Source: Desulfurivibrio alkaliphilus AHT 2 (GTDB lineage Bacteria; Desulfobacterota; Desulfobulbia; Desulfobulbales; Desulfurivibrionaceae). Taken from it: a stretch of 64,000 nt of DNA. Each line of letters begins with the position of its first letter. The stretch's first letter is position 1. The notes below the pieces were generated by a model, which was not told the origin of the DNA, searched no databases, and saw only the letters and a list, made by a program, of their open reading frames with translations. A program made the position numbers and the translations under genes. The DNA is taken from contig NC_014216.1 of NCBI RefSeq assembly GCF_000092205.1, positions 2,361,742-2,425,741 on the forward strand. The letters are read 5' to 3'. Shown here in pieces: positions 1 to 64,000 of the stretch.

Positions 1-57
1 CCTTTCAAGACCGGCGATGGCTCCTTTATAACGGACAATCACAGGAAACCACGATTC

Positions 58-252
58 ATGTGCCAGATAAGCGTAGTCTACCAACAACAGGACAAGGAAG
101 AACTGATCGCGGAAAACGTCTCCCTGCTGGAGGTGGAAAACAACGGGGTCAAAATCAGCACCCTGTTTGAGGAACCCAAGCTAATCGAGGGAGCGGCCGT
201 CAGCCGCATCGATTTCCTGGCCGGCAAGGTCATTCTAACCAACAAACTTTAA
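58..252 (+). CDS. CooT-like small nickel-binding protein
   Basis: 64-residue protein beginning Met-Cys, the hallmark of CooT proteins, in which the N-terminal Cys2 takes part in nickel binding. The rest is a small beta-rich domain with a line-up typical of the family (VSLLEVENNGVKISTLF, then VSRIDFLAGKVILT). CooT proteins are linked to nickel supply for carbon monoxide dehydrogenase or hydrogenase. An AGGA box lies 11 bases before the ATG. The next gene starts 13 bases downstream and encodes a histidine-tailed protein, which fits a metal-handling pair. The upstream part of the operon is outside the window. Family assignment rests on length, the MC start and overall pattern. Confidence 0.7.
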   Translation: MCQISVVYQQQDKEELIAENVSLLEVENNGVKISTLFEEPKLIEGAAVSRIDFLAGKVILTNKL

Positions 253-265
253 GGGACCGGTTAAC

Positions 266-517
266 ATGACGGAAAAGCAGACAGAGGAAAAACTACGGGT
301 TCTTTTGCCCCACTGGATCGAACACAACCAGGGGCATGCCACCGAGTTCCGCCGGTGGAGCGCCACCGCCCGCACCGAAAACCTTAACGAGGTGGCCAAG
401 CTCATCGACCGGGCCGCCGACCTCATGGAAGACGCAGACCGGTTGCTGGGAGAGGCCCTGATCAAGGCCGGGGGGCCGACCCACCGGGGTCACCACCACC
501 ACCACCACCAGGACTGA
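266..517 (+). CDS. Small histidine-tailed protein, possible metal chaperone
   Basis: 83 residues. The N-terminal two thirds are charged and probably helical (LLPHWIEHNQGHATEFRRW, then a helix rich in Glu, Asp and Arg). The C-terminus ends in six consecutive histidines followed by QD, a natural metal-binding tail like those of nickel chaperones such as HypB or SlyD. It sits 13 bases after the CooT-like gene and was probably co-transcribed with it. The WIEHN-H-EEF-type segment resembles a small domain found in nickel and cobalt-related proteins, but I cannot name the family with certainty. A specific metal or client enzyme cannot be deduced. A hairpin follows directly at 522-553. Confidence 0.6.
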   Translation: MTEKQTEEKLRVLLPHWIEHNQGHATEFRRWSATARTENLNEVAKLIDRAADLMEDADRLLGEALIKAGGPTHRGHHHHHHQD

Positions 518-521
518 AGCC

Positions 522-553
522 GTAACCGATCACAGGGCACCGTGATCGGTTAC
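522..553 (+). terminator. Perfect 12-bp hairpin after the His-tail gene
   Basis: GTAACCGATCAC pairs exactly with GTGATCGGTTAC across an 8-base loop. It lies 4 bases after the preceding stop codon. There is no T-run, so it may be a factor-dependent end, an mRNA-stabilising hairpin or a terminator for both strands. The 92 bases before the next coding end contain nothing else I recognise. Confidence 0.45.
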
Positions 554-645
554 CTGAAGCCGGCCCCGTGGGCGGGCAGGGCGCCAAACCGGCTACCCCA
601 GGCAGGTAGCCGGCGGTTACCGTGCCGCCGCAACGCAAAGGCTGC

Positions 646-1146
646 TCAGGATTCGAAGCGGCGCAACGAGCTGATCAACTGCCGTTGCCGGTCAACCCGC
701 AATTCGCCGCGCACCGGCAACAGGTAATACTCGTCGGGGCATCGCCTGATCTCGCGCCCCAACGGCTCGGAGATCCAATGTGAATCCTCCACCAGGTTGA
801 AAAAAGCGCTGTCGATGCCAAAAAAGCCGTCGAGCAGGTGGGTGGCGGTATGGGCCAGTTTGCTCTGATAGCCCTGCGGCAGCTCTACCAGGTCGTCAAT
901 GGAGCGGATGCCGGCCTTTTTCATCTCCTCGATAATGTCCTGTAGAACCTGGCGGTTAAGGCTGATCGCCCGGTCGACAGCCGGCCAGAAAGCAGGATCG
1001 GAGGCGGCCAGCACCGACGACTCGGCCACCTCCACGATATCGTAACGAACCAGTTGAGTGCGGGCAAAAAAGCGGCGCACGGCCGCCTCCGCCCTGGAAG
1101 CGTCAGGGGCCAGCGCCAGCATCTGGTGATGATTTTCCAGTTTCAT
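646..1146 (-). CDS. Hypothetical protein, 166 aa
   Basis: Soluble, mainly helical protein without signal peptide or membrane segment. It starts MKLENHHQMLALAPDA and contains GIRSIDDLVELPQGYQSKL, followed by HTATHLLDGFFGIDSAFFN. Spacing to the HAD gene upstream on the same strand is about 50 bases, so they may form an operon. I recognise no family. The composition resembles small conserved proteins of unknown function in Desulfobacterota, but this is an impression only. Confidence 0.6.
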   Translation of the reverse strand: MKLENHHQMLALAPDASRAEAAVRRFFARTQLVRYDIVEVAESSVLAASDPAFWPAVDRAISLNRQVLQDIIEEMKKAGIRSIDDLVELPQGYQSKLAHTATHLLDGFFGIDSAFFNLVEDSHWISEPLGREIRRCPDEYYLLPVRGELRVDRQRQLISSLRRFES

Positions 1147-1199
1147 AACCCAGCCGTCAGTTTAAAGGTGCGGGCAAAAGCCCGGGCAGGGGTTCAGGT

Positions 1200-1826
1200 T
1201 TAACCGCCAAAAGGCGGCAGCTCCGTAATTTCCATAAAACTGGCAACGTGGTACTCGGCTTGCAAGTCGGGGTTTTTAAAGGCGATCAGCGGCACCCCGG
1301 CGGCGGCGGTGTGATCCCGATCCACCTGGGAGTCGCCGATGTAAATGGTGTGCGCCGGCCCCACCCCCAGGTTTGCCATGATCCGCTCCAGGGCCTCGGG
1401 GTGCGGCTTTGGGTTGGCCACATCGTGGGCCGTCACCACCTGGTCGAAATAAGAGGCCAGTTGAAACATTTCGAGCACAACGGGCATGGTGGTGGTACGA
1501 TTGGTACTGATCGCGGTCTTGCGTTGCGGCCGCAGGTAATCCAAAAACCGGATCAGATCGGGTTCCATGTTCATGTAACGGAGAAACGGGGTATAGTCGA
1601 GCGTCCGATGGTAGCCTTCGGCGGCGGCCAGATCATCGGGGTAATGGCGAAAAATATAACGGACGGAGTCCTCCACCCGATGCATATGGACGTACTCCAG
1701 TTCCTCGTCGTCCATGGGCGGATGGCCGAAATGGGCCCGGATCTGGTTGTAATAAGCGCGGTTGGCCCCCCGGGAATCGAACATCACGCCATCGCAATCA
1801 AAAACCACCAGCCTGATTTCACTCAT
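1200..1826 (-). CDS. HAD-superfamily phosphatase (phosphoglycolate phosphatase-like)
   Basis: 208-residue hydrolase. Motif I is VFDCDGVMFDS with the nucleophile and acid/base aspartates; motif II is STNRT; motif III is the Lys in NPKPHPEAL; motif IV is IGDSQVDRDHTAAAG. A helical cap domain lies between residues of about 15 and 85, as in the Gph/beta-phosphoglucomutase branch. The ATG at 1826 was chosen over in-frame starts upstream because an AGGA box sits 8 bases before it and because the family starts just before motif I. The gene diverges from nadB; about 130 bases separate them and should hold both promoters. The substrate cannot be told from sequence. Confidence 0.8.
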   Translation of the reverse strand: MSEIRLVVFDCDGVMFDSRGANRAYYNQIRAHFGHPPMDDEELEYVHMHRVEDSVRYIFRHYPDDLAAAEGYHRTLDYTPFLRYMNMEPDLIRFLDYLRPQRKTAISTNRTTTMPVVLEMFQLASYFDQVVTAHDVANPKPHPEALERIMANLGVGPAHTIYIGDSQVDRDHTAAAGVPLIAFKNPDLQAEYHVASFMEITELPPFGG

Positions 1827-1957
1827 AAACATTATCCTGGTAAACTTAAAACCATCACGGCAATAGACCACATGGCAAAAGCACCGGCAGGGTGCGATGC
1901 TTTTGCTTACCGGTCTTTGCAACCTACCAGAAAGCTACCATAAAGGAAAGCAACGGC

Positions 1958-3601
1958 GTGGAAGAGCAAACGGATTTTCTGATCATCGGCAGCGGCATCT
2001 CCGGTCTTTCTTTTGCTTTAAAAGCCGCCCGGTTGGGCCGGGTCACCCTGGTAACCAAAAAAAAACGGCTGGACACCGCCACCAACCTGGCCCAGGGCGG
2101 TATCGCCGCGGTGCTCTCGCCGGAAGACTCTTTTGCCGCCCACATTGCTGACACCTTAACCGCCGGGGCAGGGCTTTGTCACCAGGAGGTGGTGGAGATG
2201 GTGGTGGAAACCGGCCCGACCCGGGTTCGCGAGCTGATGGCCATGGGGGTGGCCTTTCAACAGGGCAGCAAGCCCGGCGAAGAACTCGACCTGGGCCGGG
2301 AAGGGGGCCACTCCGCCCGGCGCATCGCCCACACCATGGACCGCACCGGCAGCAGCATTGAAGAGAGCTTGCTGCAACAGGCAGCGGCAGAACCCAACAT
2401 TACCATCCTGGAAAACCACCTGGCGGTGGATTTACTGCTGGCCTCCAAGGCTGAAAACAAAGGGGTCAGCGGCTCCAAATCGGCCGCCGATCCTTCAGGA
2501 GCGCCTTTTTTCGACCGCTGCCTGGGCGCTTACGTCCTGAACCGGCAAAGCGGCAAGGTGGAAACCTGGCAGGCCCGGGTCACGGTGCTCTGCACCGGTG
2601 GCACCGGCAAGGTTTATCTCTACACCACCAACCCCGATATCGCCACCGGCGACGGCATTGCCATGGCTTACCGGGCCGGAGCCCGAGTGGCCAACCTGGA
2701 ATTTGTCCAGTTTCATCCCACCTGCCTTTACCACCCCAGGGTCAAAAATTTCCTGATCTCCGAGGCGGTACGCGGCGAAGGGGGGCGGCTGGTGGACGGC
2801 CGGGGACGGCCATTCATGGGTAAATACGACCCGCGTGGCGATCTGGCCACCCGCGATGCGGTGGCCCGCGCCATCGACCTGGAAATGAAAACCAGCGGGG
2901 AAGATTGCGTCTTCCTGGATATCAGTCATCAACCGGCGGATTTTCTCAAAACCCGTTTCCCGACCATTTACCAGACCTGCCTTAACTTAGGCATCGACAT
3001 CACCCGGGAGCCGATTCCGGTGGTCCCGGCGGCCCACTACATGTGCGGCGGGGTAATCACCGACCTGATGGGGCGCACCGACCTGGAAAATCTTTACGCG
3101 CTGGGCGAAACCGCCTGCACCGGCCTGCACGGCGCCAACCGGCTGGCCAGCAATTCCTTGCTGGAGGCGGTGGTTTTTGCCCACCAGGCAGCCCGGCAAT
3201 GCCAGGCGGACTGGCCCCAACTGACCACCCAGACCTTCCCTGCCATCCGCCCCTGGCGAGCCGACCGGGCCAGGCCCATCGAAGAAGCGGTGCTGATCAG
3301 CCACAACTGGGATCAGATTCGGCGCTTGATGTGGAATTATGTCGGGATTGTCCGCAGTGAAAAAAGATTGCACCTGATCCGGGAACAACTGGGGCCGATT
3401 CTGGCCGAAGTGGAAAGCCACTACCAGGACTACCTGCTGACCCCGGACCTGGTGGAGCTTCGCAACATCGCCCTGGTAGCCCAGCTTATCGTCCGTTGCG
3501 CCATAAGCCGCAAAGAATCACGCGGCCTTCATTATATCAGCGACTACCCCCGGCCCGATGACCAACAGTGGAAAAAAGACACCATTATCGGCCGCAACTG
3601 A
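1958..3601 (+). CDS. nadB: L-aspartate oxidase
   Basis: Flavoprotein of NAD synthesis, oxidising L-aspartate to iminoaspartate for quinolinate synthase; under anaerobic conditions fumarate can be the electron acceptor. Of 547 residues, the first 20 hold the FAD motif IIGSGISGLSFALKAA. Family signatures follow: TNLAQGGIAAV, REGGHSARRIAH (substrate-binding region), FVQFHPT, GEGGRLVDGRG and GLHGANRLASNSLLEA. A helical C-terminal domain with conserved arginines closes the protein. The GTG at 1958 is preferred: AAAGGAAAG lies 7 bases upstream and the protein then begins close to the FAD motif as in relatives. No nadA or nadC adjoins it. Confidence 0.93.
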   Translation: MEEQTDFLIIGSGISGLSFALKAARLGRVTLVTKKKRLDTATNLAQGGIAAVLSPEDSFAAHIADTLTAGAGLCHQEVVEMVVETGPTRVRELMAMGVAFQQGSKPGEELDLGREGGHSARRIAHTMDRTGSSIEESLLQQAAAEPNITILENHLAVDLLLASKAENKGVSGSKSAADPSGAPFFDRCLGAYVLNRQSGKVETWQARVTVLCTGGTGKVYLYTTNPDIATGDGIAMAYRAGARVANLEFVQFHPTCLYHPRVKNFLISEAVRGEGGRLVDGRGRPFMGKYDPRGDLATRDAVARAIDLEMKTSGEDCVFLDISHQPADFLKTRFPTIYQTCLNLGIDITREPIPVVPAAHYMCGGVITDLMGRTDLENLYALGETACTGLHGANRLASNSLLEAVVFAHQAARQCQADWPQLTTQTFPAIRPWRADRARPIEEAVLISHNWDQIRRLMWNYVGIVRSEKRLHLIREQLGPILAEVESHYQDYLLTPDLVELRNIALVAQLIVRCAISRKESRGLHYISDYPRPDDQQWKKDTIIGRN

Positions 3602-3679
3602 CTCCGTCACGGCGCAAACCTGGCTGATTGCCCGAAAACACGAGGCTGCTGAAGGTTTACAAAAAAACCGGGGGCACGC

Positions 3680-3708
3680 TTGACAAAGGAAAAGGCATAT
3701 AGTAAGAA
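3680..3708 (+). promoter_or_regulatory. Candidate sigma-70 promoter of dsrC
   Basis: A perfect TTGACA at 3680-3685 is followed at 17-base spacing by TAAGAA (3703-3708), a weak -10 box. It lies about 75 bases before the dsrC start. The -35 is convincing, the -10 is not. Confidence 0.4.
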
Positions 3709-3783
3709 ACGTCATCCCTCAATAGCAGGCAAACGAGATGTTTTTGATAGTAGATTAAAATTTTTAAGCCAAGGAGGAAAACA

Positions 3784-4104
3784 ATGGCCACAGTAGAGCA
3801 TAAGGGAAAAACCTTCAACGTGGACGAGGACGGCTTCCTGACCAAAGGGATGGAAGAGTGGAGTGAGGAGTGGGTTGATTATGTGAAGAGCATCGAAGGC
3901 ATCGAAGAGCTGACCGATGAGCACCGCAAGATCATCGACATCCTCCAGGACTACTTCAAGAAAAACGGCATCGCCCCGATGGTACGGATTCTTTCCAAGA
4001 CCACCGGCTTCCCGCTGAAGCGGATCTACGAGCTGTTCCCCTCCGGACCTGGTAAAGGAGCCTGCAAGATGGCCGGCCTGCCCAAGCCCACCGGCTGTGT
4101 ATAA
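3784..4104 (+). CDS. dsrC: DsrC, sulfite reductase-associated sulfur carrier
   Basis: 106-residue cytoplasmic protein that accepts sulfur from dissimilatory sulfite reductase DsrAB as a trisulfide between two cysteines, which is then reduced at the membrane by DsrMKJOP. Both redox cysteines are present on the flexible C-terminal arm: KGACKMAGL, then the penultimate Cys in PTGCV, eleven positions apart as in true DsrC rather than TusE-only relatives. An ideal ribosome binding site (AAGGAGG) precedes the ATG. It stands alone with its own strong terminator, as is common, since dsrC is usually unlinked to dsrAB. It is strong evidence for dissimilatory sulfur metabolism in the host. Confidence 0.95.
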   Translation: MATVEHKGKTFNVDEDGFLTKGMEEWSEEWVDYVKSIEGIEELTDEHRKIIDILQDYFKKNGIAPMVRILSKTTGFPLKRIYELFPSGPGKGACKMAGLPKPTGCV

Positions 4105-4147
4105 GGTGACCGGCTGATCCGAGCATTTTTCGGATTTTGGAACATCA

Positions 4148-4179
4148 GGAAGAAGGAGTTTCTCCTTCTTCCTTTTTTT
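4148..4179 (+). terminator. Rho-independent terminator of dsrC
   Basis: Perfect 11-bp stem (GGAAGAAGGAG with CTCCTTCTTCC), 3-base loop, then seven T. It lies 44 bases after the dsrC stop. Confidence 0.92.
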
Positions 4180-4296
4180 ATGGCCCTTCCTCCCGGGCAG
4201 CAACAAACGGCGCCGCTTTTGCCCCGCCACGCCACAAATTGGTTGACAACGGCGGCAAAATTTACCATATAGAGGCGTCTTTTCCCCAATACATAA

Positions 4297-4373
4297 GGCG
4301 ATGTAGCTCAGCTGGTTAGAGCATGCGGCTCATATCCGCAGTGTCCGGGGTTCAAGTCCCTGCATCGCCACCA
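4297..4373 (+). tRNA. tRNA-Met (CAT), elongator type
   Basis: 77 bases with encoded CCA. The acceptor GGCGATG pairs with CATCGCC; the D stem is GCTC/GAGC; the anticodon stem TGCGG/CCGCA encloses the loop CTCATAT (anticodon CAT); the T loop is TTCAAGT. The first acceptor base pairs, so it is not an initiator. A tRNA-Ile2 with lysidine-modified CAT cannot be fully excluded. Its 3' end is the attachment site of the integrative element. Confidence 0.9.
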
Positions 4374-4374
4374 G
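4359..4374 (+). repeat. attL of integrative element (tRNA-Met 3' end)
   Basis: The 16 bases CCTGCATCGCCACCAG recur exactly at 22451-22466. The left copy is the T-arm and acceptor end of tRNA-Met, which stays intact after integration. The integrase gene starts 164 bases inside, as usual for tRNA-targeting tyrosine integrases. Confidence 0.88.
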
Positions 4375-4405
4375 AAAATAATCCGGCAATGTCCGACAAG
4401 ATACG

Positions 4406-4440
4406 AAAACCCGCTTCCAGCAAAGGAAAGCGGGTTTTTT
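4406..4440 (+). terminator. Rho-independent terminator after tRNA-Met, inside the element
   Basis: CCCGCTT pairs with AAGCGGG, with two further C-G pairs beyond a bulged A, preceded by four A and followed by six T. As it lies inside attL it is contributed by the element and would insulate the integrase from tRNA transcription. Confidence 0.85.
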
Positions 4441-4484
4441 GTTGTCCGAAGAGGTCCGAGAAAATCGTTGACAGCCGGGGCCAC

Positions 4485-4537
4485 TTGGGGGCAACTTTGG
4501 GGGCAACTGTCAACATCAACCAAGGAGTTGCCCCCAA
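4485..4537 (+). promoter_or_regulatory. Integrase arm-type sites, left end (candidate)
   Basis: TTGGGGGCAACT occurs at 4485-4496 and 4497-4508 as a tandem pair, and in inverse orientation at 4526-4537, ending directly at the integrase ATG. Two more related half-sites, again inverted to each other, lie within the gene at 4624-4645. The same GGGGGCAACT pair with 12-base spacing recurs next to attR at 22368-22389. Sites shared by both ends and spaced at about one helical turn suit binding by the N-terminal arm-binding domain of the integrase. Those next to the ATG could also autoregulate int. Confidence 0.6.
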
Positions 4538-5800
4538 ATGACTCTCACCGACGCGCAAGTACGTAATGTTAAGGCAGAAGACAAGACCCGCCGCCTGTTC
4601 GATGGCGGTGGTCTGTACCTGGAAGTTGCCCCCAGTGGGGGCAAGTGGTGGCGGTTCAAGTATCGCTTTCCCGGCCAGGGCAAGATCCAGGAGAAAAGAT
4701 TATCCCTGGGCACCTACCCGGGGGTGGGGCTGAAAGAGGCCAGGGCGAAGCGCGACGAGATGCGCCGGCAGATCGCCCAAGGGATAGACCCGGCCAACCT
4801 GCGCCGATCCACCAGGGGCAGCGGTGCATTGGCCGGCAGCTTCGAGGCAGTGGCCAGGCTTTGGCACCGGAACAACTCCACCGATTGGGCACCTTCGCAC
4901 AGCACCAGGTTAATCCGCCGCTTGGAGGCACACGTCTTCCCCTACCTGGGCAACAGACCCGTTGGCGACATCACCGCCCCGGATTTGATGAACGTGCTCG
5001 AGCGCATCAAGAACAGCGGCCACACCGAAACCGCCAGACGAATACAGACCATTTGCGGCCAGGTGTTCCGTTATGCCGTGCAAAAGGGGTTTGCCGAGTA
5101 CGACCCATCATCAGCTCTGAAGGGTTGCCTGGGCAAGACCACGGCCAAAAACATGGCGACGATCACCGAGCCGGCGGAGGTTGGCCGACTGCTACAGGCC
5201 ATAGACGAATATCCCGGCACCCAGGTGGTCCGCTGCGCCTTGCAGTTGGCGCCGCTGTTTTTTGTACGCTCCGGCGAGCTGCGCAACGCCAGGTGGGATG
5301 AATTCGACCTGGTGAACCGGGAGTGGAAAATTCCGGTGGAGCGCATGAAGATGCGCCAGGATGAAAAACGAGCCCGCCAGGGCCAGGTAGGGCATATCGT
5401 GCCCCTGGCCACCCAGGCGGTAAAAATCCTGGAAGAAGAGCTTCGCCCGCTCACCGGTCGTTGCGCCCTGGTCTTTCCAGGGCTGCGCAGCCGTGACCGG
5501 GCCATAAGCGACGCCACGCTGACCAACGCGCTACGGCGCATGGGTTACACCGGCGACGAAATGACCATTCATGGACTTCGCCACATGGCCAGCACCCTGT
5601 TGCACGGCCTGGGCTTTCAATCACTGGTCATCGAACGGCAACTGGCCCACAAAGACCGAAACCGAATCCGTGGGGTCTATAACCAGGCCGATTACCTGGA
5701 AGAGCGCCGGCGGATGATGCAGAGCTGGGCTGATTACCTGGGCCAGCTCAAAGCCGGTAAGGCGGAAAAGGTGGTGCCGATAAACAGGTTGGCAGGGTGA
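4538..5800 (+). CDS. int: P4-type tyrosine integrase
   Basis: 420 residues. The first ~90 form the DUF4102 arm-binding domain (LTDAQVRNVKAEDK, GGGLYLEVAPSG, LGTYPGVGLKEARAKRDE). A core-binding domain follows at about 100-190, then the catalytic domain: Arg in FVRSGELRNARWDEFD, Lys region, HGLRHMAST (His and Arg), late His in QLAHKDRNRIRG, and Tyr in YNQADYLEERRRMM. It carries out site-specific recombination between the tRNA-Met att site and the element. An inverted arm-type repeat overlaps the expected ribosome binding region (AAGGAG at 4522-4527), so integrase binding could repress its own expression. All catalytic residues seem present. Confidence 0.95.
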   Translation: MTLTDAQVRNVKAEDKTRRLFDGGGLYLEVAPSGGKWWRFKYRFPGQGKIQEKRLSLGTYPGVGLKEARAKRDEMRRQIAQGIDPANLRRSTRGSGALAGSFEAVARLWHRNNSTDWAPSHSTRLIRRLEAHVFPYLGNRPVGDITAPDLMNVLERIKNSGHTETARRIQTICGQVFRYAVQKGFAEYDPSSALKGCLGKTTAKNMATITEPAEVGRLLQAIDEYPGTQVVRCALQLAPLFFVRSGELRNARWDEFDLVNREWKIPVERMKMRQDEKRARQGQVGHIVPLATQAVKILEEELRPLTGRCALVFPGLRSRDRAISDATLTNALRRMGYTGDEMTIHGLRHMASTLLHGLGFQSLVIERQLAHKDRNRIRGVYNQADYLEERRRMMQSWADYLGQLKAGKAEKVVPINRLAG

Positions 5801-5845
5801 GAAAAGACAAAGATGCAGAAAATATAAGAAGGGGCAAACCTATCA

Positions 5846-5894
5846 AACTATAATATTATATATTATATATAATATAGATAATACAATAATATAA
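5846..5894 (+). other. AT-only tract next to left iterons
   Basis: About 50 bases almost entirely A and T (repeats of TATAATAT type) in otherwise GC-rich DNA, lying 90 bases before the left iteron cluster. Such a tract beside iterons is the usual form of a DNA-unwinding element at a replication origin. The whole stretch 5801-6229 holds no gene other than the start region of hicB. Confidence 0.45.
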
Positions 5895-5980
5895 CCTTCA
5901 TCTATTTTTCCGTTTTTTCTTCCTGGCGCCTTTCCCCGCTGCTGCCTGTTTTCGACCGATTTTCATTTTTTGTTTTTTGC

Positions 5981-6088
5981 ATCTTAACCAAAAATAGCGG
6001 GTACGGCGGGTACAGTGGGTACAGGCCGCAAAATCAACAAGTTATTTGTCCCCGCCAATGGGTACACAATGGGTACAGTGGGTACACG
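5981..6088 (+). repeat. Iteron cluster, left copy (candidate replication origin)
   Basis: Six GGGTAC boxes: three tandem 9-mers GCGGGTACG, GCGGGTACA, GTGGGTACA at 5997-6023, then a ~30-base spacer (AATCAACAAGTTATTTGTCC and neighbours), then three more at about 6059-6086. The entire block, spacer included, reappears in inverted orientation at 22191-22296 with only scattered differences. Arrays like this bind replication initiators; the element encodes its own primase-helicase. In phage P4 the replication protein binds the same iteron at ori and at a second distant site, crr, a close parallel. Confidence 0.7.
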
Positions 6089-6229
6089 CGATAAAACAAC
6101 AAGTTAATATACACGCTGCCGCCGCAGCCACCGCCGCCATCACCGGCTCTTGACTTTGCGCCATGGCGCGGTACACTGAAACATCTCCTGCAAGAACCGG
6201 ATTACACGTAACCAAGAGGAGTAAAGACC

Positions 6230-6418
6230 ATGACAAAGCTGACGATGATCTACTGGCGCGGGGAACATTTCTGGTTGGGCAAGCTCCTGGAGTACCCCGA
6301 GATCATGACCCAGGGCGAAACCCTGGAAGATCTGGAAGAAAACCTGCGCGACGCTTACCGGATGATGGTCCTCGAGGATGTCCCCGAAGACCACCAGGTG
6401 AAAGAGCTTGCCGTGTGA
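6230..6418 (+). CDS. hicB: HicB-family antitoxin
   Basis: 62 residues with the partially degraded RNase-H-like HicB fold: MTKLTMIYWRGEHFWLGKL, then LEYPEIMTQGETLEDLEEN, followed by LRDAYRMM. It would bind and block HicA and repress the operon. An AGAGGAG site is 8 bases before the ATG. It overlaps hicA by 4 bases (GTGA), showing translational coupling. The antitoxin-first order is the reverse of the classical hicA-hicB arrangement but is common. It lacks the long C-terminal DNA-binding extension of larger HicB proteins, so repression may be weak. Confidence 0.85.
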   Translation: MTKLTMIYWRGEHFWLGKLLEYPEIMTQGETLEDLEENLRDAYRMMVLEDVPEDHQVKELAV

Positions 6419-6597
6419 AACGGACCGACCTGATCCGCCAACTGGAGCAAGCCGGCTGCCGTCTTCTGCGCCACGGCGGCCGGCACGATATTTACATCAA
6501 CCCGGCCACCGGCCAGAAACAACCGGTGCCCCGGCACAAAGAGGTTGACGAGCACGTTGCCCGCCATATCCTCAAACACCTTGGCATAATGAAATAA
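6415..6597 (+). CDS. hicA: HicA-family mRNA interferase toxin
   Basis: 60-residue dsRBD-like toxin starting at GTG inside the hicB stop. Pattern KRTDLIRQLEQAGC, RHGGRHDIYINPATG and PVPRHKEVDEHVARHILKHL matches HicA, where the His in the G-x-H segment is catalytic for ribosome-independent mRNA cleavage. It probably acts as an addiction module stabilising the integrative element, and may also act in superinfection exclusion. The GTG start is supported by the family N-terminus (Lys-Arg-Thr/Ser at positions 2-4) and by coupling with hicB. Confidence 0.87.
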   Translation: MKRTDLIRQLEQAGCRLLRHGGRHDIYINPATGQKQPVPRHKEVDEHVARHILKHLGIMK

Positions 6598-6701
6598 ATT
6601 TCAGCTTCGGACCGGCTAGGATGGCCCCCCGAAAAGCCGCTTCCCTGGCGGCCCGCCGGTCCGATATTTTTTCACAGGGGCAGCCCAAGGGAGGTTGCAA
6701 G

Positions 6702-7364
6702 ATGTCTGATTTTCGGCGAATTAGCGAGGTAGCCAAATTCTTTGAGGCTGAAGAAGCCGCGGTACTGGAGTGGGGGGCGCAAGGTTTACTCAAAATTGCG
6801 ACCAACATCGGCAAGGCCATGACTCCTCCTTCCTCAAAACATTCCCCCTGGGTAAATGTTTTACCCAGAGATCTACAATTACTGGCCCTGCATGGAGAAG
6901 CTCACGTCGAAGAATTTGCCAGTATCAGCAATCAGCAGCCCGTATTCCCTTATGAGGGAGAATTATATTGCGTCATCTCTTGGGTCCAGGCTCCGCCCCT
7001 CGGCGGAAAAGCAGGTCCCCAGTGGAAAAGAAAAAGCTTGCTGCTCAAACCGGCCGCTCTCTTGGTTTTTGAGGATGAGTTCAACCGGTTCCGGGCAGAC
7101 TTCGGCCACCAGATCGCCACCACCTCCACCCAAAAACAACTCGACCCCAGATCAGAAAATAGCGATCTGCACATCATTGGCGCCCTGCTGGAAACAATTA
7201 AGGAGCTGGACAGAGAGCTACCAGACAACAAACGCCGATTTTGTAACGGAACAGAAACAGAAATCAGAAAATATATAGGCAAAAAATACCGAGGGTTTTA
7301 TGGTTGCAGCCCTCGTACACTCGCCGACCGCTTCAAACTCGCAAAAGATTCGCTGGAAGAATAA
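6702..7364 (+). CDS. Unknown element protein, 220 aa
   Basis: Soluble protein starting MSDFRRISEVAKFFEAEEA, whose first 40 residues look like a helix-turn-helix or DNA-binding entry (AAVLEWGAQGLLKIATNIG). The C-terminal part ends with an Arg/Lys-rich segment (YIGKKYRGFYGCSPRTLADR) that also resembles a resolvase- or repressor-type helix pair. The ATG at 6702 is preferred because GGGAGG lies 7 bases upstream; an earlier in-frame ATG at 6621 has no ribosome site. Its place between HicBA and an operator region suggests an element regulator, but the family is not recognised. Confidence 0.6.
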   Translation: MSDFRRISEVAKFFEAEEAAVLEWGAQGLLKIATNIGKAMTPPSSKHSPWVNVLPRDLQLLALHGEAHVEEFASISNQQPVFPYEGELYCVISWVQAPPLGGKAGPQWKRKSLLLKPAALLVFEDEFNRFRADFGHQIATTSTQKQLDPRSENSDLHIIGALLETIKELDRELPDNKRRFCNGTETEIRKYIGKKYRGFYGCSPRTLADRFKLAKDSLEE

Positions 7365-7369
7365 CCCCA

Positions 7370-7416
7370 CCCCTGCATTGCAATAGTTCCCCACCGTTGC
7401 AATTGCAATGCAGGGG
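7370..7416 (+). repeat. 14-bp inverted repeat after the 220-aa gene
   Basis: CCCCTGCATTGCAA at 7370-7383 is exactly complementary to TTGCAATGCAGGGG at 7403-7416, with an additional TTGCAA in the 19-base loop. Without a T-run it could be a transcription end or an operator made of TTGCAA half-sites. Confidence 0.5.
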
Positions 7417-7451
7417 TTAAAAACATCTGTTTCCATGGGGCATACCCGTAC

Positions 7452-7474
7452 GCGATCGACACAGTGTCGATCGC
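7452..7474 (+). promoter_or_regulatory. 23-bp palindromic operator upstream of alpA
   Basis: Arms GCGATCGACAC and GTGTCGATCGC are perfect and separated by one A. It lies 21 bases before the alpA start, where a repressor would overlap promoter or leader. Best reading is a dimer-binding operator; binding protein unknown (the 220-aa upstream protein or AlpA itself are candidates). Confidence 0.6.
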
Positions 7475-7495
7475 AAAACCACGAGGATGCACCTG

Positions 7496-7774
7496 ATGGA
7501 CCAAGCCACACACCTTACCCCCCGGCACACCACCCAGGCGGGCGTAAACAATCAGCCCCCCGCACCTCTCCAACTGGAGCGCGTCCGCGAAGTCTGTGCG
7601 CGCACAGGCATCCCACGGAGTTCGCTATACGATCTCCTGAAGAAGGGCGAGTTCCCCCAGCCCGTGAAACTCGGCACCGGCAAGAGATCGCAGACAGCGT
7701 TCGTTTCGCACGAAATCGACGCCTGGATTGAATCACGTATGGCCGCCCGCCAGGGCAAAGAGGTGGGGCAATGA
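7496..7774 (+). CDS. AlpA-family transcriptional regulator
   Basis: 92-residue MerR-like winged-helix protein: LERVREVCARTGIPRSSLYD with LLKKGEFPQPVKLG, then a conserved end VSHEIDAWIESRMAARQG. AlpA proteins activate excision and replication genes of P4-like satellites and PICIs. The ATG at 7496 has GAGG 9 bases upstream; the one at 7487 abuts it, leaving no spacing. It overlaps the following gene by ATGA, so regulator and downstream genes are coupled. Confidence 0.88.
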   Translation: MDQATHLTPRHTTQAGVNNQPPAPLQLERVREVCARTGIPRSSLYDLLKKGEFPQPVKLGTGKRSQTAFVSHEIDAWIESRMAARQGKEVGQ

Positions 7775-8112
7775 AATCACGCCGCAAGCCCCGCCTGACC
7801 CTGGAGCAACATGATCTGGTGGCCCGCCACCTTCAAGAATACCGAGACGGACTCCTGGCGATTAGTAGGATCATCACCAGTGCTTACCCGGTTTCCCTGC
7901 CCTTTGTTGGTCGGGCAGGGAAGGCCGTCGCCGAATTGGACAAATTACGCGGCGACCTGGAAAGCGAAGCTATTCGGGACTTCCCCGAGGTCCAAACCCA
8001 ACAGGGGAAAAAGGGCGTCTACTACCGCGCCGGCTGGGATCCCTCCATTACAACCGCCGACCTTGAGGCCCTGGCCGCAAAACTAGCTCGAACCCGTGTG
8101 GCTCCGCGATGA
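7771..8112 (+). CDS. Unknown element protein, 113 aa
   Basis: Basic N-terminus (MKSRRKPRLTLEQHD) and two likely helices (LVARHLQEYRDGLLAISRII, then VGRAGKAVAELDKLRGDLES), ending with PSITTADLEALAAKLARTR. Starts within the alpA stop codon, so it belongs to the same transcript. Similar small proteins with unknown function accompany AlpA in P4-like elements. No catalytic motif is visible. Confidence 0.6.
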   Translation: MKSRRKPRLTLEQHDLVARHLQEYRDGLLAISRIITSAYPVSLPFVGRAGKAVAELDKLRGDLESEAIRDFPEVQTQQGKKGVYYRAGWDPSITTADLEALAAKLARTRVAPR

Positions 8113-8420
8113 TCGCTGCCACCCCAAAAAAAATCTTGACCCGGGCGCCCCGCTCGAGTTACGGTATTCACGTCTTTGCAATAGCACTGACCGGGATTGA
8201 CAGCCCGACACCGAAGGCGGACAACCGCCACCTATGCAGCATCGGCGGTATTTTTATGTCTGCACAAACAAACATGGCTTGCCAGTATGGGCGGGCCGTG
8301 TGGGAGGCCTCGAGCCTGCTGGTTCCTTCGGTCCAGCCTGTCAACCCGCACGGTTCCGCCCATTTTTTGTGCCTTTTCGGCGTGGGCGGAAAAACACCCC
8401 ACCACAAAAGGAGGCAAGTC
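8113..8420 (+). other. Gap with no confident gene
   Basis: Two frames stay open here, but neither has a convincing start. One is an upstream continuation of the next gene without ribosome binding site. Another, from 8234 (MQHRRYFYVCTNKHGL), has a composition unlike its neighbours. The stretch may contain a promoter or leader for the genes from 8421 onward. Confidence 0.4.
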
Positions 8421-8759
8421 ATGAACACCACCACCCCGCGCCGCCCCCCTAACTTAAGGATTATTGAGGGCGGAGCACGCACATCGACCAACACCCCCGC
8501 AACACAAAACAGCCAGCCGCCAACCAACCTCCAAATCCTGAGAAGGATTATGGCCAACAGGTCGGACGCCGAAATCTCCAACCCCACCCGTGATGTTACC
8601 TGCCCCACGCTTGCCTTGATGGTTGCCTGGCTGGGCGAAGTTCGCCGCAGCAACGACACGGACGCCGTTGCTGCTTATGAGGTCTTGCGCAGGATTCCAT
8701 CGTTCGATGAGTTTGTCCAAAAATACCTTACCGAAGCCAGGCCCTACTTTACGCGGTGA
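8421..8759 (+). CDS. Unknown element protein, 112 aa
   Basis: The ATG at 8421 follows an excellent AAAAGGAGG site. The N-terminal ~45 residues are Thr/Pro/Asn-rich and likely disordered; the rest is helical (LQILRRIMANRSDAEISN, ALMVAWLGEVRRSNDTDA, IPSFDEFVQKYLTEAR). No family recognised. It is part of the plus-strand gene series leading to the primase. Confidence 0.55.
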   Translation: MNTTTPRRPPNLRIIEGGARTSTNTPATQNSQPPTNLQILRRIMANRSDAEISNPTRDVTCPTLALMVAWLGEVRRSNDTDAVAAYEVLRRIPSFDEFVQKYLTEARPYFTR

Positions 8760-8790
8760 CACCACCCTGAAACCAAAAGGATGGCAAAAC

Positions 8791-9063
8791 ATGAAATCCC
8801 AAGAAATTTTTCAGAAAACTTTTGGCACCCCCCGCGACCCGCGCAGCCCGGAATACCGTGCCGGTGTTCTGGCCGCCCTGCGATTTCGTTTTGGTGAGGC
8901 CACGACAATCGCCACCCCGCACCAAGCCGGCACCGCCCAGGCAGACGCATTCTTTGCCGGATTGGCCGAGGGGCACGCCTTGGCTCGAGCACACCACAAG
9001 ACCATGTCCGCCAGCGCCAAAATCAAAACTGAAACCCTGGCCGCCAGTAACCAGCAGAGATAA
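8791..9063 (+). CDS. Unknown element protein, 90 aa
   Basis: Small protein starting MKSQEIFQKTFGTPRDPRS, followed by EYRAGVLAALRFRFGEA and a predicted helix with FFAGLAEGHALARAH. An AAAGG box is 10 bases before the ATG. Its stop lies 4 bases before the next start. The pattern of residues is similar to small proteins that precede primase genes in other elements, but no function can be given. Confidence 0.55.
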   Translation: MKSQEIFQKTFGTPRDPRSPEYRAGVLAALRFRFGEATTIATPHQAGTAQADAFFAGLAEGHALARAHHKTMSASAKIKTETLAASNQQR

Positions 9064-9067
9064 CCAC

Positions 9068-9664
9068 ATGACAACCGAAAGCTTACAACCCACCCGCCAA
9101 GTCATCGATGTTCATCGGTGGCTTGTGGCCAGTGGCTGGAAAGTTGGGCAAACCTTGCTATACAACCACGTCCGCGAAGGCAAGCTCACCCGCGACCCGG
9201 CGACCGGTATGTTTACGCCCCGCCGAGTCGCGGTCTACGCCCGCACCTTCTTGCGGAAAATCTCCTGCGGCAAAACAGTCGACGAAGAACAAACGGCCGC
9301 CCTGGCCCGCGAAAAAATGTTAGTCGACACGGACCTAAAACGCATTCGCCGCGAACGAGAAGAGTTCAGGCTGGCGGTCGAGCAAGGCCACTATCTGCTC
9401 CGCGACGAAGTCGAAACGATGTTGGCGGACCGCGCCGCCAGCCTAAAGGCAGATGCCACCCACCTGGCCCAGGGCGGCGCCGCCGAATTGGTGGCCCTGG
9501 CCCATGGCGATTCGTCCCGTACCGACCGCTTGGCCGCCGCCTTGCTTCGGTTTAGCGAGGATTTATTTTCGCGGTTTGACACCTCTAAAGAATTAACCGT
9601 CGAGTTCTATGACGATGAGTCGTCACCCGAGCCCCCGAACAAAAATAAAAGGACCCCGGAATGA
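9068..9664 (+). CDS. Terminase small subunit-like (Nu1-type) protein
   Basis: 198 residues. The N-terminal ~60 form a winged-helix-like segment that picks one position after another in the manner of Nu1/TerS proteins (VIDVHRWLVASGWKVGQTLL, then REGKLTRDPATGMFTPRRVA). A long charged helix follows (ALAREKMLVDTDLKRIRRE), then GHYLLRDEVETMLADRA, a layout typical of small terminase subunits. TerS selects the DNA to be packaged; satellites such as PICIs carry their own TerS to redirect a helper's large terminase. No large terminase is present here. It overlaps the primase gene by ATGA. Assignment is by domain pattern, so a plain replication accessory protein remains possible. Confidence 0.45.
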   Translation: MTTESLQPTRQVIDVHRWLVASGWKVGQTLLYNHVREGKLTRDPATGMFTPRRVAVYARTFLRKISCGKTVDEEQTAALAREKMLVDTDLKRIRREREEFRLAVEQGHYLLRDEVETMLADRAASLKADATHLAQGGAAELVALAHGDSSRTDRLAAALLRFSEDLFSRFDTSKELTVEFYDDESSPEPPNKNKRTPE

Positions 9665-12381
9665 CCGACCACCTCGAAGATTTCCGGGCGGCCATGGCCG
9701 CGGCCGGCCTGACCCCACCAGCCGATCTAGCACCGGGCCGTTTTTGTCGGTTTCCCGGACCAGGTAAGCGCCCCGGCAACAAGTCAGGGTGGTGCAAGTT
9801 GTTCGCCGATGGCCGGGGCGGTGCCTTTGGTGATTATGCCAGCGGCCTGTCCGAAACCTGGCAGGCCCACCGCGATCAACCCTTGTCCGCCGCCGACCGT
9901 GCCGCTTTTCGGCGGGAGGTAGCCGAGGCCCAAGCCAAGGCCAAAGCAGAACGGCAGGCCGCCCAAGATGCCGCCGCCAAAAAAGCGGCCTCCACCTGGA
10001 AAAAGGCCAAGCCGGCCGCCCCGAAGCACCCCTACTTGGTAAAAAAAGGCGTTGCGCCCCACGGCCTTCGCCAGGGCGGTGATGGCTCACTGCTGGTTCC
10101 GCTGCGCAACGCCGCCGGGCACATCAGATCCCTGCAAAGAATTTCTGCCACCGGCGAAAAACGTTTTCATCCCGGTGGCCAGATCACCGGCTGCTACTTC
10201 TCCCTGGGCGGCCGCCCGGCCGATGGCGGCACCCTGTTGACCTGCGAGGGTTTCGCCACCGGGGCCAGCCTCCATGAGGCTACCGGCTACCCGGTCGTGG
10301 TGGCCTTCAACACCGGCAACCTAACACCGGTAGCCAGGGCGATGCGCAAAAAGTTTCCGGCTGCCCGCCTGATCCTGGCGGCCGACGACGACGCGGCCAC
10401 CATCGGGAACCCCGGCACATCCGCCGCAACCAAAGCCGCCCTGGCGGCTGATGGCCTACTGGCCGTGCCTGACTTCGGCCCGGAGCGCCCGGAAAAGGTA
10501 ACGGACTTTAATGACCTGGCCGCCGTCGCCGGCCTCGAGGCTGTGAAAAAGTGTGTCGAGGCGGCATCCAAACCAGCCCCCGAGACCACTACCGCCCCAT
10601 CCGCCGGCACCCATGAAAAGCCGTCCGCCCCCGCCAGCCCCGCCGCCGAGGAAGAAAACGTGGAGTGGGCCGGCGGTGTGTTCAGGATGACGGAGCGTGG
10701 GCTGTACCATACCGGCCTGGATAAAGAGGGGCAGCCCACCCAGCCGGTCTTTGTCTGCTCCTGGTTCCTGGTGCTGGGCCAAACCCGCAGCCAGCAGAAC
10801 ACCCAGTGGGGCGTCTTGCTGGAGATCCGAGACCCCGACAGGGTTCATCACCAGGTCGCTGTACCACAAGAGCTGCTGCAGAATGACCGGGGCACCGCCG
10901 TCCGGCAACTGCTGGCCGACCACGGCCTGAAAATTACCATCGGCAAAAGCCGTGACCTGCTGCTGGCTTACTTGTCGTGTCACCCTTCAAAAAACCGCTA
11001 CCTCTGTGTCAATCAGCTTGGCTGGCGGGGTAGCATGTTTTTGCACCCGGCCAGGTCCATCAGCCCGGGCGCTACCACCACCGAAAAGCTGGTTCTCCAA
11101 ATGGCGGATACCAGCCATGGGTGCGCATCCGCCGGCACGGTGAAAAGCTGGAAACAGTCCGTCGCCGCCCTGGCCGCCGGCAATAGCCGCCTGGTGCTGA
11201 GCATCAGCTTGGCTTTTGCTTCACCCTTGTTGAGAGTCGCAGGCGAGGCCCTAGGCGGTATCCACCTATATGGCGGCAGTTCGACCGGCAAGAGCACCGC
11301 CGCCTTGACCGGGGCTTCCGTTTTTGGCCCCGAGGGATATCTACTGTCCTGGCGTGGCACCGACGCCGGCCTCGAAGGCCAGTTGGCCATGCGCAGCGAT
11401 TTTCCCCAATTCATTGAAGAGATCGGCGAAGCCGACACCCGCAAGCTGGCAGCCCTTATCTACACCCTGTTTAACGGTCGGGGTAAATCCCGTAGCACCA
11501 AGAGCGGCACCGCTCGGCCCCAGCAAACCTGGTACACACTGGCCTTATCCACCGGCGAATATACCCCGGCGCAAGTAATCGCCAAAGCCGGGATGCGCCC
11601 AGCCGCCGGGCTGGATATTCGCCTGGCCTGCGTTCCCGCCGACGCCGGCCAGGGCATGGGGCTGTTCGAGACAATTCACGCGGCGGAAAACCCGGCCGCC
11701 TTTGCCTTACAGATCAAGGATGCCGCCGCCGTCAATCATGGCGCCGTAGGGTTGCGCTGGTTGGAACTGGTGGTGCGGGACCGCCTGAAACTGGCAGGGG
11801 TACTGAAACGAGAGATCGACGAATTTTGCCGCCTGGAGGTTCCTGCCGGTTCATCGGGGCAGATATACCGGGTAGCCCGCCGCTTTGGTCTGTTTGCCTG
11901 TGCCGGAGAGTTGGCCAGTAAGTACGGCCTGACCGGCTGGGAGCCCGGCGAGGCCCTGGCCGCCGCCCGCACCTGTTTCGGGGTTTGGCTTGAGCGGCAC
12001 GGTGGCACCGGCGACAAGGAAACCGCCAACCTGCTGAACCAGGTCAAAAACTTCCTGGAGCTGCATGGTTCGGCCCGGTTTGAGTATGCCAGCTCGGAGA
12101 CCGGCGAACAAAAAGTGATCGGCCGCGCCGGTTTTTATGATTACGACGTCGATGGCGTCCGCCAATTCATGGTTTTCCCGACCGTTTACCGGAATGAAAT
12201 GATCGAGGGTTTCGACCCCAAAGCCGCCACCCGTATCTTGCTGGCCCACGGCTGGCTTGTGCCCGGTACCGATGGCCGCCCCAACCAGAAAATCCGCTTA
12301 CCTGGCGTGGGCCCGGCCCGAGTGTATGTGTTCAGCGGCAAGATGTGGACTGACAACCCCGAGCCCGGAGGTGAAACTTGA
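9661..12381 (+). CDS. TOPRIM/DUF927 primase-helicase
   Basis: 906-residue replication protein. After an N-terminal region with a CHC2-like substitute fold (KSGWCKLFADGRGGAFGDYA) and an Ala/Lys-rich linker (~85-125), a TOPRIM-type domain covers about 140-300, with the acidic motifs LLTCEGFATGAS (~190) and LILAADDDAA (~236). From about 340 to 640 lies the DUF927 helicase module, with the Walker A GGSSTGKST (~537) and an acidic Walker B-like FIEEIGEAD. This architecture is used by P4-like satellites and integrative elements for self-replication after excision; the likely origins are the iteron clusters. Overlaps both neighbours by 4 bases. Confidence 0.85.
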   Translation: MTDHLEDFRAAMAAAGLTPPADLAPGRFCRFPGPGKRPGNKSGWCKLFADGRGGAFGDYASGLSETWQAHRDQPLSAADRAAFRREVAEAQAKAKAERQAAQDAAAKKAASTWKKAKPAAPKHPYLVKKGVAPHGLRQGGDGSLLVPLRNAAGHIRSLQRISATGEKRFHPGGQITGCYFSLGGRPADGGTLLTCEGFATGASLHEATGYPVVVAFNTGNLTPVARAMRKKFPAARLILAADDDAATIGNPGTSAATKAALAADGLLAVPDFGPERPEKVTDFNDLAAVAGLEAVKKCVEAASKPAPETTTAPSAGTHEKPSAPASPAAEEENVEWAGGVFRMTERGLYHTGLDKEGQPTQPVFVCSWFLVLGQTRSQQNTQWGVLLEIRDPDRVHHQVAVPQELLQNDRGTAVRQLLADHGLKITIGKSRDLLLAYLSCHPSKNRYLCVNQLGWRGSMFLHPARSISPGATTTEKLVLQMADTSHGCASAGTVKSWKQSVAALAAGNSRLVLSISLAFASPLLRVAGEALGGIHLYGGSSTGKSTAALTGASVFGPEGYLLSWRGTDAGLEGQLAMRSDFPQFIEEIGEADTRKLAALIYTLFNGRGKSRSTKSGTARPQQTWYTLALSTGEYTPAQVIAKAGMRPAAGLDIRLACVPADAGQGMGLFETIHAAENPAAFALQIKDAAAVNHGAVGLRWLELVVRDRLKLAGVLKREIDEFCRLEVPAGSSGQIYRVARRFGLFACAGELASKYGLTGWEPGEALAAARTCFGVWLERHGGTGDKETANLLNQVKNFLELHGSARFEYASSETGEQKVIGRAGFYDYDVDGVRQFMVFPTVYRNEMIEGFDPKAATRILLAHGWLVPGTDGRPNQKIRLPGVGPARVYVFSGKMWTDNPEPGGET

Positions 12382-12908
12382 TCAGCCTGCGAGACTTGGC
12401 CGCCCGGCGGCCACAAAGTGTAAGCGGCGGCACCCCCACGGCACCGATCATGCCCACCGATGAACTGCAACCGCCGACGAACGGCGCCCCACCTGCCGCC
12501 ATGGCGGAAAACTGCATGCAACCGGATGATATTCCGGCTGCCCAGGGCCTGGGGTCAGGGCACGGGCCGGGCCTGTTGGCCGCGCACCGCCGCCTTGGTC
12601 GGTTGTTCTTGCCGCCCAGTGTTAACGAGCAGGCGGCTTTCCGGGCCGGTTTCGCCTGGTTGCGTCCCCGGCTGCCCCAGCTCCAGGCCGGAGGCTGGAC
12701 CCGCCCCGAGCTGTTCCGCCGCAACCGCGCCCGGCGGGGCCTGGCCTGGTTGTCCTTGTGGGCTGCGCCGGGAGTGCTGCCCGCCCTGGCAGAGTCAGGC
12801 GCGGTGGTTTTCACTCTTCACCGCGCCCTTGGCCGCAAAACAACCCAAACCGCCTGGCCGGCTGCCCGCTGCCCTGGCGTGAAACCATCAGGAGGGTCGC
12901 CCAAATGA
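12378..12908 (+). CDS. Unknown element protein, 176 aa
   Basis: Starts at TTG with GGAGGT 5 bases upstream, overlapping the primase stop. The first ~65 residues are low-complexity, rich in Pro, Ala and Gly. The second half is Trp- and Arg-rich and helical (FRAGFAWLRPRLPQLQAGG, then RRGLAWLSLWAAPGVLPALA). It may be a small partner of the primase, as replication genes often have such a companion, but no family is recognised. The following 293 bases (12909-13201) contain an in-frame upstream extension of the next gene without other signals. Confidence 0.5.
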   Translation: MISLRDLAARRPQSVSGGTPTAPIMPTDELQPPTNGAPPAAMAENCMQPDDIPAAQGLGSGHGPGLLAAHRRLGRLFLPPSVNEQAAFRAGFAWLRPRLPQLQAGGWTRPELFRRNRARRGLAWLSLWAAPGVLPALAESGAVVFTLHRALGRKTTQTAWPAARCPGVKPSGGSPK

Positions 12909-13201
12909 CCACCCAGCGGTTCATCGCTTCTGCTTATTCCGGCGTTTACCACCTTGCCGGGCCGTCGAAATATTCCCTGTGCAAGGTGGTCGAGGGCTTC
13001 GACCATGCCGCCGGGGAGCAAACCAGGTGGGGGAAAACCGACGCACCAACCCCCAACATAACCACCACCCGCCCCATCGGCCGGCGCCTGTGTCGCAACT
13101 ACGAAAAGAGAAGACAGGCCGACCAGCAAGGCGACTCAACACCAACCCAAACCGCCCGCCCGGTCGCCCACCGACTTGGCGGGGCAACAGGAGGTCACGC
13201 A

Positions 13202-13408
13202 ATGGAAGAAGAGCGATTCCCTGAGTTGGTTTACGTCCGCACCGCCGCCCAGGCCCTGGATGTCCACGTCAGCTACATTTACAAGCTGATCGAGGAAGGC
13301 CAGCTGCAAGCCATCCGCCTGGGCAAACGGGGGATCAGGATCACCCGCGACAGCCTGGAAGAATGCTTGGTCCGCCGGGGGATCAACCCCGCCGACAAGC
13401 TTGATTAA
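13202..13408 (+). CDS. Excisionase-like MerR-type DNA-binding protein
   Basis: 68 residues with a winged-helix pattern typical of excisionase and AlpA families: YVRTAAQALDVHVSYIYKLI, EEGQLQAIRLGKRGIRITRD, SLEECLVRRG. It would bend DNA at the att arms and steer integrase toward excision. AGGAGG 8 bases upstream marks the ATG at 13202. The frame remains open upstream to an ATG at 12905; that longer version would add 99 residues of unusual composition and is less likely. Confidence 0.75.
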   Translation: MEEERFPELVYVRTAAQALDVHVSYIYKLIEEGQLQAIRLGKRGIRITRDSLEECLVRRGINPADKLD

Positions 13409-13490
13409 CACCGCCGGCCGCGTCTTGTGATCGAGGCCCCGGCGAAACCCCGCTACTAAAGCGACCCCTTAACCTGTGAGGACCACCGCC

Positions 13491-14078
13491 ATGAAACACG
13501 CCACCCACCCCCTCAACGCCACCGCCACCAGCATGGTCGGATATGCCAAAGGGCTACTGGCCCGCGTTGGCTTGGCCGCCGCCACCGCCGGGCAAACGCG
13601 CAACCCCGATGGTGGCCACGGTCAAAGCCTTAACACCGGCAACCACCAAGGCATTCCCGCCGGTGGTGTCGCCGGTCAGGTTGACCCAGCCGCCCTGGAG
13701 CAAGCCAAAACGGCAGGCCGCACCGAGGCCCTGCAAGAAGCTGCTGCCACGCTTGGCGACATTAACAACCTTTGCATGCTTGCCGGTCACCCGGAAGTCC
13801 TGGGCGCCCTGATCGAGTACCGCGGTTTCGATGTTGACGGGGCGCGGGAAACCTTATTGGACTACAAGGCCGCCCTGGGCGATAGCAACCCTATCAGGTC
13901 CGGCACCTCATCAACTTACATATCGAACCCCGGCGTTAACTACTTGCTGCAAGATGCCGCTCGCCGCGCCAGCCAGTATGCCGCCGAAAGGGCCGCTTCT
14001 GCGACTGCAGAGCAGCAGCCCGAACACAAGGAAGGAGAAGCAGCCACTACGGCAGGCGAATGTCAGCCTGTCCAGTAG
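13491..14078 (+). CDS. Unknown protein, 195 aa, scaffold-like segment
   Basis: Gly/Ala/Asn-rich first ~65 residues, then ALEQAKTAGRTEALQEAAAT and a helical part (GHPEVLGALIEYRGFDVDGA, RETLLDYKAALG). A central Ala-rich helix followed by a helical tail resembles the scaffolding region found at the C-terminus of phage S49 prohead proteases, yet no protease domain is present. AGGA lies 8 bases before the ATG. If the resemblance is real, it could be a remnant or a stand-alone assembly factor; confidence in that is low. Confidence 0.5.
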   Translation: MKHATHPLNATATSMVGYAKGLLARVGLAAATAGQTRNPDGGHGQSLNTGNHQGIPAGGVAGQVDPAALEQAKTAGRTEALQEAAATLGDINNLCMLAGHPEVLGALIEYRGFDVDGARETLLDYKAALGDSNPIRSGTSSTYISNPGVNYLLQDAARRASQYAAERAASATAEQQPEHKEGEAATTAGECQPVQ

Positions 14079-14148
14079 TCGCCCATCGGCCCGGGCAACA
14101 CGCGGGCCGCAACTATAAACCCAAAACCCACGAAAGAGGCAGACCACC

Positions 14149-14934
14149 ATGAATAACCAAAGCGAAACCAGTACCACCGCAAACCTTTTCTTTGGCTTGG
14201 ACCAGGCCACGGCTGAAGAAATGGGCCGAAACTACCTTGAGGTTTCTCGGCGTCGCGCCGAGGTCCTGCGCGACCAAGTCGCAATCCACCGCGAGCTGGT
14301 CAACCTTCGTCAGCAGACCCTGGCCGGCGGAAACGTAAAGACCAAAGAAAAGCAGACCCGCGAACAAAAAGAGCAGGCAGACCTGGACCTGGAGGTTTAC
14401 GACCGCCGCTTGCTGGATCTGGAAAAGGCCATCCCCGAGCGTGTGCGCCAGGAGGCGGCGGAAGATATCGAGGCCAGCAGCCATGAAATCGAAAATACCC
14501 GCAAGGCCATCGACGCCGAAAAAGACAAGATATTGAGCCTGCTGGCCGAAGCCCTGGTTCAGCGTGAAAAAATTGAACTGACGCCGATGTTTTCCAATGG
14601 CCGGGATCGTATGCTTTCAATCCCGCTGGAAACCCGCCTGGATTTTTCGGACTTGGTGTTAAGCCTCGAGTGGAAACAGGTCTTGCAGGAGAAGGTGGAC
14701 CAACTCCGCAATCCTGAAAATGAAACCCGCCCCCTTGAGGTCCGGATAAACGACTGCCACCGCCGCCAAGAGCGGCTGGAGAAAACCATAGAAGCCCCGG
14801 ATAGCGAAGTGCTCAAGGGCCTGATCACCACCCTGGGCGGTGAAGTGGTGCAGCCCCGGCCGGCGGCAGGTTGCGCCTGTGCCGGCGGCCAAATAAAAGT
14901 CGGCGACGATCACCCGGCCGCCGCGGCGGCATAA
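14149..14934 (+). CDS. Coiled-coil element protein, 261 aa
   Basis: Charged, strongly helical protein with long coiled-coil predictions by heptad inspection at about residues 25-75 (YLEVSRRRAEVLRDQVAI), 80-150 and 185-225. The C-terminus holds a CACAGG segment and an Ala run. No enzyme motif is visible. A purine-rich site (AAGAGG) precedes the ATG. It lies between the scaffold-like protein and the tail genes, so it may be structural. Unknown family. Confidence 0.55.
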   Translation: MNNQSETSTTANLFFGLDQATAEEMGRNYLEVSRRRAEVLRDQVAIHRELVNLRQQTLAGGNVKTKEKQTREQKEQADLDLEVYDRRLLDLEKAIPERVRQEAAEDIEASSHEIENTRKAIDAEKDKILSLLAEALVQREKIELTPMFSNGRDRMLSIPLETRLDFSDLVLSLEWKQVLQEKVDQLRNPENETRPLEVRINDCHRRQERLEKTIEAPDSEVLKGLITTLGGEVVQPRPAAGCACAGGQIKVGDDHPAAAAA

Positions 14935-14947
14935 AGCACGGCCGGGC

Positions 14948-14962
14948 CGTTACAGCGTAACG
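14948..14962 (+). promoter_or_regulatory. Palindromic box CGTTAC-AGC-GTAACG
   Basis: 15-bp dyad with perfect 6-bp arms, lying in the gap before the tail genes. The same box with centre AGT is at 19704-19718, downstream of the zinc-ribbon gene. Two copies in one element at gene-free spots suggest a regulator-binding site. Confidence 0.5.
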
Positions 14963-15000
14963 AATCACGGCGGCCGAGAGGTCGCCGAACAAAGCGAATC

Positions 15001-15030
15001 GCTTGGCCGGTTCCGGATTTCCGGCCAAGC
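15001..15030 (+). terminator. 10-bp hairpin in gap before tail genes
   Basis: GCTTGGCCGG pairs with CCGGCCAAGC over a 10-base loop. No T-run follows directly. With the palindrome at 14948 it marks a probable transcription-unit boundary in the 258-base gap 14935-15192. Confidence 0.5.
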
Positions 15031-15192
15031 ACCCTGGGTTACCTGATTTGCCAGGGTAAAGAACCATCAGGCCGCCGTGCCTTGTTATTGGTACTGCCTG
15101 CCAACAGCAAGGTTGTATCCCCCCGCGTTACCGGTTTGGTGGGGCGGCAAAACACCGGGTTTTTTTATCAACCACCACCAGGAGAAATATGC

Positions 15193-15504
15193 ATGAGATA
15201 TCTTGCCGTTTGCCACCCCACCAGCCCCGTTGCCGTGCTGCTCGAGGGCGACCGCCAGGATGAAGCCCTGGCCGCCTTCCTGGATGGCGACCACCACCAA
15301 TGGATCGACCTTGCCCGCAACGATGCGGCCGAGGTTTTGCCGGACGTTGAGGATCCCCGCGACCTTTCCGAAGCCGAATTTGACGACGCCCTGTCCGCCG
15401 CCGGCGGCCGCCCGGTTCTGGACCTGGATGCCGAAATTTTGGAGCATGGCGAAAGACCAAACCACCTTCCCCAGGACTGGAGCCTGTGGTCATTGGACGG
15501 TTAG
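15193..15504 (+). CDS. Unknown acidic element protein, 103 aa
   Basis: Acidic protein starting MRYLAVCHPTSPVAVLLEGD; central part DAAEVLPDVEDPRDLSEAEF and end LPQDWSLWSLDG. AGGAGA sits 7 bases before the ATG. First gene after a probable unit boundary and followed 13 bases later by another small gene, so it may be the first of the tail operon. No family recognised. Confidence 0.6.
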   Translation: MRYLAVCHPTSPVAVLLEGDRQDEALAAFLDGDHHQWIDLARNDAAEVLPDVEDPRDLSEAEFDDALSAAGGRPVLDLDAEILEHGERPNHLPQDWSLWSLDG

Positions 15505-15517
15505 GAGGTAATTGCAA

Positions 15518-15772
15518 ATGTGTACCGATCGAGAGCTTTTGGAAAAAATCGACAAAAAACTTGATCACTTGATCCAATTGATCGGCCGGGACCTGTTGCC
15601 TGCCCCGCCGGTTGGCACGGAAGAGGACCAGGCATTGATCAACCTGGCCCGGATCGACCCCGACCGGGCGGTTGCAGCAGCCAAGGCCCGCGCCAAAGCG
15701 TTAATGCGCCGAGAACGGGAAGAACGTCGAGCGTTGCGCCAAAACACCAGTAAAACAGAGAGAACGGGGTAG
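15518..15772 (+). CDS. Unknown element protein, 84 aa
   Basis: Starts MCTDRELLEKIDKKLDHLIQ, a short coiled-coil, and ends with a very basic helix (ALMRREREERRALRQ). AGGAGGT lies 8 bases before the ATG at 15518; an in-frame TTG at 15512 is too close to the site. Small size and layout would suit a nucleic-acid or virion accessory protein. No family recognised. Confidence 0.6.
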   Translation: MCTDRELLEKIDKKLDHLIQLIGRDLLPAPPVGTEEDQALINLARIDPDRAVAAAKARAKALMRREREERRALRQNTSKTERTG

Positions 15773-15884
15773 TGGTTGCCGCTCCTGCCCTGAACGGAAA
15801 AAATAGCACCGAATAACACACCACCGTGACCAGTTTCACAATCGGCCACGGCCCATCCTACAACCATGACCTGGAGCAACCAAC

Positions 15885-16220
15885 ATGACCAACAACCCCG
15901 AGAGCAAATACACCCCCGCAATCGACACCACCCCCCGCTACGTGGAACAAGTCAAACTGACAAAACCCATCGACTTTGAGGGCAAAAAGATAGTCGAGTT
16001 GGAACTGAAAATGGGCGACCTCAGCGGTCACGACTTGCTCAAAGCCGAGCGGGAATTTGCTACCACCGGCAACTATTCGCCGGTGGCGGTAACTAGCCAA
16101 GAATACCTGGCCATTGTGGCTGGACATGCCGCTGGACTGCCAACGGATGCCATCAAATCTTTAGGCGCCCACGATTTTGCCCATGTAACCACCCTGGTGC
16201 AGAATTTTTTACTCGGGTAG
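15885..16220 (+). CDS. Phage tail assembly chaperone (Mu gp41-like)
   Basis: 111 residues matching the Phage_TAC_7 pattern: VKLTKPIDFEGKKIVELELK (a beta-rich start), followed by a helical half with LLKAEREFATTGNYSPVAVT, then SQEYLAIVAGHAAGLPTDAI. Such proteins coat the tape-measure protein during tail assembly and are always encoded just before it, as here. GGAG 8 bases upstream marks the ATG. Together with the next gene this is a true, if minimal, tail module. Confidence 0.8.
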   Translation: MTNNPESKYTPAIDTTPRYVEQVKLTKPIDFEGKKIVELELKMGDLSGHDLLKAEREFATTGNYSPVAVTSQEYLAIVAGHAAGLPTDAIKSLGAHDFAHVTTLVQNFLLG

Positions 16221-16286
16221 GCCGAACACAGGTATAACCCCACTGGCTGGCCGCCTTTAATAAACCAGAAAATAGGAGTAACAGAG

Positions 16287-18758
16287 ATGAGTCGCGTACA
16301 CGAAATAGCGTTCAAACTGGCCGGCCAGGTAGGCCAGGGCTTCAATAACGCCTTCACCTCGGCCAATGGTCACGTCAGTCGCCTAGACGAACGCCTGCGT
16401 GGTATGAACCAACAGGCCAGGCGTGTTGATGCCTTCCAGAACCTGGAGCGGGAGGTAAGCAGCACCGGTGTCGAGCTGATGCAGGCCCGCACTGAGGTTT
16501 CTCGCCTGGGCCAAGAGATGCAGGCCACCACCAAACCCAGCACCGAACTGAGGCGCAGCTTCAGCGAGGCTCAAAAACGAGTAAGCCGGCTGGAGAAGTC
16601 ACTCCAAAGCAAAAACCAACGCCTTGCGGACTCCCGGGCCGAGTTGGGCCGAGCGGGCATCAACACCGCCAACCTGGCTCGCGAACACCAGCAACTGCAG
16701 CGCCAGATCCAGGCTACCCAGATGCGCATGCAGGGTTTCCAGCGCATCGCCGGCAGCGGCCTGCAGCGTAACCTGCAACAGACCGGTGCCGAGGCCATGC
16801 GCCTGGGCCGCCGGGTGGCCACTCTGGGCGGCGCTGCAGCCGCCGGCATATTCGGCCTGGCCTACTCCACCGCCAAATTTGGCGATCATGCCGCCAAGAC
16901 CTCCACCGCCTTGGGCATGAACGCCGAGGCATATATGGAACTGAGTTACGCTGGTGGATTGGCCGGTGTCTCGGCAGACAAACTGGACAGTTCACTGACC
17001 GCCATGACCAGACGCGTCAGTCAAGCCGCCGCCGGTAGCGGTGAAGCCCGCAACGCCCTTGAAGAAATGGGAATATCTGCCCAATGGCTGAACCAACTCT
17101 CACCGGAACGACAGTTGGAGGAGCTCGCCGACGCCTTTAAGCATGTTGAAAATGAAAACGACCGGGCAAGGCTGGCCATGGACCTTTTTAGCCGCCAAGG
17201 TGTGGGCATGGTAAACATGCTCAAGGACGGCAGCGCCGCCTTGCGAGAAACGCGCGCCGAAGGTCGACGCTCCGGCGCTGTACTGGGCAAAGAAGCCCGT
17301 AAAGACGCCGTCAGCTTCATGGACTCCCTACAAAAGGTCACCAAGACGGCATCAGGTGTGCGCCACATGTTTGGTGCCCGCCTGATGCCGGTAGTTACAA
17401 ACGTCATGGAGAAAATGAGCAGCTATTTTGAGGACAACACGGAAAAATTCCAGCGATTTGCAGATATCTTCGCCCAAAAAGTATCCAGCGCAATTCCCAA
17501 ACTTATGGAGATCAGCCGGAATATTTATACCGCCACCAGTCGGGTGGCCGGTTTTGCCATCGGCATAACCAACGCCATCGGTGGCGTCCACCGCTTGGCC
17601 TACATTCTGGCCTTAGCCTTTTCCGCCAAGTTGATAATTGGAATAGTCAAGACCATCCACTCACTTGTCATGGTCGTTAGTGGTATCCGATGGGTAATAG
17701 CCGCCACCCGTAAGCTGCACGCCGCCTCCCTTACAACTATCGCACTTAATAAAGCCAAGGCGGCCGGGGCTATAGCTTACGCTGGCGCTCAACGAATGGC
17801 AGCTCTTGCCACCAAAGGCTGGACCACCGCCCAGTGGCTGCTCAACGCGGCCATGACCGCCAACCCCATCGGTATGGCGGTAGCCGGCGCCGCGGCCCTG
17901 GCCGCCGGCGCCTACCTGCTGATCCGCAATTGGAAGAAGGTGAGCGCCTTTTTTGTGCGGCTCCCCGGCATCAGCCACCTGATAGAACAATTCCAGCGGG
18001 TGCGTGATTGGTTGCACAACCTCAGTCTGTTTGATTCCGGCGCCGCCTTGGTGGTAAGCCTTGTACGGGGTATAGTCTCCCGGGCACGGGCACCTGTTGA
18101 TGCAGTGCGTAACATCGTCTCCAACGCCCGCGATCTGCTACCATTCTCCGATGCCAAGTCCGGCCCCCTGAGTAATTTGAGCAAGAGCGGCCCGGCCTTG
18201 ATGCAGACCATCGCCGCCGGCATCAAGGGCAAAGAGATCCACGACCGGGTAGCCGCCACAATAGGCCAAGCAAAGAAAGCCATCCCCGCCGCCTTGGCCG
18301 TTGGTCTGGCCATAACCCCTATAGCCGCTCCGGCCGCCGCCAGCCAAGTGCCAGCAATGCAGGCCCACTATCAGGTCGAACCCCCACAGGTTCCTCGTTT
18401 ACCGGACCTAGCCGCTGCCGCCCGTTGGCAGGCACAGGCCCCCGATCTGCCCCGGCTCCAAGGTTTGCAGGCCCGAGCCCGCTACCAGGCCGAAACCCCA
18501 CAAGCTCCCCGCTTGCCGGATGTCGCCAGCGGAACCGGTGGCCGGGGCCTTAACCGCCTGCTGGGCGAGTTGACCGGACCGGGCGGGGCAGCTACTGCCC
18601 CTGCCTCAGTGCATAATACGATCACCATCAATATCAACGCCACCGGTGCCACCGAGCCCTCAGCCGCCATCCGCAACGCAGGCCGCGACGTGGCCCGCCA
18701 AGCGGTACAGGCCATCGAGGAACACTGGCAGCGCCAGCGGAGACTGAGCTACGACTGA
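16287..18758 (+). CDS. Phage tail tape-measure protein
   Basis: 823 residues. Residues 1-170 are coiled-coil (many Gln, Arg, Leu heptads). About 185-350 match the TP901-type core: AKFGDHAAKTSTALGMNAEA, AGVSADKLDSSLTAMTRRV, then RLAMDLFSRQGVGMVNML. Hydrophobic segments occur at about 435-475 (AYILALAFSAKLIIGIVKTI) and 520-545 (MAVAGAAALAAGAYLLI), as usual for the membrane-inserting part. Near the end are three related Pro/Ala/Gln repeats of about 30-40 residues, starting near MQAHYQVEPPQVPRLPD. The protein sets tail length and helps DNA entry. No deletion or frameshift is seen. No other tail genes follow. Confidence 0.88.
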   Translation: MSRVHEIAFKLAGQVGQGFNNAFTSANGHVSRLDERLRGMNQQARRVDAFQNLEREVSSTGVELMQARTEVSRLGQEMQATTKPSTELRRSFSEAQKRVSRLEKSLQSKNQRLADSRAELGRAGINTANLAREHQQLQRQIQATQMRMQGFQRIAGSGLQRNLQQTGAEAMRLGRRVATLGGAAAAGIFGLAYSTAKFGDHAAKTSTALGMNAEAYMELSYAGGLAGVSADKLDSSLTAMTRRVSQAAAGSGEARNALEEMGISAQWLNQLSPERQLEELADAFKHVENENDRARLAMDLFSRQGVGMVNMLKDGSAALRETRAEGRRSGAVLGKEARKDAVSFMDSLQKVTKTASGVRHMFGARLMPVVTNVMEKMSSYFEDNTEKFQRFADIFAQKVSSAIPKLMEISRNIYTATSRVAGFAIGITNAIGGVHRLAYILALAFSAKLIIGIVKTIHSLVMVVSGIRWVIAATRKLHAASLTTIALNKAKAAGAIAYAGAQRMAALATKGWTTAQWLLNAAMTANPIGMAVAGAAALAAGAYLLIRNWKKVSAFFVRLPGISHLIEQFQRVRDWLHNLSLFDSGAALVVSLVRGIVSRARAPVDAVRNIVSNARDLLPFSDAKSGPLSNLSKSGPALMQTIAAGIKGKEIHDRVAATIGQAKKAIPAALAVGLAITPIAAPAAASQVPAMQAHYQVEPPQVPRLPDLAAAARWQAQAPDLPRLQGLQARARYQAETPQAPRLPDVASGTGGRGLNRLLGELTGPGGAATAPASVHNTITININATGATEPSAAIRNAGRDVARQAVQAIEEHWQRQRRLSYD

Positions 18759-19173
18759 GCGCACTGCCACCAAAAGTATCGGCGACACTCTGGGAGAGCT
18801 GTTTGGCCTGTGGGACGGTGCCAGGCGTTTCAATCAGGGCTAAGTGAGCCTTTGAGTCGACAAAGATCATAAACTGAGACGCGAGGCCGTTTTTCTGCTG
18901 GCGCCGCCGTAAACCCGCATAGGCGGTCACCCCCTGTAATTACCTCTGGCGCCAGGGGGTGACCGTTCGTCGCCGTCGCACCAAAAACCTACCATTACAC
19001 AGGAGCAAAACCACATTGCGCCAGATGCCACAAACAAACCGGCCCCATGTACCACAAAAAGTCAGCGGGTCCTTCCGGGGGTCTGCTGCCATACGCGTCG
19101 GGGAGGCCCGATTCTCGGCTAAATTTAGAATTTACTTATGCACTGAAATAATGTAATGCGGGGAGAATCCTAC
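18759..19173 (+). other. Gene-free gap after the tape-measure gene
   Basis: No convincing coding sequence. A minus-strand frame at 18770-18930 begins MTAYAGLRRRQQKNGLASQF and is briefly protein-like, but has no ribosome site and soon runs into tape-measure antisense; it may be a remnant. The rest holds one inverted repeat (next entry). In a complete phage, further tail genes would lie here. Confidence 0.5.
18924..18965 (+). repeat. 13-bp inverted repeat
   Basis: CGGTCACCCCCTG at 18924-18936 is exactly complementary to CAGGGGGTGACCG at 18953-18965, 16-base loop. No T-run. It may end the tail transcript or mark the edge of a past deletion or insertion. Confidence 0.5.
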
Positions 19174-19623
19174 ATGAATCGCGCAAAAACAGCAGGTTGC
19201 ACAAAATATGAACCAGCGAGAGCGGGGCTATTATCAGGCATTGCCGAGAAAATCACACCCGCGATGTTTGATCCGGGGTTTGTCGTTGATCATTTTTTGA
19301 ACAAGCAAAACGTTCACAAAATGATCTCAAAAACGACCTGTCAATACTGCGGTTTTTCCTTGCCTGATAGTGTAGCGGATTCTTGGAAGGAAGGTAAGCG
19401 GGGTAAGTGCCGCAACTGCCGAAACCCTGTTTCAATTACCGGCGGCACCGCCCTGGGCGGCTTGCACCTGAAGCCCGCCGAGATCACGATGCTTGCCTTG
19501 CTGCTGGCCTTCGGCTGCGGCCCTGGCGAGATCGCCAAGCTGATGGGCCGGAGCCGGGGCACGGTGGGCAACTGGATCAAGCGCCTGACCACCATTGACC
19601 AAGGGGAAGATCCCCAGGCTTAA
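19174..19623 (+). CDS. Zinc-ribbon and helix-turn-helix protein
   Basis: 149 residues. A four-cysteine zinc ribbon lies at about 50-85 (TCQYCGF, then GKCRNCRN), followed by SITGGTALGG and a C-terminal HTH (PGEIAKLMGRSRGTVGNWIK). The ribbon followed by a Thr-Gly-Gly-Thr turn is reminiscent of the N-terminus of IS1595-type transposases, but no DDE catalytic domain follows, so this looks like a DNA-binding regulator made from such a part. GGGAGA 8 bases upstream supports the ATG at 19174. A terminator follows. It might control the late (tail) genes, by position only. Confidence 0.6.
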   Translation: MNRAKTAGCTKYEPARAGLLSGIAEKITPAMFDPGFVVDHFLNKQNVHKMISKTTCQYCGFSLPDSVADSWKEGKRGKCRNCRNPVSITGGTALGGLHLKPAEITMLALLLAFGCGPGEIAKLMGRSRGTVGNWIKRLTTIDQGEDPQA

Positions 19624-19652
19624 CCCCGCCAGCCAGCAGTATTAACCACCAG

Positions 19653-19690
19653 GCCGGCCGCACTGCTCCAGGAGCAGCGGCCGGCTTTTA
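19653..19690 (+). terminator. Strong rho-independent terminator
   Basis: GCCGGCCGC pairs with GCGGCCGGC and the stem continues inside with CTGCTCC and GGAGCAG around one A, followed by TTTTATTTT. It ends the element's plus-strand gene series. Confidence 0.88.
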
Positions 19691-19703
19691 TTTTGCGCGC
19701 CGT

Positions 19704-19718
19704 CGTTACAGTGTAACG
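19704..19718 (+). promoter_or_regulatory. Palindromic box CGTTAC-AGT-GTAACG
   Basis: Second copy of the dyad at 14948-14962, with the centre AGT instead of AGC. It is located just after the terminator of the zinc-ribbon gene. Confidence 0.45.
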
Positions 19719-19982
19719 CCAACAGGCAACCCGAAGCCCCGCACCTGCCCAGCCACCTTTTGCACAAACTGTTAATGATCACCCATATGGAGCCACTTCG
19801 TGATCAGCTAATGGAGCCAGTTAAGGATCAGCTTAATGGAGCCATGGCGTGATCAGCTAATGGAGCCACTTGCGGATCAGTTAATGGCGCCACCCCTTCC
19901 CTTGAGTTCATAAACGGGTCCCGGACTTTCTGCGGATCGGCTATATCTTCCTGAAAAAATCCATTTTCAGGAGGGATAGCCG

Positions 19983-21277
19983 ATGGCCAATAGGAGGTTC
20001 GAGATGTTTCAATACCGTCAAATTCTTACCCAAATGCGGTTGGGCCAGTCCGACCGTCAGATCGCCAAGGCCAAGCTGATGGGCCGTCGCAAGGCCGCGC
20101 AGTTGCGGGCCTTGGCCCAGCAGCAGGGCTGGCTCGATCCCGCCCGGGAGTTGCCGGATGATGCCGAGCTGGCCAAAGTAATCAAGCTGCCGGCTCCGGG
20201 TGAATCGGCGGTGCCGCTGCTGCTGCCGTACCAGGAGCAGCTCAAGACCTGGCAGGCGGCCGGGATCAACGGCACCGCCATGCACCAGACCCTGGTGCGC
20301 GAACACGGCTTTACCGGTAGTTACTCCTCGGTCAGACGTTTTCTCCAGGACCTCAAGGGGGATAACCCCCAAGCCACGGTAATGCTGGACTTTGATCCCG
20401 GCGAAGCGGCCCAGGTGGATTTCGGTTCCGGCCCCAAGCTGCTTGATCCCCAGACCGGCAAGCCGTTTTCCACCTGGGTGTTCGTCATGACCCTCCCCAG
20501 ATGAAGGGGCGGGTGGAGTCCGGGGTCAAATACGTCAAAAACAACTTCCTGCCCTTGCGTACGTTCCGCAGTCTGGTCGATGCCAATCGCCAGCTTAAGG
20601 AGTGGGTGCTGGCAACGGCCGGCAACCGGAGCCACGGCACCACCAAGCAAAAGCCGTTGGTCATGTTCGCCGAGGCGGAGAAGGCCTTCCTTAAACCTTT
20701 GCCCGCCGTGGCCCCGGAGTTGGCGGTCTGGGCCGAGCACAAGCTGCACGGCAACTGCCATCTCCAGTTCGACAAAGCTTACTACTCCGCTCCCTTCAAG
20801 CTGGTGCACAAGAAGCTGTGGGTCAAGGCGACCGAAAACACCGTCAAGATCTACCACCAGCATCAACAGGTGGCGATCCATCCCCGCTGTGGCCGTCCCG
20901 GCCAGAAGGCCACCTGTATCGATCATCTGCCGCCGGACGCCGTCGCCTACCTGATGCGCGATCCCCAGTGGTGTCTCAAGCAGGCCGGTGAGATCGGCCC
21001 CCACTGCCACCGCCTGATCCACCGGCTGTTGAGTCACCGGGTGGTTGATCATCTCCGGGCGGCCCAAGGGGTGCTCCGGTTGGCCGGCAAATACGGCCCG
21101 GAGCGGCTGGAGGCCGCCTGTCACCGAGCGCTGATCTACGACAGCCCCCAATACATCACGGTCAAAACCATCCTCGGCAAGGGGCTTGACCAACAGCCCC
21201 CGGAAACGGAACCGGTGGCGGCCGGCATGGCCTACCGGGGCCAGGGCCGCTTCCAGCGCCAACAACTTTTTCACTGA
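19983..21277 (+). pseudogene. istA: istA transposase of element A, internally deleted
   Basis: The 5' part (19983-20504) encodes the helix-turn-helix and the start of the DDE domain, with the first catalytic Asp in AAQVDFGSG, and then breaks off at STWVFVMTLPR. The 3' part (from 20501 in another frame) resumes at MKGRVESGVKYVK, which holds the third catalytic residue Glu, and continues to the C-terminus. In intact relatives these two points are roughly 90 residues apart and the missing stretch contains the second Asp. The deletion also shifts the frame. The transposase must be inactive; element A could only move with IstA supplied in trans. Confidence 0.9.
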
Positions 21278-21292
21278 TAAGGAGGAACCTCA

Positions 21293-22078
21293 ATGAATCC
21301 CATGCCCGAACTGATCCCCATGCTCAAACAGTTGCGACTCTCCGGCATCCTTGATTCCCTGGAAGCCAGAAACCGCCAGGCCATCGAGGAAAAGCTGGCC
21401 TACACCGACTTCCTGGCCATGCTGGTCCAGGACGAAGTCGCCCGCCGTTCCCAGCGCAAGTTCGCCATGCGTGTCCGCCGGGCCAACTTCCGTAACCACA
21501 AAACCCTGGAGGAGTTCGACTTCTCCTTCAACCCCAACATCAACCGCGCCCTGATCATGGACCTGGCCACCTGCCGCTTCCTGGAAGAGGGCGCCAACCT
21601 GCTGGTGGTCGGCCCCTGCGGCACCGGCAAGAGCCATATCGCCCAGGCCATCGGCCACTGCGCGGTCAGAATGGGCTACGATGTGCTCTTCACGACCCAG
21701 ACCAAGATGCTGGGCCAACTACACGCCGCCCGCGCCACCAACGCCTACGAACGGCGGCTTAACGCCCTGGCCAAGGTCGATCTGCTGATCATCGACGACT
21801 TCGGCCTCAAACCACTGCGCACCCCCCAGGATGAGGATATCCATGACCTGGTTGGAGAACGTTACGAGCGCCGTTCCACCATCATCACCAGCAACCTGGA
21901 TCTCAACGAGTGGGGTGACGCCTTCCCCAATAAACTGCTGGGCTCGGCCACCATCGACCGCATCCGCCACGGCGCTTACTCACTGCTCCTGGACGGCAAA
22001 AGCTTCCGAGCGGCCAGGCCGCTGCCCAAATACCCCAAAAACGAGGTTGCCGAAAACAGCAAAAAAGGCAAAAATTAA
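21293..22078 (+). CDS. istB: IstB helper ATPase of element A
   Basis: 261 residues, full length for IstB. Walker A GPCGTGKSH at about 106-114, Walker B LLIIDDFGLKPL at about 165, sensor region STIITSNLDLNEWG. IstB assembles on target DNA and directs IstA-mediated insertion. AAGGAGG precedes the ATG. The C-terminal tail is Lys-rich. It appears functional although its partner istA is broken. Confidence 0.92.
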   Translation: MNPMPELIPMLKQLRLSGILDSLEARNRQAIEEKLAYTDFLAMLVQDEVARRSQRKFAMRVRRANFRNHKTLEEFDFSFNPNINRALIMDLATCRFLEEGANLLVVGPCGTGKSHIAQAIGHCAVRMGYDVLFTTQTKMLGQLHAARATNAYERRLNALAKVDLLIIDDFGLKPLRTPQDEDIHDLVGERYERRSTIITSNLDLNEWGDAFPNKLLGSATIDRIRHGAYSLLLDGKSFRAARPLPKYPKNEVAENSKKGKN

Positions 22079-22190
22079 AAACCGTCCGGAGCCCCAAAAT
22101 GGCCACTTGAGGGTGGCTCCATTAGCTGATCATGGGTGGCTCCATTAGGGTGATCATTAACACAAACCACTATCTATCTGTTTTTGCGGC

Positions 22191-22296
22191 TGTACCCGCT
22201 GTACCCATTGTGTACCCAATAGCGGGGACAAATAACTTGTTGATTTTACGCCCTGTACCCACTGTACCCGCCGTACCCGCTGTTTTATATTAAGAT
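22191..22296 (-). repeat. Iteron cluster, right copy (inverted)
   Basis: Reverse complement of the left cluster at 5981-6088: again three tandem 9-mers of GCGGGTACN type, a conserved central block, and three more GGGTAC boxes. Similarity extends from the ATCTTAA edge through the array. The copies are about 16 kb apart and face each other within the element. Such paired iteron sites resemble ori and crr of phage P4. Confidence 0.7.
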
Positions 22297-22367
22297 ACAA
22301 AACGCATCAACAGGATTAAGGTCCGCCAAAAACACTTTAATCTTTACCCCTCCACCATCATTAACCT

Positions 22368-22389
22368 GGGGGCAACTCCGGGGGCAACT
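22368..22389 (+). promoter_or_regulatory. Integrase arm-type sites, right end (candidate)
   Basis: GGGGGCAACT at 22368-22377 and 22380-22389, 12 bases apart, same orientation and same spacing as the pair near attL. It lies 62 bases inside attR. Confidence 0.6.
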
Positions 22390-22450
22390 CAAGACTCTAC
22401 GAAGAGCCAAAATCTTGATTAGACGACAAAACCGCTATGCAGTTTGGTGG

Positions 22451-22466
22451 CCTGCATCGCCACCAG
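22451..22466 (+). repeat. attR of integrative element
   Basis: CCTGCATCGCCACCAG, identical to the 3' end of tRNA-Met plus one base at 4359-4374. Neighbouring bases differ on both sides, defining the core at 16 bp. The DNA to the right is the original chromosome. Confidence 0.88.
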
Positions 22467-22506
22467 GTTAAAACGCAAGGCGCCGCAGCAGGGCGTCTTG
22501 CTGGCA

Positions 22507-22552
22507 TAAAAAAAGCTCCCGCGTCGCGCAAGCGACGTAGGGAGCTTTTTTT
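22507..22552 (-). terminator. Bidirectional terminator beside attR
   Basis: AAAAAAAGCTCCC and GGGAGCTTTTTTT flank an inner GCGTCGCGCAAGCGACG hairpin. T-runs occur on both strands, so it ends the minus-strand kinase transcript and may have ended tRNA-Met transcription before the element integrated. Confidence 0.9.
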
Positions 22553-22572
22553 GTGTAACCCAGGGGTAAAGC

Positions 22573-23505
22573 TTAAAAGGTCGAGCCAAAGCTCTCCTGG
22601 TAGCGGGCCTTGAACTCATCCATGGTAAAATGATGGTTCTGGGTACCGTAATGTTCAATTTTGATCGCCCCGCACAGGGCGGCGATCCTGCCGGTGGTCT
22701 CCCAGTCCAGACCCTTCTCCAGCCCGTACAGCAACCCGGCCCGGTAGGCGTCGCCGCAACCGGTGGGGTCCTTGGCCTCGCCGATTTTGGCCGGCGGAAT
22801 ATCGATGCACTTGCCGTCGGTGTAAATCCTGGAACCTTCACCGCCCAGGGTAACGATCAGGGCCTGCAGCCGGCCGGCCAGGTCTTCCAGGGTTTTTCCG
22901 GTTCGCTCACACAGCAGTTGGGCCTCGTAGTCGTTGAGCGTAGCGTAGGTAGCCTGCTCGATAAAGCGGTTCAAGTCATTGCCGTCAAACATCGGCATGC
23001 CCTGGCCGGGATCGAAGATAAAGGGGATGCCGGCGGCGGCAAACTGCTCGGCATGCTGAATCATCCCGTCTCGGCCATCGGGGGAAACGATGCCAATGGT
23101 CACCCCTTCGGCCTCCTGGACCTTCAGTTGATGGGAGTGAGCCATGGCGCCGGGGTGAAAGGCGGTGATCTGGTTGTCATCCATATCGGTGGTGATAAAG
23201 GCCTGACCGGTATAGGTGTCTTCGACTTCCTTGATGTGCCGCCGGCTGATCCCGTACCGGTCCATCCAGTCGGCATAGGGCCCAAAGTCCGTACCAACGG
23301 TGGCCATGGGCAGGGGGTTACCCCCCAGCAGTTGCAGGTTGTAGGCGATATTACCGGCACAGCCCCCGAATTCCCGCCGCATTTGGGGAACCAAAAAAGA
23401 TACATTCAAAATATGCACTTTATCCGGAATAATATGATTCTTGAACCGGTCGGGAAAAACCATGATGGTATCGTAGGCGTAAGAGCCACAAAGCAGTACT
23501 GACAT
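22573..23505 (-). CDS. PfkB-family carbohydrate/nucleoside kinase
   Basis: 310-residue ribokinase-fold kinase. N-terminal motif GGCAGNIAYNLQLLGG (substrate binding) at about 47-62 and C-terminal motif DPTGCGDAYRAGLLYG with the catalytic Asp at about 252. These proteins are often labelled adenosine kinase in Desulfobacterota because of the lid sequence (FGPYADWMDRYGIS), but sugar substrates are also possible. It lies 37 bases after the small acidic-tail protein gene on the same strand; both appear to form one unit ending at the terminator at 22507. Confidence 0.85.
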   Translation of the reverse strand: MSVLLCGSYAYDTIMVFPDRFKNHIIPDKVHILNVSFLVPQMRREFGGCAGNIAYNLQLLGGNPLPMATVGTDFGPYADWMDRYGISRRHIKEVEDTYTGQAFITTDMDDNQITAFHPGAMAHSHQLKVQEAEGVTIGIVSPDGRDGMIQHAEQFAAAGIPFIFDPGQGMPMFDGNDLNRFIEQATYATLNDYEAQLLCERTGKTLEDLAGRLQALIVTLGGEGSRIYTDGKCIDIPPAKIGEAKDPTGCGDAYRAGLLYGLEKGLDWETTGRIAALCGAIKIEHYGTQNHHFTMDEFKARYQESFGSTF

Positions 23506-23542
23506 TACTCTCCTTCCTTTGCTGATTTGTTCTTAATGCTGC

Positions 23543-23848
23543 TTATATTTCGTCGTCTTCTTCATCATCATCATCTTCTTCGTCTTCATCCTCTTCATCT
23601 TCCGGCTCACCGGTTTCGGTCTCCTCCTCGGAGTCCTCCTCTCCGGGAGTTTTGCCAGCCTTGGGGGGCGGTAAAATCATGGCCTTGATCCGCTCAACCT
23701 CTTCCCGCACTTTATCGTCGGCCAGGCAGGCTTCACACTCCAGTAAATGGTTCTCCATAAAGGCCACCATCCGGGCCGGGGCCATGGCCTCACTCTGCAC
23801 TTGCAGGTACCAGTTTTTGACAAGTTTCTGTAAACGCTGGCATTCCAT
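23543..23848 (-). CDS. Small HCC zinc-finger-like protein with acidic tail
   Basis: 101 residues. The first 60 contain a His-x3-Cys-x2-Cys motif (ENHLLECEACLAD) as in the anti-sigma zinc-finger (ZAS) fold, followed by a helix (VREEVERIKAMILPPPK). From about 65 to the end almost every residue is Glu or Asp with a few Thr/Gly, the last ~20 being purely acidic save for the final Ile. No membrane segment. The acidic tail could mimic DNA or bind metal or a basic partner. It precedes the PfkB kinase gene. Function unknown. Confidence 0.65.
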   Translation of the reverse strand: MECQRLQKLVKNWYLQVQSEAMAPARMVAFMENHLLECEACLADDKVREEVERIKAMILPPPKAGKTPGEEDSEEETETGEPEDEEDEDEEDDDDEEDDEI

Positions 23849-23963
23849 ATCGGAACGGACTCCTTGCTGATCTTGTGATGACTTCCAAAAATTAAATTTT
23901 CCATTACCGAGCAGGAAAAACGTTGTCTAGTGGCAACTTACAAGCTATCCTGTCGGCCATTGC

Positions 23964-24061
23964 GGAAGTGGAAAGGGCACTGGTGGCCCTCCCGGACTTC
24001 AAATCCGGTGCACCGGGTTAACAGCCTGGTGGGTGGGTTCGATTCCCATGCACTTCCGCCA
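23964..24061 (+). tRNA. selC: tRNA-Sec (TCA)
   Basis: 98 bases with encoded CCA and discriminator G. Anticodon stem CCGGA/TCCGG around CTTCAAA (anticodon TCA, reading UGA). Long extra arm CACCGGG...CCTGGTG, long D-stem region GGGC/GCCC, T loop TTCGATT and extended acceptor-T helix (GGAAGTG/CACTTCC) are all tRNA-Sec features. It implies selenoproteins elsewhere in the genome. No selABD or in-frame UGA gene is seen in this window. Confidence 0.93.
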
Positions 24062-24096
24062 TTTTTTTGTCCCCAACCCCGCAGTTCATGCAACCC

Positions 24097-24969
24097 CTAT
24101 TTACCCGCCAGCAACGGAAATCCCAAGGCCTCCCGCCGGGCCACGTACTGCTCCGCCACCCGCCGGGCGATATTGCGAATCCGGCCGATATAGCGGGTCC
24201 GCTCAGCCACACTGATCGCCTTGCGGGCATCCAGCAGGTTGAAGGTATGGGAGCATTTCAGGCAATAATCGTAAGCCGGCAGGGTTAAGTCGAGATCCAG
24301 CAGACGGAAGGCCTCGGCCTCGTAGGCGGCAAAAAACTCCAGCAGCTTGGGCACGCTGGCATGTTCGAAGTTGAAGGCGGAAAACTCCTTTTCCGCCTGC
24401 AAAAAGATATCGCCGTAACTTAATCGTCCGTTCCAGGAGATATCGTACACACTTTCCACCCCCTGCAGATACATGGCGATCCGCTCCAGGCCGTAAGTCA
24501 CCTCCACCGTCACCGGGTGCAATTCCAGGCTGCCGGCCTGCTGGAAATAGGTAAACTGGGTGATCTCCATGCCGTCCAGCCAGACCTCCCAACCCAGACC
24601 GGAGGCACCCAGAGTAGGGGACTCCCAGTCATCCTCGACAAAACGGATATCGTGCTCCAGGGGGTCAAGCCCGAAGCGGGTCAGGCTTTCAATATACATC
24701 TCCTGAATATTCGGCGGCGAAGGCTTGATGATCACCTGGTACTGGTAGTAATGCTGCAGCCGGTTGGGATTTTCCCCATAGCGACCATCGGTGGGCCGCC
24801 GGGAGGGCTGCACATAGGCGGTGCTCCACGGTTCCGGCCCCAAGGCCCGCAGCAGAGTAGCGGGGTGGAAGGTTCCGGCCCCGACTTCCATGTCGTAAGG
24901 CTGCTGGATGGCGCAACCCTTTTTCGCCCAGTAATCGCCCAGGGCAAAGATGATGTCTTGAAAATTCAT
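24097..24969 (-). CDS. glyQ: Glycyl-tRNA synthetase alpha subunit
   Basis: 290-residue class II catalytic subunit of the alpha2beta2-type enzyme. Signature stretches: [56 protein letters not shown] (motif 2 arginine), and [35 protein letters not shown]. It needs the beta subunit GlyS, which usually follows directly; here the DNA after glyQ is the tRNA-Sec gene, so glyS must lie elsewhere. No membrane or targeting segment. Confidence 0.95.
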
Positions 24970-25137
24970 AAGCCGCCAAAAGTAAAAAAATTAACCGGCG
25001 CACCAGGCTACCGGAGATGATGGGCAGAAGCAAGTACCAGAGACGTTTACTGGAGATACCGCCGGGATGTCAAGGGATTTTGCTAACCGTGAGGCAGGAC
25101 GTCACTTTTGGGCTCTATCCTCTGCCAGGCTTAGGGT

Positions 25138-25911
25138 TTAGTCCGGTCTCTGCTGGGCAACGGCAGCCAGATCGGCCACGGTGGCAAGCAACAGCTGCTC
25201 CTGCTGATAAAAAACCACCTTGGCCATGTCCTGCTGTAATGGGCGCATTATATCAGCGGCCATGTCGACCTGCAGCAGCCCTAGGGCTCGCACCGCCAGG
25301 CCACGAACGGCGGCATCGGGAGAGGCAAGGTAAGAGGGGAGATATTCGGGGGCTTTTTTTTGACGTAAAAGTTGGGGCTGTATTACCGCCAACCGTCCCA
25401 GAGCCCACATCAGGCCGCGCTGCAAGGGCGGATACTCCAGGAAAAAACCGTCCTCGCGCATAAAAGAGACCAGAATATGGGCATACTCCTCGGCCAGGCC
25501 GGGGTGCCAGGCCAGGCACTCGGCCATGGCCTCGGGCGCCCCCCAGCCGATGCCGCCGGACTCATCATTGAGGCTCCACATCAGGCGGCGCATCACCACC
25601 CGGGCCGCCTCCAAGTCGCGCCCGGCCAGCTCCGCCAGCAAAGGCCCCAGCAGGCTCACCGCCCGCCAGCGCAAGGCCGGATCGGCATGGCAAAAGAGCG
25701 AAATAAGAACTTTCACCACCGGCGGCCGGGGCATGGCCAGCAACTCCTGCAACAGATCGGGCAGCGCCCCGGCCAGGGTCGCGCCGGCCCTGATCTCCGC
25801 TTCCTGGGCCGCCCGCAGCTTATCGGGGTGACCGGAAAAATCAAACTCGGGCAACGGCCCGGCCCCGGCCAGCAACCCCTGCACCCGTCTTTTTACCGCC
25901 CGCAAGCTCAT
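25138..25911 (-). CDS. HEAT-repeat protein of DVU0298 type
   Basis: 257 residues, all helical, with repeated HEAT-like helix pairs (PVVKVLISLFCHADPALRWR, RAVSLLGPLLAELAGRD, SPDAAVRGLAVRALGLLQVD). A conserved WSLNDESGGIGWGAPEAMAE segment marks the family first named for DVU0298 of Desulfovibrio, found mostly in sulfate reducers and of unknown role; it is thought to serve as a protein-binding scaffold. It ends 27 bases upstream of nothing coding on this strand until glyQ 168 bases on, and starts 26 bases after the flavodiiron gene's stop, so both may share a transcript. Confidence 0.75.
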   Translation of the reverse strand: MSLRAVKRRVQGLLAGAGPLPEFDFSGHPDKLRAAQEAEIRAGATLAGALPDLLQELLAMPRPPVVKVLISLFCHADPALRWRAVSLLGPLLAELAGRDLEAARVVMRRLMWSLNDESGGIGWGAPEAMAECLAWHPGLAEEYAHILVSFMREDGFFLEYPPLQRGLMWALGRLAVIQPQLLRQKKAPEYLPSYLASPDAAVRGLAVRALGLLQVDMAADIMRPLQQDMAKVVFYQQEQLLLATVADLAAVAQQRPD

Positions 25912-25937
25912 CGTAAGCGTTCACCAGCGGCGATGCT

Positions 25938-27125
25938 TCATCCCATGGCACGGGCAATGGCCCGCCCCAACTCCACGCAGTCGGCCAGGGCTTCGTGGGT
26001 GGGCACATTTTTAATCCGCACCCCTTCACCCACCAGCTCAACCCCCATCTCTTCAAGATAACCATTTAAGTGCTTCACCGCTTCACCGCTCCAGCCATAA
26101 GAGCCAAAGGCCGCGCCCAACTTGTTTTTGGGGCGCAGACCCTTCATATAGGTCAGCACATCGGCCATGGCCGGCATAATGTTGTTGTTCAGGGTGGCCG
26201 AGCCGATAATCAGCGCCCGGGCATTGAGCACCTCGGCCATGATGTCGCTGCGATGGTTGCGCCGGGCGTGCAGCAGGCTGATGTTGTTGATTCCTTCCGC
26301 CAGCAGGCCGCTTTCCACGGCCTTGGCCATCTTTTCAGTGCTATGCCACATGGTGTCATAGATAATCACCGCCTTGGCCGCGCTTTCCTGGCGACACCAG
26401 CGCTGATAGGCCTCTACAATGGCCCCGGGGTTGCTACGCCAGATCAGGCCATGATCCGGCGCGATCATCTCAATCTCCAGCCCTTCGGCCTGCACCTGGG
26501 CCAGCAGTTTATCCACCAGCGGCGAGAAGGGCAGCAGGATATTGGCGTAATACTTGGCGGCGTGCGCCATCAATTCGCCTCCATCCACCTCATCGTCAAA
26601 ACGCTGGGAAGTGGCCCAGTGTTGACCGAAGGCGTCGCTGGAAATCAGCAGCTTATCTTCGGGGAGATAGGAAAACATGCTGTCGGGCCAGTGCAGCATC
26701 CGGGTTTCCAAAAAGCGCACCGTCCGCTTGCCCAGGGATATGCTCTCACCGCTTTTTACCACCACCAAGGGCCAGTCTGGTCGGTGAAAATGCTCCAGCA
26801 GGGCCTTTTGCCCCATGGGGGAGCAGAAGATCTTCTCGGGCTTGATCAGCTCAATCATCTCCGGCAGGCAACCGGAATGATCCAACTCCACATGGTTGAC
26901 CACCAGGTAGTCGATTTTCTCCGGCTCAACCACATGGTGCAGGTGGTGCAGCAGATCACTTTTAAACCCCTGGCGCACGGTATCAAACAACACCGTCTTT
27001 TCGTCCCGCACCAGGTAAGCATTGTAGGTGGTGCCTTTTTTTATGGAATACCCATGAAAATCGCGGTTGTTCCAATCCACCGCCCCCACCCAGAAAACAT
27101 CCGGTTTGATCTCCACTGCTTTCAT
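25938..27125 (-). CDS. fprA: Flavodiiron protein (rubredoxin:oxygen oxidoreductase)
   Basis: 395 residues. The N-terminal metallo-beta-lactamase domain carries the diiron ligands in NHVELDHSGCLPE and further His and Asp residues (LHWPDSMFSYLP, then ISSDAFGQHWA). The C-terminal flavodoxin domain starts about residue 250 (AVIIYDTMWHSTEKMAKAV) with FMN loops GSATLNNNIMP and GSYGWSGEA. It reduces O2 to water (or NO to N2O) with electrons from rubredoxin. The start at 27125 suits the family N-terminus (MKAVEIKPDVFWVG) with GGGGGTGG upstream. It is downstream of desulfoferrodoxin and rubrerythrin, together an oxygen-defence block. Confidence 0.92.
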   Translation of the reverse strand: MKAVEIKPDVFWVGAVDWNNRDFHGYSIKKGTTYNAYLVRDEKTVLFDTVRQGFKSDLLHHLHHVVEPEKIDYLVVNHVELDHSGCLPEMIELIKPEKIFCSPMGQKALLEHFHRPDWPLVVVKSGESISLGKRTVRFLETRMLHWPDSMFSYLPEDKLLISSDAFGQHWATSQRFDDEVDGGELMAHAAKYYANILLPFSPLVDKLLAQVQAEGLEIEMIAPDHGLIWRSNPGAIVEAYQRWCRQESAAKAVIIYDTMWHSTEKMAKAVESGLLAEGINNISLLHARRNHRSDIMAEVLNARALIIGSATLNNNIMPAMADVLTYMKGLRPKNKLGAAFGSYGWSGEAVKHLNGYLEEMGVELVGEGVRIKNVPTHEALADCVELGRAIARAMG

Positions 27126-27243
27126 AAAGCCACCCCCTGCCAAAAAGTTTACTTCTGAACGATACGATTACGGCCCGTCAGACAAGCAAGTTAGTACATC
27201 CGGTAAACGGTACGAATTATCTAAAAAGCATCGCCACCAACAG

Positions 27244-27353
27244 CTTAAGCGGCCGATAGTGACGCAGATTTGGGCAAGCGGACCGGCGCCGCGTACACCA
27301 GTACGCAAGCCGGGCCGATCGCCCAAAGCTGCGGTGCTAGCGGCCGCTTAAGC
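27244..27353 (+). repeat. Palindromic repeat, copy 1
   Basis: Outer arms CTTAAGCGGCCG and CGGCCGCTTAAG enclose inner arms CGCAGATTTGGGC and GCCCAAAGCTGCG, then a central GCGTAC/GTACGC hairpin. The inner ~75 bases are nearly identical to copy 2 (32650-32758); copy 3 (61026-61131) keeps the inner arms only, inverted. The right arm overlaps the stop codon of the desulfoferrodoxin gene, separating it from fprA, so it may act as transcription attenuator or terminator. Confidence 0.85.
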
Positions 27354-27722
27354 CTTCCAGAGACCGTGGAGGTTGCAGTACTCCCGGGCGCTGACCTGGG
27401 CCGCCTCCACCGGGAAAAAGGCCTCCGGCGGCTGGCCGGGTTGCAGGAACTGCCGATAGACCTTACCGTCGGCCAGCAACTCAATCCATTCGATGTAGTG
27501 CTTCTCTTCCATGGGGTGAGCCACCGAACCCACCTTGACCAGGTAACCGCCTTCCGCCTTTTCAATCACCGGCACATGCTTTTCCTGGGCCGCGTCCACG
27601 GTGTTTTCGGTCATCAACCGCATGGGCTGGCCGCAGCAAACCAGTTGTCCCTGGCCGCCATGCAACACTTCAACGATGTTACCGCACAGATCACACTTAT
27701 ATACTTCCTGTTGTTTGGCCAT
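27348..27722 (-). CDS. dfx: Desulfoferrodoxin (superoxide reductase, 2Fe type)
   Basis: 124 residues. Center I (rubredoxin-like FeS4) uses the cysteines in KCDLCGN and LVCCGQP. Center II, the superoxide-reducing FeHis4Cys site, uses His in [20 protein letters not shown] and the final CNLHGLWK, with the catalytic Glu/Lys loop EKHV present. It reduces superoxide to peroxide without producing oxygen. The ATG follows an AGGTTGG-type site. It lies between rubrerythrin (upstream) and fprA (downstream), from which it is parted by the palindromic repeat. Confidence 0.95.
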
Positions 27723-27784
27723 GGTAGTCCAACCTCCACTTCCGTTTTTCGTAACAACTCTCAGGGGCGGGGCCCCCAGAACAC

Positions 27785-28360
27785 CTACCAGTTTTCTTTC
27801 AGTAGTTCAAAATGGGCCTGGGCATGATCACAGGCCGGGCAACGGTCCGGGGCTTCCGTGCCACGATGGTTGTAGCCACAGTTGCGACACTTCCAAGCCG
27901 TCTCCTGTTCCCGCTTAAAAACCCGGCCCGCTTCGATATTGGCCTTGAAAGCCAGGAACCTTTTTTCATGGAAGGCCTCGGCCATCGCAATGCTGGTAAA
28001 AATATCGGCAATCTCGGCAAAACCCTCTTCCCGGGCCACCTTGGCAAAGCTGGGGTACATTTCGGTATATTCATGATTTTCCCCGCCGGCTGCCTCGGCC
28101 AGATTTTCTGCGGTGGTGCCAATCACCCCGGCGGGAAACGAGCCGCTGATCTCCACTTCACCGCCTTCCAGCAGCTTGAACAGGCGTTTGGCATGCTCTT
28201 TTTCGTGGTTGGCGGTTTCCTCGAACGCCGCGGAAATTTGAACATAACCCTCTTTTTTGGCCTGGGCGGCAAAATAGGTATAACGGTTGCGGGCCTGAGA
28301 CTCACCGGCAAAAGCGGTGAGCAGGTTCTTTTCGGTTTTGGTGCCCTTCAGTGATTTCAT
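27785..28360 (-). CDS. rbr: Rubrerythrin
   Basis: 191 residues. Ferritin-like diiron domain with E-x-x-H motifs ([16 protein letters not shown] and [13 protein letters not shown]) at about residues 1-145, then a rubredoxin-like FeS4 domain ([19 protein letters not shown]). It reduces hydrogen peroxide, the product of desulfoferrodoxin, with rubredoxin electrons. The ATG at 28360 has GGAGG 8 bases upstream. A dyad at 28398-28412 lies in its promoter region. The PerR-type regulator gene is just upstream. Confidence 0.95.
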
Positions 28361-28397
28361 GTTTACAACCTCCAAAGCTGGACAGGGTTAAAAAAAT

Positions 28398-28412
28398 TAT
28401 GACAAAATCATA
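28398..28412 (-). promoter_or_regulatory. Dyad TATGA-N5-TCATA upstream of rubrerythrin
   Basis: Perfect 5-bp arms around CAAAA, 38 bases upstream of the rbr start codon. A candidate site for the neighbouring PerR/Fur-type regulator, though it does not match the classical 7-1-7 box well. Confidence 0.35.
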
Positions 28413-28438
28413 GCTAGGTCGGCAGAGAAACTCCAGCC

Positions 28439-28496
28439 CAAAAAAAAGGCCGGTTCACGGACCCCGGCCATTCAGCGCCGGGGCAGTGAGCCGGCC
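28439..28496 (-). terminator. Rho-independent terminator of the PerR-type gene
   Basis: Read on the minus strand: GGCCGGCTCAC pairs with GTGAACCGGCC with one mismatch, with inner CCCCGGC/GCCGGGG pairing, followed by eight T. It lies 17 bases after the regulator's stop. Confidence 0.88.
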
Positions 28497-28513
28497 AACC
28501 ACAGAAAATGGGA

Positions 28514-28903
28514 TTAGCAACATTCAGGACAAAGGCCTGCAAACTCCAGACTGTGACGCACGATAGTAAAATCAGTATGCTTGCGGGCCTTCTGCTCAAC
28601 ATCCAACTCCAGGGACAGATCCAAATCGTCCACCCGATCACACTTGAGACAGCGGACATGATAATGAGGGGCGGCGTTGCCGTCAAAACGCTTCTGGGTT
28701 CCGCCTACGGCCAGTTTCTGGATCATGCCGTTTTCGGCCATCAACTCCAGATTACGATACACGGTTCCCAGGCTGATCCGCGGCAGCCGCCTTCTTACCA
28801 TCTGGTAAAGCTCATCGGCGGTGGGGTGGCTACGCACCTTGCAAAGCTCGTCGAGCAGAACCTGGCGCTGTTTGGTTACCCGTAATGATGTTCCGAGGGA
28901 CAT
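28514..28903 (-). CDS. perR: Fur-family regulator, PerR-like
   Basis: 129 residues. N-terminal winged helix (VTKQRQVLLDELCKVRSHPT, LPRISLGTVYRNLELMAENG), dimer domain with the metal-binding HYHVRCLKCDRVDD and a second CxxC at the end (GLCPECC), which form the structural zinc site. The setting next to rbr, dfx and fprA makes a peroxide-sensing PerR more likely than an iron-sensing Fur. The ATG at 28903 has GGAGG 5 bases upstream; upstream in-frame codons lack a site. Probably represses the downstream block and itself. Confidence 0.85.
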   Translation of the reverse strand: MSLGTSLRVTKQRQVLLDELCKVRSHPTADELYQMVRRRLPRISLGTVYRNLELMAENGMIQKLAVGGTQKRFDGNAAPHYHVRCLKCDRVDDLDLSLELDVEQKARKHTDFTIVRHSLEFAGLCPECC

Positions 28904-29140
28904 GGTTTCCTCCCTGTTTGTTGTTTTATCTAAAAAATCTATATTTAAAGCGCCCCAACAGAGGCGCGACAGCCTAAGCTTCAACCAAGGGCCATGGTTA
29001 CCGCACAAACAGCAAACAGTAATCTTTGCTATTTTTCATATAATAAGTCAATCTTGCGCAATAAGCAAGGGTAAGATTGCTACATATAACAGCAGTTACT
29101 AAAAAAGGAAAACCTTTTAACAAAAAATTTTCATTGCCTC

Positions 29141-30139
29141 CTAACACACCATTTTCACGACCACTCTCCCCAGGTGACGCCCCGCCAAAATGGTCGTGAT
29201 TTTTTCATCCACCTCCTCCAGGGCTATCTCGGTGACCAGCGCCTCCAGGTCCTTGATCTGCCACAGGTCGGCCAGGCGTTGCCACAGCAGGCGGCGGCGG
29301 GGCATGGGGCACTGGGCGCTGTCGATCCCGGCCAGGGTAACCCCGCGCAAGATGAAGGGATAAACATTGAGGGGCAGGTCGGGGGAGGCGGCGTTGCCGC
29401 AACAGGTCACCAGGCCGTCGTAGCGGCAGGATTTAACGGCGGTGGCCAGAATCGGCCCCCCCACCGTATCCACCACCCCGGCCCAGCGCCCTTTAAGCAG
29501 CATGCGCCCGCTTTCATCAACGGCTTCCGCCCGGCCCAGCACCTGCTCCGCCCCCAGCCGAGTCAACAGCTCTTCCTGTTCGGCCTTGCCGGTGACCGCG
29601 CAAACCCGGTAACCAAGACCGGCCAGCATGGCCAGGGCCAGAATCCCCACCCCTCCGGTGGCGCCGGTGACCAGAATTTTGCCATCTTCCGGCCGTACCG
29701 GAAAATCCACCAGCCGGGCTACGCACTGGGCGGCGGTAAAACCGGCGGTGCCGTACATCATGCACTGGCGCAGGCTCAAGCCGGAGGGCCGCGGCATCAC
29801 CCACTCCGCCGGCACCCGAATATATTCCGCCAGCCCCCCGGGAGTATTCATCCCCAGGTCATAGCAGGAAACCACCACCTCATCACCGGGCTTAAACTCG
29901 CTACTCCGGCTTTCCTCCACCACCCCGGCGGCATCAATCCCCGGGGTGTGCGGATAGCGCCTGGTCACCCCGCGGTTGCCGCTGGCGGACAAGGCATCCT
30001 TGTAATTAAGAGACGAAAAGCAAACCCGAACCAGCACCTCGTGGTCCGGCAACTGAGCCAAATCCCGGGTCACCACCCGGCGGACAAAAGAGCCGTCTTC
30101 TTCACTTACCTGCAGGGCCCGAAATTTTTTCAGCTTCAT
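29141..30139 (-). CDS. YhdH/AcuI-type zinc-free quinone oxidoreductase
   Basis: 332-residue medium-chain dehydrogenase/reductase. GroES-like N-terminus (VLVRVCFSSLNYKDALSASG, TPGIDAAGVV), Rossmann motif VTGATGGVGILALAMLAGLG with NADPH preference, and PGGLAEYIRVPAEWVMP. No structural zinc cysteines. YhdH/AcuI enzymes reduce acryloyl-CoA or related enoyl compounds; in an anaerobe it may detoxify acrylate or act in propionate routes. It is divergent from the EF-G-like gene; the 168 bases between hold both promoters. A 237-base AT-rich gap separates it from the PerR gene. Confidence 0.85.
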   Translation of the reverse strand: MKLKKFRALQVSEEDGSFVRRVVTRDLAQLPDHEVLVRVCFSSLNYKDALSASGNRGVTRRYPHTPGIDAAGVVEESRSSEFKPGDEVVVSCYDLGMNTPGGLAEYIRVPAEWVMPRPSGLSLRQCMMYGTAGFTAAQCVARLVDFPVRPEDGKILVTGATGGVGILALAMLAGLGYRVCAVTGKAEQEELLTRLGAEQVLGRAEAVDESGRMLLKGRWAGVVDTVGGPILATAVKSCRYDGLVTCCGNAASPDLPLNVYPFILRGVTLAGIDSAQCPMPRRRLLWQRLADLWQIKDLEALVTEIALEEVDEKITTILAGRHLGRVVVKMVC

Positions 30140-30307
30140 GTTGCAATATCTCCCAAAAGCAGAGGTTATATGGCCAATTTGGCCAAAAAAACAAAGTTGT
30201 CTTGCCAGCCCGGCGCCATTGCGGGTAAAGAGTATAGGATATGTTCGTACCGGTCAATCCTGAGTCAAGCTTTTGTCCGCCAACCTTCACCGCAAGAGAG
30301 GTGCCCC

Positions 30308-32416
30308 ATGAAGCTTTATGATGACAAGTACATTAAAAACATTGTGCTGCTTGGCAGTGTAAAATCCGGGAAAACCACCCTGGCCGAAACCATGGTTTTC
30401 GAGGCCGGGCTCTCCCAGCGCCGGGGCACGGTGGAAGACCAAAACACCATTTCCGACTTTCATGAAATCGAGCATCAGCGGGGCAACTCGGTTTACGCCA
30501 CCCTGCTGCATACCGACTGGCGGGATTACAAGATCAACATCATCGACACCCCGGGGCTCGATGATTTTGTCGGCGAAACCATCTCCTCGCTGCGGGTGGC
30601 GGACACCGCGGTGATGCTGATCAACGCCCAGTACGGGGTAGAGGTGGGCACCGAACTGACCTGGAACTACACCGAAAATCACCGCATTCCGGCGATGTTT
30701 GCCGTCAACCAGGTGGATCACCCCAAATCCGACTTTTTCAGCGCCGTGGAGGCCATCCAGGAGAGTTTCGGGCCGGCGGCCATTCTCATGCAGTATCCCC
30801 TGAACGAGGGTGAGGGCTTTGACTGCATCATCGATTTGCTGAAGATGACCATGTACAAGTTTCCTCCCGAAGGCGGCAAGCCGGAAAAGCTGGCCATTCC
30901 CGAGGCAGAGCAGGAACAGGCCGCCGAATTGCACAACCAGTTGGTTGAAAAGGCGGCGGAAAATGACGAAGAGCTGATGGAGCTCTACTTTGAAAAGGGC
31001 AGCCTGGACGAAGATGAGATGCGCAAGGGGCTCAAGATCGGCATGCTCAACCGCGAGGTCTTCCCCATCTTCTGCCTCTCGGCCAAGCGCAACATGGGCA
31101 GCGGCCGGATGATGGGCTTCATCGACAACGTGGCCCCCTCGGCCACCGAGATGCCGCCGGAACAGACCGCCGACGACCGGGAGCTGTCCTCCGACCCGGC
31201 CGGCCCCCCGGTGGTCTTTGTCTTCAAGACCCTGGTGGAGCAGTTCCTGGGCAAGATCACCTTCTTCAAGGTCTGCTCCGGCGAGATCAGCGAGGGGATG
31301 GACCTGGTCAACAGCGAAACGGGCGAAACCGAGCGCTTGAACCAGCTTTTCATCATGTCCGGCAAAAACCGCCAGCCGGTGAGCAAGCTGGTGGCCGGCG
31401 ACCTGGGCGCCACCCTGAAGATGAAGGGCACCAAAACCAACCACACCCTGCACGGCAAGGATTCGCCGGTCAGCCTGAAACCCATCGACTTTCCCGAGCC
31501 GCGCATCCGCACCGCGGTGGCGGCCGCCGACAAGAAGGACGACGACAAGCTGGGCGAGGCCTTAAGGGAAATCCAGGCCGAAGATCCCACCATCAAGGCC
31601 GAGCTCTCGCCGGAGTTACGGCAGTTGATCCTCTGGGGCCAGGGCGAGTTGCACCTCAACCTGGTCAAGTGGCGGCTGGAGAATATTTACGGCATCAAGG
31701 TCGAGTTCATCGAGCCCAAAATCCCCTACCGGGAGACCATCCGCAAGGCGGCCACCGCCACCTATCGGCACAAGAAACAATCCGGCGGCTCCGGCCAGTT
31801 TGCCGAGGTGCACCTGCGCATCGAGCCTTACGAGGAAGGGATGGCCGATCCCACCGATCTCACGGTGCGCGGCAAGGAAGAGATCGAGCTGCCCTGGGGC
31901 GGCAAGCTGGTCTTTTACAACTGCATTGTCGGCGGGGTGATCGATGCCAAGTTTCTGCCCTCGATTTTGAAAGGGGTGATGGAAAAGATGCAGGAGGGGC
32001 CGATGACCGGTTCCTACGTGCGGGATGTAAGGGTGATGGTCTTCGACGGCAAGATGCACCCGGTGGATTCCAACGACATCTCGTTCAAGATCGCCGGCGC
32101 CCAGGCCTTCAAAGAGGCCTTCCGCAACGCCAACCCCCTGGTGCTGGAACCCCTCTACGACATGGAGGTGATGGTGCCGGAGGACCTGATGGGCGACGTG
32201 ATGAGCGACCTGCAGAGCCGGCGCTCAATGATCAGCGGCATGGAGTCCCAAGGCCGTTACCAGTTGATCAAGGCCATCACCCCCCTGGCCGAGCAGCACC
32301 GCTACTCCACCACCCTGAAGTCCCTGACCCAGGGCCGGGCCAGCTTCCGCTGCAACTTCCGGGAATACGCCCCGGTGCCCCAAGATATCCAGCAGAAGCT
32401 CACCACCGTGGAGTGA
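30308..32416 (+). CDS. EF-G-like translational GTPase (FusA paralog)
   Basis: 702 residues with all five EF-G domains. GTPase motifs: G1 GSVKSGKTT (canonical EF-G has GHVDHGKT), G3 DTPGLDDF, G4 NQVD instead of NKxD. The switch I segment ISDFHEIEHQRGNSVYATLL is distinct. Domain III-IV boundary: GQGELHLNLVKWRLENIYG; domain IV: GSGQFAEVHLRIEP; domain V: MISGMESQGRYQLIKAITPL. This divergent branch coexists with true EF-G in Bacteroidetes and Desulfobacterota; its role (translocation variant, ribosome recycling or stress) is not settled. The start at 30308 fits the family and has GAGAGG upstream; the frame is open far upstream only because it is antisense to yhdH. Confidence 0.88.
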   Translation: MKLYDDKYIKNIVLLGSVKSGKTTLAETMVFEAGLSQRRGTVEDQNTISDFHEIEHQRGNSVYATLLHTDWRDYKINIIDTPGLDDFVGETISSLRVADTAVMLINAQYGVEVGTELTWNYTENHRIPAMFAVNQVDHPKSDFFSAVEAIQESFGPAAILMQYPLNEGEGFDCIIDLLKMTMYKFPPEGGKPEKLAIPEAEQEQAAELHNQLVEKAAENDEELMELYFEKGSLDEDEMRKGLKIGMLNREVFPIFCLSAKRNMGSGRMMGFIDNVAPSATEMPPEQTADDRELSSDPAGPPVVFVFKTLVEQFLGKITFFKVCSGEISEGMDLVNSETGETERLNQLFIMSGKNRQPVSKLVAGDLGATLKMKGTKTNHTLHGKDSPVSLKPIDFPEPRIRTAVAAADKKDDDKLGEALREIQAEDPTIKAELSPELRQLILWGQGELHLNLVKWRLENIYGIKVEFIEPKIPYRETIRKAATATYRHKKQSGGSGQFAEVHLRIEPYEEGMADPTDLTVRGKEEIELPWGGKLVFYNCIVGGVIDAKFLPSILKGVMEKMQEGPMTGSYVRDVRVMVFDGKMHPVDSNDISFKIAGAQAFKEAFRNANPLVLEPLYDMEVMVPEDLMGDVMSDLQSRRSMISGMESQGRYQLIKAITPLAEQHRYSTTLKSLTQGRASFRCNFREYAPVPQDIQQKLTTVE

Positions 32417-32457
32417 TGTCGGTTTCGGCTATGCGTATCCACTAACCGCCCGTTTGG

Positions 32458-32561
32458 GGGCGGGATGCGGTTGGTTTTTTCGCTCATTCTCGGCGTGCTG
32501 ACGCACGCCTCCGAGGCGTCCAGAGGACGAAACCCGCGAAAAAACCAACCGCATCCCGCCC
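32458..32561 (+). repeat. Perfect 26-bp inverted repeat, 52-base loop
   Basis: Left arm 32458-32483 and right arm 32536-32561 are exact complements. The loop contains a smaller GGCGTG/CACGCC hairpin. It is located 40 bases after the EF-G-like gene. Each arm has a run of six T or A, so it may end transcription from both sides, but the long loop and perfect arms are beyond what a terminator needs. The whole gap 32417-32757 consists of this repeat, ~90 bases with nothing evident, and the palindromic repeat copy 2. Confidence 0.85.
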
Positions 32562-32649
32562 GGGAACGCCCCTTGGAAGTTGCCGCCCGCAGCCACACGG
32601 CCAAAACGCCCCTTTCCTGTCCTCCCCGCCAAAACCACCCTGCCCTCGC

Positions 32650-32758
32650 GGAAAACGTTCAGCAGTGCCGCAGGTTTGGGCAAGCGGACCGGCGCCGCGT
32701 ACACCAGTACGCAAGCCGGGCCGATCGCCCAAAGATGCGGTGCTGATGGACGTTTTCC
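32650..32758 (+). repeat. Palindromic repeat, copy 2
   Basis: Outer arms GGAAAACGT and ACGTTTTCC; next pairs CAGCAGTGCCGCA with TGCGGTGCTG; then TTTGGGC/GCCCAAA and the central GCGTAC/GTACGC. From TTTGGGCAAGCGGACC to the GCCCAAA arm it matches copy 1 base for base. It directly follows the convergent end of yitT, whose stop codon it touches. Confidence 0.85.
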
Positions 32759-33648
32759 TACCAGTGGGGTTGGTTGCCGATTCGATAGTTCATTACTTCC
32801 ATGGTCTCGGTGACCACCACGAAGGCGTCGGGGTCGATGGTGCGGATCATGTTTTTCAACTGGCCGATCTCCTGAAAGTTGACCACCGCGTACAGCATGT
32901 TTTCCTCGTTGCCGGAAAAACCGCCCCGGGCGGGGATAATGGTGGTGCCCCGGCGCAGGTCGCGCAGGATTTCGCGATTGATCTCCGGCCAGTGCTTGGA
33001 GATGATCATTACCGCCTTGCGCTGGCTCAGGCCGGTGACCACCAGGTCGATGAGCTTGGCCGCCACGTAAATCTGAATCAGGGTGTAGAGGGCGGCGTCC
33101 AGGGAAAAAACCACCGCGGTGAGGGAGAGCACCACCAGGTTCAGGGCCAGCACCGTGCTGCCCAGGGGGATGGAAAAACGCTTCATCAGCATAACCGACA
33201 AAATGTCCGCCCCGCCGGCGGAGCCTTGGGAGCGCAAGGTAATGCCGCCGCCGATACCGATGATGATCCCGGCAAACACCGCCGCCAGGATGTCGTTGTC
33301 CACCGTCAGGTCCACGTGGACAAAGGCCAGGGCCAGGGAAAAGATGACGGTGCCGGCCAGGCTGTAGAAGAAGAAGCGGCGGCCCACCGCCATCATCGCC
33401 GCCAGAAAGAGGGGAATATTGAGCAGCAGATAGATCACCCCGACATCCAGGGCCGGCACCAGTTCCTTGATGATCAGGGTCAGGCCGGTGGCGCTGCTGG
33501 CGGCAAACTCGTGGGGAATGATGATGCCGTTGACCGCCACCGCGCAAATTGTGCCGCCGGCGGCCAGCATCAGCAGGTTTTTCAACACCTGCCACAGATC
33601 GGCCATGGTAAAGGCCGGGGTATAGGGAATCTTCATGGTAAACTTCAT
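32758..33648 (-). CDS. YitT-family membrane protein
   Basis: 296 residues. About five to six transmembrane helices between residues 20 and 190 (LKNLLMLAAGGTICAVAVNG, GVIYLLLNIPLFLAAMMAV, FAGIIIGIGGGITLRSQGS), then a cytoplasmic DUF2179 domain from about 215 (MIISKHWPEINREILRDLRR, GTTIIPARGGFSGNE, VVNFQEIGQLKNMI). The signature GSAGGADILSVML is present. The function of the family is unknown; transport or signalling has been proposed. It overlaps the upstream nucleotidyltransferase gene by ATGA, so translation is coupled. Confidence 0.88.
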   Translation of the reverse strand: MKFTMKIPYTPAFTMADLWQVLKNLLMLAAGGTICAVAVNGIIIPHEFAASSATGLTLIIKELVPALDVGVIYLLLNIPLFLAAMMAVGRRFFFYSLAGTVIFSLALAFVHVDLTVDNDILAAVFAGIIIGIGGGITLRSQGSAGGADILSVMLMKRFSIPLGSTVLALNLVVLSLTAVVFSLDAALYTLIQIYVAAKLIDLVVTGLSQRKAVMIISKHWPEINREILRDLRRGTTIIPARGGFSGNEENMLYAVVNFQEIGQLKNMIRTIDPDAFVVVTETMEVMNYRIGNQPHW

Positions 33649-36302
33649 GCCTGCTCAACCTTGGTCCTGGCCAGCGGAAAATGACGGCGGACAAAGACCA
33701 GTTCTTCTTCACGGTTACGGACCTGACCATCCAGGCGTGCATCCAGCAGTTGATCGAGGATCTGCCGGAAAATCGGGCCGGGCTGGTAACCAAGTACCTT
33801 GAGGTCGTGGCCGTTGAGCTCCGGGCGCACCTGACTCAGTTCGGTAACATATAAGGAAATCGCCTTTTTGGCCGCCTTTTTCCGACTGATGGCCAGCAGA
33901 TAAAGCAACCCCTCGGGACCCAGCCCGGCGAGCAGGTGGTAGATGCCGCTGTTGCTGTCCGGCAGGGCGCGGCGCAGCACGGTGGCCGCCTGCTGGGCGG
34001 CGGTTTTTTCCCCCAGCAACTGCTGCCGGTTGCGCTCCGGCACTTCAAAGCGCTGGCAAAAATCCTGCAACTCACTCCGCTTCAGGTTAACGGTAAGGGC
34101 CAGCAGGTACACCAGCCAGTTGCGGCAGGGCTCATCCCGGTAGAGCAACTGATACCAGGCCAGGGCCGCCTGGGACTCTTCCAGGTTTTTGGTCAGGCGT
34201 GGCTCCAGCTTCAGGCGCGGGTGCAGGAAGGGCAGCAGGTGAAGATCGGCCATTCGCCTGATGGCCGGCAGGGGGTTCTCTTCACTGAGGATCCCCTTCA
34301 ACTCGCCAAAGAAGCGGTAGCCGAAAAAGCGGTCGAAGAGATTCATCCGCACCGCGTTTTTAATCAATCGTTCGGTGTGCTGACCGATGGTAAACCCCAT
34401 TCGCTGCTCAAAGCGGATGGCCCGGAAGATGCGGGTGGGGTCCTCGACAAAGCTCAAGTTGTGCAGCACCCTGATCTTGTGATCTTTAAGATCATTCTGG
34501 CTGTTGAAAAAATCCACCAGGGTGCCGAAGGTGTCGGGGTTTAAATGGATGGCCATGGCGTTGATGGTAAAATCCCGCCGGTAGAGATCAAGCTTGAGGG
34601 AAGAGAGTTCCACCGTGGGCATGGCCGCCGGGTAGTCGTAATACTCCAGGCGGGCGGTGGCCACATCCACCTTGAGGCCGTCGGGCAGCTTGACCACCGC
34701 GGTTTTGAATTTTTTGTGCACCCGCACCCGGCCCTTTAATCGCTCGGCCAGAGCCTTGGCAAAAACCATCCCATCACCCTCGATCACCACGTCAATATCG
34801 AAGTTTTTTTCCTGCAGCAGCAGGTCGCGCACAAAGCCGCCCACCGCAAAGGCCCGGTATTTGCGCTCCTGGGCCACCTCGCCGATGGTCCGTAGCAGTA
34901 CCACCAGGCGGCGGCCCAGCCGTTCCACCATAAGGTTCTGCAGATTGCGCTGGCGTTCACCGGAAGGCAACTGTTCACTGTAAAGGCCACGGGGCAGCCG
35001 GGAGGGGTCGTTGACCAGCAGGTTGAGCAGGTCGGTGCGGGTAATCACCCCCTGCAGCTCGCAGTTGCGGCCATCCACCACCGGGATGATCCGCTGGCGA
35101 TGTTCGATAATCAACTCCTGGATATCGCCCAGAGTGGCGGCCGGGGTCAGGGTGGCGAAGTCGGTGCTCATGTAGTCGCTCACCGACTGCTCCTCCAGCC
35201 CCAGTTGGATGGCCTTGCCCGCCACCCGGCGGGAGATCAGGCCCACCACCCGCCGCTTGTCGTCCACCACCGGCAGCACCGTGATGTTGTAACGGTTAAG
35301 CAGTTCATCGGCCTGGCGAATGCTGATATTGGGCCGGGCGCTGATCACCGGGGAGCTCATCAGGTCGGCGGCCCGGCGGCGGGGCCGCACCTGCTTGTGC
35401 AGCACCTGGATCAGCTTTTCCTCCACCTCGATATTGGTCAACTCCTTGATGGTGGCAGAGGCCGCCGAGGCGTGGCCGCCGCCGCCGAACTCGCGGACGA
35501 TCTCCCCCACATTGACCTCGGGGATCCGGCTGCGGGCAATCAGGTAAGTCCGCTCGCCCATACGGGCCAGGGCAAAGAGGGTGTTGAGGTTTTCCATCAC
35601 CATGAAGCGGCGTACCACCACCGCGAAGTTGTCGTAGTAATCCTCGGTGTCCACCTTGGCCACGGTGATGTCCAAACCCTGGATGGTGTAGGTGGTGGCG
35701 GAACGAATCAGGTCCCCCAGCAGGGTAACCTCGGCGCTGGTCAACTCCTGGGCGATGAACTGGGTGACGGTATGCAGGTTGGCCCCCCGGCTCAACAGCC
35801 AGGCGGCGGCCTGCAGGTCCTCGGGGGTGGTGGTGTCGAAATGAAACGAGCCGGTGTCTTCAAAAATGCCCATGGCCAGCAGGGTGGCCTCCTCCGGGCT
35901 CACTTCCAGGCCGCGGGCCTGAAACAGCTCCACCATGATGGTGGCGGTGGACCCCACCGGCTTGAGGTGCTCCACCCGCCCGCGCAGGTCGCCGGGGGCC
36001 TCGGGATGGTGATCGAAAAGATGCACCTCCAGGTCGGGGTTCTCCAGGCAGCGGGCAATTTCCCCCAGCCGCGAGGGCTGCCGGGTGTCGACCAGGATCA
36101 AGCGGCGGACCTTGCCCAGATCAATATTTTTCAGGCGCTGGAAATCGTAGAGGTAATCCACCGACTGGGCGAAAAAATCCCGCAGGTTCTTCTCCTGGGC
36201 CCCGGCAAAGGCCAACACCGCCTCGGGATAAAGCTTCTTGGCCGCCACCATGGAGGCCACGGCGTCGAAGTCGGCATTGATATGGGTGGTAATCAGCTCC
36301 AT
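33645..36302 (-). CDS. DHH-CBS-polynucleotide nucleotidyltransferase fusion
   Basis: 885 residues. An N-terminal DHH/DHHA1 phosphoesterase module (ITTHINADFDAVASMVAAKK, LVDTRQPSRLGEI, FDHHPEAPGD, GGGGHASAASATIKE) spans about 1-300. Two CBS domains follow (~305-430; LMSSPVISARPNISIRQADE, YMSTDFATLTPAATLGDIQE). The last ~450 residues are a class II tRNA nucleotidyltransferase / poly(A) polymerase (AVGGFVRDLLL, NFDIDVVIEGDG, RRDFTINAMAIHL). In bacteria with split enzymes such fusions are the A-adding component of CCA repair. The ATG at 36302 is chosen because the DHH motif follows at once; an upstream TTG at 36338 is possible. Confidence 0.9.
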   Translation of the reverse strand: MELITTHINADFDAVASMVAAKKLYPEAVLAFAGAQEKNLRDFFAQSVDYLYDFQRLKNIDLGKVRRLILVDTRQPSRLGEIARCLENPDLEVHLFDHHPEAPGDLRGRVEHLKPVGSTATIMVELFQARGLEVSPEEATLLAMGIFEDTGSFHFDTTTPEDLQAAAWLLSRGANLHTVTQFIAQELTSAEVTLLGDLIRSATTYTIQGLDITVAKVDTEDYYDNFAVVVRRFMVMENLNTLFALARMGERTYLIARSRIPEVNVGEIVREFGGGGHASAASATIKELTNIEVEEKLIQVLHKQVRPRRRAADLMSSPVISARPNISIRQADELLNRYNITVLPVVDDKRRVVGLISRRVAGKAIQLGLEEQSVSDYMSTDFATLTPAATLGDIQELIIEHRQRIIPVVDGRNCELQGVITRTDLLNLLVNDPSRLPRGLYSEQLPSGERQRNLQNLMVERLGRRLVVLLRTIGEVAQERKYRAFAVGGFVRDLLLQEKNFDIDVVIEGDGMVFAKALAERLKGRVRVHKKFKTAVVKLPDGLKVDVATARLEYYDYPAAMPTVELSSLKLDLYRRDFTINAMAIHLNPDTFGTLVDFFNSQNDLKDHKIRVLHNLSFVEDPTRIFRAIRFEQRMGFTIGQHTERLIKNAVRMNLFDRFFGYRFFGELKGILSEENPLPAIRRMADLHLLPFLHPRLKLEPRLTKNLEESQAALAWYQLLYRDEPCRNWLVYLLALTVNLKRSELQDFCQRFEVPERNRQQLLGEKTAAQQAATVLRRALPDSNSGIYHLLAGLGPEGLLYLLAISRKKAAKKAISLYVTELSQVRPELNGHDLKVLGYQPGPIFRQILDQLLDARLDGQVRNREEELVFVRRHFPLARTKVEQA

Positions 36303-36376
36303 GCGTCCCACTCTACCTGTGCTGCCCGGCTTTTGCAATCAAGCAGCAGGTAAAGCGCCAGCGCGGCGGATGCGGC

Positions 36377-38563
36377 TTAAAGCTCGTCTGCCGGGGTTAC
36401 TTCCAGCTTTTCCAGTTTTTCAATGGTGTAGAGCTGTTCAGCGGCCAGGTCAACATGGCGGACATCGATTTCGATTTCGGTGCTGGAGATGCCGGCGAAG
36501 GCCTTGAGCAAGTTGCTGTTCAAGGGCAGATGCTCCCGGGAGATAACGGCAAAATCGTTACCATAGGCACGAAAAACCAGGCAAGCGGGAAAGGCGGCCT
36601 GCAATTCGGCGGCAAAGCGGGTAAACAACTGATTGCCTTTTTCCCAGCCAACGCGCTTGTTGTACTCGGGCAGGTTGCGCAAATGCAGCAGGTAAAGGCA
36701 GGAAAAATGGTTGCTGCTCAGGTTGTTGAGGACGATTTTCAGGTAGTCTTCGTTGTACAGCCCGGTCAGGCGATCATTGAAAAAATAGGAAAAACGTTTC
36801 TTCTCCAGCTCGGTGAAGGGCAACTGGCTGACGCGGGAGGGGAGATCAACCTCGGCCAGGACCCTGGTCGCCGCCGCCACCACCTTGGCGTCGAACTGGC
36901 TCCCTGCGAGCTCTTGCAACTCGGCCAGGGCCTGGGAAAGTTGTTTGCGCCCCTTGTAAATCCGGTTGGTGGTCATGGCGTCAAAGGCATCGGCCACCGC
37001 CATGATCCGGGAGAGCAGCGGGATCTCCTCTCCCGCCAGGCCGTTCGGGTAGCCGTTGCCATCGGGCCGCTCATGGTGGTGGAGGATGATCTTGGCCAGA
37101 TCCTTGTACATTTCGATGTTGGAAAGCATCTCGTAGCCGGCCCGGGGGTGGAGCTTGATCAGTTCGTAATCCAGCTCGGTGAGTTTACCGGGTTTGAGCA
37201 GCACCGAATCGGGAGTGGCGATCTTGCCGATATCATGCAGCATGGCGGCCGTGTAAAGCCTCTTTTTCTCGGCCTGGGACAGATTCAACTCCCGGGCCAG
37301 CAGGCTGCTGTAATGTGCGACCCGCTCGGTGTGACCGGCGGTGTAGGTATCCCGCTGCTCGATCAAATCGACAAAGGAGAAGATGGTCTCTTCGTAGTTG
37401 GCAGCCCGTTCCGCGGTTAGCTGGGCGGTCAGCTCCCGCTGTCGAAAGGAGTCAACGGCAAAACCGATATCACCGGCCAACTCATCAAGCATCTCCCGCT
37501 CCTCCGCCTCAAAACCATCGGCTCGCCAGGTGTAGATGACCAGACAACCAAGGGGGGCATCGCCCTGGCGGGCCCGCAAGGGCAGACTGATCACCCCTCT
37601 GGCCCCCCGGACGGGCTCCGGGTCGCGCCAAAGAGTCTCATCCAGCAACTCCCCGTCGTTCATGCGGATGATGGTTCGATTCTCCCGCAGACAGGCGGCG
37701 GCAGCAACCTCGGCCAAAGGACCATTACCGGCATCCACCCGATAAGGCGGCTCCGGCAGGGCATCAAGGCCCGGCTCGGCGCTGTACACTTCGCTGATCG
37801 CGCCGTTTTCCAGCAGACCGATCCAGCAGAAACGATAATCGCCGTGCTGGGTGAAACGGGCACAGGCACTTGCCAGCAGGCTCGGCAGGGCAGGGGCGGT
37901 GATCAGCAGCTTGTTGATATGGGCCACCGTGTCGAGAATCTGCCGCAGGTAACGCTCCTGCTCCAGCAGGGCGGCAATTTCGGCGGTACGCTGGGCCACC
38001 CGGTTTTCCAGGGTTTGATTGAGATGCTCCACCTGCTCTTTTTCCTCTTTGAGCTTTTCGCTGAGCAACCCCACCGGGATGGCCAGGAAAAAGAGAAAGC
38101 CCAGCCGCATGACCAGGTCGGTCCAGTCAATCTCAGGCAGAACAGACCAGATACTGAGCAGATAGAGAAGGGCAGAAAGGGTGGCGACCACCAGCCCGAA
38201 GCGGAGGCCGAAGTAGATGGTGTGCAGACAGATCAACAGGTAGTAGCCAAGGAAAAAACTGCTGCTCAGACTCGGGTCGGCATGAACCAGCAGGGAAAGG
38301 AAGGTCAGGTCGAGAAAAAGCGAGGTGAGATAAACCTTTTTCAGCAGCAGCGGCCGAAAAAAGATAACCAGGTAACAGAGCAGGCTGTAGAGGAAAAAGG
38401 CCAGCAGCGCCTTAATCAGCAAGCTCTCTTCCCGGGGAGGCAACTCCATCAGCAAAAGCCAGGCAACCCCGCCGAAGAGGCTGAAAACCCGCAGGAACAA
38501 AAAGGCAAGGTCGATCCTGCCGGTTACCGCTCTAACCTGATTCCACTGTTGCAACCAAGGCAT
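36377..38563 (-). CDS. Membrane GAF-HD-GYP protein with degenerate GGDEF tail
   Basis: 728 residues. About five N-terminal transmembrane helices (to residue ~170), a coiled-coil linker, a GAF-like domain (~215-385), then an HD-GYP phosphodiesterase with HDIGK (~441) and HHHERPDGNGYPNG (~495), all metal and GYP residues intact. It should hydrolyse c-di-GMP to GMP via pGpG. The C-terminal ~150 residues follow the GGDEF fold (NDRLTGLYNEDYLKIVLNNL) but have YGNDF (~664) in place of GGDEF, so no cyclase activity is expected; it may bind GTP or c-di-GMP to regulate the HD-GYP part. The start could also be a TTG at 38605. Confidence 0.85.
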   Translation of the reverse strand: MPWLQQWNQVRAVTGRIDLAFLFLRVFSLFGGVAWLLLMELPPREESLLIKALLAFFLYSLLCYLVIFFRPLLLKKVYLTSLFLDLTFLSLLVHADPSLSSSFFLGYYLLICLHTIYFGLRFGLVVATLSALLYLLSIWSVLPEIDWTDLVMRLGFLFFLAIPVGLLSEKLKEEKEQVEHLNQTLENRVAQRTAEIAALLEQERYLRQILDTVAHINKLLITAPALPSLLASACARFTQHGDYRFCWIGLLENGAISEVYSAEPGLDALPEPPYRVDAGNGPLAEVAAAACLRENRTIIRMNDGELLDETLWRDPEPVRGARGVISLPLRARQGDAPLGCLVIYTWRADGFEAEEREMLDELAGDIGFAVDSFRQRELTAQLTAERAANYEETIFSFVDLIEQRDTYTAGHTERVAHYSSLLARELNLSQAEKKRLYTAAMLHDIGKIATPDSVLLKPGKLTELDYELIKLHPRAGYEMLSNIEMYKDLAKIILHHHERPDGNGYPNGLAGEEIPLLSRIMAVADAFDAMTTNRIYKGRKQLSQALAELQELAGSQFDAKVVAAATRVLAEVDLPSRVSQLPFTELEKKRFSYFFNDRLTGLYNEDYLKIVLNNLSSNHFSCLYLLHLRNLPEYNKRVGWEKGNQLFTRFAAELQAAFPACLVFRAYGNDFAVISREHLPLNSNLLKAFAGISSTEIEIDVRHVDLAAEQLYTIEKLEKLEVTPADEL

Positions 38564-38725
38564 GAAAATACCCGAACCGTCGAACGCGGCAACCGGTGCA
38601 CGCAAAAAAACTGCCAGGACTAAGGACGCCTTCCGCCCCGGCGGACGCTCCGCCGCTACTGTTGCAGATGATACCGGGCAAGAGCCGACACCGTCAACTG
38701 TTATCGGTGGTTGGGGCAGCGGGGT

Positions 38726-39796
38726 TCATCCCCGAGGGTGAAACTTGCGGTGAATGGCTTTCAGGCGGTTGGTGTCAACATGGGTGTAGATCTGGGTGGT
38801 GGCGATGTCGGCGTGCCCCAGCATCACCTGCACCGCCCGCAGGTCGGCGCCATGTTCCAGCAGATGGGTGGCAAAGGAGTGGCGCAGCACGTGCGGGCTG
38901 ATCTCGCGAGCAATCCCACGTTCTCTGGCGCTTTTCCGCACGATCTGCCAGAAACGCAGGCGGGTCATGGCCGTGCCCCGGCCGGTGACAAAGAGAAAAT
39001 CGCTGCGCCGCTTTTTCAGCAACCGGGGCCGGGCTTGGGTTATATAGACCGCCATGGCCTGGCGGGCGGCCTCACCAAAGGGTACCAGCCGCTCCTTGCT
39101 GCCCTTGCCCAAAATCCGCAGATGCCCGGCCTGATTGACCGCCGCCACCGGCAGCTTGACCAGCTCGGAAACCCGCATGCCGGTGGCATACAGCAAGTGC
39201 AGCATGGCGTGGTTACGCAGGGCCAGGATCGAAGCAGGCGGGGCCGGCGGGGCCAGCAGCTGCTCGACCTCGGCACTGCTGAGCACCTTGGGCAAGGCCC
39301 GGCCGATTTTAGGCAGATCAAGCAATGCGGCGGGATCGTGGCCAAGCAGTTGTTCACCCTGAAGAAAACGGAAAAAGGCGCGCAGGGCGGAAATCCGGCG
39401 GGATGTACTGCGCGGCGCTGCTTTCTCCTGCCGGCAGGCGGCCAGATAAGCTCGCAAATGCTCGGGGCCGATCTGGTTAATCTCGGTGATGGGCCGGGCT
39501 GAAGCCAGGCCTGCCCCCCGGTCTTTCCCGGCCGTCCCGGTGGCGCCGGCATCAACCGTGGCCGCAACCGGGGCCGTGGCCCGGGCCAGAAAAGCGAAAA
39601 ACGAGAGCAGGTCGGACTGGTAAGCCGCCAGGGTATTGGTGGCCAGCCGCCGCTCAGCGGCCAGGTACTGGAGAAAAAAATCCAGCAGGGGAAGAACAAA
39701 CGGAAACGCCCCGGAGACCACCTCAAGAAGGGGGTCAGCGGGGCGTGTAAAGCGGGTTTGGTGATCGTTACGCGAGCCTGAATTGCCTCTGGGCAT
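38726..39796 (-). CDS. XerC/XerD-type tyrosine recombinase
   Basis: 356 residues. Catalytic set complete: Arg in YATGMRVSELVKL, Lys in LGKGSKERLVPF, HVLRHSFATHLLEHG, LGHADIATTQIYTHV (His and nucleophile Tyr). The N-terminal core-binding domain starts near 40 (FFLQYLAAERRLATNTLAAY) and has an Ala/Gly-rich insertion of ~35 residues (about 75-110) not usual in Xer proteins. It likely acts at dif to resolve chromosome dimers. The start at 39796 lacks a clear ribosome site. It follows rpsU in the same direction. Confidence 0.88.
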   Translation of the reverse strand: MPRGNSGSRNDHQTRFTRPADPLLEVVSGAFPFVLPLLDFFLQYLAAERRLATNTLAAYQSDLLSFFAFLARATAPVAATVDAGATGTAGKDRGAGLASARPITEINQIGPEHLRAYLAACRQEKAAPRSTSRRISALRAFFRFLQGEQLLGHDPAALLDLPKIGRALPKVLSSAEVEQLLAPPAPPASILALRNHAMLHLLYATGMRVSELVKLPVAAVNQAGHLRILGKGSKERLVPFGEAARQAMAVYITQARPRLLKKRRSDFLFVTGRGTAMTRLRFWQIVRKSARERGIAREISPHVLRHSFATHLLEHGADLRAVQVMLGHADIATTQIYTHVDTNRLKAIHRKFHPRG

Positions 39797-39820
39797 GATC
39801 AGCAAACCCGGCAGCGGGTT

Positions 39821-40015
39821 TTAGTCCCGCTCCATTTTATACATCAGTTTCCGCAGTTTACGCCGCGATTCCGCCGTCTTGCGACGGCGTTTGGCGCTGG
39901 GCTTTTCGTAAAACTCGCGCCTCTTCAACTCTTTTTTCATACCGTCGAGCTGGAGTTTCTTTTTGAGAATGCGAATGGCATGCTCAACATCACCCCTGAC
40001 TTCAACTTCGATCAT
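39821..40015 (-). CDS. rpsU: 30S ribosomal protein S21
   Basis: 64 residues, full family length: MIEVEVRGDVEHAIRILKKK, then LKRREFYEKPSAKRRRKTAE and a very basic end. S21 helps the 30S subunit bind mRNA leaders. A good promoter is seen at 40105-40133. A short hairpin (AAACCCG/CGGGTTT) lies between it and the Xer gene. Confidence 0.95.
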   Translation of the reverse strand: MIEVEVRGDVEHAIRILKKKLQLDGMKKELKRREFYEKPSAKRRRKTAESRRKLRKLMYKMERD

Positions 40016-40104
40016 TTAACTTTCACCGCCTTTTCGTCGATCAGCTAAAGTTTACCCTTACATCCAAAAACGCTGGACAACCGTAGTGTTGCTATAAACA
40101 CTAG

Positions 40105-40133
40105 AAAATATCCGCAAGCTCGACAGTTGTCAA
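40105..40133 (-). promoter_or_regulatory. Sigma-70-like promoter of rpsU
   Basis: On the minus strand TTGACA (40128-40133), 17-base spacer, TATTTT (40105-40110). It lies about 90 bases upstream of the rpsU start. Confidence 0.65.
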
Positions 40134-40467
40134 ACTTTTTTTGCAGGCAACCATGAGCAAGATGCAATTTAAAAAACTACCGTGTGCTGTCTCAATCATT
40201 AACTTGATAACAAGGTTGGTCGCTATAAATGGACACGAAAGCCCAGGGTCAGTTTTTTGCAGTTTACAAAAACTGCTCTTGCCCTTGGCGGTAAACGGTT
40301 TTTTTGTTGAATTATCAGCTGTATGTGGTTAATGTCCGCTCATCTAATCGGCCAGCTTAACTAAAAATAGTTATATTTCTTCATAAAAACGCCTGCGTCT
40401 TATCCCGGTGAACTCTTATCTTGCATTAACACCTGATTATTGCAGAAATGGCGGGGGTATTTAGAAC
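40134..40467 (+). other. AT-rich gene-free gap, leader of the ECF/diguanylate cyclase pair
   Basis: Noticeably AT-richer than the surroundings, with no coding sequence of believable composition. It contains a small hairpin (GCAGTTT/AAACTGC near 40260) and presumably the promoter of the genes starting at 40468. I see no known riboswitch fold, though an S-component gene would be a plausible target for one. Confidence 0.4.
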
Positions 40468-41052
40468 ATGACAGGACCTGAAAGAGGGCCCTTCTTAAAG
40501 CGCTTTGTTCTACCAATTATTCTTTTTTCACTAGGGCTTAATATATTTCTGGTAATGCTTCGTATCAACCTTGACTTGCCCCTGTTCCTTGACGCAACCG
40601 GTACGATGCTGGCGGCAGTGCTGATCGGCCCCTGGATTGGCGGCCTGGTCGGCTTAATGACCAATGTTATCTATGGAATTATCTATTGCACCAACTCCGT
40701 CCCTTTCGGGGTGGTCAATTTTGGCATAGGGTTGTTGACCGGCTACCTGGTTATCGCCCTGAAAGGCTATCATCGCTGGTATGCTCCCCTGCTCATCGGT
40801 TGCATCATCGCACTTTTCACCCCACTGATGTCTGCCCCTATCGCCACCTATCTGTTCGGCGGCATAACGGCTCATGGAATCGACAAATTCGTTGTTGCCT
40901 TGGTTGACAGCGGCAATTCGATGTTGTCCAGCGCTTTTTGGGGCCGTTTGCCAACCAGCTTTATCGACAAACTTCTCTCGGCCTATATGGTCTACGGCAT
41001 CATCCTGATCTGGCCGAAACTGACCAACAGACACATTTCTGCCGATGTTTAA
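40468..41052 (+). CDS. ECF-transporter S-component-like membrane protein
   Basis: 194 residues with six predicted transmembrane helices. Typical S-component segments: FLDATGTMLAAVLIGPWIGG, LVGLMTNVIYGI, and GVVNFGIGLLTGYLVIALKG. Such proteins bind a vitamin or small metabolite at the membrane and normally pair with an ECF energy module, which is not found here. Instead the gene overlaps by 8 bases a periplasmic-sensor diguanylate cyclase gene, suggesting ligand sensing or a shared substrate. Base composition is lower in G+C than the flanking core genes, hinting at transfer. Confidence 0.75.
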   Translation: MTGPERGPFLKRFVLPIILFSLGLNIFLVMLRINLDLPLFLDATGTMLAAVLIGPWIGGLVGLMTNVIYGIIYCTNSVPFGVVNFGIGLLTGYLVIALKGYHRWYAPLLIGCIIALFTPLMSAPIATYLFGGITAHGIDKFVVALVDSGNSMLSSAFWGRLPTSFIDKLLSAYMVYGIILIWPKLTNRHISADV

Positions 41053-41889
41053 GACCGTCGTCGTCATTCTGTTCCTGGTCAGCCCGATACTCTGCCATCA
41101 GCCAGTTGCCGCCGAGCCATTAAGGGTTGGGATCCACTCAGGCAACAGAACCCTCGAGTTCGTGACCAACAACGGCGATCCTGCGGGTATTCTGGTGGAT
41201 TTGTGGCGAGAATGGGCGCAGCACAGCGGAATGGAGCTGGAGTTTGTTGCTGTTGAGCCGTCAAAGGGAACGACACTGCTCGGAAAAGGCAAAATCGATG
41301 TCCTTGCCAATGCACCGCCGGGAAAAGATGTTGACTATACTCCCGCTTACCTTACCTTCGACTACAGCCTCCACGCACTCATGAGTTTTCACCCGGAGAC
41401 ACCGGGGCATTTCCCTGCGCGAATCGGTATTCGCACAGATGACCTCCTGTATATTGATCCCACCAAACTAAATAATCTTCAAGTCCAGCAGTATTCAGAT
41501 CACGTTGAAATATTTAAGGCATTGGAAAATGGCCATATCGATTACCTGCTTGCCAATAGCAGTCAATTGATTCTGGCAATCAATAACATGCGCCTCAGGA
41601 AGTTGCACTTTCCGCGAAAAAGCTTCTATCAGCAGCCCATCCGGGCGGCGGTGCAGAAAAATCAAGCGCAATTACTCAACGAGATAACGACCGGGCTTGC
41701 CACTATTGATTCTGCCCGGAAAGCCCGGAGTCTAAAAAGATGGATGCCCAGCACAATCGGCTACAGAATCTTCTGGCCCTTCATCGGGCTGGCTTTTTTC
41801 ATGGTGCTTTCAACGATACTGGTCATCACCGTCTGGCTGATGAACCAGCGACTTAAGCAACATGTCTGGCGGGCAACCCGGGCCATGTC
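41045..41889 (+). pseudogene. Sensor diguanylate cyclase, 5' part, interrupted by IS21
   Basis: Signal peptide (MFKTVVVILFLVSPILCHQP), a periplasmic type 3 solute-binding domain (about 25-230; LRVGIHSGNRTLEF, GILVDLWREWAQHSGMELEF, GKIDVLANAPPG), then one transmembrane helix (IFWPFIGLAFFMVLSTILVI). The frame continues RATRAMS and is then cut by IS21 element B. After removal of the element and one copy of its target duplication GCCATGTC, it reads straight into DQANTDPLTGLINRRY at 47009, giving a standard sensor-GGDEF protein. As it stands, translation runs 12 codons into the element and stops, leaving a membrane-anchored sensor without output. Confidence 0.9.
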
Positions 41890-42022
41890 TGCGTATTCCA
41901 GTGATTCCGGACACCCATTCCGGTAGGAAGTCGGACACCATTCCGGTCCGAAGCCGGACACCTGTTCCAGTGATTCCGGACACCCCGTAGTCGGAGCGAA
42001 GCGACGCGGTAGTTTTGATTGC

Positions 42023-42781
42023 TTACTCTTCCCGAGTCGGTGCTGTCAAGTTGGCTTTTGCCTTTCTCATTGATCCTCCTTTTGGTTTTAGTTGGATGAT
42101 GTGGGCGTTGTGGATCAGGCGATCCAGGATGGCGTCGGCGAGGGTGGGGTCGCCGATCTGTTGGTGCCAGTGTTCATGGGGCAGCTGACTGGCCACCAGG
42201 GTGGAACGGAGCTGGTAACGGTCCTCCAGGACTTCCAGCAGATCATGCCGCTGCTCCCGGTTCAGCGGTGACAGGCCGAAGTCGTCGAGCACCAGCAGAT
42301 CCACCTTGGCCATCCCGGCCATCAGTTTGACGTAACGACCATCGCCCTTGGCCAGATTGATCTCTTCAAAAAGCCGGGGTATCCGCTGGTAGCTGGCGGT
42401 ATAGCCACTGCGGCAGGCTTTTTGGGCAAAGGCGCAGGTCAGATAAGACTTGCCGGCGCCGGTGGGGCCGGTGATGATCATGTTCTGGTGCTGTCGCAGC
42501 CAGGAGCATTCCGCCAAGCGCATGATCAACGCTTTATCCAGGCCACGGGGGTGCCTGAAGTCGATATCCTCGATACAGGCCTGGTGGCGCAGCCGGGCTT
42601 GGCGGAGCCGGGTCTTGAGCCGGCGGTTGTCCCGCTCCACCGCCTCCCGGTCCACCAGCAGCCCCAGCCGCTCTTCGAAGCTCAGGTCGCTCAGGTCCAT
42701 GTTCTGTTGCTCTTTAAGGGCCGCGACCATACCTCCGAGGCGTAGACTTTCCAGTTTCTCGATGGTCGGGTGGATCAGCAT
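42023..42781 (-). CDS. istB: IstB helper ATPase of element B
   Basis: 252 residues, intact. Walker [10 protein letters not shown] (~106), Walker [16 protein letters not shown] (~168), sensor [15 protein letters not shown]. It overlaps the istA 3' end by 7 bases, the usual coupling in IS21. It may still help in transposition of related elements although its own istA is cut. Confidence 0.92.
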
Positions 42782-43990
42782 GTGTGTTCCTCCCGCAGTT
42801 GAAAGTAGTCGGCCCCACGGATATTCCGATGCTGCACCGGCGCCATCTCCTGGTCCTCACTTGGCAGCGGCCGGCTTTCCAGGCCATTTTTGAGGATCGA
42901 TTCGAGGCTGCGGTAGGAGAGGGTTTCGTAGGCCAAAGCACGGCGACAGGCCGCTTCCAGGCGGGGCTCACCATAGCTCTTGCCGAGCCGGAAGATCCCC
43001 AGCAGGCTGCGGTAGGCCTGCTGGGGGTGGCGGCGGCCGGTCAACAGCCGTTGGGTGACTTCACTCATGGCCGGACCGATCCTGGCCGCCCAGCGCTGGA
43101 ACCGCTCCGGGCTCCACTCAGCATAGAACCGGTGGTTGGGCGGCATGTGCTCCTTGATGGTGCTGTGCTTCCCCCGCTGCCGGGAGCGGGGATGAGAGGC
43201 CACTCGCCGGCCCTTGTGCAGGCACTCCACCGTGTCGGCGGTGTATCGCACCTCCAACACCTTGCCCACCAGGGCATGGGGGACGCTGTAATAATGGCCG
43301 GCCAGCTCGAGATGGTAGTCGATGTTGACCTTGGCCTTTTTCCATTCCGCAAACTGGTAGGCCTTTTCCGGCAGGGGGCGCAGGGCTGGCCGGTCAAGGC
43401 TCTCGTACAGACTCCGGCGGCTGCCCTCCAGCTTCTGGAAAGGCCGGTTGTTGAGCAACTCCAGCAGACGCCGGATCTCCCGGTTGAGTTCATTGAGACT
43501 GAAAAAACGCTGATGACGCAGCCGAGCCAAAATCCAGCGCTCGACCAGCAGCACCCCGGCTTCCGCCTTGGCCTTGTCCTTGGGCTTGCGAACCCGGGCC
43601 GGCAGCACCGTGGTCCGGTAATGGGTGGCTAAATCGTGGTAAGTGGGGTTGAGCAACGGTTCGTAGCGGCAGGCCTTGTTCACCCCGCTCTTGAGGTTGT
43701 CGGGGATCAGCAACTCCGTTACCCCGTCAAACCAGGCAAAGGCCCGCACATGGGAGCTGATCCAGTCGGGCAGACTCTGGCTCCAGGTCGCCTCCGCGTA
43801 GGTGTAGTTGCTGGCACCCAGCACCGCCAAAAATACCTGCGCTTCACGGACCTCGCCGCCGGTTGCGTCGATAATCGGCACCGTCCGTCCGGCGTAGTCA
43901 ATGAACGTCTTCTCCCCGGCCCGGTGCTCCTGCCGCATTACCAGGTCGCGCTTGCCCCGCCACTGGCTGTACTGCTGGCAAAACCAACTG
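42775..43990 (-). pseudogene. istA: istA of element B, 3' part
   Basis: Encodes the DDE domain of Ist[14 protein letters not shown] (first Asp), [19 protein letters not shown] (second Asp), [20 protein letters not shown] (Glu), and the complete C-terminal half. The 5' part is at 46444-46798 on the other side of element C. Joining them over one copy of ACTGT gives [18 protein letters not shown] in a single frame, so the gene was intact when element C landed. Confidence 0.92.
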
Positions 43991-44126
43991 TTGTTAATGG
44001 CCAATTAAAATGACCCACTACTGGCCAACAATTTTGACCCACCCCGAGGAGTGGTCAAGCGGCCATAAAGCGATTAGTGTCCCCGACTATTTACGGACAG
44101 GAGGGGATCTGGTGAAGGAGTGGGTT

Positions 44127-45650
44127 ATGATTCACAAAATTAAAGCGTTACACGGTGACGGAGGTGGGTTGTCGGTCCGTGCTATTGCCTTGGAGCTGGG
44201 TGTTTCTCGTAACACGGTACGCAAGTATCTGCGCTTGGATGAGGCGGCCATCAGCCAGGCGCAGGTTGACCGGGCACGCCATAAGCGTTTGGACATGCAC
44301 CGGAGCTATATCATTTATCTTTTAGAAACTTATCCCCGCCTCAGTGCGGTGAAAGTGGCTCGCAAGCTGCGGGAGAAGGTCAGCGGGTTGGCGGTGTCTG
44401 ATCGGAGTATCCGCCGTTATGTATCGGTCCTGAAAGAGACCGGTGTTGTGGCTCAAAAGCGCTACTATGAACCGATTATTGATCATGTGCCGGGGGTTCA
44501 GTGCCAGGTTGACCCGGGTGAGCTGCGCGGGGTGCTGGTCGGTGGCGAGCCACAAACCCTGTACTTTGTGGTGTTCGTCTTATCTTTTTCCCGGCTGATG
44601 TACGTCGGTCTTTCCTTTGAGCCCATTGATACCGGGCGTTTTATCCAGCTTCACGATGAGGCGTTCCGTTACTTTGGCGGTGTTACCGAGGAATGTGTTT
44701 ACGACCAGACCAAGTTGGTGGTCATCGAGGAGCTTTACCGTGAGTTGACGCTTAATCAGCGCTTTGCTGAATACGCGGCCACGGTGGGTATGCGGGTCCA
44801 CGCTTGCGAGGGTTATGATCCCGAGAGCAAAGGCAAGGTCGAAGCCGGAGTCAAATATGTCAAACAGAACTGCCTGTATGGCGAGACGTTCAGCGGCCGG
44901 CAGGATCTGCGCCGTTATGTTCGGCAGTGGCTGGACGAGGTGGCTAACCAGCGAACCCATGGCACCACCGGGCAGGTTCCCCGGCATCATTTCGAGACCG
45001 AAGAGCAGGCGCATCTGCACCCCTATCTGACCCCTGCCGGCTTAACGGTAGCGGCCAGTGAGCGGCGCAAGGTTGACAAGACCGGGCTGATCTCCTGGCG
45101 GGCCAATCGTTACTCGGTGCCCATGGCCTACCAGGGTGGCCAGGTCGGGGTGCAAGTCGAGGATGGACAATTGCAGGTCATCGACCTTGGCCGTGGCGAA
45201 AAGATCGCCTCCCATACCGTTTGCCTGGAAAAAGGCCAGATCATCAAAAACACCCATCATTACCGTGATCACAGCCAGCGGCTCCAGGAGCTGGAAGGGG
45301 CGGTATGTGCATTACTGGGTCAGCCGGCGGGCGAGCGATTGTGCCAAGTGTTGAAAAGCACCTCGCCCCGGATTTACAAAGATCAACTGGTGGCTGCCGT
45401 TCAGCTGCTCAAGGCGGAAGAGACCCTTGACCAGGCCCTGGTGGACCGACTGGCCCAGCGGCCCACGTTGACCGCCACGACCTTGAAACGCTATCTGGAT
45501 TCCTCCCGCCGCTCAAAAGAACGGGGGCGCGACAGCATCACGGCAACGGGGCTTCCGGATGCCGAAATCCAGTTGGGCCAGTATGCATCGTTAACAGCCG
45601 GCCATGGTGACCACCCCTTCGGCCAGGAGGTGAACCATGGATGCCATTGA
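44127..45650 (+). CDS. istA: IstA transposase of element C
   Basis: 507 residues. N-terminal HTH (GGLSVRAIALELGVSRNTVR) with KYLRLDEA, then the DDE domain: CQVDPGELRGVLV (first Asp), VYDQTKLVVIEEL (second Asp), ESKGKVEAGVKYVKQN (Glu), followed by a beta-barrel C-terminus (RRKVDKTGLISWRANRYSVP). GGAG 6 bases upstream supports the ATG at 44127. It overlaps istB by 14 bases. Complete compared with the defective copies of elements A and B. Confidence 0.93.
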   Translation: MIHKIKALHGDGGGLSVRAIALELGVSRNTVRKYLRLDEAAISQAQVDRARHKRLDMHRSYIIYLLETYPRLSAVKVARKLREKVSGLAVSDRSIRRYVSVLKETGVVAQKRYYEPIIDHVPGVQCQVDPGELRGVLVGGEPQTLYFVVFVLSFSRLMYVGLSFEPIDTGRFIQLHDEAFRYFGGVTEECVYDQTKLVVIEELYRELTLNQRFAEYAATVGMRVHACEGYDPESKGKVEAGVKYVKQNCLYGETFSGRQDLRRYVRQWLDEVANQRTHGTTGQVPRHHFETEEQAHLHPYLTPAGLTVAASERRKVDKTGLISWRANRYSVPMAYQGGQVGVQVEDGQLQVIDLGRGEKIASHTVCLEKGQIIKNTHHYRDHSQRLQELEGAVCALLGQPAGERLCQVLKSTSPRIYKDQLVAAVQLLKAEETLDQALVDRLAQRPTLTATTLKRYLDSSRRSKERGRDSITATGLPDAEIQLGQYASLTAGHGDHPFGQEVNHGCH

Positions 45651-46377
45651 ACGAACAGCCACCAAATACCGCAACTTGCGGCTCAACGCGACGGCCAGCC
45701 GGCTGCCGGAACTACTGGCCCGGGCCGACGCCAATGAGCTTTCCTATCTGCACCTGGTGGAGATGATGGCCGACCACGAACTGGAGCAACGAACCGGTAA
45801 ACGGATCGCCCTGAACCGCCGGAAAGCCGGCTTCCCCGCCGAAAAAATTCTGGAAGGTTTCGACTACCGTCACCAGACCACAATAAACAAGCGCCAGGTC
45901 AATGCCCTGCTGGATTTCGACTTTATCGATCAGCGTAATAATGTGATTTTTATTGGCCCGCCGGGTGTCGGCAAAACCCATTTGGCCATTGGGATTGGCC
46001 AAAAAGCCATTAACGCCGGCTACAAGGTTCTGTTTCGCAGCGCCCTTGATCTGGTTGAGGAACTGGAGCTGGCGGAAATGAAAGGTGAACTGAAAAAAAA
46101 GGTCAGTCAGTTGGTTAAGTTTGACCTCATGGTCATCGACGAGCTCGGCTACCTGCCGATGAGCCGGCAATCACGCTATAATTTGTTCCAGCTAATCAAC
46201 AGTTTCTACGAATACCGGTCGTTGATCATCACGACCAATAAAGACTTCACCCACTGGGGCGAGTTCTTTCATAACGACAACGTGGCAGTGCCGATCATTG
46301 ATCGCATTATCCATCATTCACACATCTTTATGCTAGGAGGAGAAAGTTATCGGCTAAAACAGAAAACGGCCCAATAG
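45637..46377 (+). CDS. istB: IstB helper ATPase of element C
   Basis: 246 residues. Walker A GPPGVGKTH (~108), Walker B LMVIDELGYLPMSRQ (~165), sensor RSLIITTNKDFTHWGEFF. GCCAGGAGG precedes the start, which lies within the istA end. Full-length family member. Confidence 0.93.
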   Translation: MDAIERTATKYRNLRLNATASRLPELLARADANELSYLHLVEMMADHELEQRTGKRIALNRRKAGFPAEKILEGFDYRHQTTINKRQVNALLDFDFIDQRNNVIFIGPPGVGKTHLAIGIGQKAINAGYKVLFRSALDLVEELELAEMKGELKKKVSQLVKFDLMVIDELGYLPMSRQSRYNLFQLINSFYEYRSLIITTNKDFTHWGEFFHNDNVAVPIIDRIIHHSHIFMLGGESYRLKQKTAQ

Positions 46378-46443
46378 TGGAGGTGGGGTGGGTCAAAATT
46401 GTTGGCCAAAGGTGGGTCAAAACTAATGGCCATTGACAACTGT

Positions 46444-46798
46444 ACTGCATTCCTTCGGGATGACGCTCCTTGTACTCCTGCCAGAGCAGTGCCAGGGTGA
46501 CATGCCGGTTGCCCCGGAGTTCCCGCTGCACTTCCGACCAGTCGGGGGTGGGCAGAGACTCGGCTGAGGCAGCCGATGTTTCCTGCTCCCGAAATAACAG
46601 CCGATTAAGGCCGACCTCGTCCAACTCCGCCGGCAACGGCCACTGCAAACCCGCCGCCTTGAACCGTAAAAGATAGTCGGACACCGTACTTTTGCCGACT
46701 CCACAACTGGTCGCGATCTCCCGCAGGCTTCGCCGGCACTCGTACTTCAAACGTAATATCTCGTAAATCTTGCGCATGGGTAACCTCTCCGCCGGCAT
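46444..46798 (-). pseudogene. istA: istA of element B, 5' part
   Basis: Encodes the N-terminal HTH (RRSLREIATSCGVGKSTVSD, YLLRFKAAGLQWPLP) through LLWQEYKERHPEGMQYS, where element C interrupts. AAGGAGG lies before the ATG at 46798. The protein would carry on a few codons into element C and terminate. Confidence 0.9.
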
Positions 46799-47003
46799 CA
46801 CTTCCTCCTTTCAGTCTTAATGCTTGACAAAAAGATGGTGTGATACCACTTGGTTGCCCGCGCTGCTACCTCCTTCTAACCGGGGTGTCCGGAATCACCG
46901 GAATGCTGTCCGCCTTCAGAACGGAATGGTGTCCGGCTTCCCACCGGAATGCTGTCCGGCTTCGGACCGGAACGGTGTCCGGCTTCCACCGGAATATGCA
47001 GCC

Positions 47004-47504
47004 ATGTCTGATCAAGCCAATACCGACCCACTGACCGGGCTGATCAACCGGCGCTATTTTATGGAAATCCTCAACGATCTGCTGAAACAGCCCAACCATG
47101 GCAACCGGCTGGGCACATTGCTTTTTCTGGATCTTGACAATTTTAAACCAGTGAATGATCAACTTGGCCATGATGCGGGGGACATCGCTCTCCAGGTAAT
47201 AGCAGAGCGCTTGCGTAATCTGCTGCGAGAACAGGACTACGTCGCCAGATTGGGAGGTGACGAGTTTGTCTTACTTTTTACTGGTGACAGCAGTAATAAT
47301 CTTGATTCTGAGACCGTAGCGCAGCGTGTCGAAGCAAATATTGCCGCCCCTATTATGGTCAAAAAGAAAAAGATAAACCTCGGTTGCAGCATCGGCACCA
47401 CGCAGCTGAAAAAGGGCGATGACCCGCAAGAAGTTTTGAATCGGGCAGACAAGGCCATGTATGCTGTCAAGTTTGCCCGACGCCACAAAACCACCACCAT
47501 GTGA
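47004..47504 (+). pseudogene. Diguanylate cyclase GGDEF domain, 3' part of split gene
   Basis: 166 residues if read from the ATG in the duplicated GCCATGTC. Complete GGDEF domain: NTDPLTGLINRRYFMEILND, FLDLDNFKPVNDQLGHDAGD, LGGDEFVLLFTGD (active site intact, no RxxD inhibitory site five residues before: YVARLGGDEF has Val-Ala-Arg-Leu). If transcribed from the element end it could make a soluble, unregulated cyclase; no clear ribosome site precedes the ATG. Otherwise the remnant of the sensor cyclase. Confidence 0.85.
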
Positions 47505-47559
47505 CCCCGTTTCCAGCAAGCAGCTTCCACCAAACACAAAGGTTGGGCAAACAAAAGGT

Positions 47560-47627
47560 TCACAGGCGCACCTAGATCCCGTGGCGCTGCAGGTGTTCCT
47601 TGACCACCGAGATCTTCACCTCGCGGC
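47560..47627 (-). pseudogene. Relic of hisF 3' end, copy A
   Basis: About 68 bases matching the last ~20 codons of hisF (50451-50520) at roughly 90% identity, same orientation, including the stop region (TCACAGGCGCACCT). It shares GATCCCGTGGCGCTGCAGG with relic B, against TATCCCGTGACGCTGCAGG in the functional gene. Confidence 0.8.
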
Positions 47628-47637
47628 AAAAGTTGAG

Positions 47638-48015
47638 CTAAAAAGGCTTATACAACGCAAAGAACGTGGCCGCCAAAGCAAGCATAATAGCGGCGGCCCC
47701 TAACCAGGGCAGCTTCTCCTTTGAGCCATATAAATACAGTGGCCATACTGCCAGCATGACTAGTATAAAAAACTTGGCAATGATCCAACCAAACGCCTGG
47801 ATATTGCTGAATTGCATCAATAGGCCGATGCCGCCAAGCAACACAATCAGCAGTCCAACCTTGTGAAACATGCCAATAAACCTTGGTAGCGGATTATCTT
47901 CTTTGCTACCAATCGCCGCCCTGAACATATGCCCACCAAGGGCGCTGAACACAAAAAAAATCCCGGCAAGATGCACAATCTTGGAAATGTAATAGGTATT
48001 CAAATCAACCTCCAC
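47638..48015 (-). CDS. Small integral membrane protein, 125 aa
   Basis: Four predicted transmembrane helices: ISKIVHLAGIFFVFSALGGH, VGLLIVLLGGIGLLM, FGWIIAKFFILVMLAVWPLY, GAAAIMLALAATFFALY. His and Met near the first and second helices might bind haem, but no family was recognised; it resembles small SirB-type or cytochrome-associated membrane proteins in layout. It stands alone between the two hisF relics, in DNA of lower G+C. Confidence 0.6.
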   Translation of the reverse strand: MEVDLNTYYISKIVHLAGIFFVFSALGGHMFRAAIGSKEDNPLPRFIGMFHKVGLLIVLLGGIGLLMQFSNIQAFGWIIAKFFILVMLAVWPLYLYGSKEKLPWLGAAAIMLALAATFFALYKPF

Positions 48016-48493
48016 AATAAAACTGAATTACAGAGCCCATCATACCAAAAAAATGGCACTAGCTCCTCTCTTGCCTCGCGTTATGTAAGGGGGGCTGGGA
48101 TAGGAGGTTACTTTTCTCGACCCTGGCAAAAAACGGGGCATCAGCGAACACCCAGTGCAACTTGCCCCTCAAAAGCCTGCACCCTTATCATGCGCAACTA
48201 CCGACCGGCATGTCAACGAAAAAAGCCACCCCATAACAGCCTGATTACGGAAGGTGCCCGCATTTTGCACCAGCAAGCGGCAAAAGAGCTGCCCCCCAGC
48301 CGCCTGAATCACTTCGTAAAACCTCACGGCCGCACATGATCCCGTGGCGCTGCAGGTGTTCCTTGACCGCCGAGATCTCCTCCTCGCGGCGGTGGAAGAT
48401 GCCGGCATTGTCAAACTTCTTTGAAAATTAAGCGGCCTTAGGACGTTTTCCTTGCTGGCCAACTTTTAAGGAGGTATTTAGCCAGAGCCTCTT
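48016..48493 (-). other. Gap holding a second hisF relic
   Basis: 478 bases without a believable gene. Besides relic B at 48324-48406 it holds no terminator or repeat that I recognise. A minus-strand frame across 48169-48462 is only antisense noise over the relic. Confidence 0.45.
48324..48406 (-). pseudogene. Relic of hisF 3' end, copy B
   Basis: About 80 bases matching hisF 50451-50533 (from TCACAGGCGCAC to GATGCCGGC), with scattered changes and a small indel near CACATGATCCC. It extends further into the gene than relic A. Confidence 0.82.
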
Positions 48494-50035
48494 TCATTGA
48501 ACCGTGAAGGTCAATGGTGAAGACCACCCCGATGTCATCGCCGAAGGAGAAAACAAATCAGGGGGCGTTGGGCACACATTATCCCAGGACCACGGCTTTA
48601 TCTCGCCGTAATAGGAGATTATTTTTATATTCCATTCATTACTGCCGAATCCACTCGGACTATTATTCTCAATTGGATTCCAGCCATCCGTGCACCCATC
48701 ACCCATGCAGCCTATCCATTGGCTGGAACAAGCTTGATTATAAGCGTAGACGACCACATTACTGTAAGATGAACTGTTGTCCCAGGTTACATAATCGGTA
48801 CTAGAAATTATTTGTCCGGGGGCGGGGAAGGTGAACACCGGTATTTCCGGCGAATCGGTTGTTGTCGCCCCGCTACTGCCGGAGCTGCCACTTTGTTTCA
48901 CATAATCAACAAGTAATATCCCGCTTGCGGGATCATATACGCTTAAGGCTGTTGCTGTAACCGTGTAGTCCACGATGATCGTAGAATTCGCTGGCGTCCC
49001 ATCACAACCACCGTTCGCGTCAAATGTAAAAGTTATAGCTGTATCGGTATACGTATATGTGCCTCCTTCTATACATCCGCCCCATGCTGCATCATAATTT
49101 TCCCAAGTAATATCGGTTAACGTTAGGGTTTGGTTGGAAGAACTCGCTGTTGCAGCGTGAAACCAAGTCCCAATCAATGCAGCACTGCTTCCAGTATCAT
49201 TGTCATGGGGGCAAGTCATTTTCTTCCAATAACGGTTGTAGTCGTCATCGTCTACAATGCTGTTGCCGTACTCGTACCAGACTCGTCTGACATCTATCTG
49301 ATCGGTTCCGGTTTGAAGTAAAATCGCCTTCTGGTCACCACTTTTTCCCTCTTCGGCTGTCCGGAACCACAGCTCTCCCCCAATAATCTCGAAGCCAATG
49401 CTAACTGACTCATCCATGTCGCCGTATTGGAATTCAGCGTGGCTCAGGGAGGTAAAGGTATGACACATGCCGACATAAGCAGGGTCAAAATACCGGTACT
49501 CCACCCAAGTATCACCGACCCTGATGGGACCGAAACCGATCAGCTCTACTGTTTTTGCGGATTTTTTTGTGAATACCCCGGTAATTTCTGCTAATTTGCC
49601 GCCCCCTTCGCCGCAGACGTTCCCTGCTGCGTTGAGCGTAAGTGTGTCGCGTGCGCTATTTAACGTTCCCTGCCCAGTAACATGAAAATTTACACAATCT
49701 GAATTGGTTGAATTGGAGATGATCGTGAAATTATAAACACCTGAGGTGATCGCTCCCGAAATTGAACCATCTTCAAAGATAGTTCCAGACACCCCTCCGG
49801 CTTCTTCTGCCAGGACGAAAACCAGCGACTCGGTTCCGTTGTCCGAGTCGTCTGGGTTGCCGGTAACGGTTAAAGTCAAATTGCCGTTCCAGGTCCCGGC
49901 AAAATCCCCTGCGGACGCTTCAGTGCTTCCGTTTTCTCCACCACCGCCGCCTCCGCTTCCGCTTCCACTATCACCGGAGCAAGCCGTTAGCAGAAAAAAG
50001 GCCGAAACCAAAACCACCCAAAATAGCTTTTTCAT
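48494..50035 (-). CDS. Secreted lipoprotein, 513 aa, unknown
   Basis: Lipoprotein signal (KKLFWVVLVSAFFLLTAC) with lipobox LLTAC; then a Gly/Ser-rich linker (~20-40) and beta-rich domains. At about 45-160 is a lipocalin-like/META-type beta domain (FAGTWNGNLTLTVTG), at about 290-390 a second one (LIGTWFHAATASSSNQTLTL), and near the C-terminus a fibronectin- or immunoglobulin-like domain (PEIPVFTFPAPGQIISSTDY). Several cysteines suggest disulfides. GGAGGG 6 bases upstream sets the start at 50035. Lower G+C and Asn/Thr/Ser-rich composition differ from the core genes, pointing to recent acquisition. It may be cell-surface or periplasmic. Confidence 0.75.
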   Translation of the reverse strand: MKKLFWVVLVSAFFLLTACSGDSGSGSGGGGGGENGSTEASAGDFAGTWNGNLTLTVTGNPDDSDNGTESLVFVLAEEAGGVSGTIFEDGSISGAITSGVYNFTIISNSTNSDCVNFHVTGQGTLNSARDTLTLNAAGNVCGEGGGKLAEITGVFTKKSAKTVELIGFGPIRVGDTWVEYRYFDPAYVGMCHTFTSLSHAEFQYGDMDESVSIGFEIIGGELWFRTAEEGKSGDQKAILLQTGTDQIDVRRVWYEYGNSIVDDDDYNRYWKKMTCPHDNDTGSSAALIGTWFHAATASSSNQTLTLTDITWENYDAAWGGCIEGGTYTYTDTAITFTFDANGGCDGTPANSTIIVDYTVTATALSVYDPASGILLVDYVKQSGSSGSSGATTTDSPEIPVFTFPAPGQIISSTDYVTWDNSSSYSNVVVYAYNQACSSQWIGCMGDGCTDGWNPIENNSPSGFGSNEWNIKIISYYGEIKPWSWDNVCPTPPDLFSPSAMTSGWSSPLTFTVQ

Positions 50036-50450
50036 TTTTCCCTCCTCCACCTGAACACCCTCCCATTGGCTACACGGTTTTCTTACAATAAGAACCGATG
50101 CTTCCCGTCCCCACTTCGCGATGGGTCTATTTTTTCGTGCGTTTCAACTGCTAAGCAAAAATCGTTCCCCCTTGGCCAACACAGCAAAAAAACCTCAACT
50201 TGACCAACCCTAAGGGCAGACCTAAGCTCAGCACTGGGACAAACCGCCAGAGCCGGTGTATCTGTTTGGGATAATGGCCAGATTCGGCATGGTTAAATGA
50301 CCAGATGTGGCTTCGCAGGCACCCGGTTGGGCGGCAAAAAATAAAGTAGCAACCACCCCTTGAAAAACATAAAAAAACCGCCCCGGAATTATACCCAGAG
50401 CGGCTTATTGGTTTGTTGGCTGGCAGGGGCAACTAAAAATCACAAAAAGA
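50036..50450 (-). other. Gap between hisHF and the lipoprotein gene
   Basis: Contains the hisHF terminator (50371-50406) and, closer to 50090, presumably the lipoprotein promoter. No coding sequence seen. Confidence 0.5.
50371..50406 (-). terminator. Terminator of the rdgB-hisHF unit
   Basis: Minus-strand reading: GCCGCTCTGGG pairs imperfectly with CCGGGGCGG around TATAATT, followed by seven T. It lies 45 bases after the hisF stop. Confidence 0.75.
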
Positions 50451-52103
50451 TCACAGGCGCACCTCTATCCCGTGACGCTGCAGGTGTTCCTTGACCGCCG
50501 AGATCTCCACCTCGCGGCGGTGGAAGATGCCGGCGGCCAGGGCGGCTTCGGCGTTGGTGGCGGTGAAGACCTCGCTGAAGTGTTCGGATCTGCCGGCGCC
50601 GCTGGAGGCGATCACCGGGATACCCACCGCCTCTTTGACCATTTTGATCAGTTCCAGGTCGAAGCCGGAGTTGGTGCCGTCCTTGTCGATACAGTTGAGC
50701 AGAATCTCGCCGGCCCCCAGTTCCTCGCAGGCCGCCGCCAGGGTGGCGGCATCAAGGTCGCGGCCCTCGCGACCGCCCTTGACGGTGCACTGGTACCAGC
50801 AATACTCTTCGCCATTGGGGCCGGGAAAGGCGGTGGGGATTACCCGGTGGGGCACCTCATCGGGGCTCTTTACGTAAACCCGGCGGGGGTCGATGGAAAT
50901 CACCACCGCCTGGTTGCCGTAAACATAGGCTATTTGCTCAATGGAGCTTTTGCCGTCCTTCCTGCGGCCCCGGCGCAGATAATCCTCCACCACCGCCACC
51001 GCGTCGCTGCCGATGGAGATCTTGTCGGCCCCGGCCCGGAAATAGCGGGCCGCCACGTCCAGGGCCGAGTAAAAACGACCATTGGCGTCGGTGAACTCCC
51101 GGATGCCGCCGCCGATGGTGAGCGGCACGAAAACCTCTTCCGAGGCCCGTTCCAGCACCTCCAGCATGGGCTGATCTTCCAAGGGAAAGTCACGGAAGGC
51201 GGTGATGTTAAGAAAGGTCACCTCGTCGGCCCCCTCCCGGAAGTAGCGGGCCGCCAGCTCCACCGGCTTACCCAGGTTGCGTACCTCACCACCGCTCTCC
51301 CGGACATCGTACTGGTCGCCTTTGGTTACCACCAGATCACCCTGATCATTGCTGCGGACATCGAGGCAGGCGATGATCCGCTTGGCCAGCCTGGTACGGG
51401 AAGGCGGAAAGCCGGAAGCACCCAGACTAACTCCCGGGGCCGGGGTTGCGACGCTGACCGGCCGGGGCCGGGCCTGGGGTTCCTGCAGGAAGTTGCGTAA
51501 AATATTCAGCCCTGCCCGACCGCTTTTTTCCGGGTGAAACTGGCAGGCCACCACCTTTCCCCGCTGCACGGCGCTGATGAAGTCGCCGCCGTATGCGGTT
51601 TCCGCCAGGATCCAGGCACGGTTTTCCTGGCTGGCGGTAGCGCGGTAGGTGTGGACGAAGTATAATTTTTCCTCTCGGTAGTCGGCAAAAAGCGACGAGG
51701 GCTGGCGCATGGCAATGCCGTTCCAGCCGATCTGGGGCACTGCCAGGCCCGGCGCCCGGAACCTCTCAATGTGCCCTTTGATCAGGCCCAGCCCGGCCAC
51801 CCCGGGAGACTCCTCACTGCCTTCAAACAGGGTCTGCAAACCCAGGCAGATGCCCAGGTAAGGGCGGTCGGCCGCCAGGTATTGCCGCAGGGGCTCCAAA
51901 AAACCTCGGTTCTGCAGGCTTTCCATGGCGGCGCCAAAGCTTCCCACGCCGGGAAAGATCAGTTTTTCGGCCCGCAGGATATCGGCGGGCTCGACCACCT
52001 CTTGTACGGTATAGCCCAGTTTGCGGATGGCGTTACGGACGCTGCGCACGTTGCCCGCGCCGTAATCCAGCAGGGTGACGATGGGTAAGGTGCCGGTGGT
52101 CAT
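50451..52103 (-). CDS. hisHF: Bifunctional imidazole glycerol phosphate synthase HisHF
   Basis: 550 residues. Residues 1-205 are the glutamine amidotransferase HisH, with the catalytic Cys in LGICLGLQTLFEG (~85) and the His/Glu pair in CQFHPEKSG (~190). A ~30-residue Pro/Ala linker leads to HisF (~238-550): RLAKRIIACLDVRSND (catalytic Asp), GGGIREF, and CIDKDGTNSGFDLELI (second Asp). HisF here contains the extended insertions of the eukaryote-like HisHF type (REGADEVTFLNITAFRDFPL, YVYGNQAVVISIDPRRV). The enzyme makes IGP and AICAR from PRFAR. It overlaps rdgB by 4 bases. The fused form is normal in fungi and plants but rarer in bacteria. Confidence 0.95.
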   Translation of the reverse strand: MTTGTLPIVTLLDYGAGNVRSVRNAIRKLGYTVQEVVEPADILRAEKLIFPGVGSFGAAMESLQNRGFLEPLRQYLAADRPYLGICLGLQTLFEGSEESPGVAGLGLIKGHIERFRAPGLAVPQIGWNGIAMRQPSSLFADYREEKLYFVHTYRATASQENRAWILAETAYGGDFISAVQRGKVVACQFHPEKSGRAGLNILRNFLQEPQARPRPVSVATPAPGVSLGASGFPPSRTRLAKRIIACLDVRSNDQGDLVVTKGDQYDVRESGGEVRNLGKPVELAARYFREGADEVTFLNITAFRDFPLEDQPMLEVLERASEEVFVPLTIGGGIREFTDANGRFYSALDVAARYFRAGADKISIGSDAVAVVEDYLRRGRRKDGKSSIEQIAYVYGNQAVVISIDPRRVYVKSPDEVPHRVIPTAFPGPNGEEYCWYQCTVKGGREGRDLDAATLAAACEELGAGEILLNCIDKDGTNSGFDLELIKMVKEAVGIPVIASSGAGRSEHFSEVFTATNAEAALAAGIFHRREVEISAVKEHLQRHGIEVRL

Positions 52104-52786
52104 TTTACCATGACCTCCCGGGACCAGTCGTTGTGTTCAAACTGGCGGTGGTCCGGCTTGGGGTCTTTCTCTTCCACCAGGCGCTGCTCCAGCCACTTCA
52201 GGATCTTGTCAAACTCCTCCCGCACCTGGGCCATGGCCTGGCCCCGGTGGCTGACCTGGTTTTTCTCCTCCGGGGTCATCTCGGCAAAAGTTTTGCCAAG
52301 GGGATGGTAAAACATCACCGGATCATAACCAAACCCTCCGCTGCCTTTGGGCTCGTGGGTAATCTCCCCCTCACAGCGCCCCTCGTAAGTCAGGGCCGGA
52401 CCGGAGGGCACGGCCAACGACAGGACGCAAACAAAGGCGGCCCGGCGATCTTCCTTGCCCTCCATCTCCTTCAGCAGCTTGGCGATGTTGGCCGCATCAT
52501 CGGCTTTTTCTCCGGCATAGCGGGCCGAATAAACCCCCGGGGCGCCATCCAGGGCCGCCACCTCCAGGCCGGAGTCGTCGGCCATGGCCGGCAGCCCTAA
52601 AGCCTTGGCGGTAAACAGGGCCTTTTTGTAAGCGTTGTCATCAAAGGTGGCGCCATCCTCCACCACTTCCGGCAGCGGCCCGAAATCGGCCAGTGAACGG
52701 ATATCCACCGGGAAACCTGCCAGCATCTGTTGCAACTCCTTGACCTTGCCCTGATTGCGGGTGGCCAAAACAATAATCTGCTTCAT
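52100..52786 (-). CDS. rdgB: XTP/dITP pyrophosphatase
   Basis: 228 residues of the Ham1/RdgB family that clears ITP, XTP and their deoxy forms. Signatures: VLATRNQGKVKELQQML, EDGATFDDNAYKKALFTAKA, LPAMADDSGLEVAALDGAPG, YSARYAGEKADD and GFGYDPVMFYHP. The C-terminus has about 30 residues beyond the family average. It overlaps hisHF downstream, so they share a transcript. Confidence 0.94.
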   Translation of the reverse strand: MKQIIVLATRNQGKVKELQQMLAGFPVDIRSLADFGPLPEVVEDGATFDDNAYKKALFTAKALGLPAMADDSGLEVAALDGAPGVYSARYAGEKADDAANIAKLLKEMEGKEDRRAAFVCVLSLAVPSGPALTYEGRCEGEITHEPKGSGGFGYDPVMFYHPLGKTFAEMTPEEKNQVSHRGQAMAQVREEFDKILKWLEQRLVEEKDPKPDHRQFEHNDWSREVMVK

Positions 52787-52833
52787 CGTACTATCTCCAG
52801 GTTGGCAAACATGTACTTACAAGGGTTACGAAA

Positions 52834-52893
52834 CCAAAAAAATCGGCAAACGTCCAGCCGTGCCGCGGGTTACGGCACGGCTGGACGTTTGCC
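52834..52893 (-). terminator. Strong terminator of spmAB
   Basis: Perfect 21-bp stem (52845-52865 with 52873-52893), 7-base loop, followed on the minus strand by seven T. The stem begins at the first base of the stop codon of the SpmAB gene. Confidence 0.92.
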
Positions 52894-54263
52894 TAAAACC
52901 ATAGGTTACAAACCACCACTGCCGCCACAATGCCGGCCGCATCGGCGGTGAGGGCGGCGGGCAGGGCGTGGCGGGTGCGGGTAATCCCCACGGCGCCGAA
53001 ATATACCGCCAGCACATAAAAAGTGGTTTCGGTGGAGCCCTGCATCACCGAAACCAGAAAGGCGACAAAGCTGTCCGGGTCGCGGGCCACGATCTCGCTC
53101 ATCATCCCGAAGGCGCCGCTGCCGGAAAGCGGCCGCATCAGGGCCACGCTCAAGGCCTCGGCGGGCAGCCCGACCCGCTCGGTAAAAGGGGAGAGGACGT
53201 TGATCAAAATCTCCATGGCGCCGCTGGCCCGGAACATGCCGATGGCAACAAAAATCGCCACCAGGAAAGGGATAATCCGCACCGCGGTGTTGAACCCTTC
53301 CTTGGCCCCTTCGGTGGCCACTTCATACACCCTGACCCCGCGCAGATAGCCGAAAATCAGCAAACCGGCAATCAGCATGGGAATCAGCCAGGTGGAGATG
53401 GCGCCGATCACCGAGATGGAGTCCTCCCCGCCAGCGCCGCCGGCAAAAAACAGCCGGTAGACAACCCCGCCGGCAAAGGCCAGCAACAACAGCAGGATAA
53501 AAAAACGGCCGGCGGCACCGGGCGGGCTTAAAGTCACACCATCAGCAGGCTGGGAGGGCTGGCTCGGCTGAGCGCCGGCAGCAGTCCCGCCGTCAGGCTT
53601 GGCCCCCGGCGCCCCGGCCTCCGGCCCGGCGGCGATCCCGGTCATCCCGGCAACCGGCGGTTTGCCCGGTTCGGGACCGGCCAGCAATTTGGCCATGGTG
53701 ATGGCCACCATGGTCGAGCAAAGGGTGGCGACAATGGCGGGAATCAGAATCTCCGCCGGACTGGTGGCTCCGGCGGCGGCCCGCACGGTGATCACCCCCA
53801 GGGGCAGGAGGGTGACGCTGGAGGTGTTGATGGCCAGGAAAAGGCACATGGCGTTGGTGGCCGTGCCTTTTTCATGGGCCAGCTTGTCCAGCTCCTGCAT
53901 GGCCTTGATGCCCATGGGGGTGGCGGCATTACCAAGCCCCATGGTATTGGCGGCCATGTTCATGATCATGGCGCTCATAGCCGGGTGTTCGGCGGGCACC
54001 TGGGGAAAAAGGCGGGTCATCAGCGGTTTCAGGGCCCGGGCGATCATCAGCATCAACCCGCCGGCCTCGGCCACCTTCATCAGCCCCAGCCAGAAGGCCA
54101 TGGGTCCGATCAGGCCAATGGCCAGCATTACCCCTGATTTGGCCGATTCAAAAGAGGCGGTGGTAACTTCATCCATCCGCCCGGTATAGGCGGCGGTCAC
54201 CGTGGCCACGGCGATCATCCCCAGCCAGATAATGTTGATTGCCGATGCTTTGGGAGCGTGCAT
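52893..54263 (-). CDS. SpmA-SpmB fusion, nucleoside-recognition membrane protein
   Basis: 456 residues. The first ~195 correspond to SpmA (INIIWLGMIAVATVTAAYTG, MNMAANTMGLGNAATPMG); a Pro/Ala/Gly-rich linker of ~60 residues follows, then a SpmB-like half (~260-456; YEVATEGAKEGFNTAVRIIP, GSGAFGMMSEIV, QGSTETTFYVLAVYFGAVGI). Each half has a Gate/nucleoside-recognition domain with four or five transmembrane helices. In Bacillus the two are separate spore-maturation proteins, but homologs are widespread in non-sporulating Proteobacteria, with suspected transport roles. No sporulation genes are seen. Confidence 0.88.
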   Translation of the reverse strand: MHAPKASAINIIWLGMIAVATVTAAYTGRMDEVTTASFESAKSGVMLAIGLIGPMAFWLGLMKVAEAGGLMLMIARALKPLMTRLFPQVPAEHPAMSAMIMNMAANTMGLGNAATPMGIKAMQELDKLAHEKGTATNAMCLFLAINTSSVTLLPLGVITVRAAAGATSPAEILIPAIVATLCSTMVAITMAKLLAGPEPGKPPVAGMTGIAAGPEAGAPGAKPDGGTAAGAQPSQPSQPADGVTLSPPGAAGRFFILLLLLAFAGGVVYRLFFAGGAGGEDSISVIGAISTWLIPMLIAGLLIFGYLRGVRVYEVATEGAKEGFNTAVRIIPFLVAIFVAIGMFRASGAMEILINVLSPFTERVGLPAEALSVALMRPLSGSGAFGMMSEIVARDPDSFVAFLVSVMQGSTETTFYVLAVYFGAVGITRTRHALPAALTADAAGIVAAVVVCNLWF

Positions 54264-54380
54264 AACCCGGCCACTTTACCCAAAACCCCGGGTGAGACGC
54301 CATAAAAAACCGTTATGCAAAATTTAATTAAAAATGGTTACAATGTTCTGCCAGGCAGCGTTGATTGAAGGGGAGAGGGT

Positions 54381-55601
54381 TTGACCTTGGAACACTTTAT
54401 TGCCAGACAGCCAATATTCGATACCAAAGGGCGCGTCTTCGCCTACGAACTTCTGTTTCGTTCCGGTCTCCACAACTATTTCGACAGCGATGATTTCGAT
54501 CAGGCTTCGGCCAGGGTTATCGCCAACAGCAACCTGCTCTTCACCCTAGATGAGATGACCGGCAATACCAGGGCCTTTCTTAACTGTACAGAAAAGGTAC
54601 TTCTCAAGGGCCTGATGACGACCCTGCCACGCCAACAGGCTGTGGTTGAAATCCTTGAAAATGTCGAACCTACCCCAGAGGTTGTGCAGGCATGCAAACG
54701 CCTTAAAGAGCAGGGTTATACCCTGGCTCTGGACGACTTTGTCTACCACCGAAATTTTGAGCCGTTGCTGGATCTGGCCGACATCGTCAAGGTCGACTTT
54801 CTGCTGTCTGATAACAAACAACAGGATGAGATGGCGCGAAAACTGCTCCCGCGCGGCATCAAAATGCTCGCCGAAAAGGTTGAAACCCACGAGGTTTTTG
54901 AACAAGCAAAAGCCATGGGGTATCAACTTTTTCAGGGCTATTTTTTTGCCAAACCAATCATCATTTCACGCAAGGACATCCCCACCAACAAGATCCAACT
55001 ATTGCGCATACTCAAAGATATTCATGCTGAAGATGTCGATTTCAAAAAGCTTGCCCTGGCCATCCAGAGTGAGGTTTCCCTGACCTACAAACTTCTCAAA
55101 TTGATCAATTCGGCAGCCTTTGCCCTGCGCCAAAGGGTTACCTCGGTGCTTCACGCCCTGACCCTGCTTGGTCTGCGTGAAATACGCTCCTGGGTTTCTT
55201 TGTTGGCGATTTCGTCCATGGCCAACGACAAACCGGCGGAACTTGTTGTCATTTCCCTGGTTCGCGCCCGCATGTGCGAACAACTGGCCCTGCTGAGCCA
55301 AATGGGTGACCGCAAGTCCGACCTGTTCCTGGTGGGGCTGTTCTCCCTGCTTGATGTCATCATGTCTCGGCCGCTCAATGAGATCCTTAAGGAAATCAGC
55401 ATCGAAGATGACGTTATTGCCGCCCTGACCCGGGCTGACGGTCCGTTGTTCAACATCCTGCAACTGACCATCGCCATGGAAAAAGGGGAGTGGGATAAGG
55501 TTTCTCAACTGGCAACCAAGATGCAAATTGATGAACAGCAATTACCCGCCACTTACCGCGAGGCCGTCGCCTGGGCGCAAGAGATCTATTTTATTAAATA
55601 A
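54381..55601 (+). CDS. EAL-HDOD signalling protein (YuxH type)
   Basis: 406 residues starting at TTG after GGGGAGAGGG. N-terminal EAL-like domain (~1-200) with IARQPIFDTKGRVFAYELLF: EAL is replaced by YELL, and the usual metal-binding residues are only partly kept (DDF in LALDDFVYHR), so it probably binds but does not hydrolyse c-di-GMP. C-terminal HDOD domain (~205-400; KKLALAIQSEVSLTYKLLKL, TLLGLREIRSWVSLLAI). Such proteins regulate motility or stress adaptation. The gene is free-standing with a 117-base upstream gap. Confidence 0.85.
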   Translation: MTLEHFIARQPIFDTKGRVFAYELLFRSGLHNYFDSDDFDQASARVIANSNLLFTLDEMTGNTRAFLNCTEKVLLKGLMTTLPRQQAVVEILENVEPTPEVVQACKRLKEQGYTLALDDFVYHRNFEPLLDLADIVKVDFLLSDNKQQDEMARKLLPRGIKMLAEKVETHEVFEQAKAMGYQLFQGYFFAKPIIISRKDIPTNKIQLLRILKDIHAEDVDFKKLALAIQSEVSLTYKLLKLINSAAFALRQRVTSVLHALTLLGLREIRSWVSLLAISSMANDKPAELVVISLVRARMCEQLALLSQMGDRKSDLFLVGLFSLLDVIMSRPLNEILKEISIEDDVIAALTRADGPLFNILQLTIAMEKGEWDKVSQLATKMQIDEQQLPATYREAVAWAQEIYFIK

Positions 55602-55671
55602 ACCGGGTGGACAGCTATTACAGGATGATGGAGATGCTGAAAACGAACTGGTGACGTTGCTGCACGTTTTC

Positions 55672-55727
55672 AAAAAAAGGGCCCTTCCTGTCAGGAGGGG
55701 GAGGGGGAGGGGAGACAGGAAGGGCCC
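55672..55727 (-). terminator. Terminator of the peroxiredoxin gene
   Basis: Perfect 14-bp stem (GGGCCCTTCCTGTC at 55679-55692 with 55714-55727) and a purine loop of 21 bases; on the minus strand it is followed by seven T. It may also end the EAL-HDOD transcript from the other side. Confidence 0.88.
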
Positions 55728-55800
55728 AGGAGGGGGTTATGTACTTCAGATTATAAGACAAGAACCTTAAAAATTAGTTCCACACCGTTACCCAAAAAAA

Positions 55801-56427
55801 TTATTTTAGTGCGTCGTAAACCTTGCCCACCATTTGCGGCCCGGGGGTAAGGGTTTTGCCGCCCTGCTCCCAGCGGGCCGGGCAGGCCTCGTCGGGGTTG
55901 TTGGCCACGTGTACGCTGGCCTGGAGCTTGCGCAGCAACTCTTTGGCGTTACGGCCAACATTGTAAAAATTGATCTCGGAAGCCACCAGCTCTCCGGCCG
56001 GGCTGATGATGAAGGTACCGCGCAGATCCAGCCCGGTTTCTTCGTTGTAAACCCCAAACATCCGCGACACCTGGCCGGTGCGGTCGGCGCCCATGGGATA
56101 GCGGGCGTTTTCGAGAAACTTCTCTTCCCGTTTCCAGGCCAGGTGGGTGAACACGGTATCGGTGCTCACCGTTACCACCTCGGCCCCGGCGGCCTTGAGG
56201 TTTTCATACTCGTCGGCCAGATCGGCAAGCTCGGTGGAACAGACAAAGGTGAAGTCGGCGGGGTAGAAAACCAGCACCGTCCACTTGCCCAGCTTTTTCT
56301 GCTCGCTCAAGGAAAATTTTCCAAAATCACCTTTTGCCGGCTCGTAGGTCTCCAGTTCAAAATCCGGGACTTCCTGACCAACCTGAATGGCACCGCAACA
56401 GCAATCTACATCGTGTTCGTAACTCAT
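55801..56427 (-). CDS. 2-Cys peroxiredoxin (AhpC/Prx1 type)
   Basis: 208 residues. Peroxidatic Cys in FYPADFTFVCSTEL (~62), resolving Cys in EACPARWEQGG (~185), and Prx1 dimer motifs. It reduces hydrogen peroxide and alkyl peroxides using a thioredoxin-type donor. The N-terminus is unusual in carrying three consecutive cysteines (DVDCCCGAIQVG), possibly a metal or redox tail. An AGGAG site 8 bases before the ATG. A 19-bp palindrome at 56497-56515 suggests redox-regulated transcription. No ahpF adjoins it. Confidence 0.92.
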   Translation of the reverse strand: MSYEHDVDCCCGAIQVGQEVPDFELETYEPAKGDFGKFSLSEQKKLGKWTVLVFYPADFTFVCSTELADLADEYENLKAAGAEVVTVSTDTVFTHLAWKREEKFLENARYPMGADRTGQVSRMFGVYNEETGLDLRGTFIISPAGELVASEINFYNVGRNAKELLRKLQASVHVANNPDEACPARWEQGGKTLTPGPQMVGKVYDALK

Positions 56428-56496
56428 GATTCAAACTCCTTTAATTATTTTGAGGGATGGTAATGAGTGTATGACAATAACCGTCAACCGCTTTGT

Positions 56497-56515
56497 TTTG
56501 ATAAAAGTTATCAAA
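56497..56515 (-). promoter_or_regulatory. Palindromic operator upstream of peroxiredoxin
   Basis: TTTGATAA and TTATCAAA arms around AAG, a perfect dyad, 70 bases upstream of the peroxiredoxin start. On the minus strand a TTGACG -35-like hexamer follows 11 bases further. A PerR-, OxyR- or Fnr-type site is plausible; Fnr boxes (TTGAT-N4-ATCAA) match this especially well except for the 5-base centre. Confidence 0.5.
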
Positions 56516-56628
56516 CCTATAAAAAAGACGCAAGCTTTTTTTGCAAAACTTTTTTCCCGTCCACCAGGTAACCGCCTTTTCCTTTGATTTACTTGTTATT
56601 TTGGCTGGTTATATGGTAATAGCAGGGA

Positions 56629-57201
56629 ATGCTATACGAGTCTGCAGGGAGAAGCAAAATTTTTCTTATTGGTTACCGCGCCTGCGGTAAAAGTGTGGTG
56701 GGCCAGGAGCTGGCCGTCCGGCTGGGTTATGAATTCCTCGATATGGACCGGGAAATAACCCGGCGGGAAGGGGTGAGCATAAAGGAACTGGTGGCTGCCC
56801 GAGGGTGGGATTATTTTCGCCGCCGGGAGCGGGAACTACTGCTGGAACTGAGTTCCCCTCCCGCCCCCGGGCCAGCACCGGACACGCCGGGACTGGTGGT
56901 CGCCACCGGGGGTGGGGCTGTTTTGCAGGAAGACCTCTGGCCGGCTATCAAGGCAGCCTGGCCGGTGGTCTGGCTCACCGCCGATGCCGCCACCATCACC
57001 GCCCGGCTCAGCGGTGACAGCAGCAGCGAGCAACAGCGTCCGGCCCTCACCGACCAGGGCCTGCTGGCGGAAGTCGAAGAGATTTTGCAACAACGTCTTA
57101 AACTGTACCGGCAGGCGGCCGGGCTGGAGATAGACACCACTACGGCCAAGCCGGCGGAGATTGTGGACCGGATCATCGACTGGCTGCAAGAACAAAGTTA
57201 A
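56629..57201 (+). CDS. aroK: Shikimate kinase
   Basis: 190 residues. Walker [12 protein letters not shown] (~15-25), shikimate-binding [11 protein letters not shown] and the Arg in [16 protein letters not shown] motif [11 protein letters not shown]. It phosphorylates shikimate at the 3-OH. The sequence contains a Pro-rich insertion at ~78-88. It lies 22 bases upstream of aroC, so both belong to one aromatic-amino-acid unit. Confidence 0.93.
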
Positions 57202-57223
57202 CCAAAACCACGAGCACAACGAT

Positions 57224-58309
57224 ATGGCAGGCAACACCTTTGGCAAAATTTTTCAGATCACCACCTGGGGCGAGTCGCACGGTACCGCCGTGGGGGCCGT
57301 GGTGGATGGCTGCCCGCCGGGTCTCCCCTTAACCCCGGCGGATATTCAAGCCGACTTGGACCGGCGCCGCCCCGGCGGCGGGCCCGCCTCCACCCCCCGC
57401 AAGGAGCCGGACCAGGTGGAAATCCTCTCCGGCACCTTCGAGGGCCTTACCACCGGCACCCCCATCAGCCTGGTGATCTTCAACCGCGATGCCCACAGCA
57501 AGTCATACGACCACCTGAAGGATATTTACCGGCCGGGCCATGGCGACATCACCTACCAGCAGAAATACGGCCGCCGCGACCATCGCGGCGGCGGCCGGGC
57601 CTCGGCCCGGGAGACGGCGGCCCGGGTGGCCGCCGGGGCGGTGGCCGGTTGCCTGCTGACCACAGCAGGCGTCAGGGTGCAGGCTTATACCGTGGAGTTG
57701 GGCGGGGTTGCCGCCCAACAGCGCAACCTGGCCGAGATCTCGCAAAACGCCCTGTTCTGCCCGGACAACCAAGCTGCCGCCGCCATGGTGGCCCGCATCG
57801 ACGAAGTTCGCCGCAACCACGACACCCTGGGCGGGGTTGTCGAGATCCGGGTCAGCGGCTGTCCGGCGGGGCTGGGGGAGCCGGTTTTCGACAAACTCGA
57901 CGCCGAACTGGCCCGGGCCATGATGTCCATCGGGGCGGTAAAAGGGGTGGAGATCGGGGCCGGCTTTGCCGCCGCCCGGCTCACCGGCTCGGAAAATAAC
58001 GACCCCATCACCCCGGAGGGTTTCACGGGAAACAATTCCGGCGGCATCTTGGCCGGCATTTCCAATGGCGACGAGATCATCATCCGGGTGGCAGTCAAAC
58101 CCATTCCCTCCATCGCCCGGGAACAGCAGACCATCAACCGGCAGGGGCAGCCGGTGACCATCAAGGTCGGCGGCCGACACGACATCTCCGCCATCCCCCG
58201 GATTATCCCGGTCTGCGAGGCCATGGCCAGGCTGGTACTGGCCGACCACCTGCTGCGCCAGCGCACCCTGGGCCCAGATCCTAAATTAAAAAGGGCGCCG
58301 ACACCGTGA
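57224..58309 (+). CDS. aroC: Chorismate synthase
   Basis: 361 residues. Signatures: [58 protein letters not shown] (FMN and EPSP site), and [20 protein letters not shown]. It converts EPSP to chorismate, requiring reduced FMN. The ATG at 57224 starts the family N-terminus ([15 protein letters not shown]). It overlaps glgA by 4 bases (GTGA). Confidence 0.95.
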
Positions 58310-60000
58310 GCGAACAGCAAGCAGCGCAGGAAATCTGGATGATCACCCGGGAGTATGACGGCTTGGCCGGGGCCGGCGGGGTCAAGGACGTGGTGCGCCA
58401 ACTGGGCGAGGCCCTGGCCCTGGCCGGCCACCGGGTCAGCGTGGTGCTGCCCCTGTACGGCTTTATGAACCCCGAGGCACTGGGTTTTGCCCCGGCCAAC
58501 CTGCACTTTGATGTAGGGATGAATTACGTCGGGGTGGAACGGCGCGAACTGGCACGGGTCTTGGTCCGCCACCTGGCAGCGCCGCCGCCCCGCAGCAAGG
58601 ATCAAAGCTTGCGGCCGGTGGCAAGCCTGCCCCAAAACGGTCGCAAAGGCTCCCTTTCCCTCTATCTGCTGGATGCCCAGCGCTACCAGGAAAAACAGGG
58701 GGTCTACACCTACACCGCCGCCGAGGAGGCCCTGAACCACCACCATCATCAGGGCAGCGGTCATTTCGATTATTTCGCCATGAACGTCCTGCTGCAAAAA
58801 GGGGCGCTGGCCCTGATGATGCGCTTAAACGCCAGGCCGCAGGTAATTCATTGCCACGACGGCCACACCGCCCTGCTGCCGGCCATGATCCGCGAACTGG
58901 AAGGATTCCGCCACTACTTTGCCGCTTCCGCCGCCGTGGTCACAGTCCATAATGCCGGGACGGGCTACCACCAGGAGGTGGACGACCTGCCCTTTGCCGA
59001 GGCGATCACCGGCCTGCCGCCCCGGGTGATCCACGACAACCTGCTGGACGGCGCCTTCGACCCTTTTCTCGCCGCCGCCAGCTACGCGCCGCTGAACACG
59101 GTGAGCGAAAACTACGCCCGCGAACTGCAGCAGACCGACGACGACGCCCTCACCGGCTGGCTCGGCCACCGCCTGCTGGGTCGGGGCATTACCCTGCACG
59201 GGATTACCAACGGCATCAACCCGGAGGATTTCAACCCCGAGGAGCCGGCCAACCTGGGGCTGCCCGCCGCTTTTTCCCCGCTCCAAGGGGATCTGGCCGG
59301 TAAAGCGGTGTGCCGATCCCGGCTGGTGGACGACCTGGCCGCCGATCGCTGGCCCGGTCTGCGCCGGGCCGGCTACCTGGACCAGGATCCACAGGCCGCC
59401 CCGCCGCCAGCCGACGGCCCGGCCAGCGGCCTGCCGCTGCCGCTGTTCACCTTTGTCGGCCGACTCACCGCCCAGAAAGGGGTGGACAAGTTGCTGGGGG
59501 CCTTGGAAACCCTGCTGCCCCTGGACCGGGGCTTCCAGGTGCTGATCTTGGGCTCCGGCGACAAGGGCTGCGAGCAGGCCCTGGTCCGGCTGGCGGAAGC
59601 CGAAAGTAACCGGGGGCGGCTCTGTTTCCTCCAGGGTTACGACCCCCTGGTGGCCAACCAGGTTTTTGCCGCCGGCGACTTTTTTCTCATCCCCTCCCGC
59701 TACGAACCCTGCGGGCTCACCGATTACATGGCCCAGTTGCTGGGTAACCTGCCCATCGTCCATCACGTCGGCGGGCTGGTCAAGGTGGTGGATGGGGTCA
59801 CCGGCCTTTGTTACCGGGAACACAAATCCGCCGCCCTGATGGGCGCCATGCAGCGCGCCCTGACCCTTTTCCGCCGTCAGCCGGAAAAGGTGCTTGACAT
59901 GCGACGGGCCGCCGTTCAGCATATTGGGGAACACTACACCTGGAACCGGGTGATGCACCAGTACCTGGATTTTTACCAGCAAGCCCACAAGCAGCTTTGA
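58306..60000 (+). CDS. glgA: Glycogen synthase (GT5 family)
   Basis: 564 residues, GTG start inside the aroC stop. Two Rossmann domains. The N-terminal ADP-glucose loop reads [19 protein letters not shown] rather than the classical KTGGL form. Further marks: [56 protein letters not shown] and [19 protein letters not shown] with the catalytic Glu. It elongates glycogen from an NDP-glucose donor. An unusual Pro/Ala loop lies near 365-380. The variant N-terminus may reflect a different sugar donor; still a GlgA-type enzyme by overall layout. Confidence 0.85.
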
Positions 60001-60022
60001 GCTCTGAACAAGGAGGCAAGTC

Positions 60023-61027
60023 ATGACCATTCGTGTCGGCATCAACGGTTTCGGCCGTATTGGCCGCAGCATCTTCCGGGCGGTGGACACCGACCCGCTG
60101 TTTAAAGAGATTGAGATCGTGGCCATCAACGATCTTACCCCCCCGGCCACCCTGGCCCACCTGCTCAAGTACGATTCGGTGATGGGTACTTACCCCCGCC
60201 AGGTCAAGGCCGGTGAAGGGGAAATCGTGGTCGACGGTCGCCCGGTGCGGGTCAGCAGCCAGCGCAACCCCGCCGAGATTCCCTGGCGGGAGCTGGGGGT
60301 GGAGTACGTCATCGAGGCCACCGGCCTGTTCACCGCCGGCGACAAGGCCCAGGGCCACCTTGATGCCGGGGCGAGCAAGGTGGTGATCACCGCCCCGGCC
60401 AAGGGCGAGGTGCGGACCATCGTCATGGGGGTCAATGAAGACGAATACGACCCCGCCGCCGACCACATAGTCTCCAACGCCTCCTGCACCACCAACTGCC
60501 TGGCCCCGGTGGCCAAGGTAATCTCGGAGCGTTTCGGGATCAAAAGCGGCCTGATGACCACCATCCACGCCTACACCAACGACCAGTCGCTGCTGGATTT
60601 TCCCCACAGCGACCTACGCCGGGCCCGGGCCGCGGCCCTGTCGATGATCCCCACCAAAACCGGGGCCGCCGCCGCCGTGGCCTTGGTGCTGCCGGAGTTG
60701 AAAGGCAAATTCGACGGCCTGGCGGTGAGGGTGCCCACCCCCAACGTCTCCCTGGTGGACGTGGTGATGGAACTGGAACGGGAAACCTCGGTACCGGAGG
60801 TCAACCAGGCCCTGGCCGAGGCCGCCAACCGTTACCTGGGCTACTCCGACGAACCGCTGGTCTCCATCGATTACCAGGGCGACCCCCGCTCCTCGGTGGT
60901 GGACGCCATGTCCACCAAGGTCCTGGGCTCCACCCTGAAGGTCATGACCTGGTACGACAACGAGTGGGGCTATTCCAACCGGGTGCTGGATCTGATCATG
61001 CACATGAACGAGCGCAAACTCCTGTAA
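60023..61027 (+). CDS. gapA: Glyceraldehyde-3-phosphate dehydrogenase
   Basis: 334 residues. NAD motif VGINGFGRIGRSIFRA, catalytic Cys in NASCTTNCLAP (~152) and its His partner in TTIHAYTND, plus the WYDNEWGYSNRV ending. The Leu/Pro near residue 190 and NDL at ~33 fit NAD preference. AAGGAGG precedes the ATG. Glycolysis and gluconeogenesis; 22 bases after glgA, so they form one unit that ends at palindromic repeat copy 3. Confidence 0.96.
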   Translation: MTIRVGINGFGRIGRSIFRAVDTDPLFKEIEIVAINDLTPPATLAHLLKYDSVMGTYPRQVKAGEGEIVVDGRPVRVSSQRNPAEIPWRELGVEYVIEATGLFTAGDKAQGHLDAGASKVVITAPAKGEVRTIVMGVNEDEYDPAADHIVSNASCTTNCLAPVAKVISERFGIKSGLMTTIHAYTNDQSLLDFPHSDLRRARAAALSMIPTKTGAAAAVALVLPELKGKFDGLAVRVPTPNVSLVDVVMELERETSVPEVNQALAEAANRYLGYSDEPLVSIDYQGDPRSSVVDAMSTKVLGSTLKVMTWYDNEWGYSNRVLDLIMHMNERKLL

Positions 61028-61131
61028 AACGGGCAGCAGCACCGCATCTTTGGGCGATCAGCCGACGCGATATAGCGCTGCTATAATCGCGCCGACTGCT
61101 TGCCCAAATCTGCGGCACTGCTGCCCGTTTT
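61026..61131 (-). repeat. Palindromic repeat, copy 3 (inverted, diverged centre)
   Basis: Outer arms AAAACGGGCAG and CTGCCCGTTTT; inner arms GCACCGCATCTTTGGGC and GCCCAAATCTGCGGCACTGC, the same inner arms as copies 1 and 2 in reverse orientation. The centre is different: CGCGATATAGCGC and GCTATAATCGCG instead of GCGTAC/GTACGC. It overlaps the gapA stop codon and, with T-rich end, probably terminates gapA. Confidence 0.82.
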
Positions 61132-61153
61132 CCCAATTTCGCCAGACTTGACA

Positions 61154-64000
61154 ATGGATAACGATCACTCAAACAGCCGCAACGATAGCGCCGGCCAGGT
61201 TTGCAAGCCGGGGTTTGAATCCGACGCCCTGCGGGCCAACCTGCAGGAAACGGCGGTGGAGTGCGTGGAGCTGGACCCTGCCCGGCGGGTGCTGCTGGAG
61301 GTGGTGGAAGGCTACCAGGGCATCAAGGGGCCGCTGGAGGAACTGCTTTATGAAATCAGCCACCCTTACCGCAACTGGCGTTTGATCCTGCCCCGGCTGC
61401 GCCCTTTTATCCTTAAACACCTTGACCACTACCGGCGGCACCCCAGGGGGCCGGAAGCCTTTCTGCAGTTTCACGAGATTTTGCTTACCGCCCTGCGGGA
61501 AACGGCAAAAAACGAGGTGTTGCGGGCCCAGGCCGGCGAGGCCCTGCTGGCCCTGCTGGACAAGCTGGTGCTGTTGCTCAAGCCGGACGAGCTCGGGGCC
61601 TGGCGGCAGAGTATCAGCCACTGCCTCCACGGCCTGGCCGAGCTGGATGACCATCTGTTGCTGCCGCTGGTTCAGGGCCAGCACTCCGGCAAGCGGATTA
61701 TCGGCCGGCTGGCGGGTAAATGCGCCAAGGAAGCGGACAGTGGTGAGCAACTGAAAATCTGCGACCTGGGTGCCGCCGTCCATCTGCTTAAAAGGCTGCT
61801 GAGCTTAAACTATCACTATTGGCTCGGCGAGGAAGATCCCCAGCCCTGGTTTGATTCCGAATGCGCCGTGCTTTGCCGGGGCTGGCAGGCCGGCCGGCTG
61901 TTTCAGGAGATCTCCCACGCCCGGTTGCGGGAGCACCTGGCCGAACTGGAAAAAATAGCCGGGGAAACGCAGGCCGAAACGGCGCTGCCCCGGCTGCTGG
62001 AGTTGCCCGATCACCTGGACCTGGTCCGACTCTACAAGGAAATCCCCGACAAGCTCACCGGCGACGGCGAGCAGCGGGCAACCACCGAACAAACAAACAC
62101 CGGCCCGGGGCCGCAGGCGGCGGCAGGCGAGCGTCACCCTCCCGCCTGCGATTACGAAGACCCGCTCTGCCCGGATCGTTTCGCGGAAAACCGCAAGCTG
62201 CTCTTCCTCTTCCGGATCATGGAGACCAAGGGGTTGAGCCTGATCCACGAGGAAACCCTGCGGGAGATCAACCGCAGCCTGGTGCAACTGATCCGGCGCC
62301 AGACCTTTGAAGAGATCGAGCGCTTTCTGCTCACCACCCTGGCCCTGCTCAAGAGCAACGTCCGCCGTTACCCCCATACCTCGCTGCAGTGCATCCAGGT
62401 CATCGGCTCCGAGGTCTTCAAGCGGGGCAATTCCCGCCTGGTGGAGACCTTTTTGTGGGAGACGGTGCGTTTCGGTTTCCAGTACGCCAACGTCACCGGT
62501 ATCGGCGAGGACTGGCAGCCCCTGGCCAATCCGGCCCACCTGGCCAATATCCGGGTCTGGCTCAACCTGGTCAGCCAGGAACCCAAGTGGTGTTCCACCC
62601 TCTTTTCGGCCCTGATCATCAACCTCAAGCTCTCCGGCACCTGTATTAAAGACACCGATCTTTTTCAGCGGGATATCACCGAGCTGCTCAACCACCCCAT
62701 CGAGCCGGTCTACAACCTGGTGACCCAGTTCGCCAAGCTGGTGCCGGTCTTTTTCAACGATATCGGGGCGGAAGGGCAACTGCGGGAGGTTTCCACCGAA
62801 CTGGATGAAATTCACCAGCGCAAAGATCTGCTCATCCACTTTTTGCGCAAACAGAGCCACGTGGAGTCCAGCAACCTGATTGTCGATTTTCTGGAAGCCA
62901 TCCTGCTGTTCTGGAAAGACCGCAACAAACAGAGGCTGGCACCCTACCTGCCGGAAGAGGTCTGGCGGCAGATCAAGGAAGAAGGGGAGTTTGTCGACCA
63001 GTTGTACCGCCTGAGCCAGCGGGTGTGGAAGCTCAAGCATATCCGCAAGGTGGAAGACCTGCTCAACTGGGATTTCAACCGCCGCCGGGCCTGGCTGGCC
63101 CAGCAGGCCGATATCCCCGAGGGGGAACGGCGCCGTTTCGATCTGCTGGTGCGGATGTACCGCCTGTGCCACCAGAAGTACAACCTGGGCACCGAGGAGC
63201 TGCGCCAGCACTTGAAACAGGCCGCCATCGAAGATTTTCCGGAGATGGAGCAGTTGCTGGCCGATCTTGAGATCTGCGACACCTTCGAGTGCCTCAACTC
63301 CCTGCTGGACCACCTGGAAAAATTAAAAGAGATCATCATAAGCAAGGAAAAATTCCCTGCCAAGGAGAGCATCTACCACAAGCGCCATATCGCGGTGGAT
63401 ATCCCCTCGGTATATGGCCGTTACCAGGAACGCAAGTTCGACGCCTTAAGCCTCACCTTCCGGCTGGAGAACCTGGCCAACACCTACCTGGAAAAACTGC
63501 CGGAGACGGTCAATCTAAACATCATCACCAAGGCCACCTTTATTCGCATCATCAAGTGTCTGCGGCTTTATCTGCGGGCCCTGAGGATCGACGGCATCAG
63601 CAGCCGCAAGCTCACCACCTACATGTCGCTGCTCAGTAACTCGCTGGGCATCAAGCGTTTTTCCTACACTCAGTTTCTCGACATCTTCCGGGGGCTGTCG
63701 GAAGGGGTCAAGGATGTGATCTACACCTATTACACCAACATCCACGAGAACAACCTCAGTATCATCATCCCCCAGATCGGGGGGGATAACCTGCTGCCCA
63801 AGTACCGCTTTCTCTGGCGCCGGGACGATACCAGCGGCAATATCAACCGCCTGTCGGAAAGCTTCATGCGGGATCTGATCGCCTCCACCTTCGGCCTGCA
63901 GCATCTGGACAACTTCATCACCCGCATCTACCAGACCCTGGAGGCCCAGCGGGAGGTGCTGGACGAAGAACACCTGGACCTGCTGATGACCTACAACCCG
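61154..64000 (+). CDS. Large helical protein, partial (possible N-terminus of a PEP/pyruvate-binding protein)
   Basis: An uninterrupted frame of 949 codons from ATG 61154 to the end of the window; the stop is beyond it. No signal or membrane segment. It is almost entirely helical, with Leu/Arg/Glu-rich repeats; a Gln/Ala/Thr-rich linker occurs at about 310-335. Recognisable stretches are GRYQERKFDALSLTFRLENL, RFLWRRDDTSGNINRLSESF and DIFRGLSEGVKDVIYTYYTN. I recall a similar long helical part in front of PEP-synthase-type domains in Desulfobacterota and Geobacter proteins, but the diagnostic domain would lie outside the window, so this is tentative. Weak ribosome site. Confidence 0.8.
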   Translation, partial: MDNDHSNSRNDSAGQVCKPGFESDALRANLQETAVECVELDPARRVLLEVVEGYQGIKGPLEELLYEISHPYRNWRLILPRLRPFILKHLDHYRRHPRGPEAFLQFHEILLTALRETAKNEVLRAQAGEALLALLDKLVLLLKPDELGAWRQSISHCLHGLAELDDHLLLPLVQGQHSGKRIIGRLAGKCAKEADSGEQLKICDLGAAVHLLKRLLSLNYHYWLGEEDPQPWFDSECAVLCRGWQAGRLFQEISHARLREHLAELEKIAGETQAETALPRLLELPDHLDLVRLYKEIPDKLTGDGEQRATTEQTNTGPGPQAAAGERHPPACDYEDPLCPDRFAENRKLLFLFRIMETKGLSLIHEETLREINRSLVQLIRRQTFEEIERFLLTTLALLKSNVRRYPHTSLQCIQVIGSEVFKRGNSRLVETFLWETVRFGFQYANVTGIGEDWQPLANPAHLANIRVWLNLVSQEPKWCSTLFSALIINLKLSGTCIKDTDLFQRDITELLNHPIEPVYNLVTQFAKLVPVFFNDIGAEGQLREVSTELDEIHQRKDLLIHFLRKQSHVESSNLIVDFLEAILLFWKDRNKQRLAPYLPEEVWRQIKEEGEFVDQLYRLSQRVWKLKHIRKVEDLLNWDFNRRRAWLAQQADIPEGERRRFDLLVRMYRLCHQKYNLGTEELRQHLKQAAIEDFPEMEQLLADLEICDTFECLNSLLDHLEKLKEIIISKEKFPAKESIYHKRHIAVDIPSVYGRYQERKFDALSLTFRLENLANTYLEKLPETVNLNIITKATFIRIIKCLRLYLRALRIDGISSRKLTTYMSLLSNSLGIKRFSYTQFLDIFRGLSEGVKDVIYTYYTNIHENNLSIIIPQIGGDNLLPKYRFLWRRDDTSGNINRLSESFMRDLIASTFGLQHLDNFITRIYQTLEAQREVLDEEHLDLLMTYNP

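Follow-up and report, generated by a model that had tools for sequence, protein, structure and literature searches.

Displaced hisF ends beside the hisH-hisF fusion gene of Desulfurivibrio alkaliphilus as probable traces of successive gene-restoring insertions

Genomic islands that carry a tyrosine integrase and restore the gene into which they insert occur at tRNA genes and at protein-coding genes such as icd. The hisF elements described here resemble them in that the integrase is encoded on the element, a putative attP supplies replacement sequence, and the regenerated gene and the displaced fragment mark the two ends of the insertion. They differ in using hisF as their target, in replacing a segment of 345 bp, and in leaving displaced ends that build up in series and persist after the elements that produced them are gone. 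To our knowledge, a 345-bp replacement is longer than in the cases of islands at protein-coding genes, for example icd. In a limited literature search, with the TIGER database of PMC12424338 outside its scope, we met neither hisF as an integration target nor a 345-bp replacement, serial scars, C-terminus replacement in surface-type proteins, or DUF4214 together with an integrase. One E. coli literature entry named for hisF is, in its table, a row on the LPS/capsule region. That attP usually carries a replacement sequence for the target gene is stated in PMC10111431, and PMC4383910 describes the same arrangement for islands at tRNA genes.

The stretch of DNA analyzed (the window, 64,000 nucleotides) belongs to the closed, 3,097,763-bp genome of D. 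alkaliphilus AHT2. Its live hisH-hisF fusion gene (550 aa; 50451..52103, minus strand) was identified by its open reading frame (ORF) and by family models, scoring 201.4 bits against TIGR01855 (cut-off 105.4) and 330.5 bits against TIGR00735 (cut-off 294.55), with PF00977 and PF00117 matched in Pfam. Past the gene and in the same orientation lie two short direct repeats of the live hisF end at about 50442-50534: relic 2 (89 bp; about 48318..48406, minus strand) at 2.1 kb and relic 1 (77 bp; 47551..47627, minus strand) at 2.9 kb. An earlier note on this DNA had reported two such copies, and repeat and whole-genome searches confirmed them. In the whole-genome search, relic 1 matched the live end with 91% identity (E 1.9e-24) and relic 2 with 90% identity (E 9.4e-28), and the 39 other matches were all weak, the best being 25 bp long at E 6.7e-6. 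As a control, the last 100 bp of each window ORF of at least 150 aa (n = 48) were searched for a second copy in the window at E 1e-6, and one was found for only two ORFs: hisF itself and ORF 46328-46801, which reaches into an insertion sequence (IS)-end repeat.

Between the fusion gene and relic 2 lies cargo 1 (about 2 kb; 48407..50441, minus strand), containing a 518-aa ORF (48494-50050) that we read as lipoprotein-like from its N-terminus. Cargo 1 gave no Pfam or NCBIfam match, and no long repeat of its sequence was detected elsewhere in the genome. Cargo 2 (47629..48317, minus strand), with a 125-aa membrane-protein-like ORF (47638-48015), separates relic 2 from relic 1. Farther out are the ancestral downstream neighbors of hisF (38726..40015, minus strand): an S21-like gene (39821-40015) and a XerC/D-like recombinase gene (38726-39805), both named from their translations, the latter with a PF00589 match. 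The two IS21-like elements at about 42000-46400 are near enough to raise the idea that IS-driven rearrangement moved hisF fragments to their present positions, but the stretch 47500-50460 has no long match in the genome except the hisF ends (two other matches cover 58-136 bp at 69-78%), so no multi-copy IS end lies at the relic borders. The sister species G002, described below, is moreover already in the cargo-2 state, and we consider an IS origin barely conceivable.

Two changes are common to both relics and absent from the live gene (plus strand, GATCCCGTGGCG vs. TATCCCGTGACG), as the earlier note had observed. Its suggestion that one relic might have arisen from the other is not supported by the flanks: the last codons and 3′ flank (GTGCGCCTGTGAnCnTTTTGT) are common to the live end and relic 1, whereas relic 2 shares its flank (GTGAGGTTTTACGAAG) with the live hisF end of G002. 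An empty site was found in relatives G003 and G004, where hisF adjoins the ancestral neighbors and the S21-like and XerC/D-like genes follow within about 450 bp, compared with some 10 kb in the window. In G002, live hisF is followed directly by a 125-aa membrane-protein-like gene that is the counterpart of cargo 2, and cargo 1 is not found between the two. The stretch L041:1844-2616 of G002, comprising the live hisF end and the cargo 2 gene, aligns to window positions 48406-47629 with 88.7% identity over 782 bp. Because this junction of a live end with cargo 2 matches relic 2 with cargo 2, relic 2 is a once functional hisF end that is now missing its 5′ part, and cargo 1 is a later arrival between the hisF body and relic 2 that brought a new end with it. 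The comparison of sequences therefore demonstrates that relic 2 was displaced and that cargo 1 arrived after cargo 2 and after the split from G002. Relic 1 would be the older displaced end, probably pushed out by cargo 2 in an earlier round; no counterpart of relic 1 was detected in G002, which counts against this step. In G001, from the same genus as D. alkaliphilus, the ancestral neighbors (match from 3297) closely follow a relic at L040:3150-3234, and a different gene separates this relic from live hisF, which is the gene order predicted by displacement. Aligned with sister species, displaced hisF ends reveal in what sequence past insertions took place, also where the integrase and att sites have gone.

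Ordinary segmental duplication of the hisF end, followed by decay, would account for the position of the relics near hisF in the same orientation and for the closeness of the relic 2 coding part to the live end. That coding part is nearer to the window live end than to the G002 live end, a likeness that may reflect a conspecific donor or gene conversion. However, the cargo is not duplicated, and relic 2 has the flank of the G002 live end, so that the G002 junction largely refutes duplication. The displaced ends of more distant relatives also argue against it. We compared eight pairs of live and displaced ends (the pairs with G010 copies 2 and 3 and with G059 contained gaps and were set aside) and found 236 of 311 differences at third codon positions and no stop in the first 110 codons of the displaced ends. 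Third-position bias without stops indicates that the live and the displaced end each had a history as a working hisF end before coming together, which fits an element-borne end that had served elsewhere and not a local duplication. The earlier note had held that relatives with a duplicated larger region including upstream hisF sequence would refute its reading; no such duplication was seen, and what we saw instead was a common 5′ limit at codon 435, differing cargoes, and the third-position bias. Duplication is therefore highly improbable.

In the wider survey, hisHF was used as the query against 38 relatives, and its last 116 residues against 242 genomes of the order, with matches listed down to about E 2e-55. 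By our own reading of the matches, partial hisF ends besides the live gene occur in at least 22 of the 242 genomes, from seven families; this count comprises 19 of 30 genomes of the 242 that were re-queried plus G000, G001, and G010, leaves out a weak match in G094, and also takes in fragments whose contig lacks the live gene, as in G007. Different cargo between copies of the hisF end, which the earlier note had suggested looking for in relatives, is therefore present in the order. Codon 435 is the exact start of all 15 viewed copies that had been chosen for reaching that codon, and a further 14 relics that were viewed have differing 5′ break points and no arm, the conserved sequence of about 200 bp that adjoins copies starting at codon 435. 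Within the arm are a CCTTGAAAA box and repeats resembling GGTTGGGTTGGGTGG and GGTTGGGTnGTGGTTGGGTGAG. Twelve of the 15 viewed codon-435 loci, representing seven families, were aligned (L060 copy 2, L077, and L080 were left out), and 10 of these entered an arm profile. At least 213 of the 235 profile positions were matched at 10 of the 15 sites, these being the same sites that built the profile, part of the arm was matched at three, and two had unrelated sequence in its place. The profile also matched arms in the order that do not adjoin hisF.

In the window, the counterpart of the crossover point is the sequence TGCTGGTACCAGTG at fusion-gene codon 435 (50788..50801, minus strand), which contains the palindrome CTGGTACCAG; it was placed from the displaced copies of relatives and not from the window's own relics. 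The live hisF 3′ segment (codons 435-550; 50451..50801, minus strand) corresponds to the part carried by elements in relatives. The window relics start near codons 523-528, and neither the conserved arm nor the codon-435 junction was found at them. Series of displaced ends occur elsewhere in the order. G010, which belongs to the window's family, has three displaced ends past hisF with spacings of 0.8, 7.6, and 4.9 kb, each starting at codon 435 and extending as far as the stop or almost so, with identities to the live end of about 97.1, 90.4, and 80.5% going outward, and it retains the arm and the exact codon-435 start. In G085 (L078), a stretch of about 3 kb contains four relics of the hisF end.

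A tyrosine integrase of one family, with PF00589 and PF13356 (Arm-DNA-bind_3) matched above cut-off, is encoded in 7 of the 242 genomes of the order (E 1e-60 or better). Five of these encode it between the live and displaced hisF ends, in insertions of about 4.0 kb (G195), 5.0 kb (G059, where the integrase is a fragment), 11.5 kb (G069), 13.6 kb (G143), and 18.8 kb (G105). The integrase end lies about 170-240 bp before the displaced hisF end in G069, G105, and G143; its position 2 kb from the displaced end in G059, and directly after live hisF and 2.8 kb from the displaced end in G195, counts against the mechanism proposed below. In G123 and G150, the integrase is found at genes other than hisF. 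A phylogenetic tree grouped the hisF integrases together with the G123 integrase among them, 7 of 14 inner branches being open, and this placement suggests that the family may have switched targets in the course of its evolution. Members are rare: the integrase was found in one of 348 Pseudomonadaceae genomes, that being the one already known, none was detected at 1e-80 in 395 genomes of the phylum (a sample without a known positive control), and a search in phages gave one record at 31.7%. The survey points to an integration site in a conserved metabolic gene and to an integrase family with probable attP arms, which makes the family a candidate tool for anaerobic sulfur bacteria.

On these grounds, an integrative element with a tyrosine integrase would carry its own last 115 hisF codons beside the ~200-bp arm, and crossover at codon 435 (predicted site TGCTGGTAYCAG) would join the 5′ part of host hisF to the 3′ part from the element. 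The gene would be kept whole, the old 3′ end would be moved to the far side of the cargo, and further insertions would move earlier ends outward. In D. alkaliphilus, an older event would have brought in cargo 2 and left relic 1, a younger event would have brought in cargo 1 and left relic 2, and deletion would afterward have removed the integrase and the arm and shortened both displaced ends from the 5′ side. We assign a probability of roughly 0.7 to this full reading, in which the window relics are displaced hisF ends left by at least two successive integrase-driven insertions. It is well supported that insertion displaced and renewed the hisF end in the window, whether or not by the integrase route. 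No integrase of the hisF-element family was detected in the AHT2 genome, and it is by analogy with the relatives that we infer an integrase of this family to have made the window insertions. The proposal in the earlier note of repeated cargo capture at a regenerated hisF end thus gains support from G002 and from the relatives, with the integrase step in the window resting on that analogy. If the mechanism is right, the last 115 codons of a core enzyme may be renewed by mobile DNA.

The same outcome could be reached without an integrase by homology-aided illegitimate joining, in which linear donor DNA recombines with hisF on one side and joins randomly inside the old end on the other. Such joining would renew the hisF end, add cargo, and leave 5′-truncated old ends, and the scattered 5′ cuts and missing arms of the window relics and of the 14 other viewed relics are what it would produce, as is a window without the family integrase. 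Random joining does not explain, however, why a single codon is the starting point of 15 displaced ends in relatives, why the arm is present in full or in part at 13 of these, why the integrase lies inside five insertions, or why the arm and exact start are retained in G010, a member of the window's own family. We regard illegitimate joining as unlikely and retain integrase-driven insertion as the preferred explanation.

A comparison of hisF identity 5′ and 3′ of codon 435 across six genera gave no consistent sign of imported ends. Between the window and G002, identity is 85.8% before codon 435 and 90.0% after it, and since there is no loss beyond codon 435, the live end, if imported, would have come from a close relative. 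Nothing clear emerged for the window, G143, or G105. Among the 12 compared in its genus, G010 deviated most (-5.8 points), and G123, in which no hisF element was seen, was lower still in its genus (-6.6). For G195, identity of the live end is 92.2% to G104, a different species, but 88.7% to the displaced end of G195 itself. In the comparison of G069 with its sister G063, the displaced end was 79.1% identical and the live end 75.7%. As judged from these identities, G010 and G069 lean toward an imported end. Separately, the live and displaced ends of G069 differ by 12.5% in their coding part, yet hardly at all over the roughly 120 bp that follow the stop.

With their Arm-DNA-bind_3 integrase, a VapE/DUF5906 primase in G069, an antirestriction protein alongside a RepB-type primase in G143, and defense-like cargo, the hisF elements resemble P4-like phage satellites. 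Matches to defense models comprised a dGTPase (G069), SIR2 (G105), JukB (G143), and a viperin-like protein (G195). The hisF elements differ from P4-like satellites in that the G069 primase, although its DUF5906 and VapE-like domains pass their own cut-offs, falls below the P4-family cut-off (TIGR01613, 40.3 vs. 108.7 bits), and in that the integrase had no match in the viral contigs scanned. Small genes split by a repeated sequence, as among the four relics of G085, recall integron cassette arrays, but the repeat in the hisF arrays is a gene end and not attC, and the hisF-element recombinase scored 50.2 and 57.0 bits against TIGR02249 (cut-off 265). An integron origin was rejected because the integrase is below the IntI cut-off. 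The strong PF00589 match at 38768-39286 of the window was likewise rejected as an integron recombinase, its gene being read as chromosomal XerC/D.

Integrase relatives with 63-67% identity were found in Pseudomonas, Polaromonas, a Geobacteraceae metagenome-assembled genome (MAG), and a Desulfobulbus MAG. In Pseudomonas sp. UMAB-08, Polaromonas sp. OV174, and the Pseudomonas plasmid pA62H2, a DUF4214-type gene contains or adjoins the element, and in these three records the insertions sit at codons for TFTLT. A Pfam scan of two of the live proteins, those of UMAB-08 and pA62H2, detected DUF4214 in both. Past the integrase and arm is an ORF of 587-704 residues resembling the C-termini of DUF4214-type proteins. 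Most such C-termini align at about 29-38%, and no BLASTP match at 1e-5 was obtained between the live and displaced C-termini of pA62H2 or between the two displaced C-termini of UMAB-08. These surface-protein elements raise the question of whether integration is itself a route for swapping protein C-termini. We tentatively suggest, as a possibility that we rate somewhat below even, that this integrase family swaps protein C-termini between genomes. On this view, attP of each element would carry a complete 3′ coding segment, so that the C-terminal part of the target would be exchanged at every integration, conservatively in HisF (115 residues, with serial turnover of the end of a housekeeping gene across Desulfobulbales) and diversifyingly in DUF4214/RTX-repeat surface-type proteins (about 570-700 residues, Pseudomonas and Polaromonas), with UMAB-08 as a potential shufflon-like switching system. 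In shufflons, which involve Rci and PilV, segments are inverted. The likeness, confined to the Pseudomonas relatives, is that alternative C-termini begin at a single recombinase site; in Pseudomonas, however, the repeats are direct and lie on integrative elements that each encode an integrase.

At its DUF4214-type gene, UMAB-08 carries two elements in tandem. A further C-terminus of 569 residues is encoded on a 7,355-bp contig whose two ends share 70 identical bases, so that it closes on itself. This contig could be a circle or a collapsed tandem array. The C-terminus part of the contig and some of its cargo had no match to the tandem elements, its integrase region matches them at 92-99%, and some other parts match at 74-95%. 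UMAB-08 thus encodes four C-termini, one live, two displaced in tandem, and one on the contig, and its integrases are 98% identical.

Among the relatives, a series of hisF ends is found in one contig (L078, G085:C218), in which approximately 3 kb holds four hisF-end relics, the partial copies of the hisF 3′ end left beyond inserted cargo, with small genes between them, one of which is rhodanese-like; this series is an extreme accretion array. In another relative (locus L061 in G069, positions 1819 and 13714 onwards), the ~120 bp past the stop codon of the live hisF end are nearly identical to those past the displaced one. The coding parts of the two ends, by contrast, differ by 12.5%, and gene conversion is a possible explanation for the near identity of the flanks. 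Several draft contigs, including G071:C78, G118:C38, and G211:C40, terminate no more than a few hundred bases past hisF, and contigs G070:C18, G070:C49, and G085:C218 start within a hisF end, as if the hisF-end repeats had broken the draft assemblies.

Members of the hisF integrase family were also found at targets other than hisF (L095, L096, L097, L098/L086, and L088). By reading, these targets were named as a cobalamin-gene end in Pseudomonas, a cobalamin-riboswitch-like sequence in a Geobacteraceae metagenome-assembled genome (MAG), and an amidohydrolase-like gene in a Desulfobulbus MAG, together with an unnamed gene end in G150, a genome of the same order as Desulfurivibrio. A Pfam search gave no match for the putative Pseudomonas cobalamin-gene end or the putative Desulfobulbus amidohydrolase-like gene. 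Further relatives of the integrase, from Pseudomonas sp. UMAB-08, Polaromonas sp. OV174, and plasmid pA62H2 (L092, L093, L094, and L103), are located at DUF4214-type genes, with alternative C-terminal ORFs beyond them; a 7.3-kb contig of UMAB-08 closes on itself.

Elsewhere in the window, positions 4297–22465 are likely a genomic island: a tRNA-Met (4297–4373) is followed by an integrase (~4610–5695), and the final 15 bases of the tRNA are repeated at 22451–22465 (repeat E 0.009). The ARAGORN tRNA-Arg call at 53073–53161 lies within an ORF (52893–54263) and is probably false. In the region 41045–47504, a sensor-diguanylate cyclase gene seems to have been split, into a sensor half (41045–41926) and a GGDEF half (46824–47504), by two abutting IS21-like elements, whose outer ends carry arrays of a 23-bp CCGGAATG-TGTCCGGCTTC repeat; GCCATGTCTG is present at both borders.
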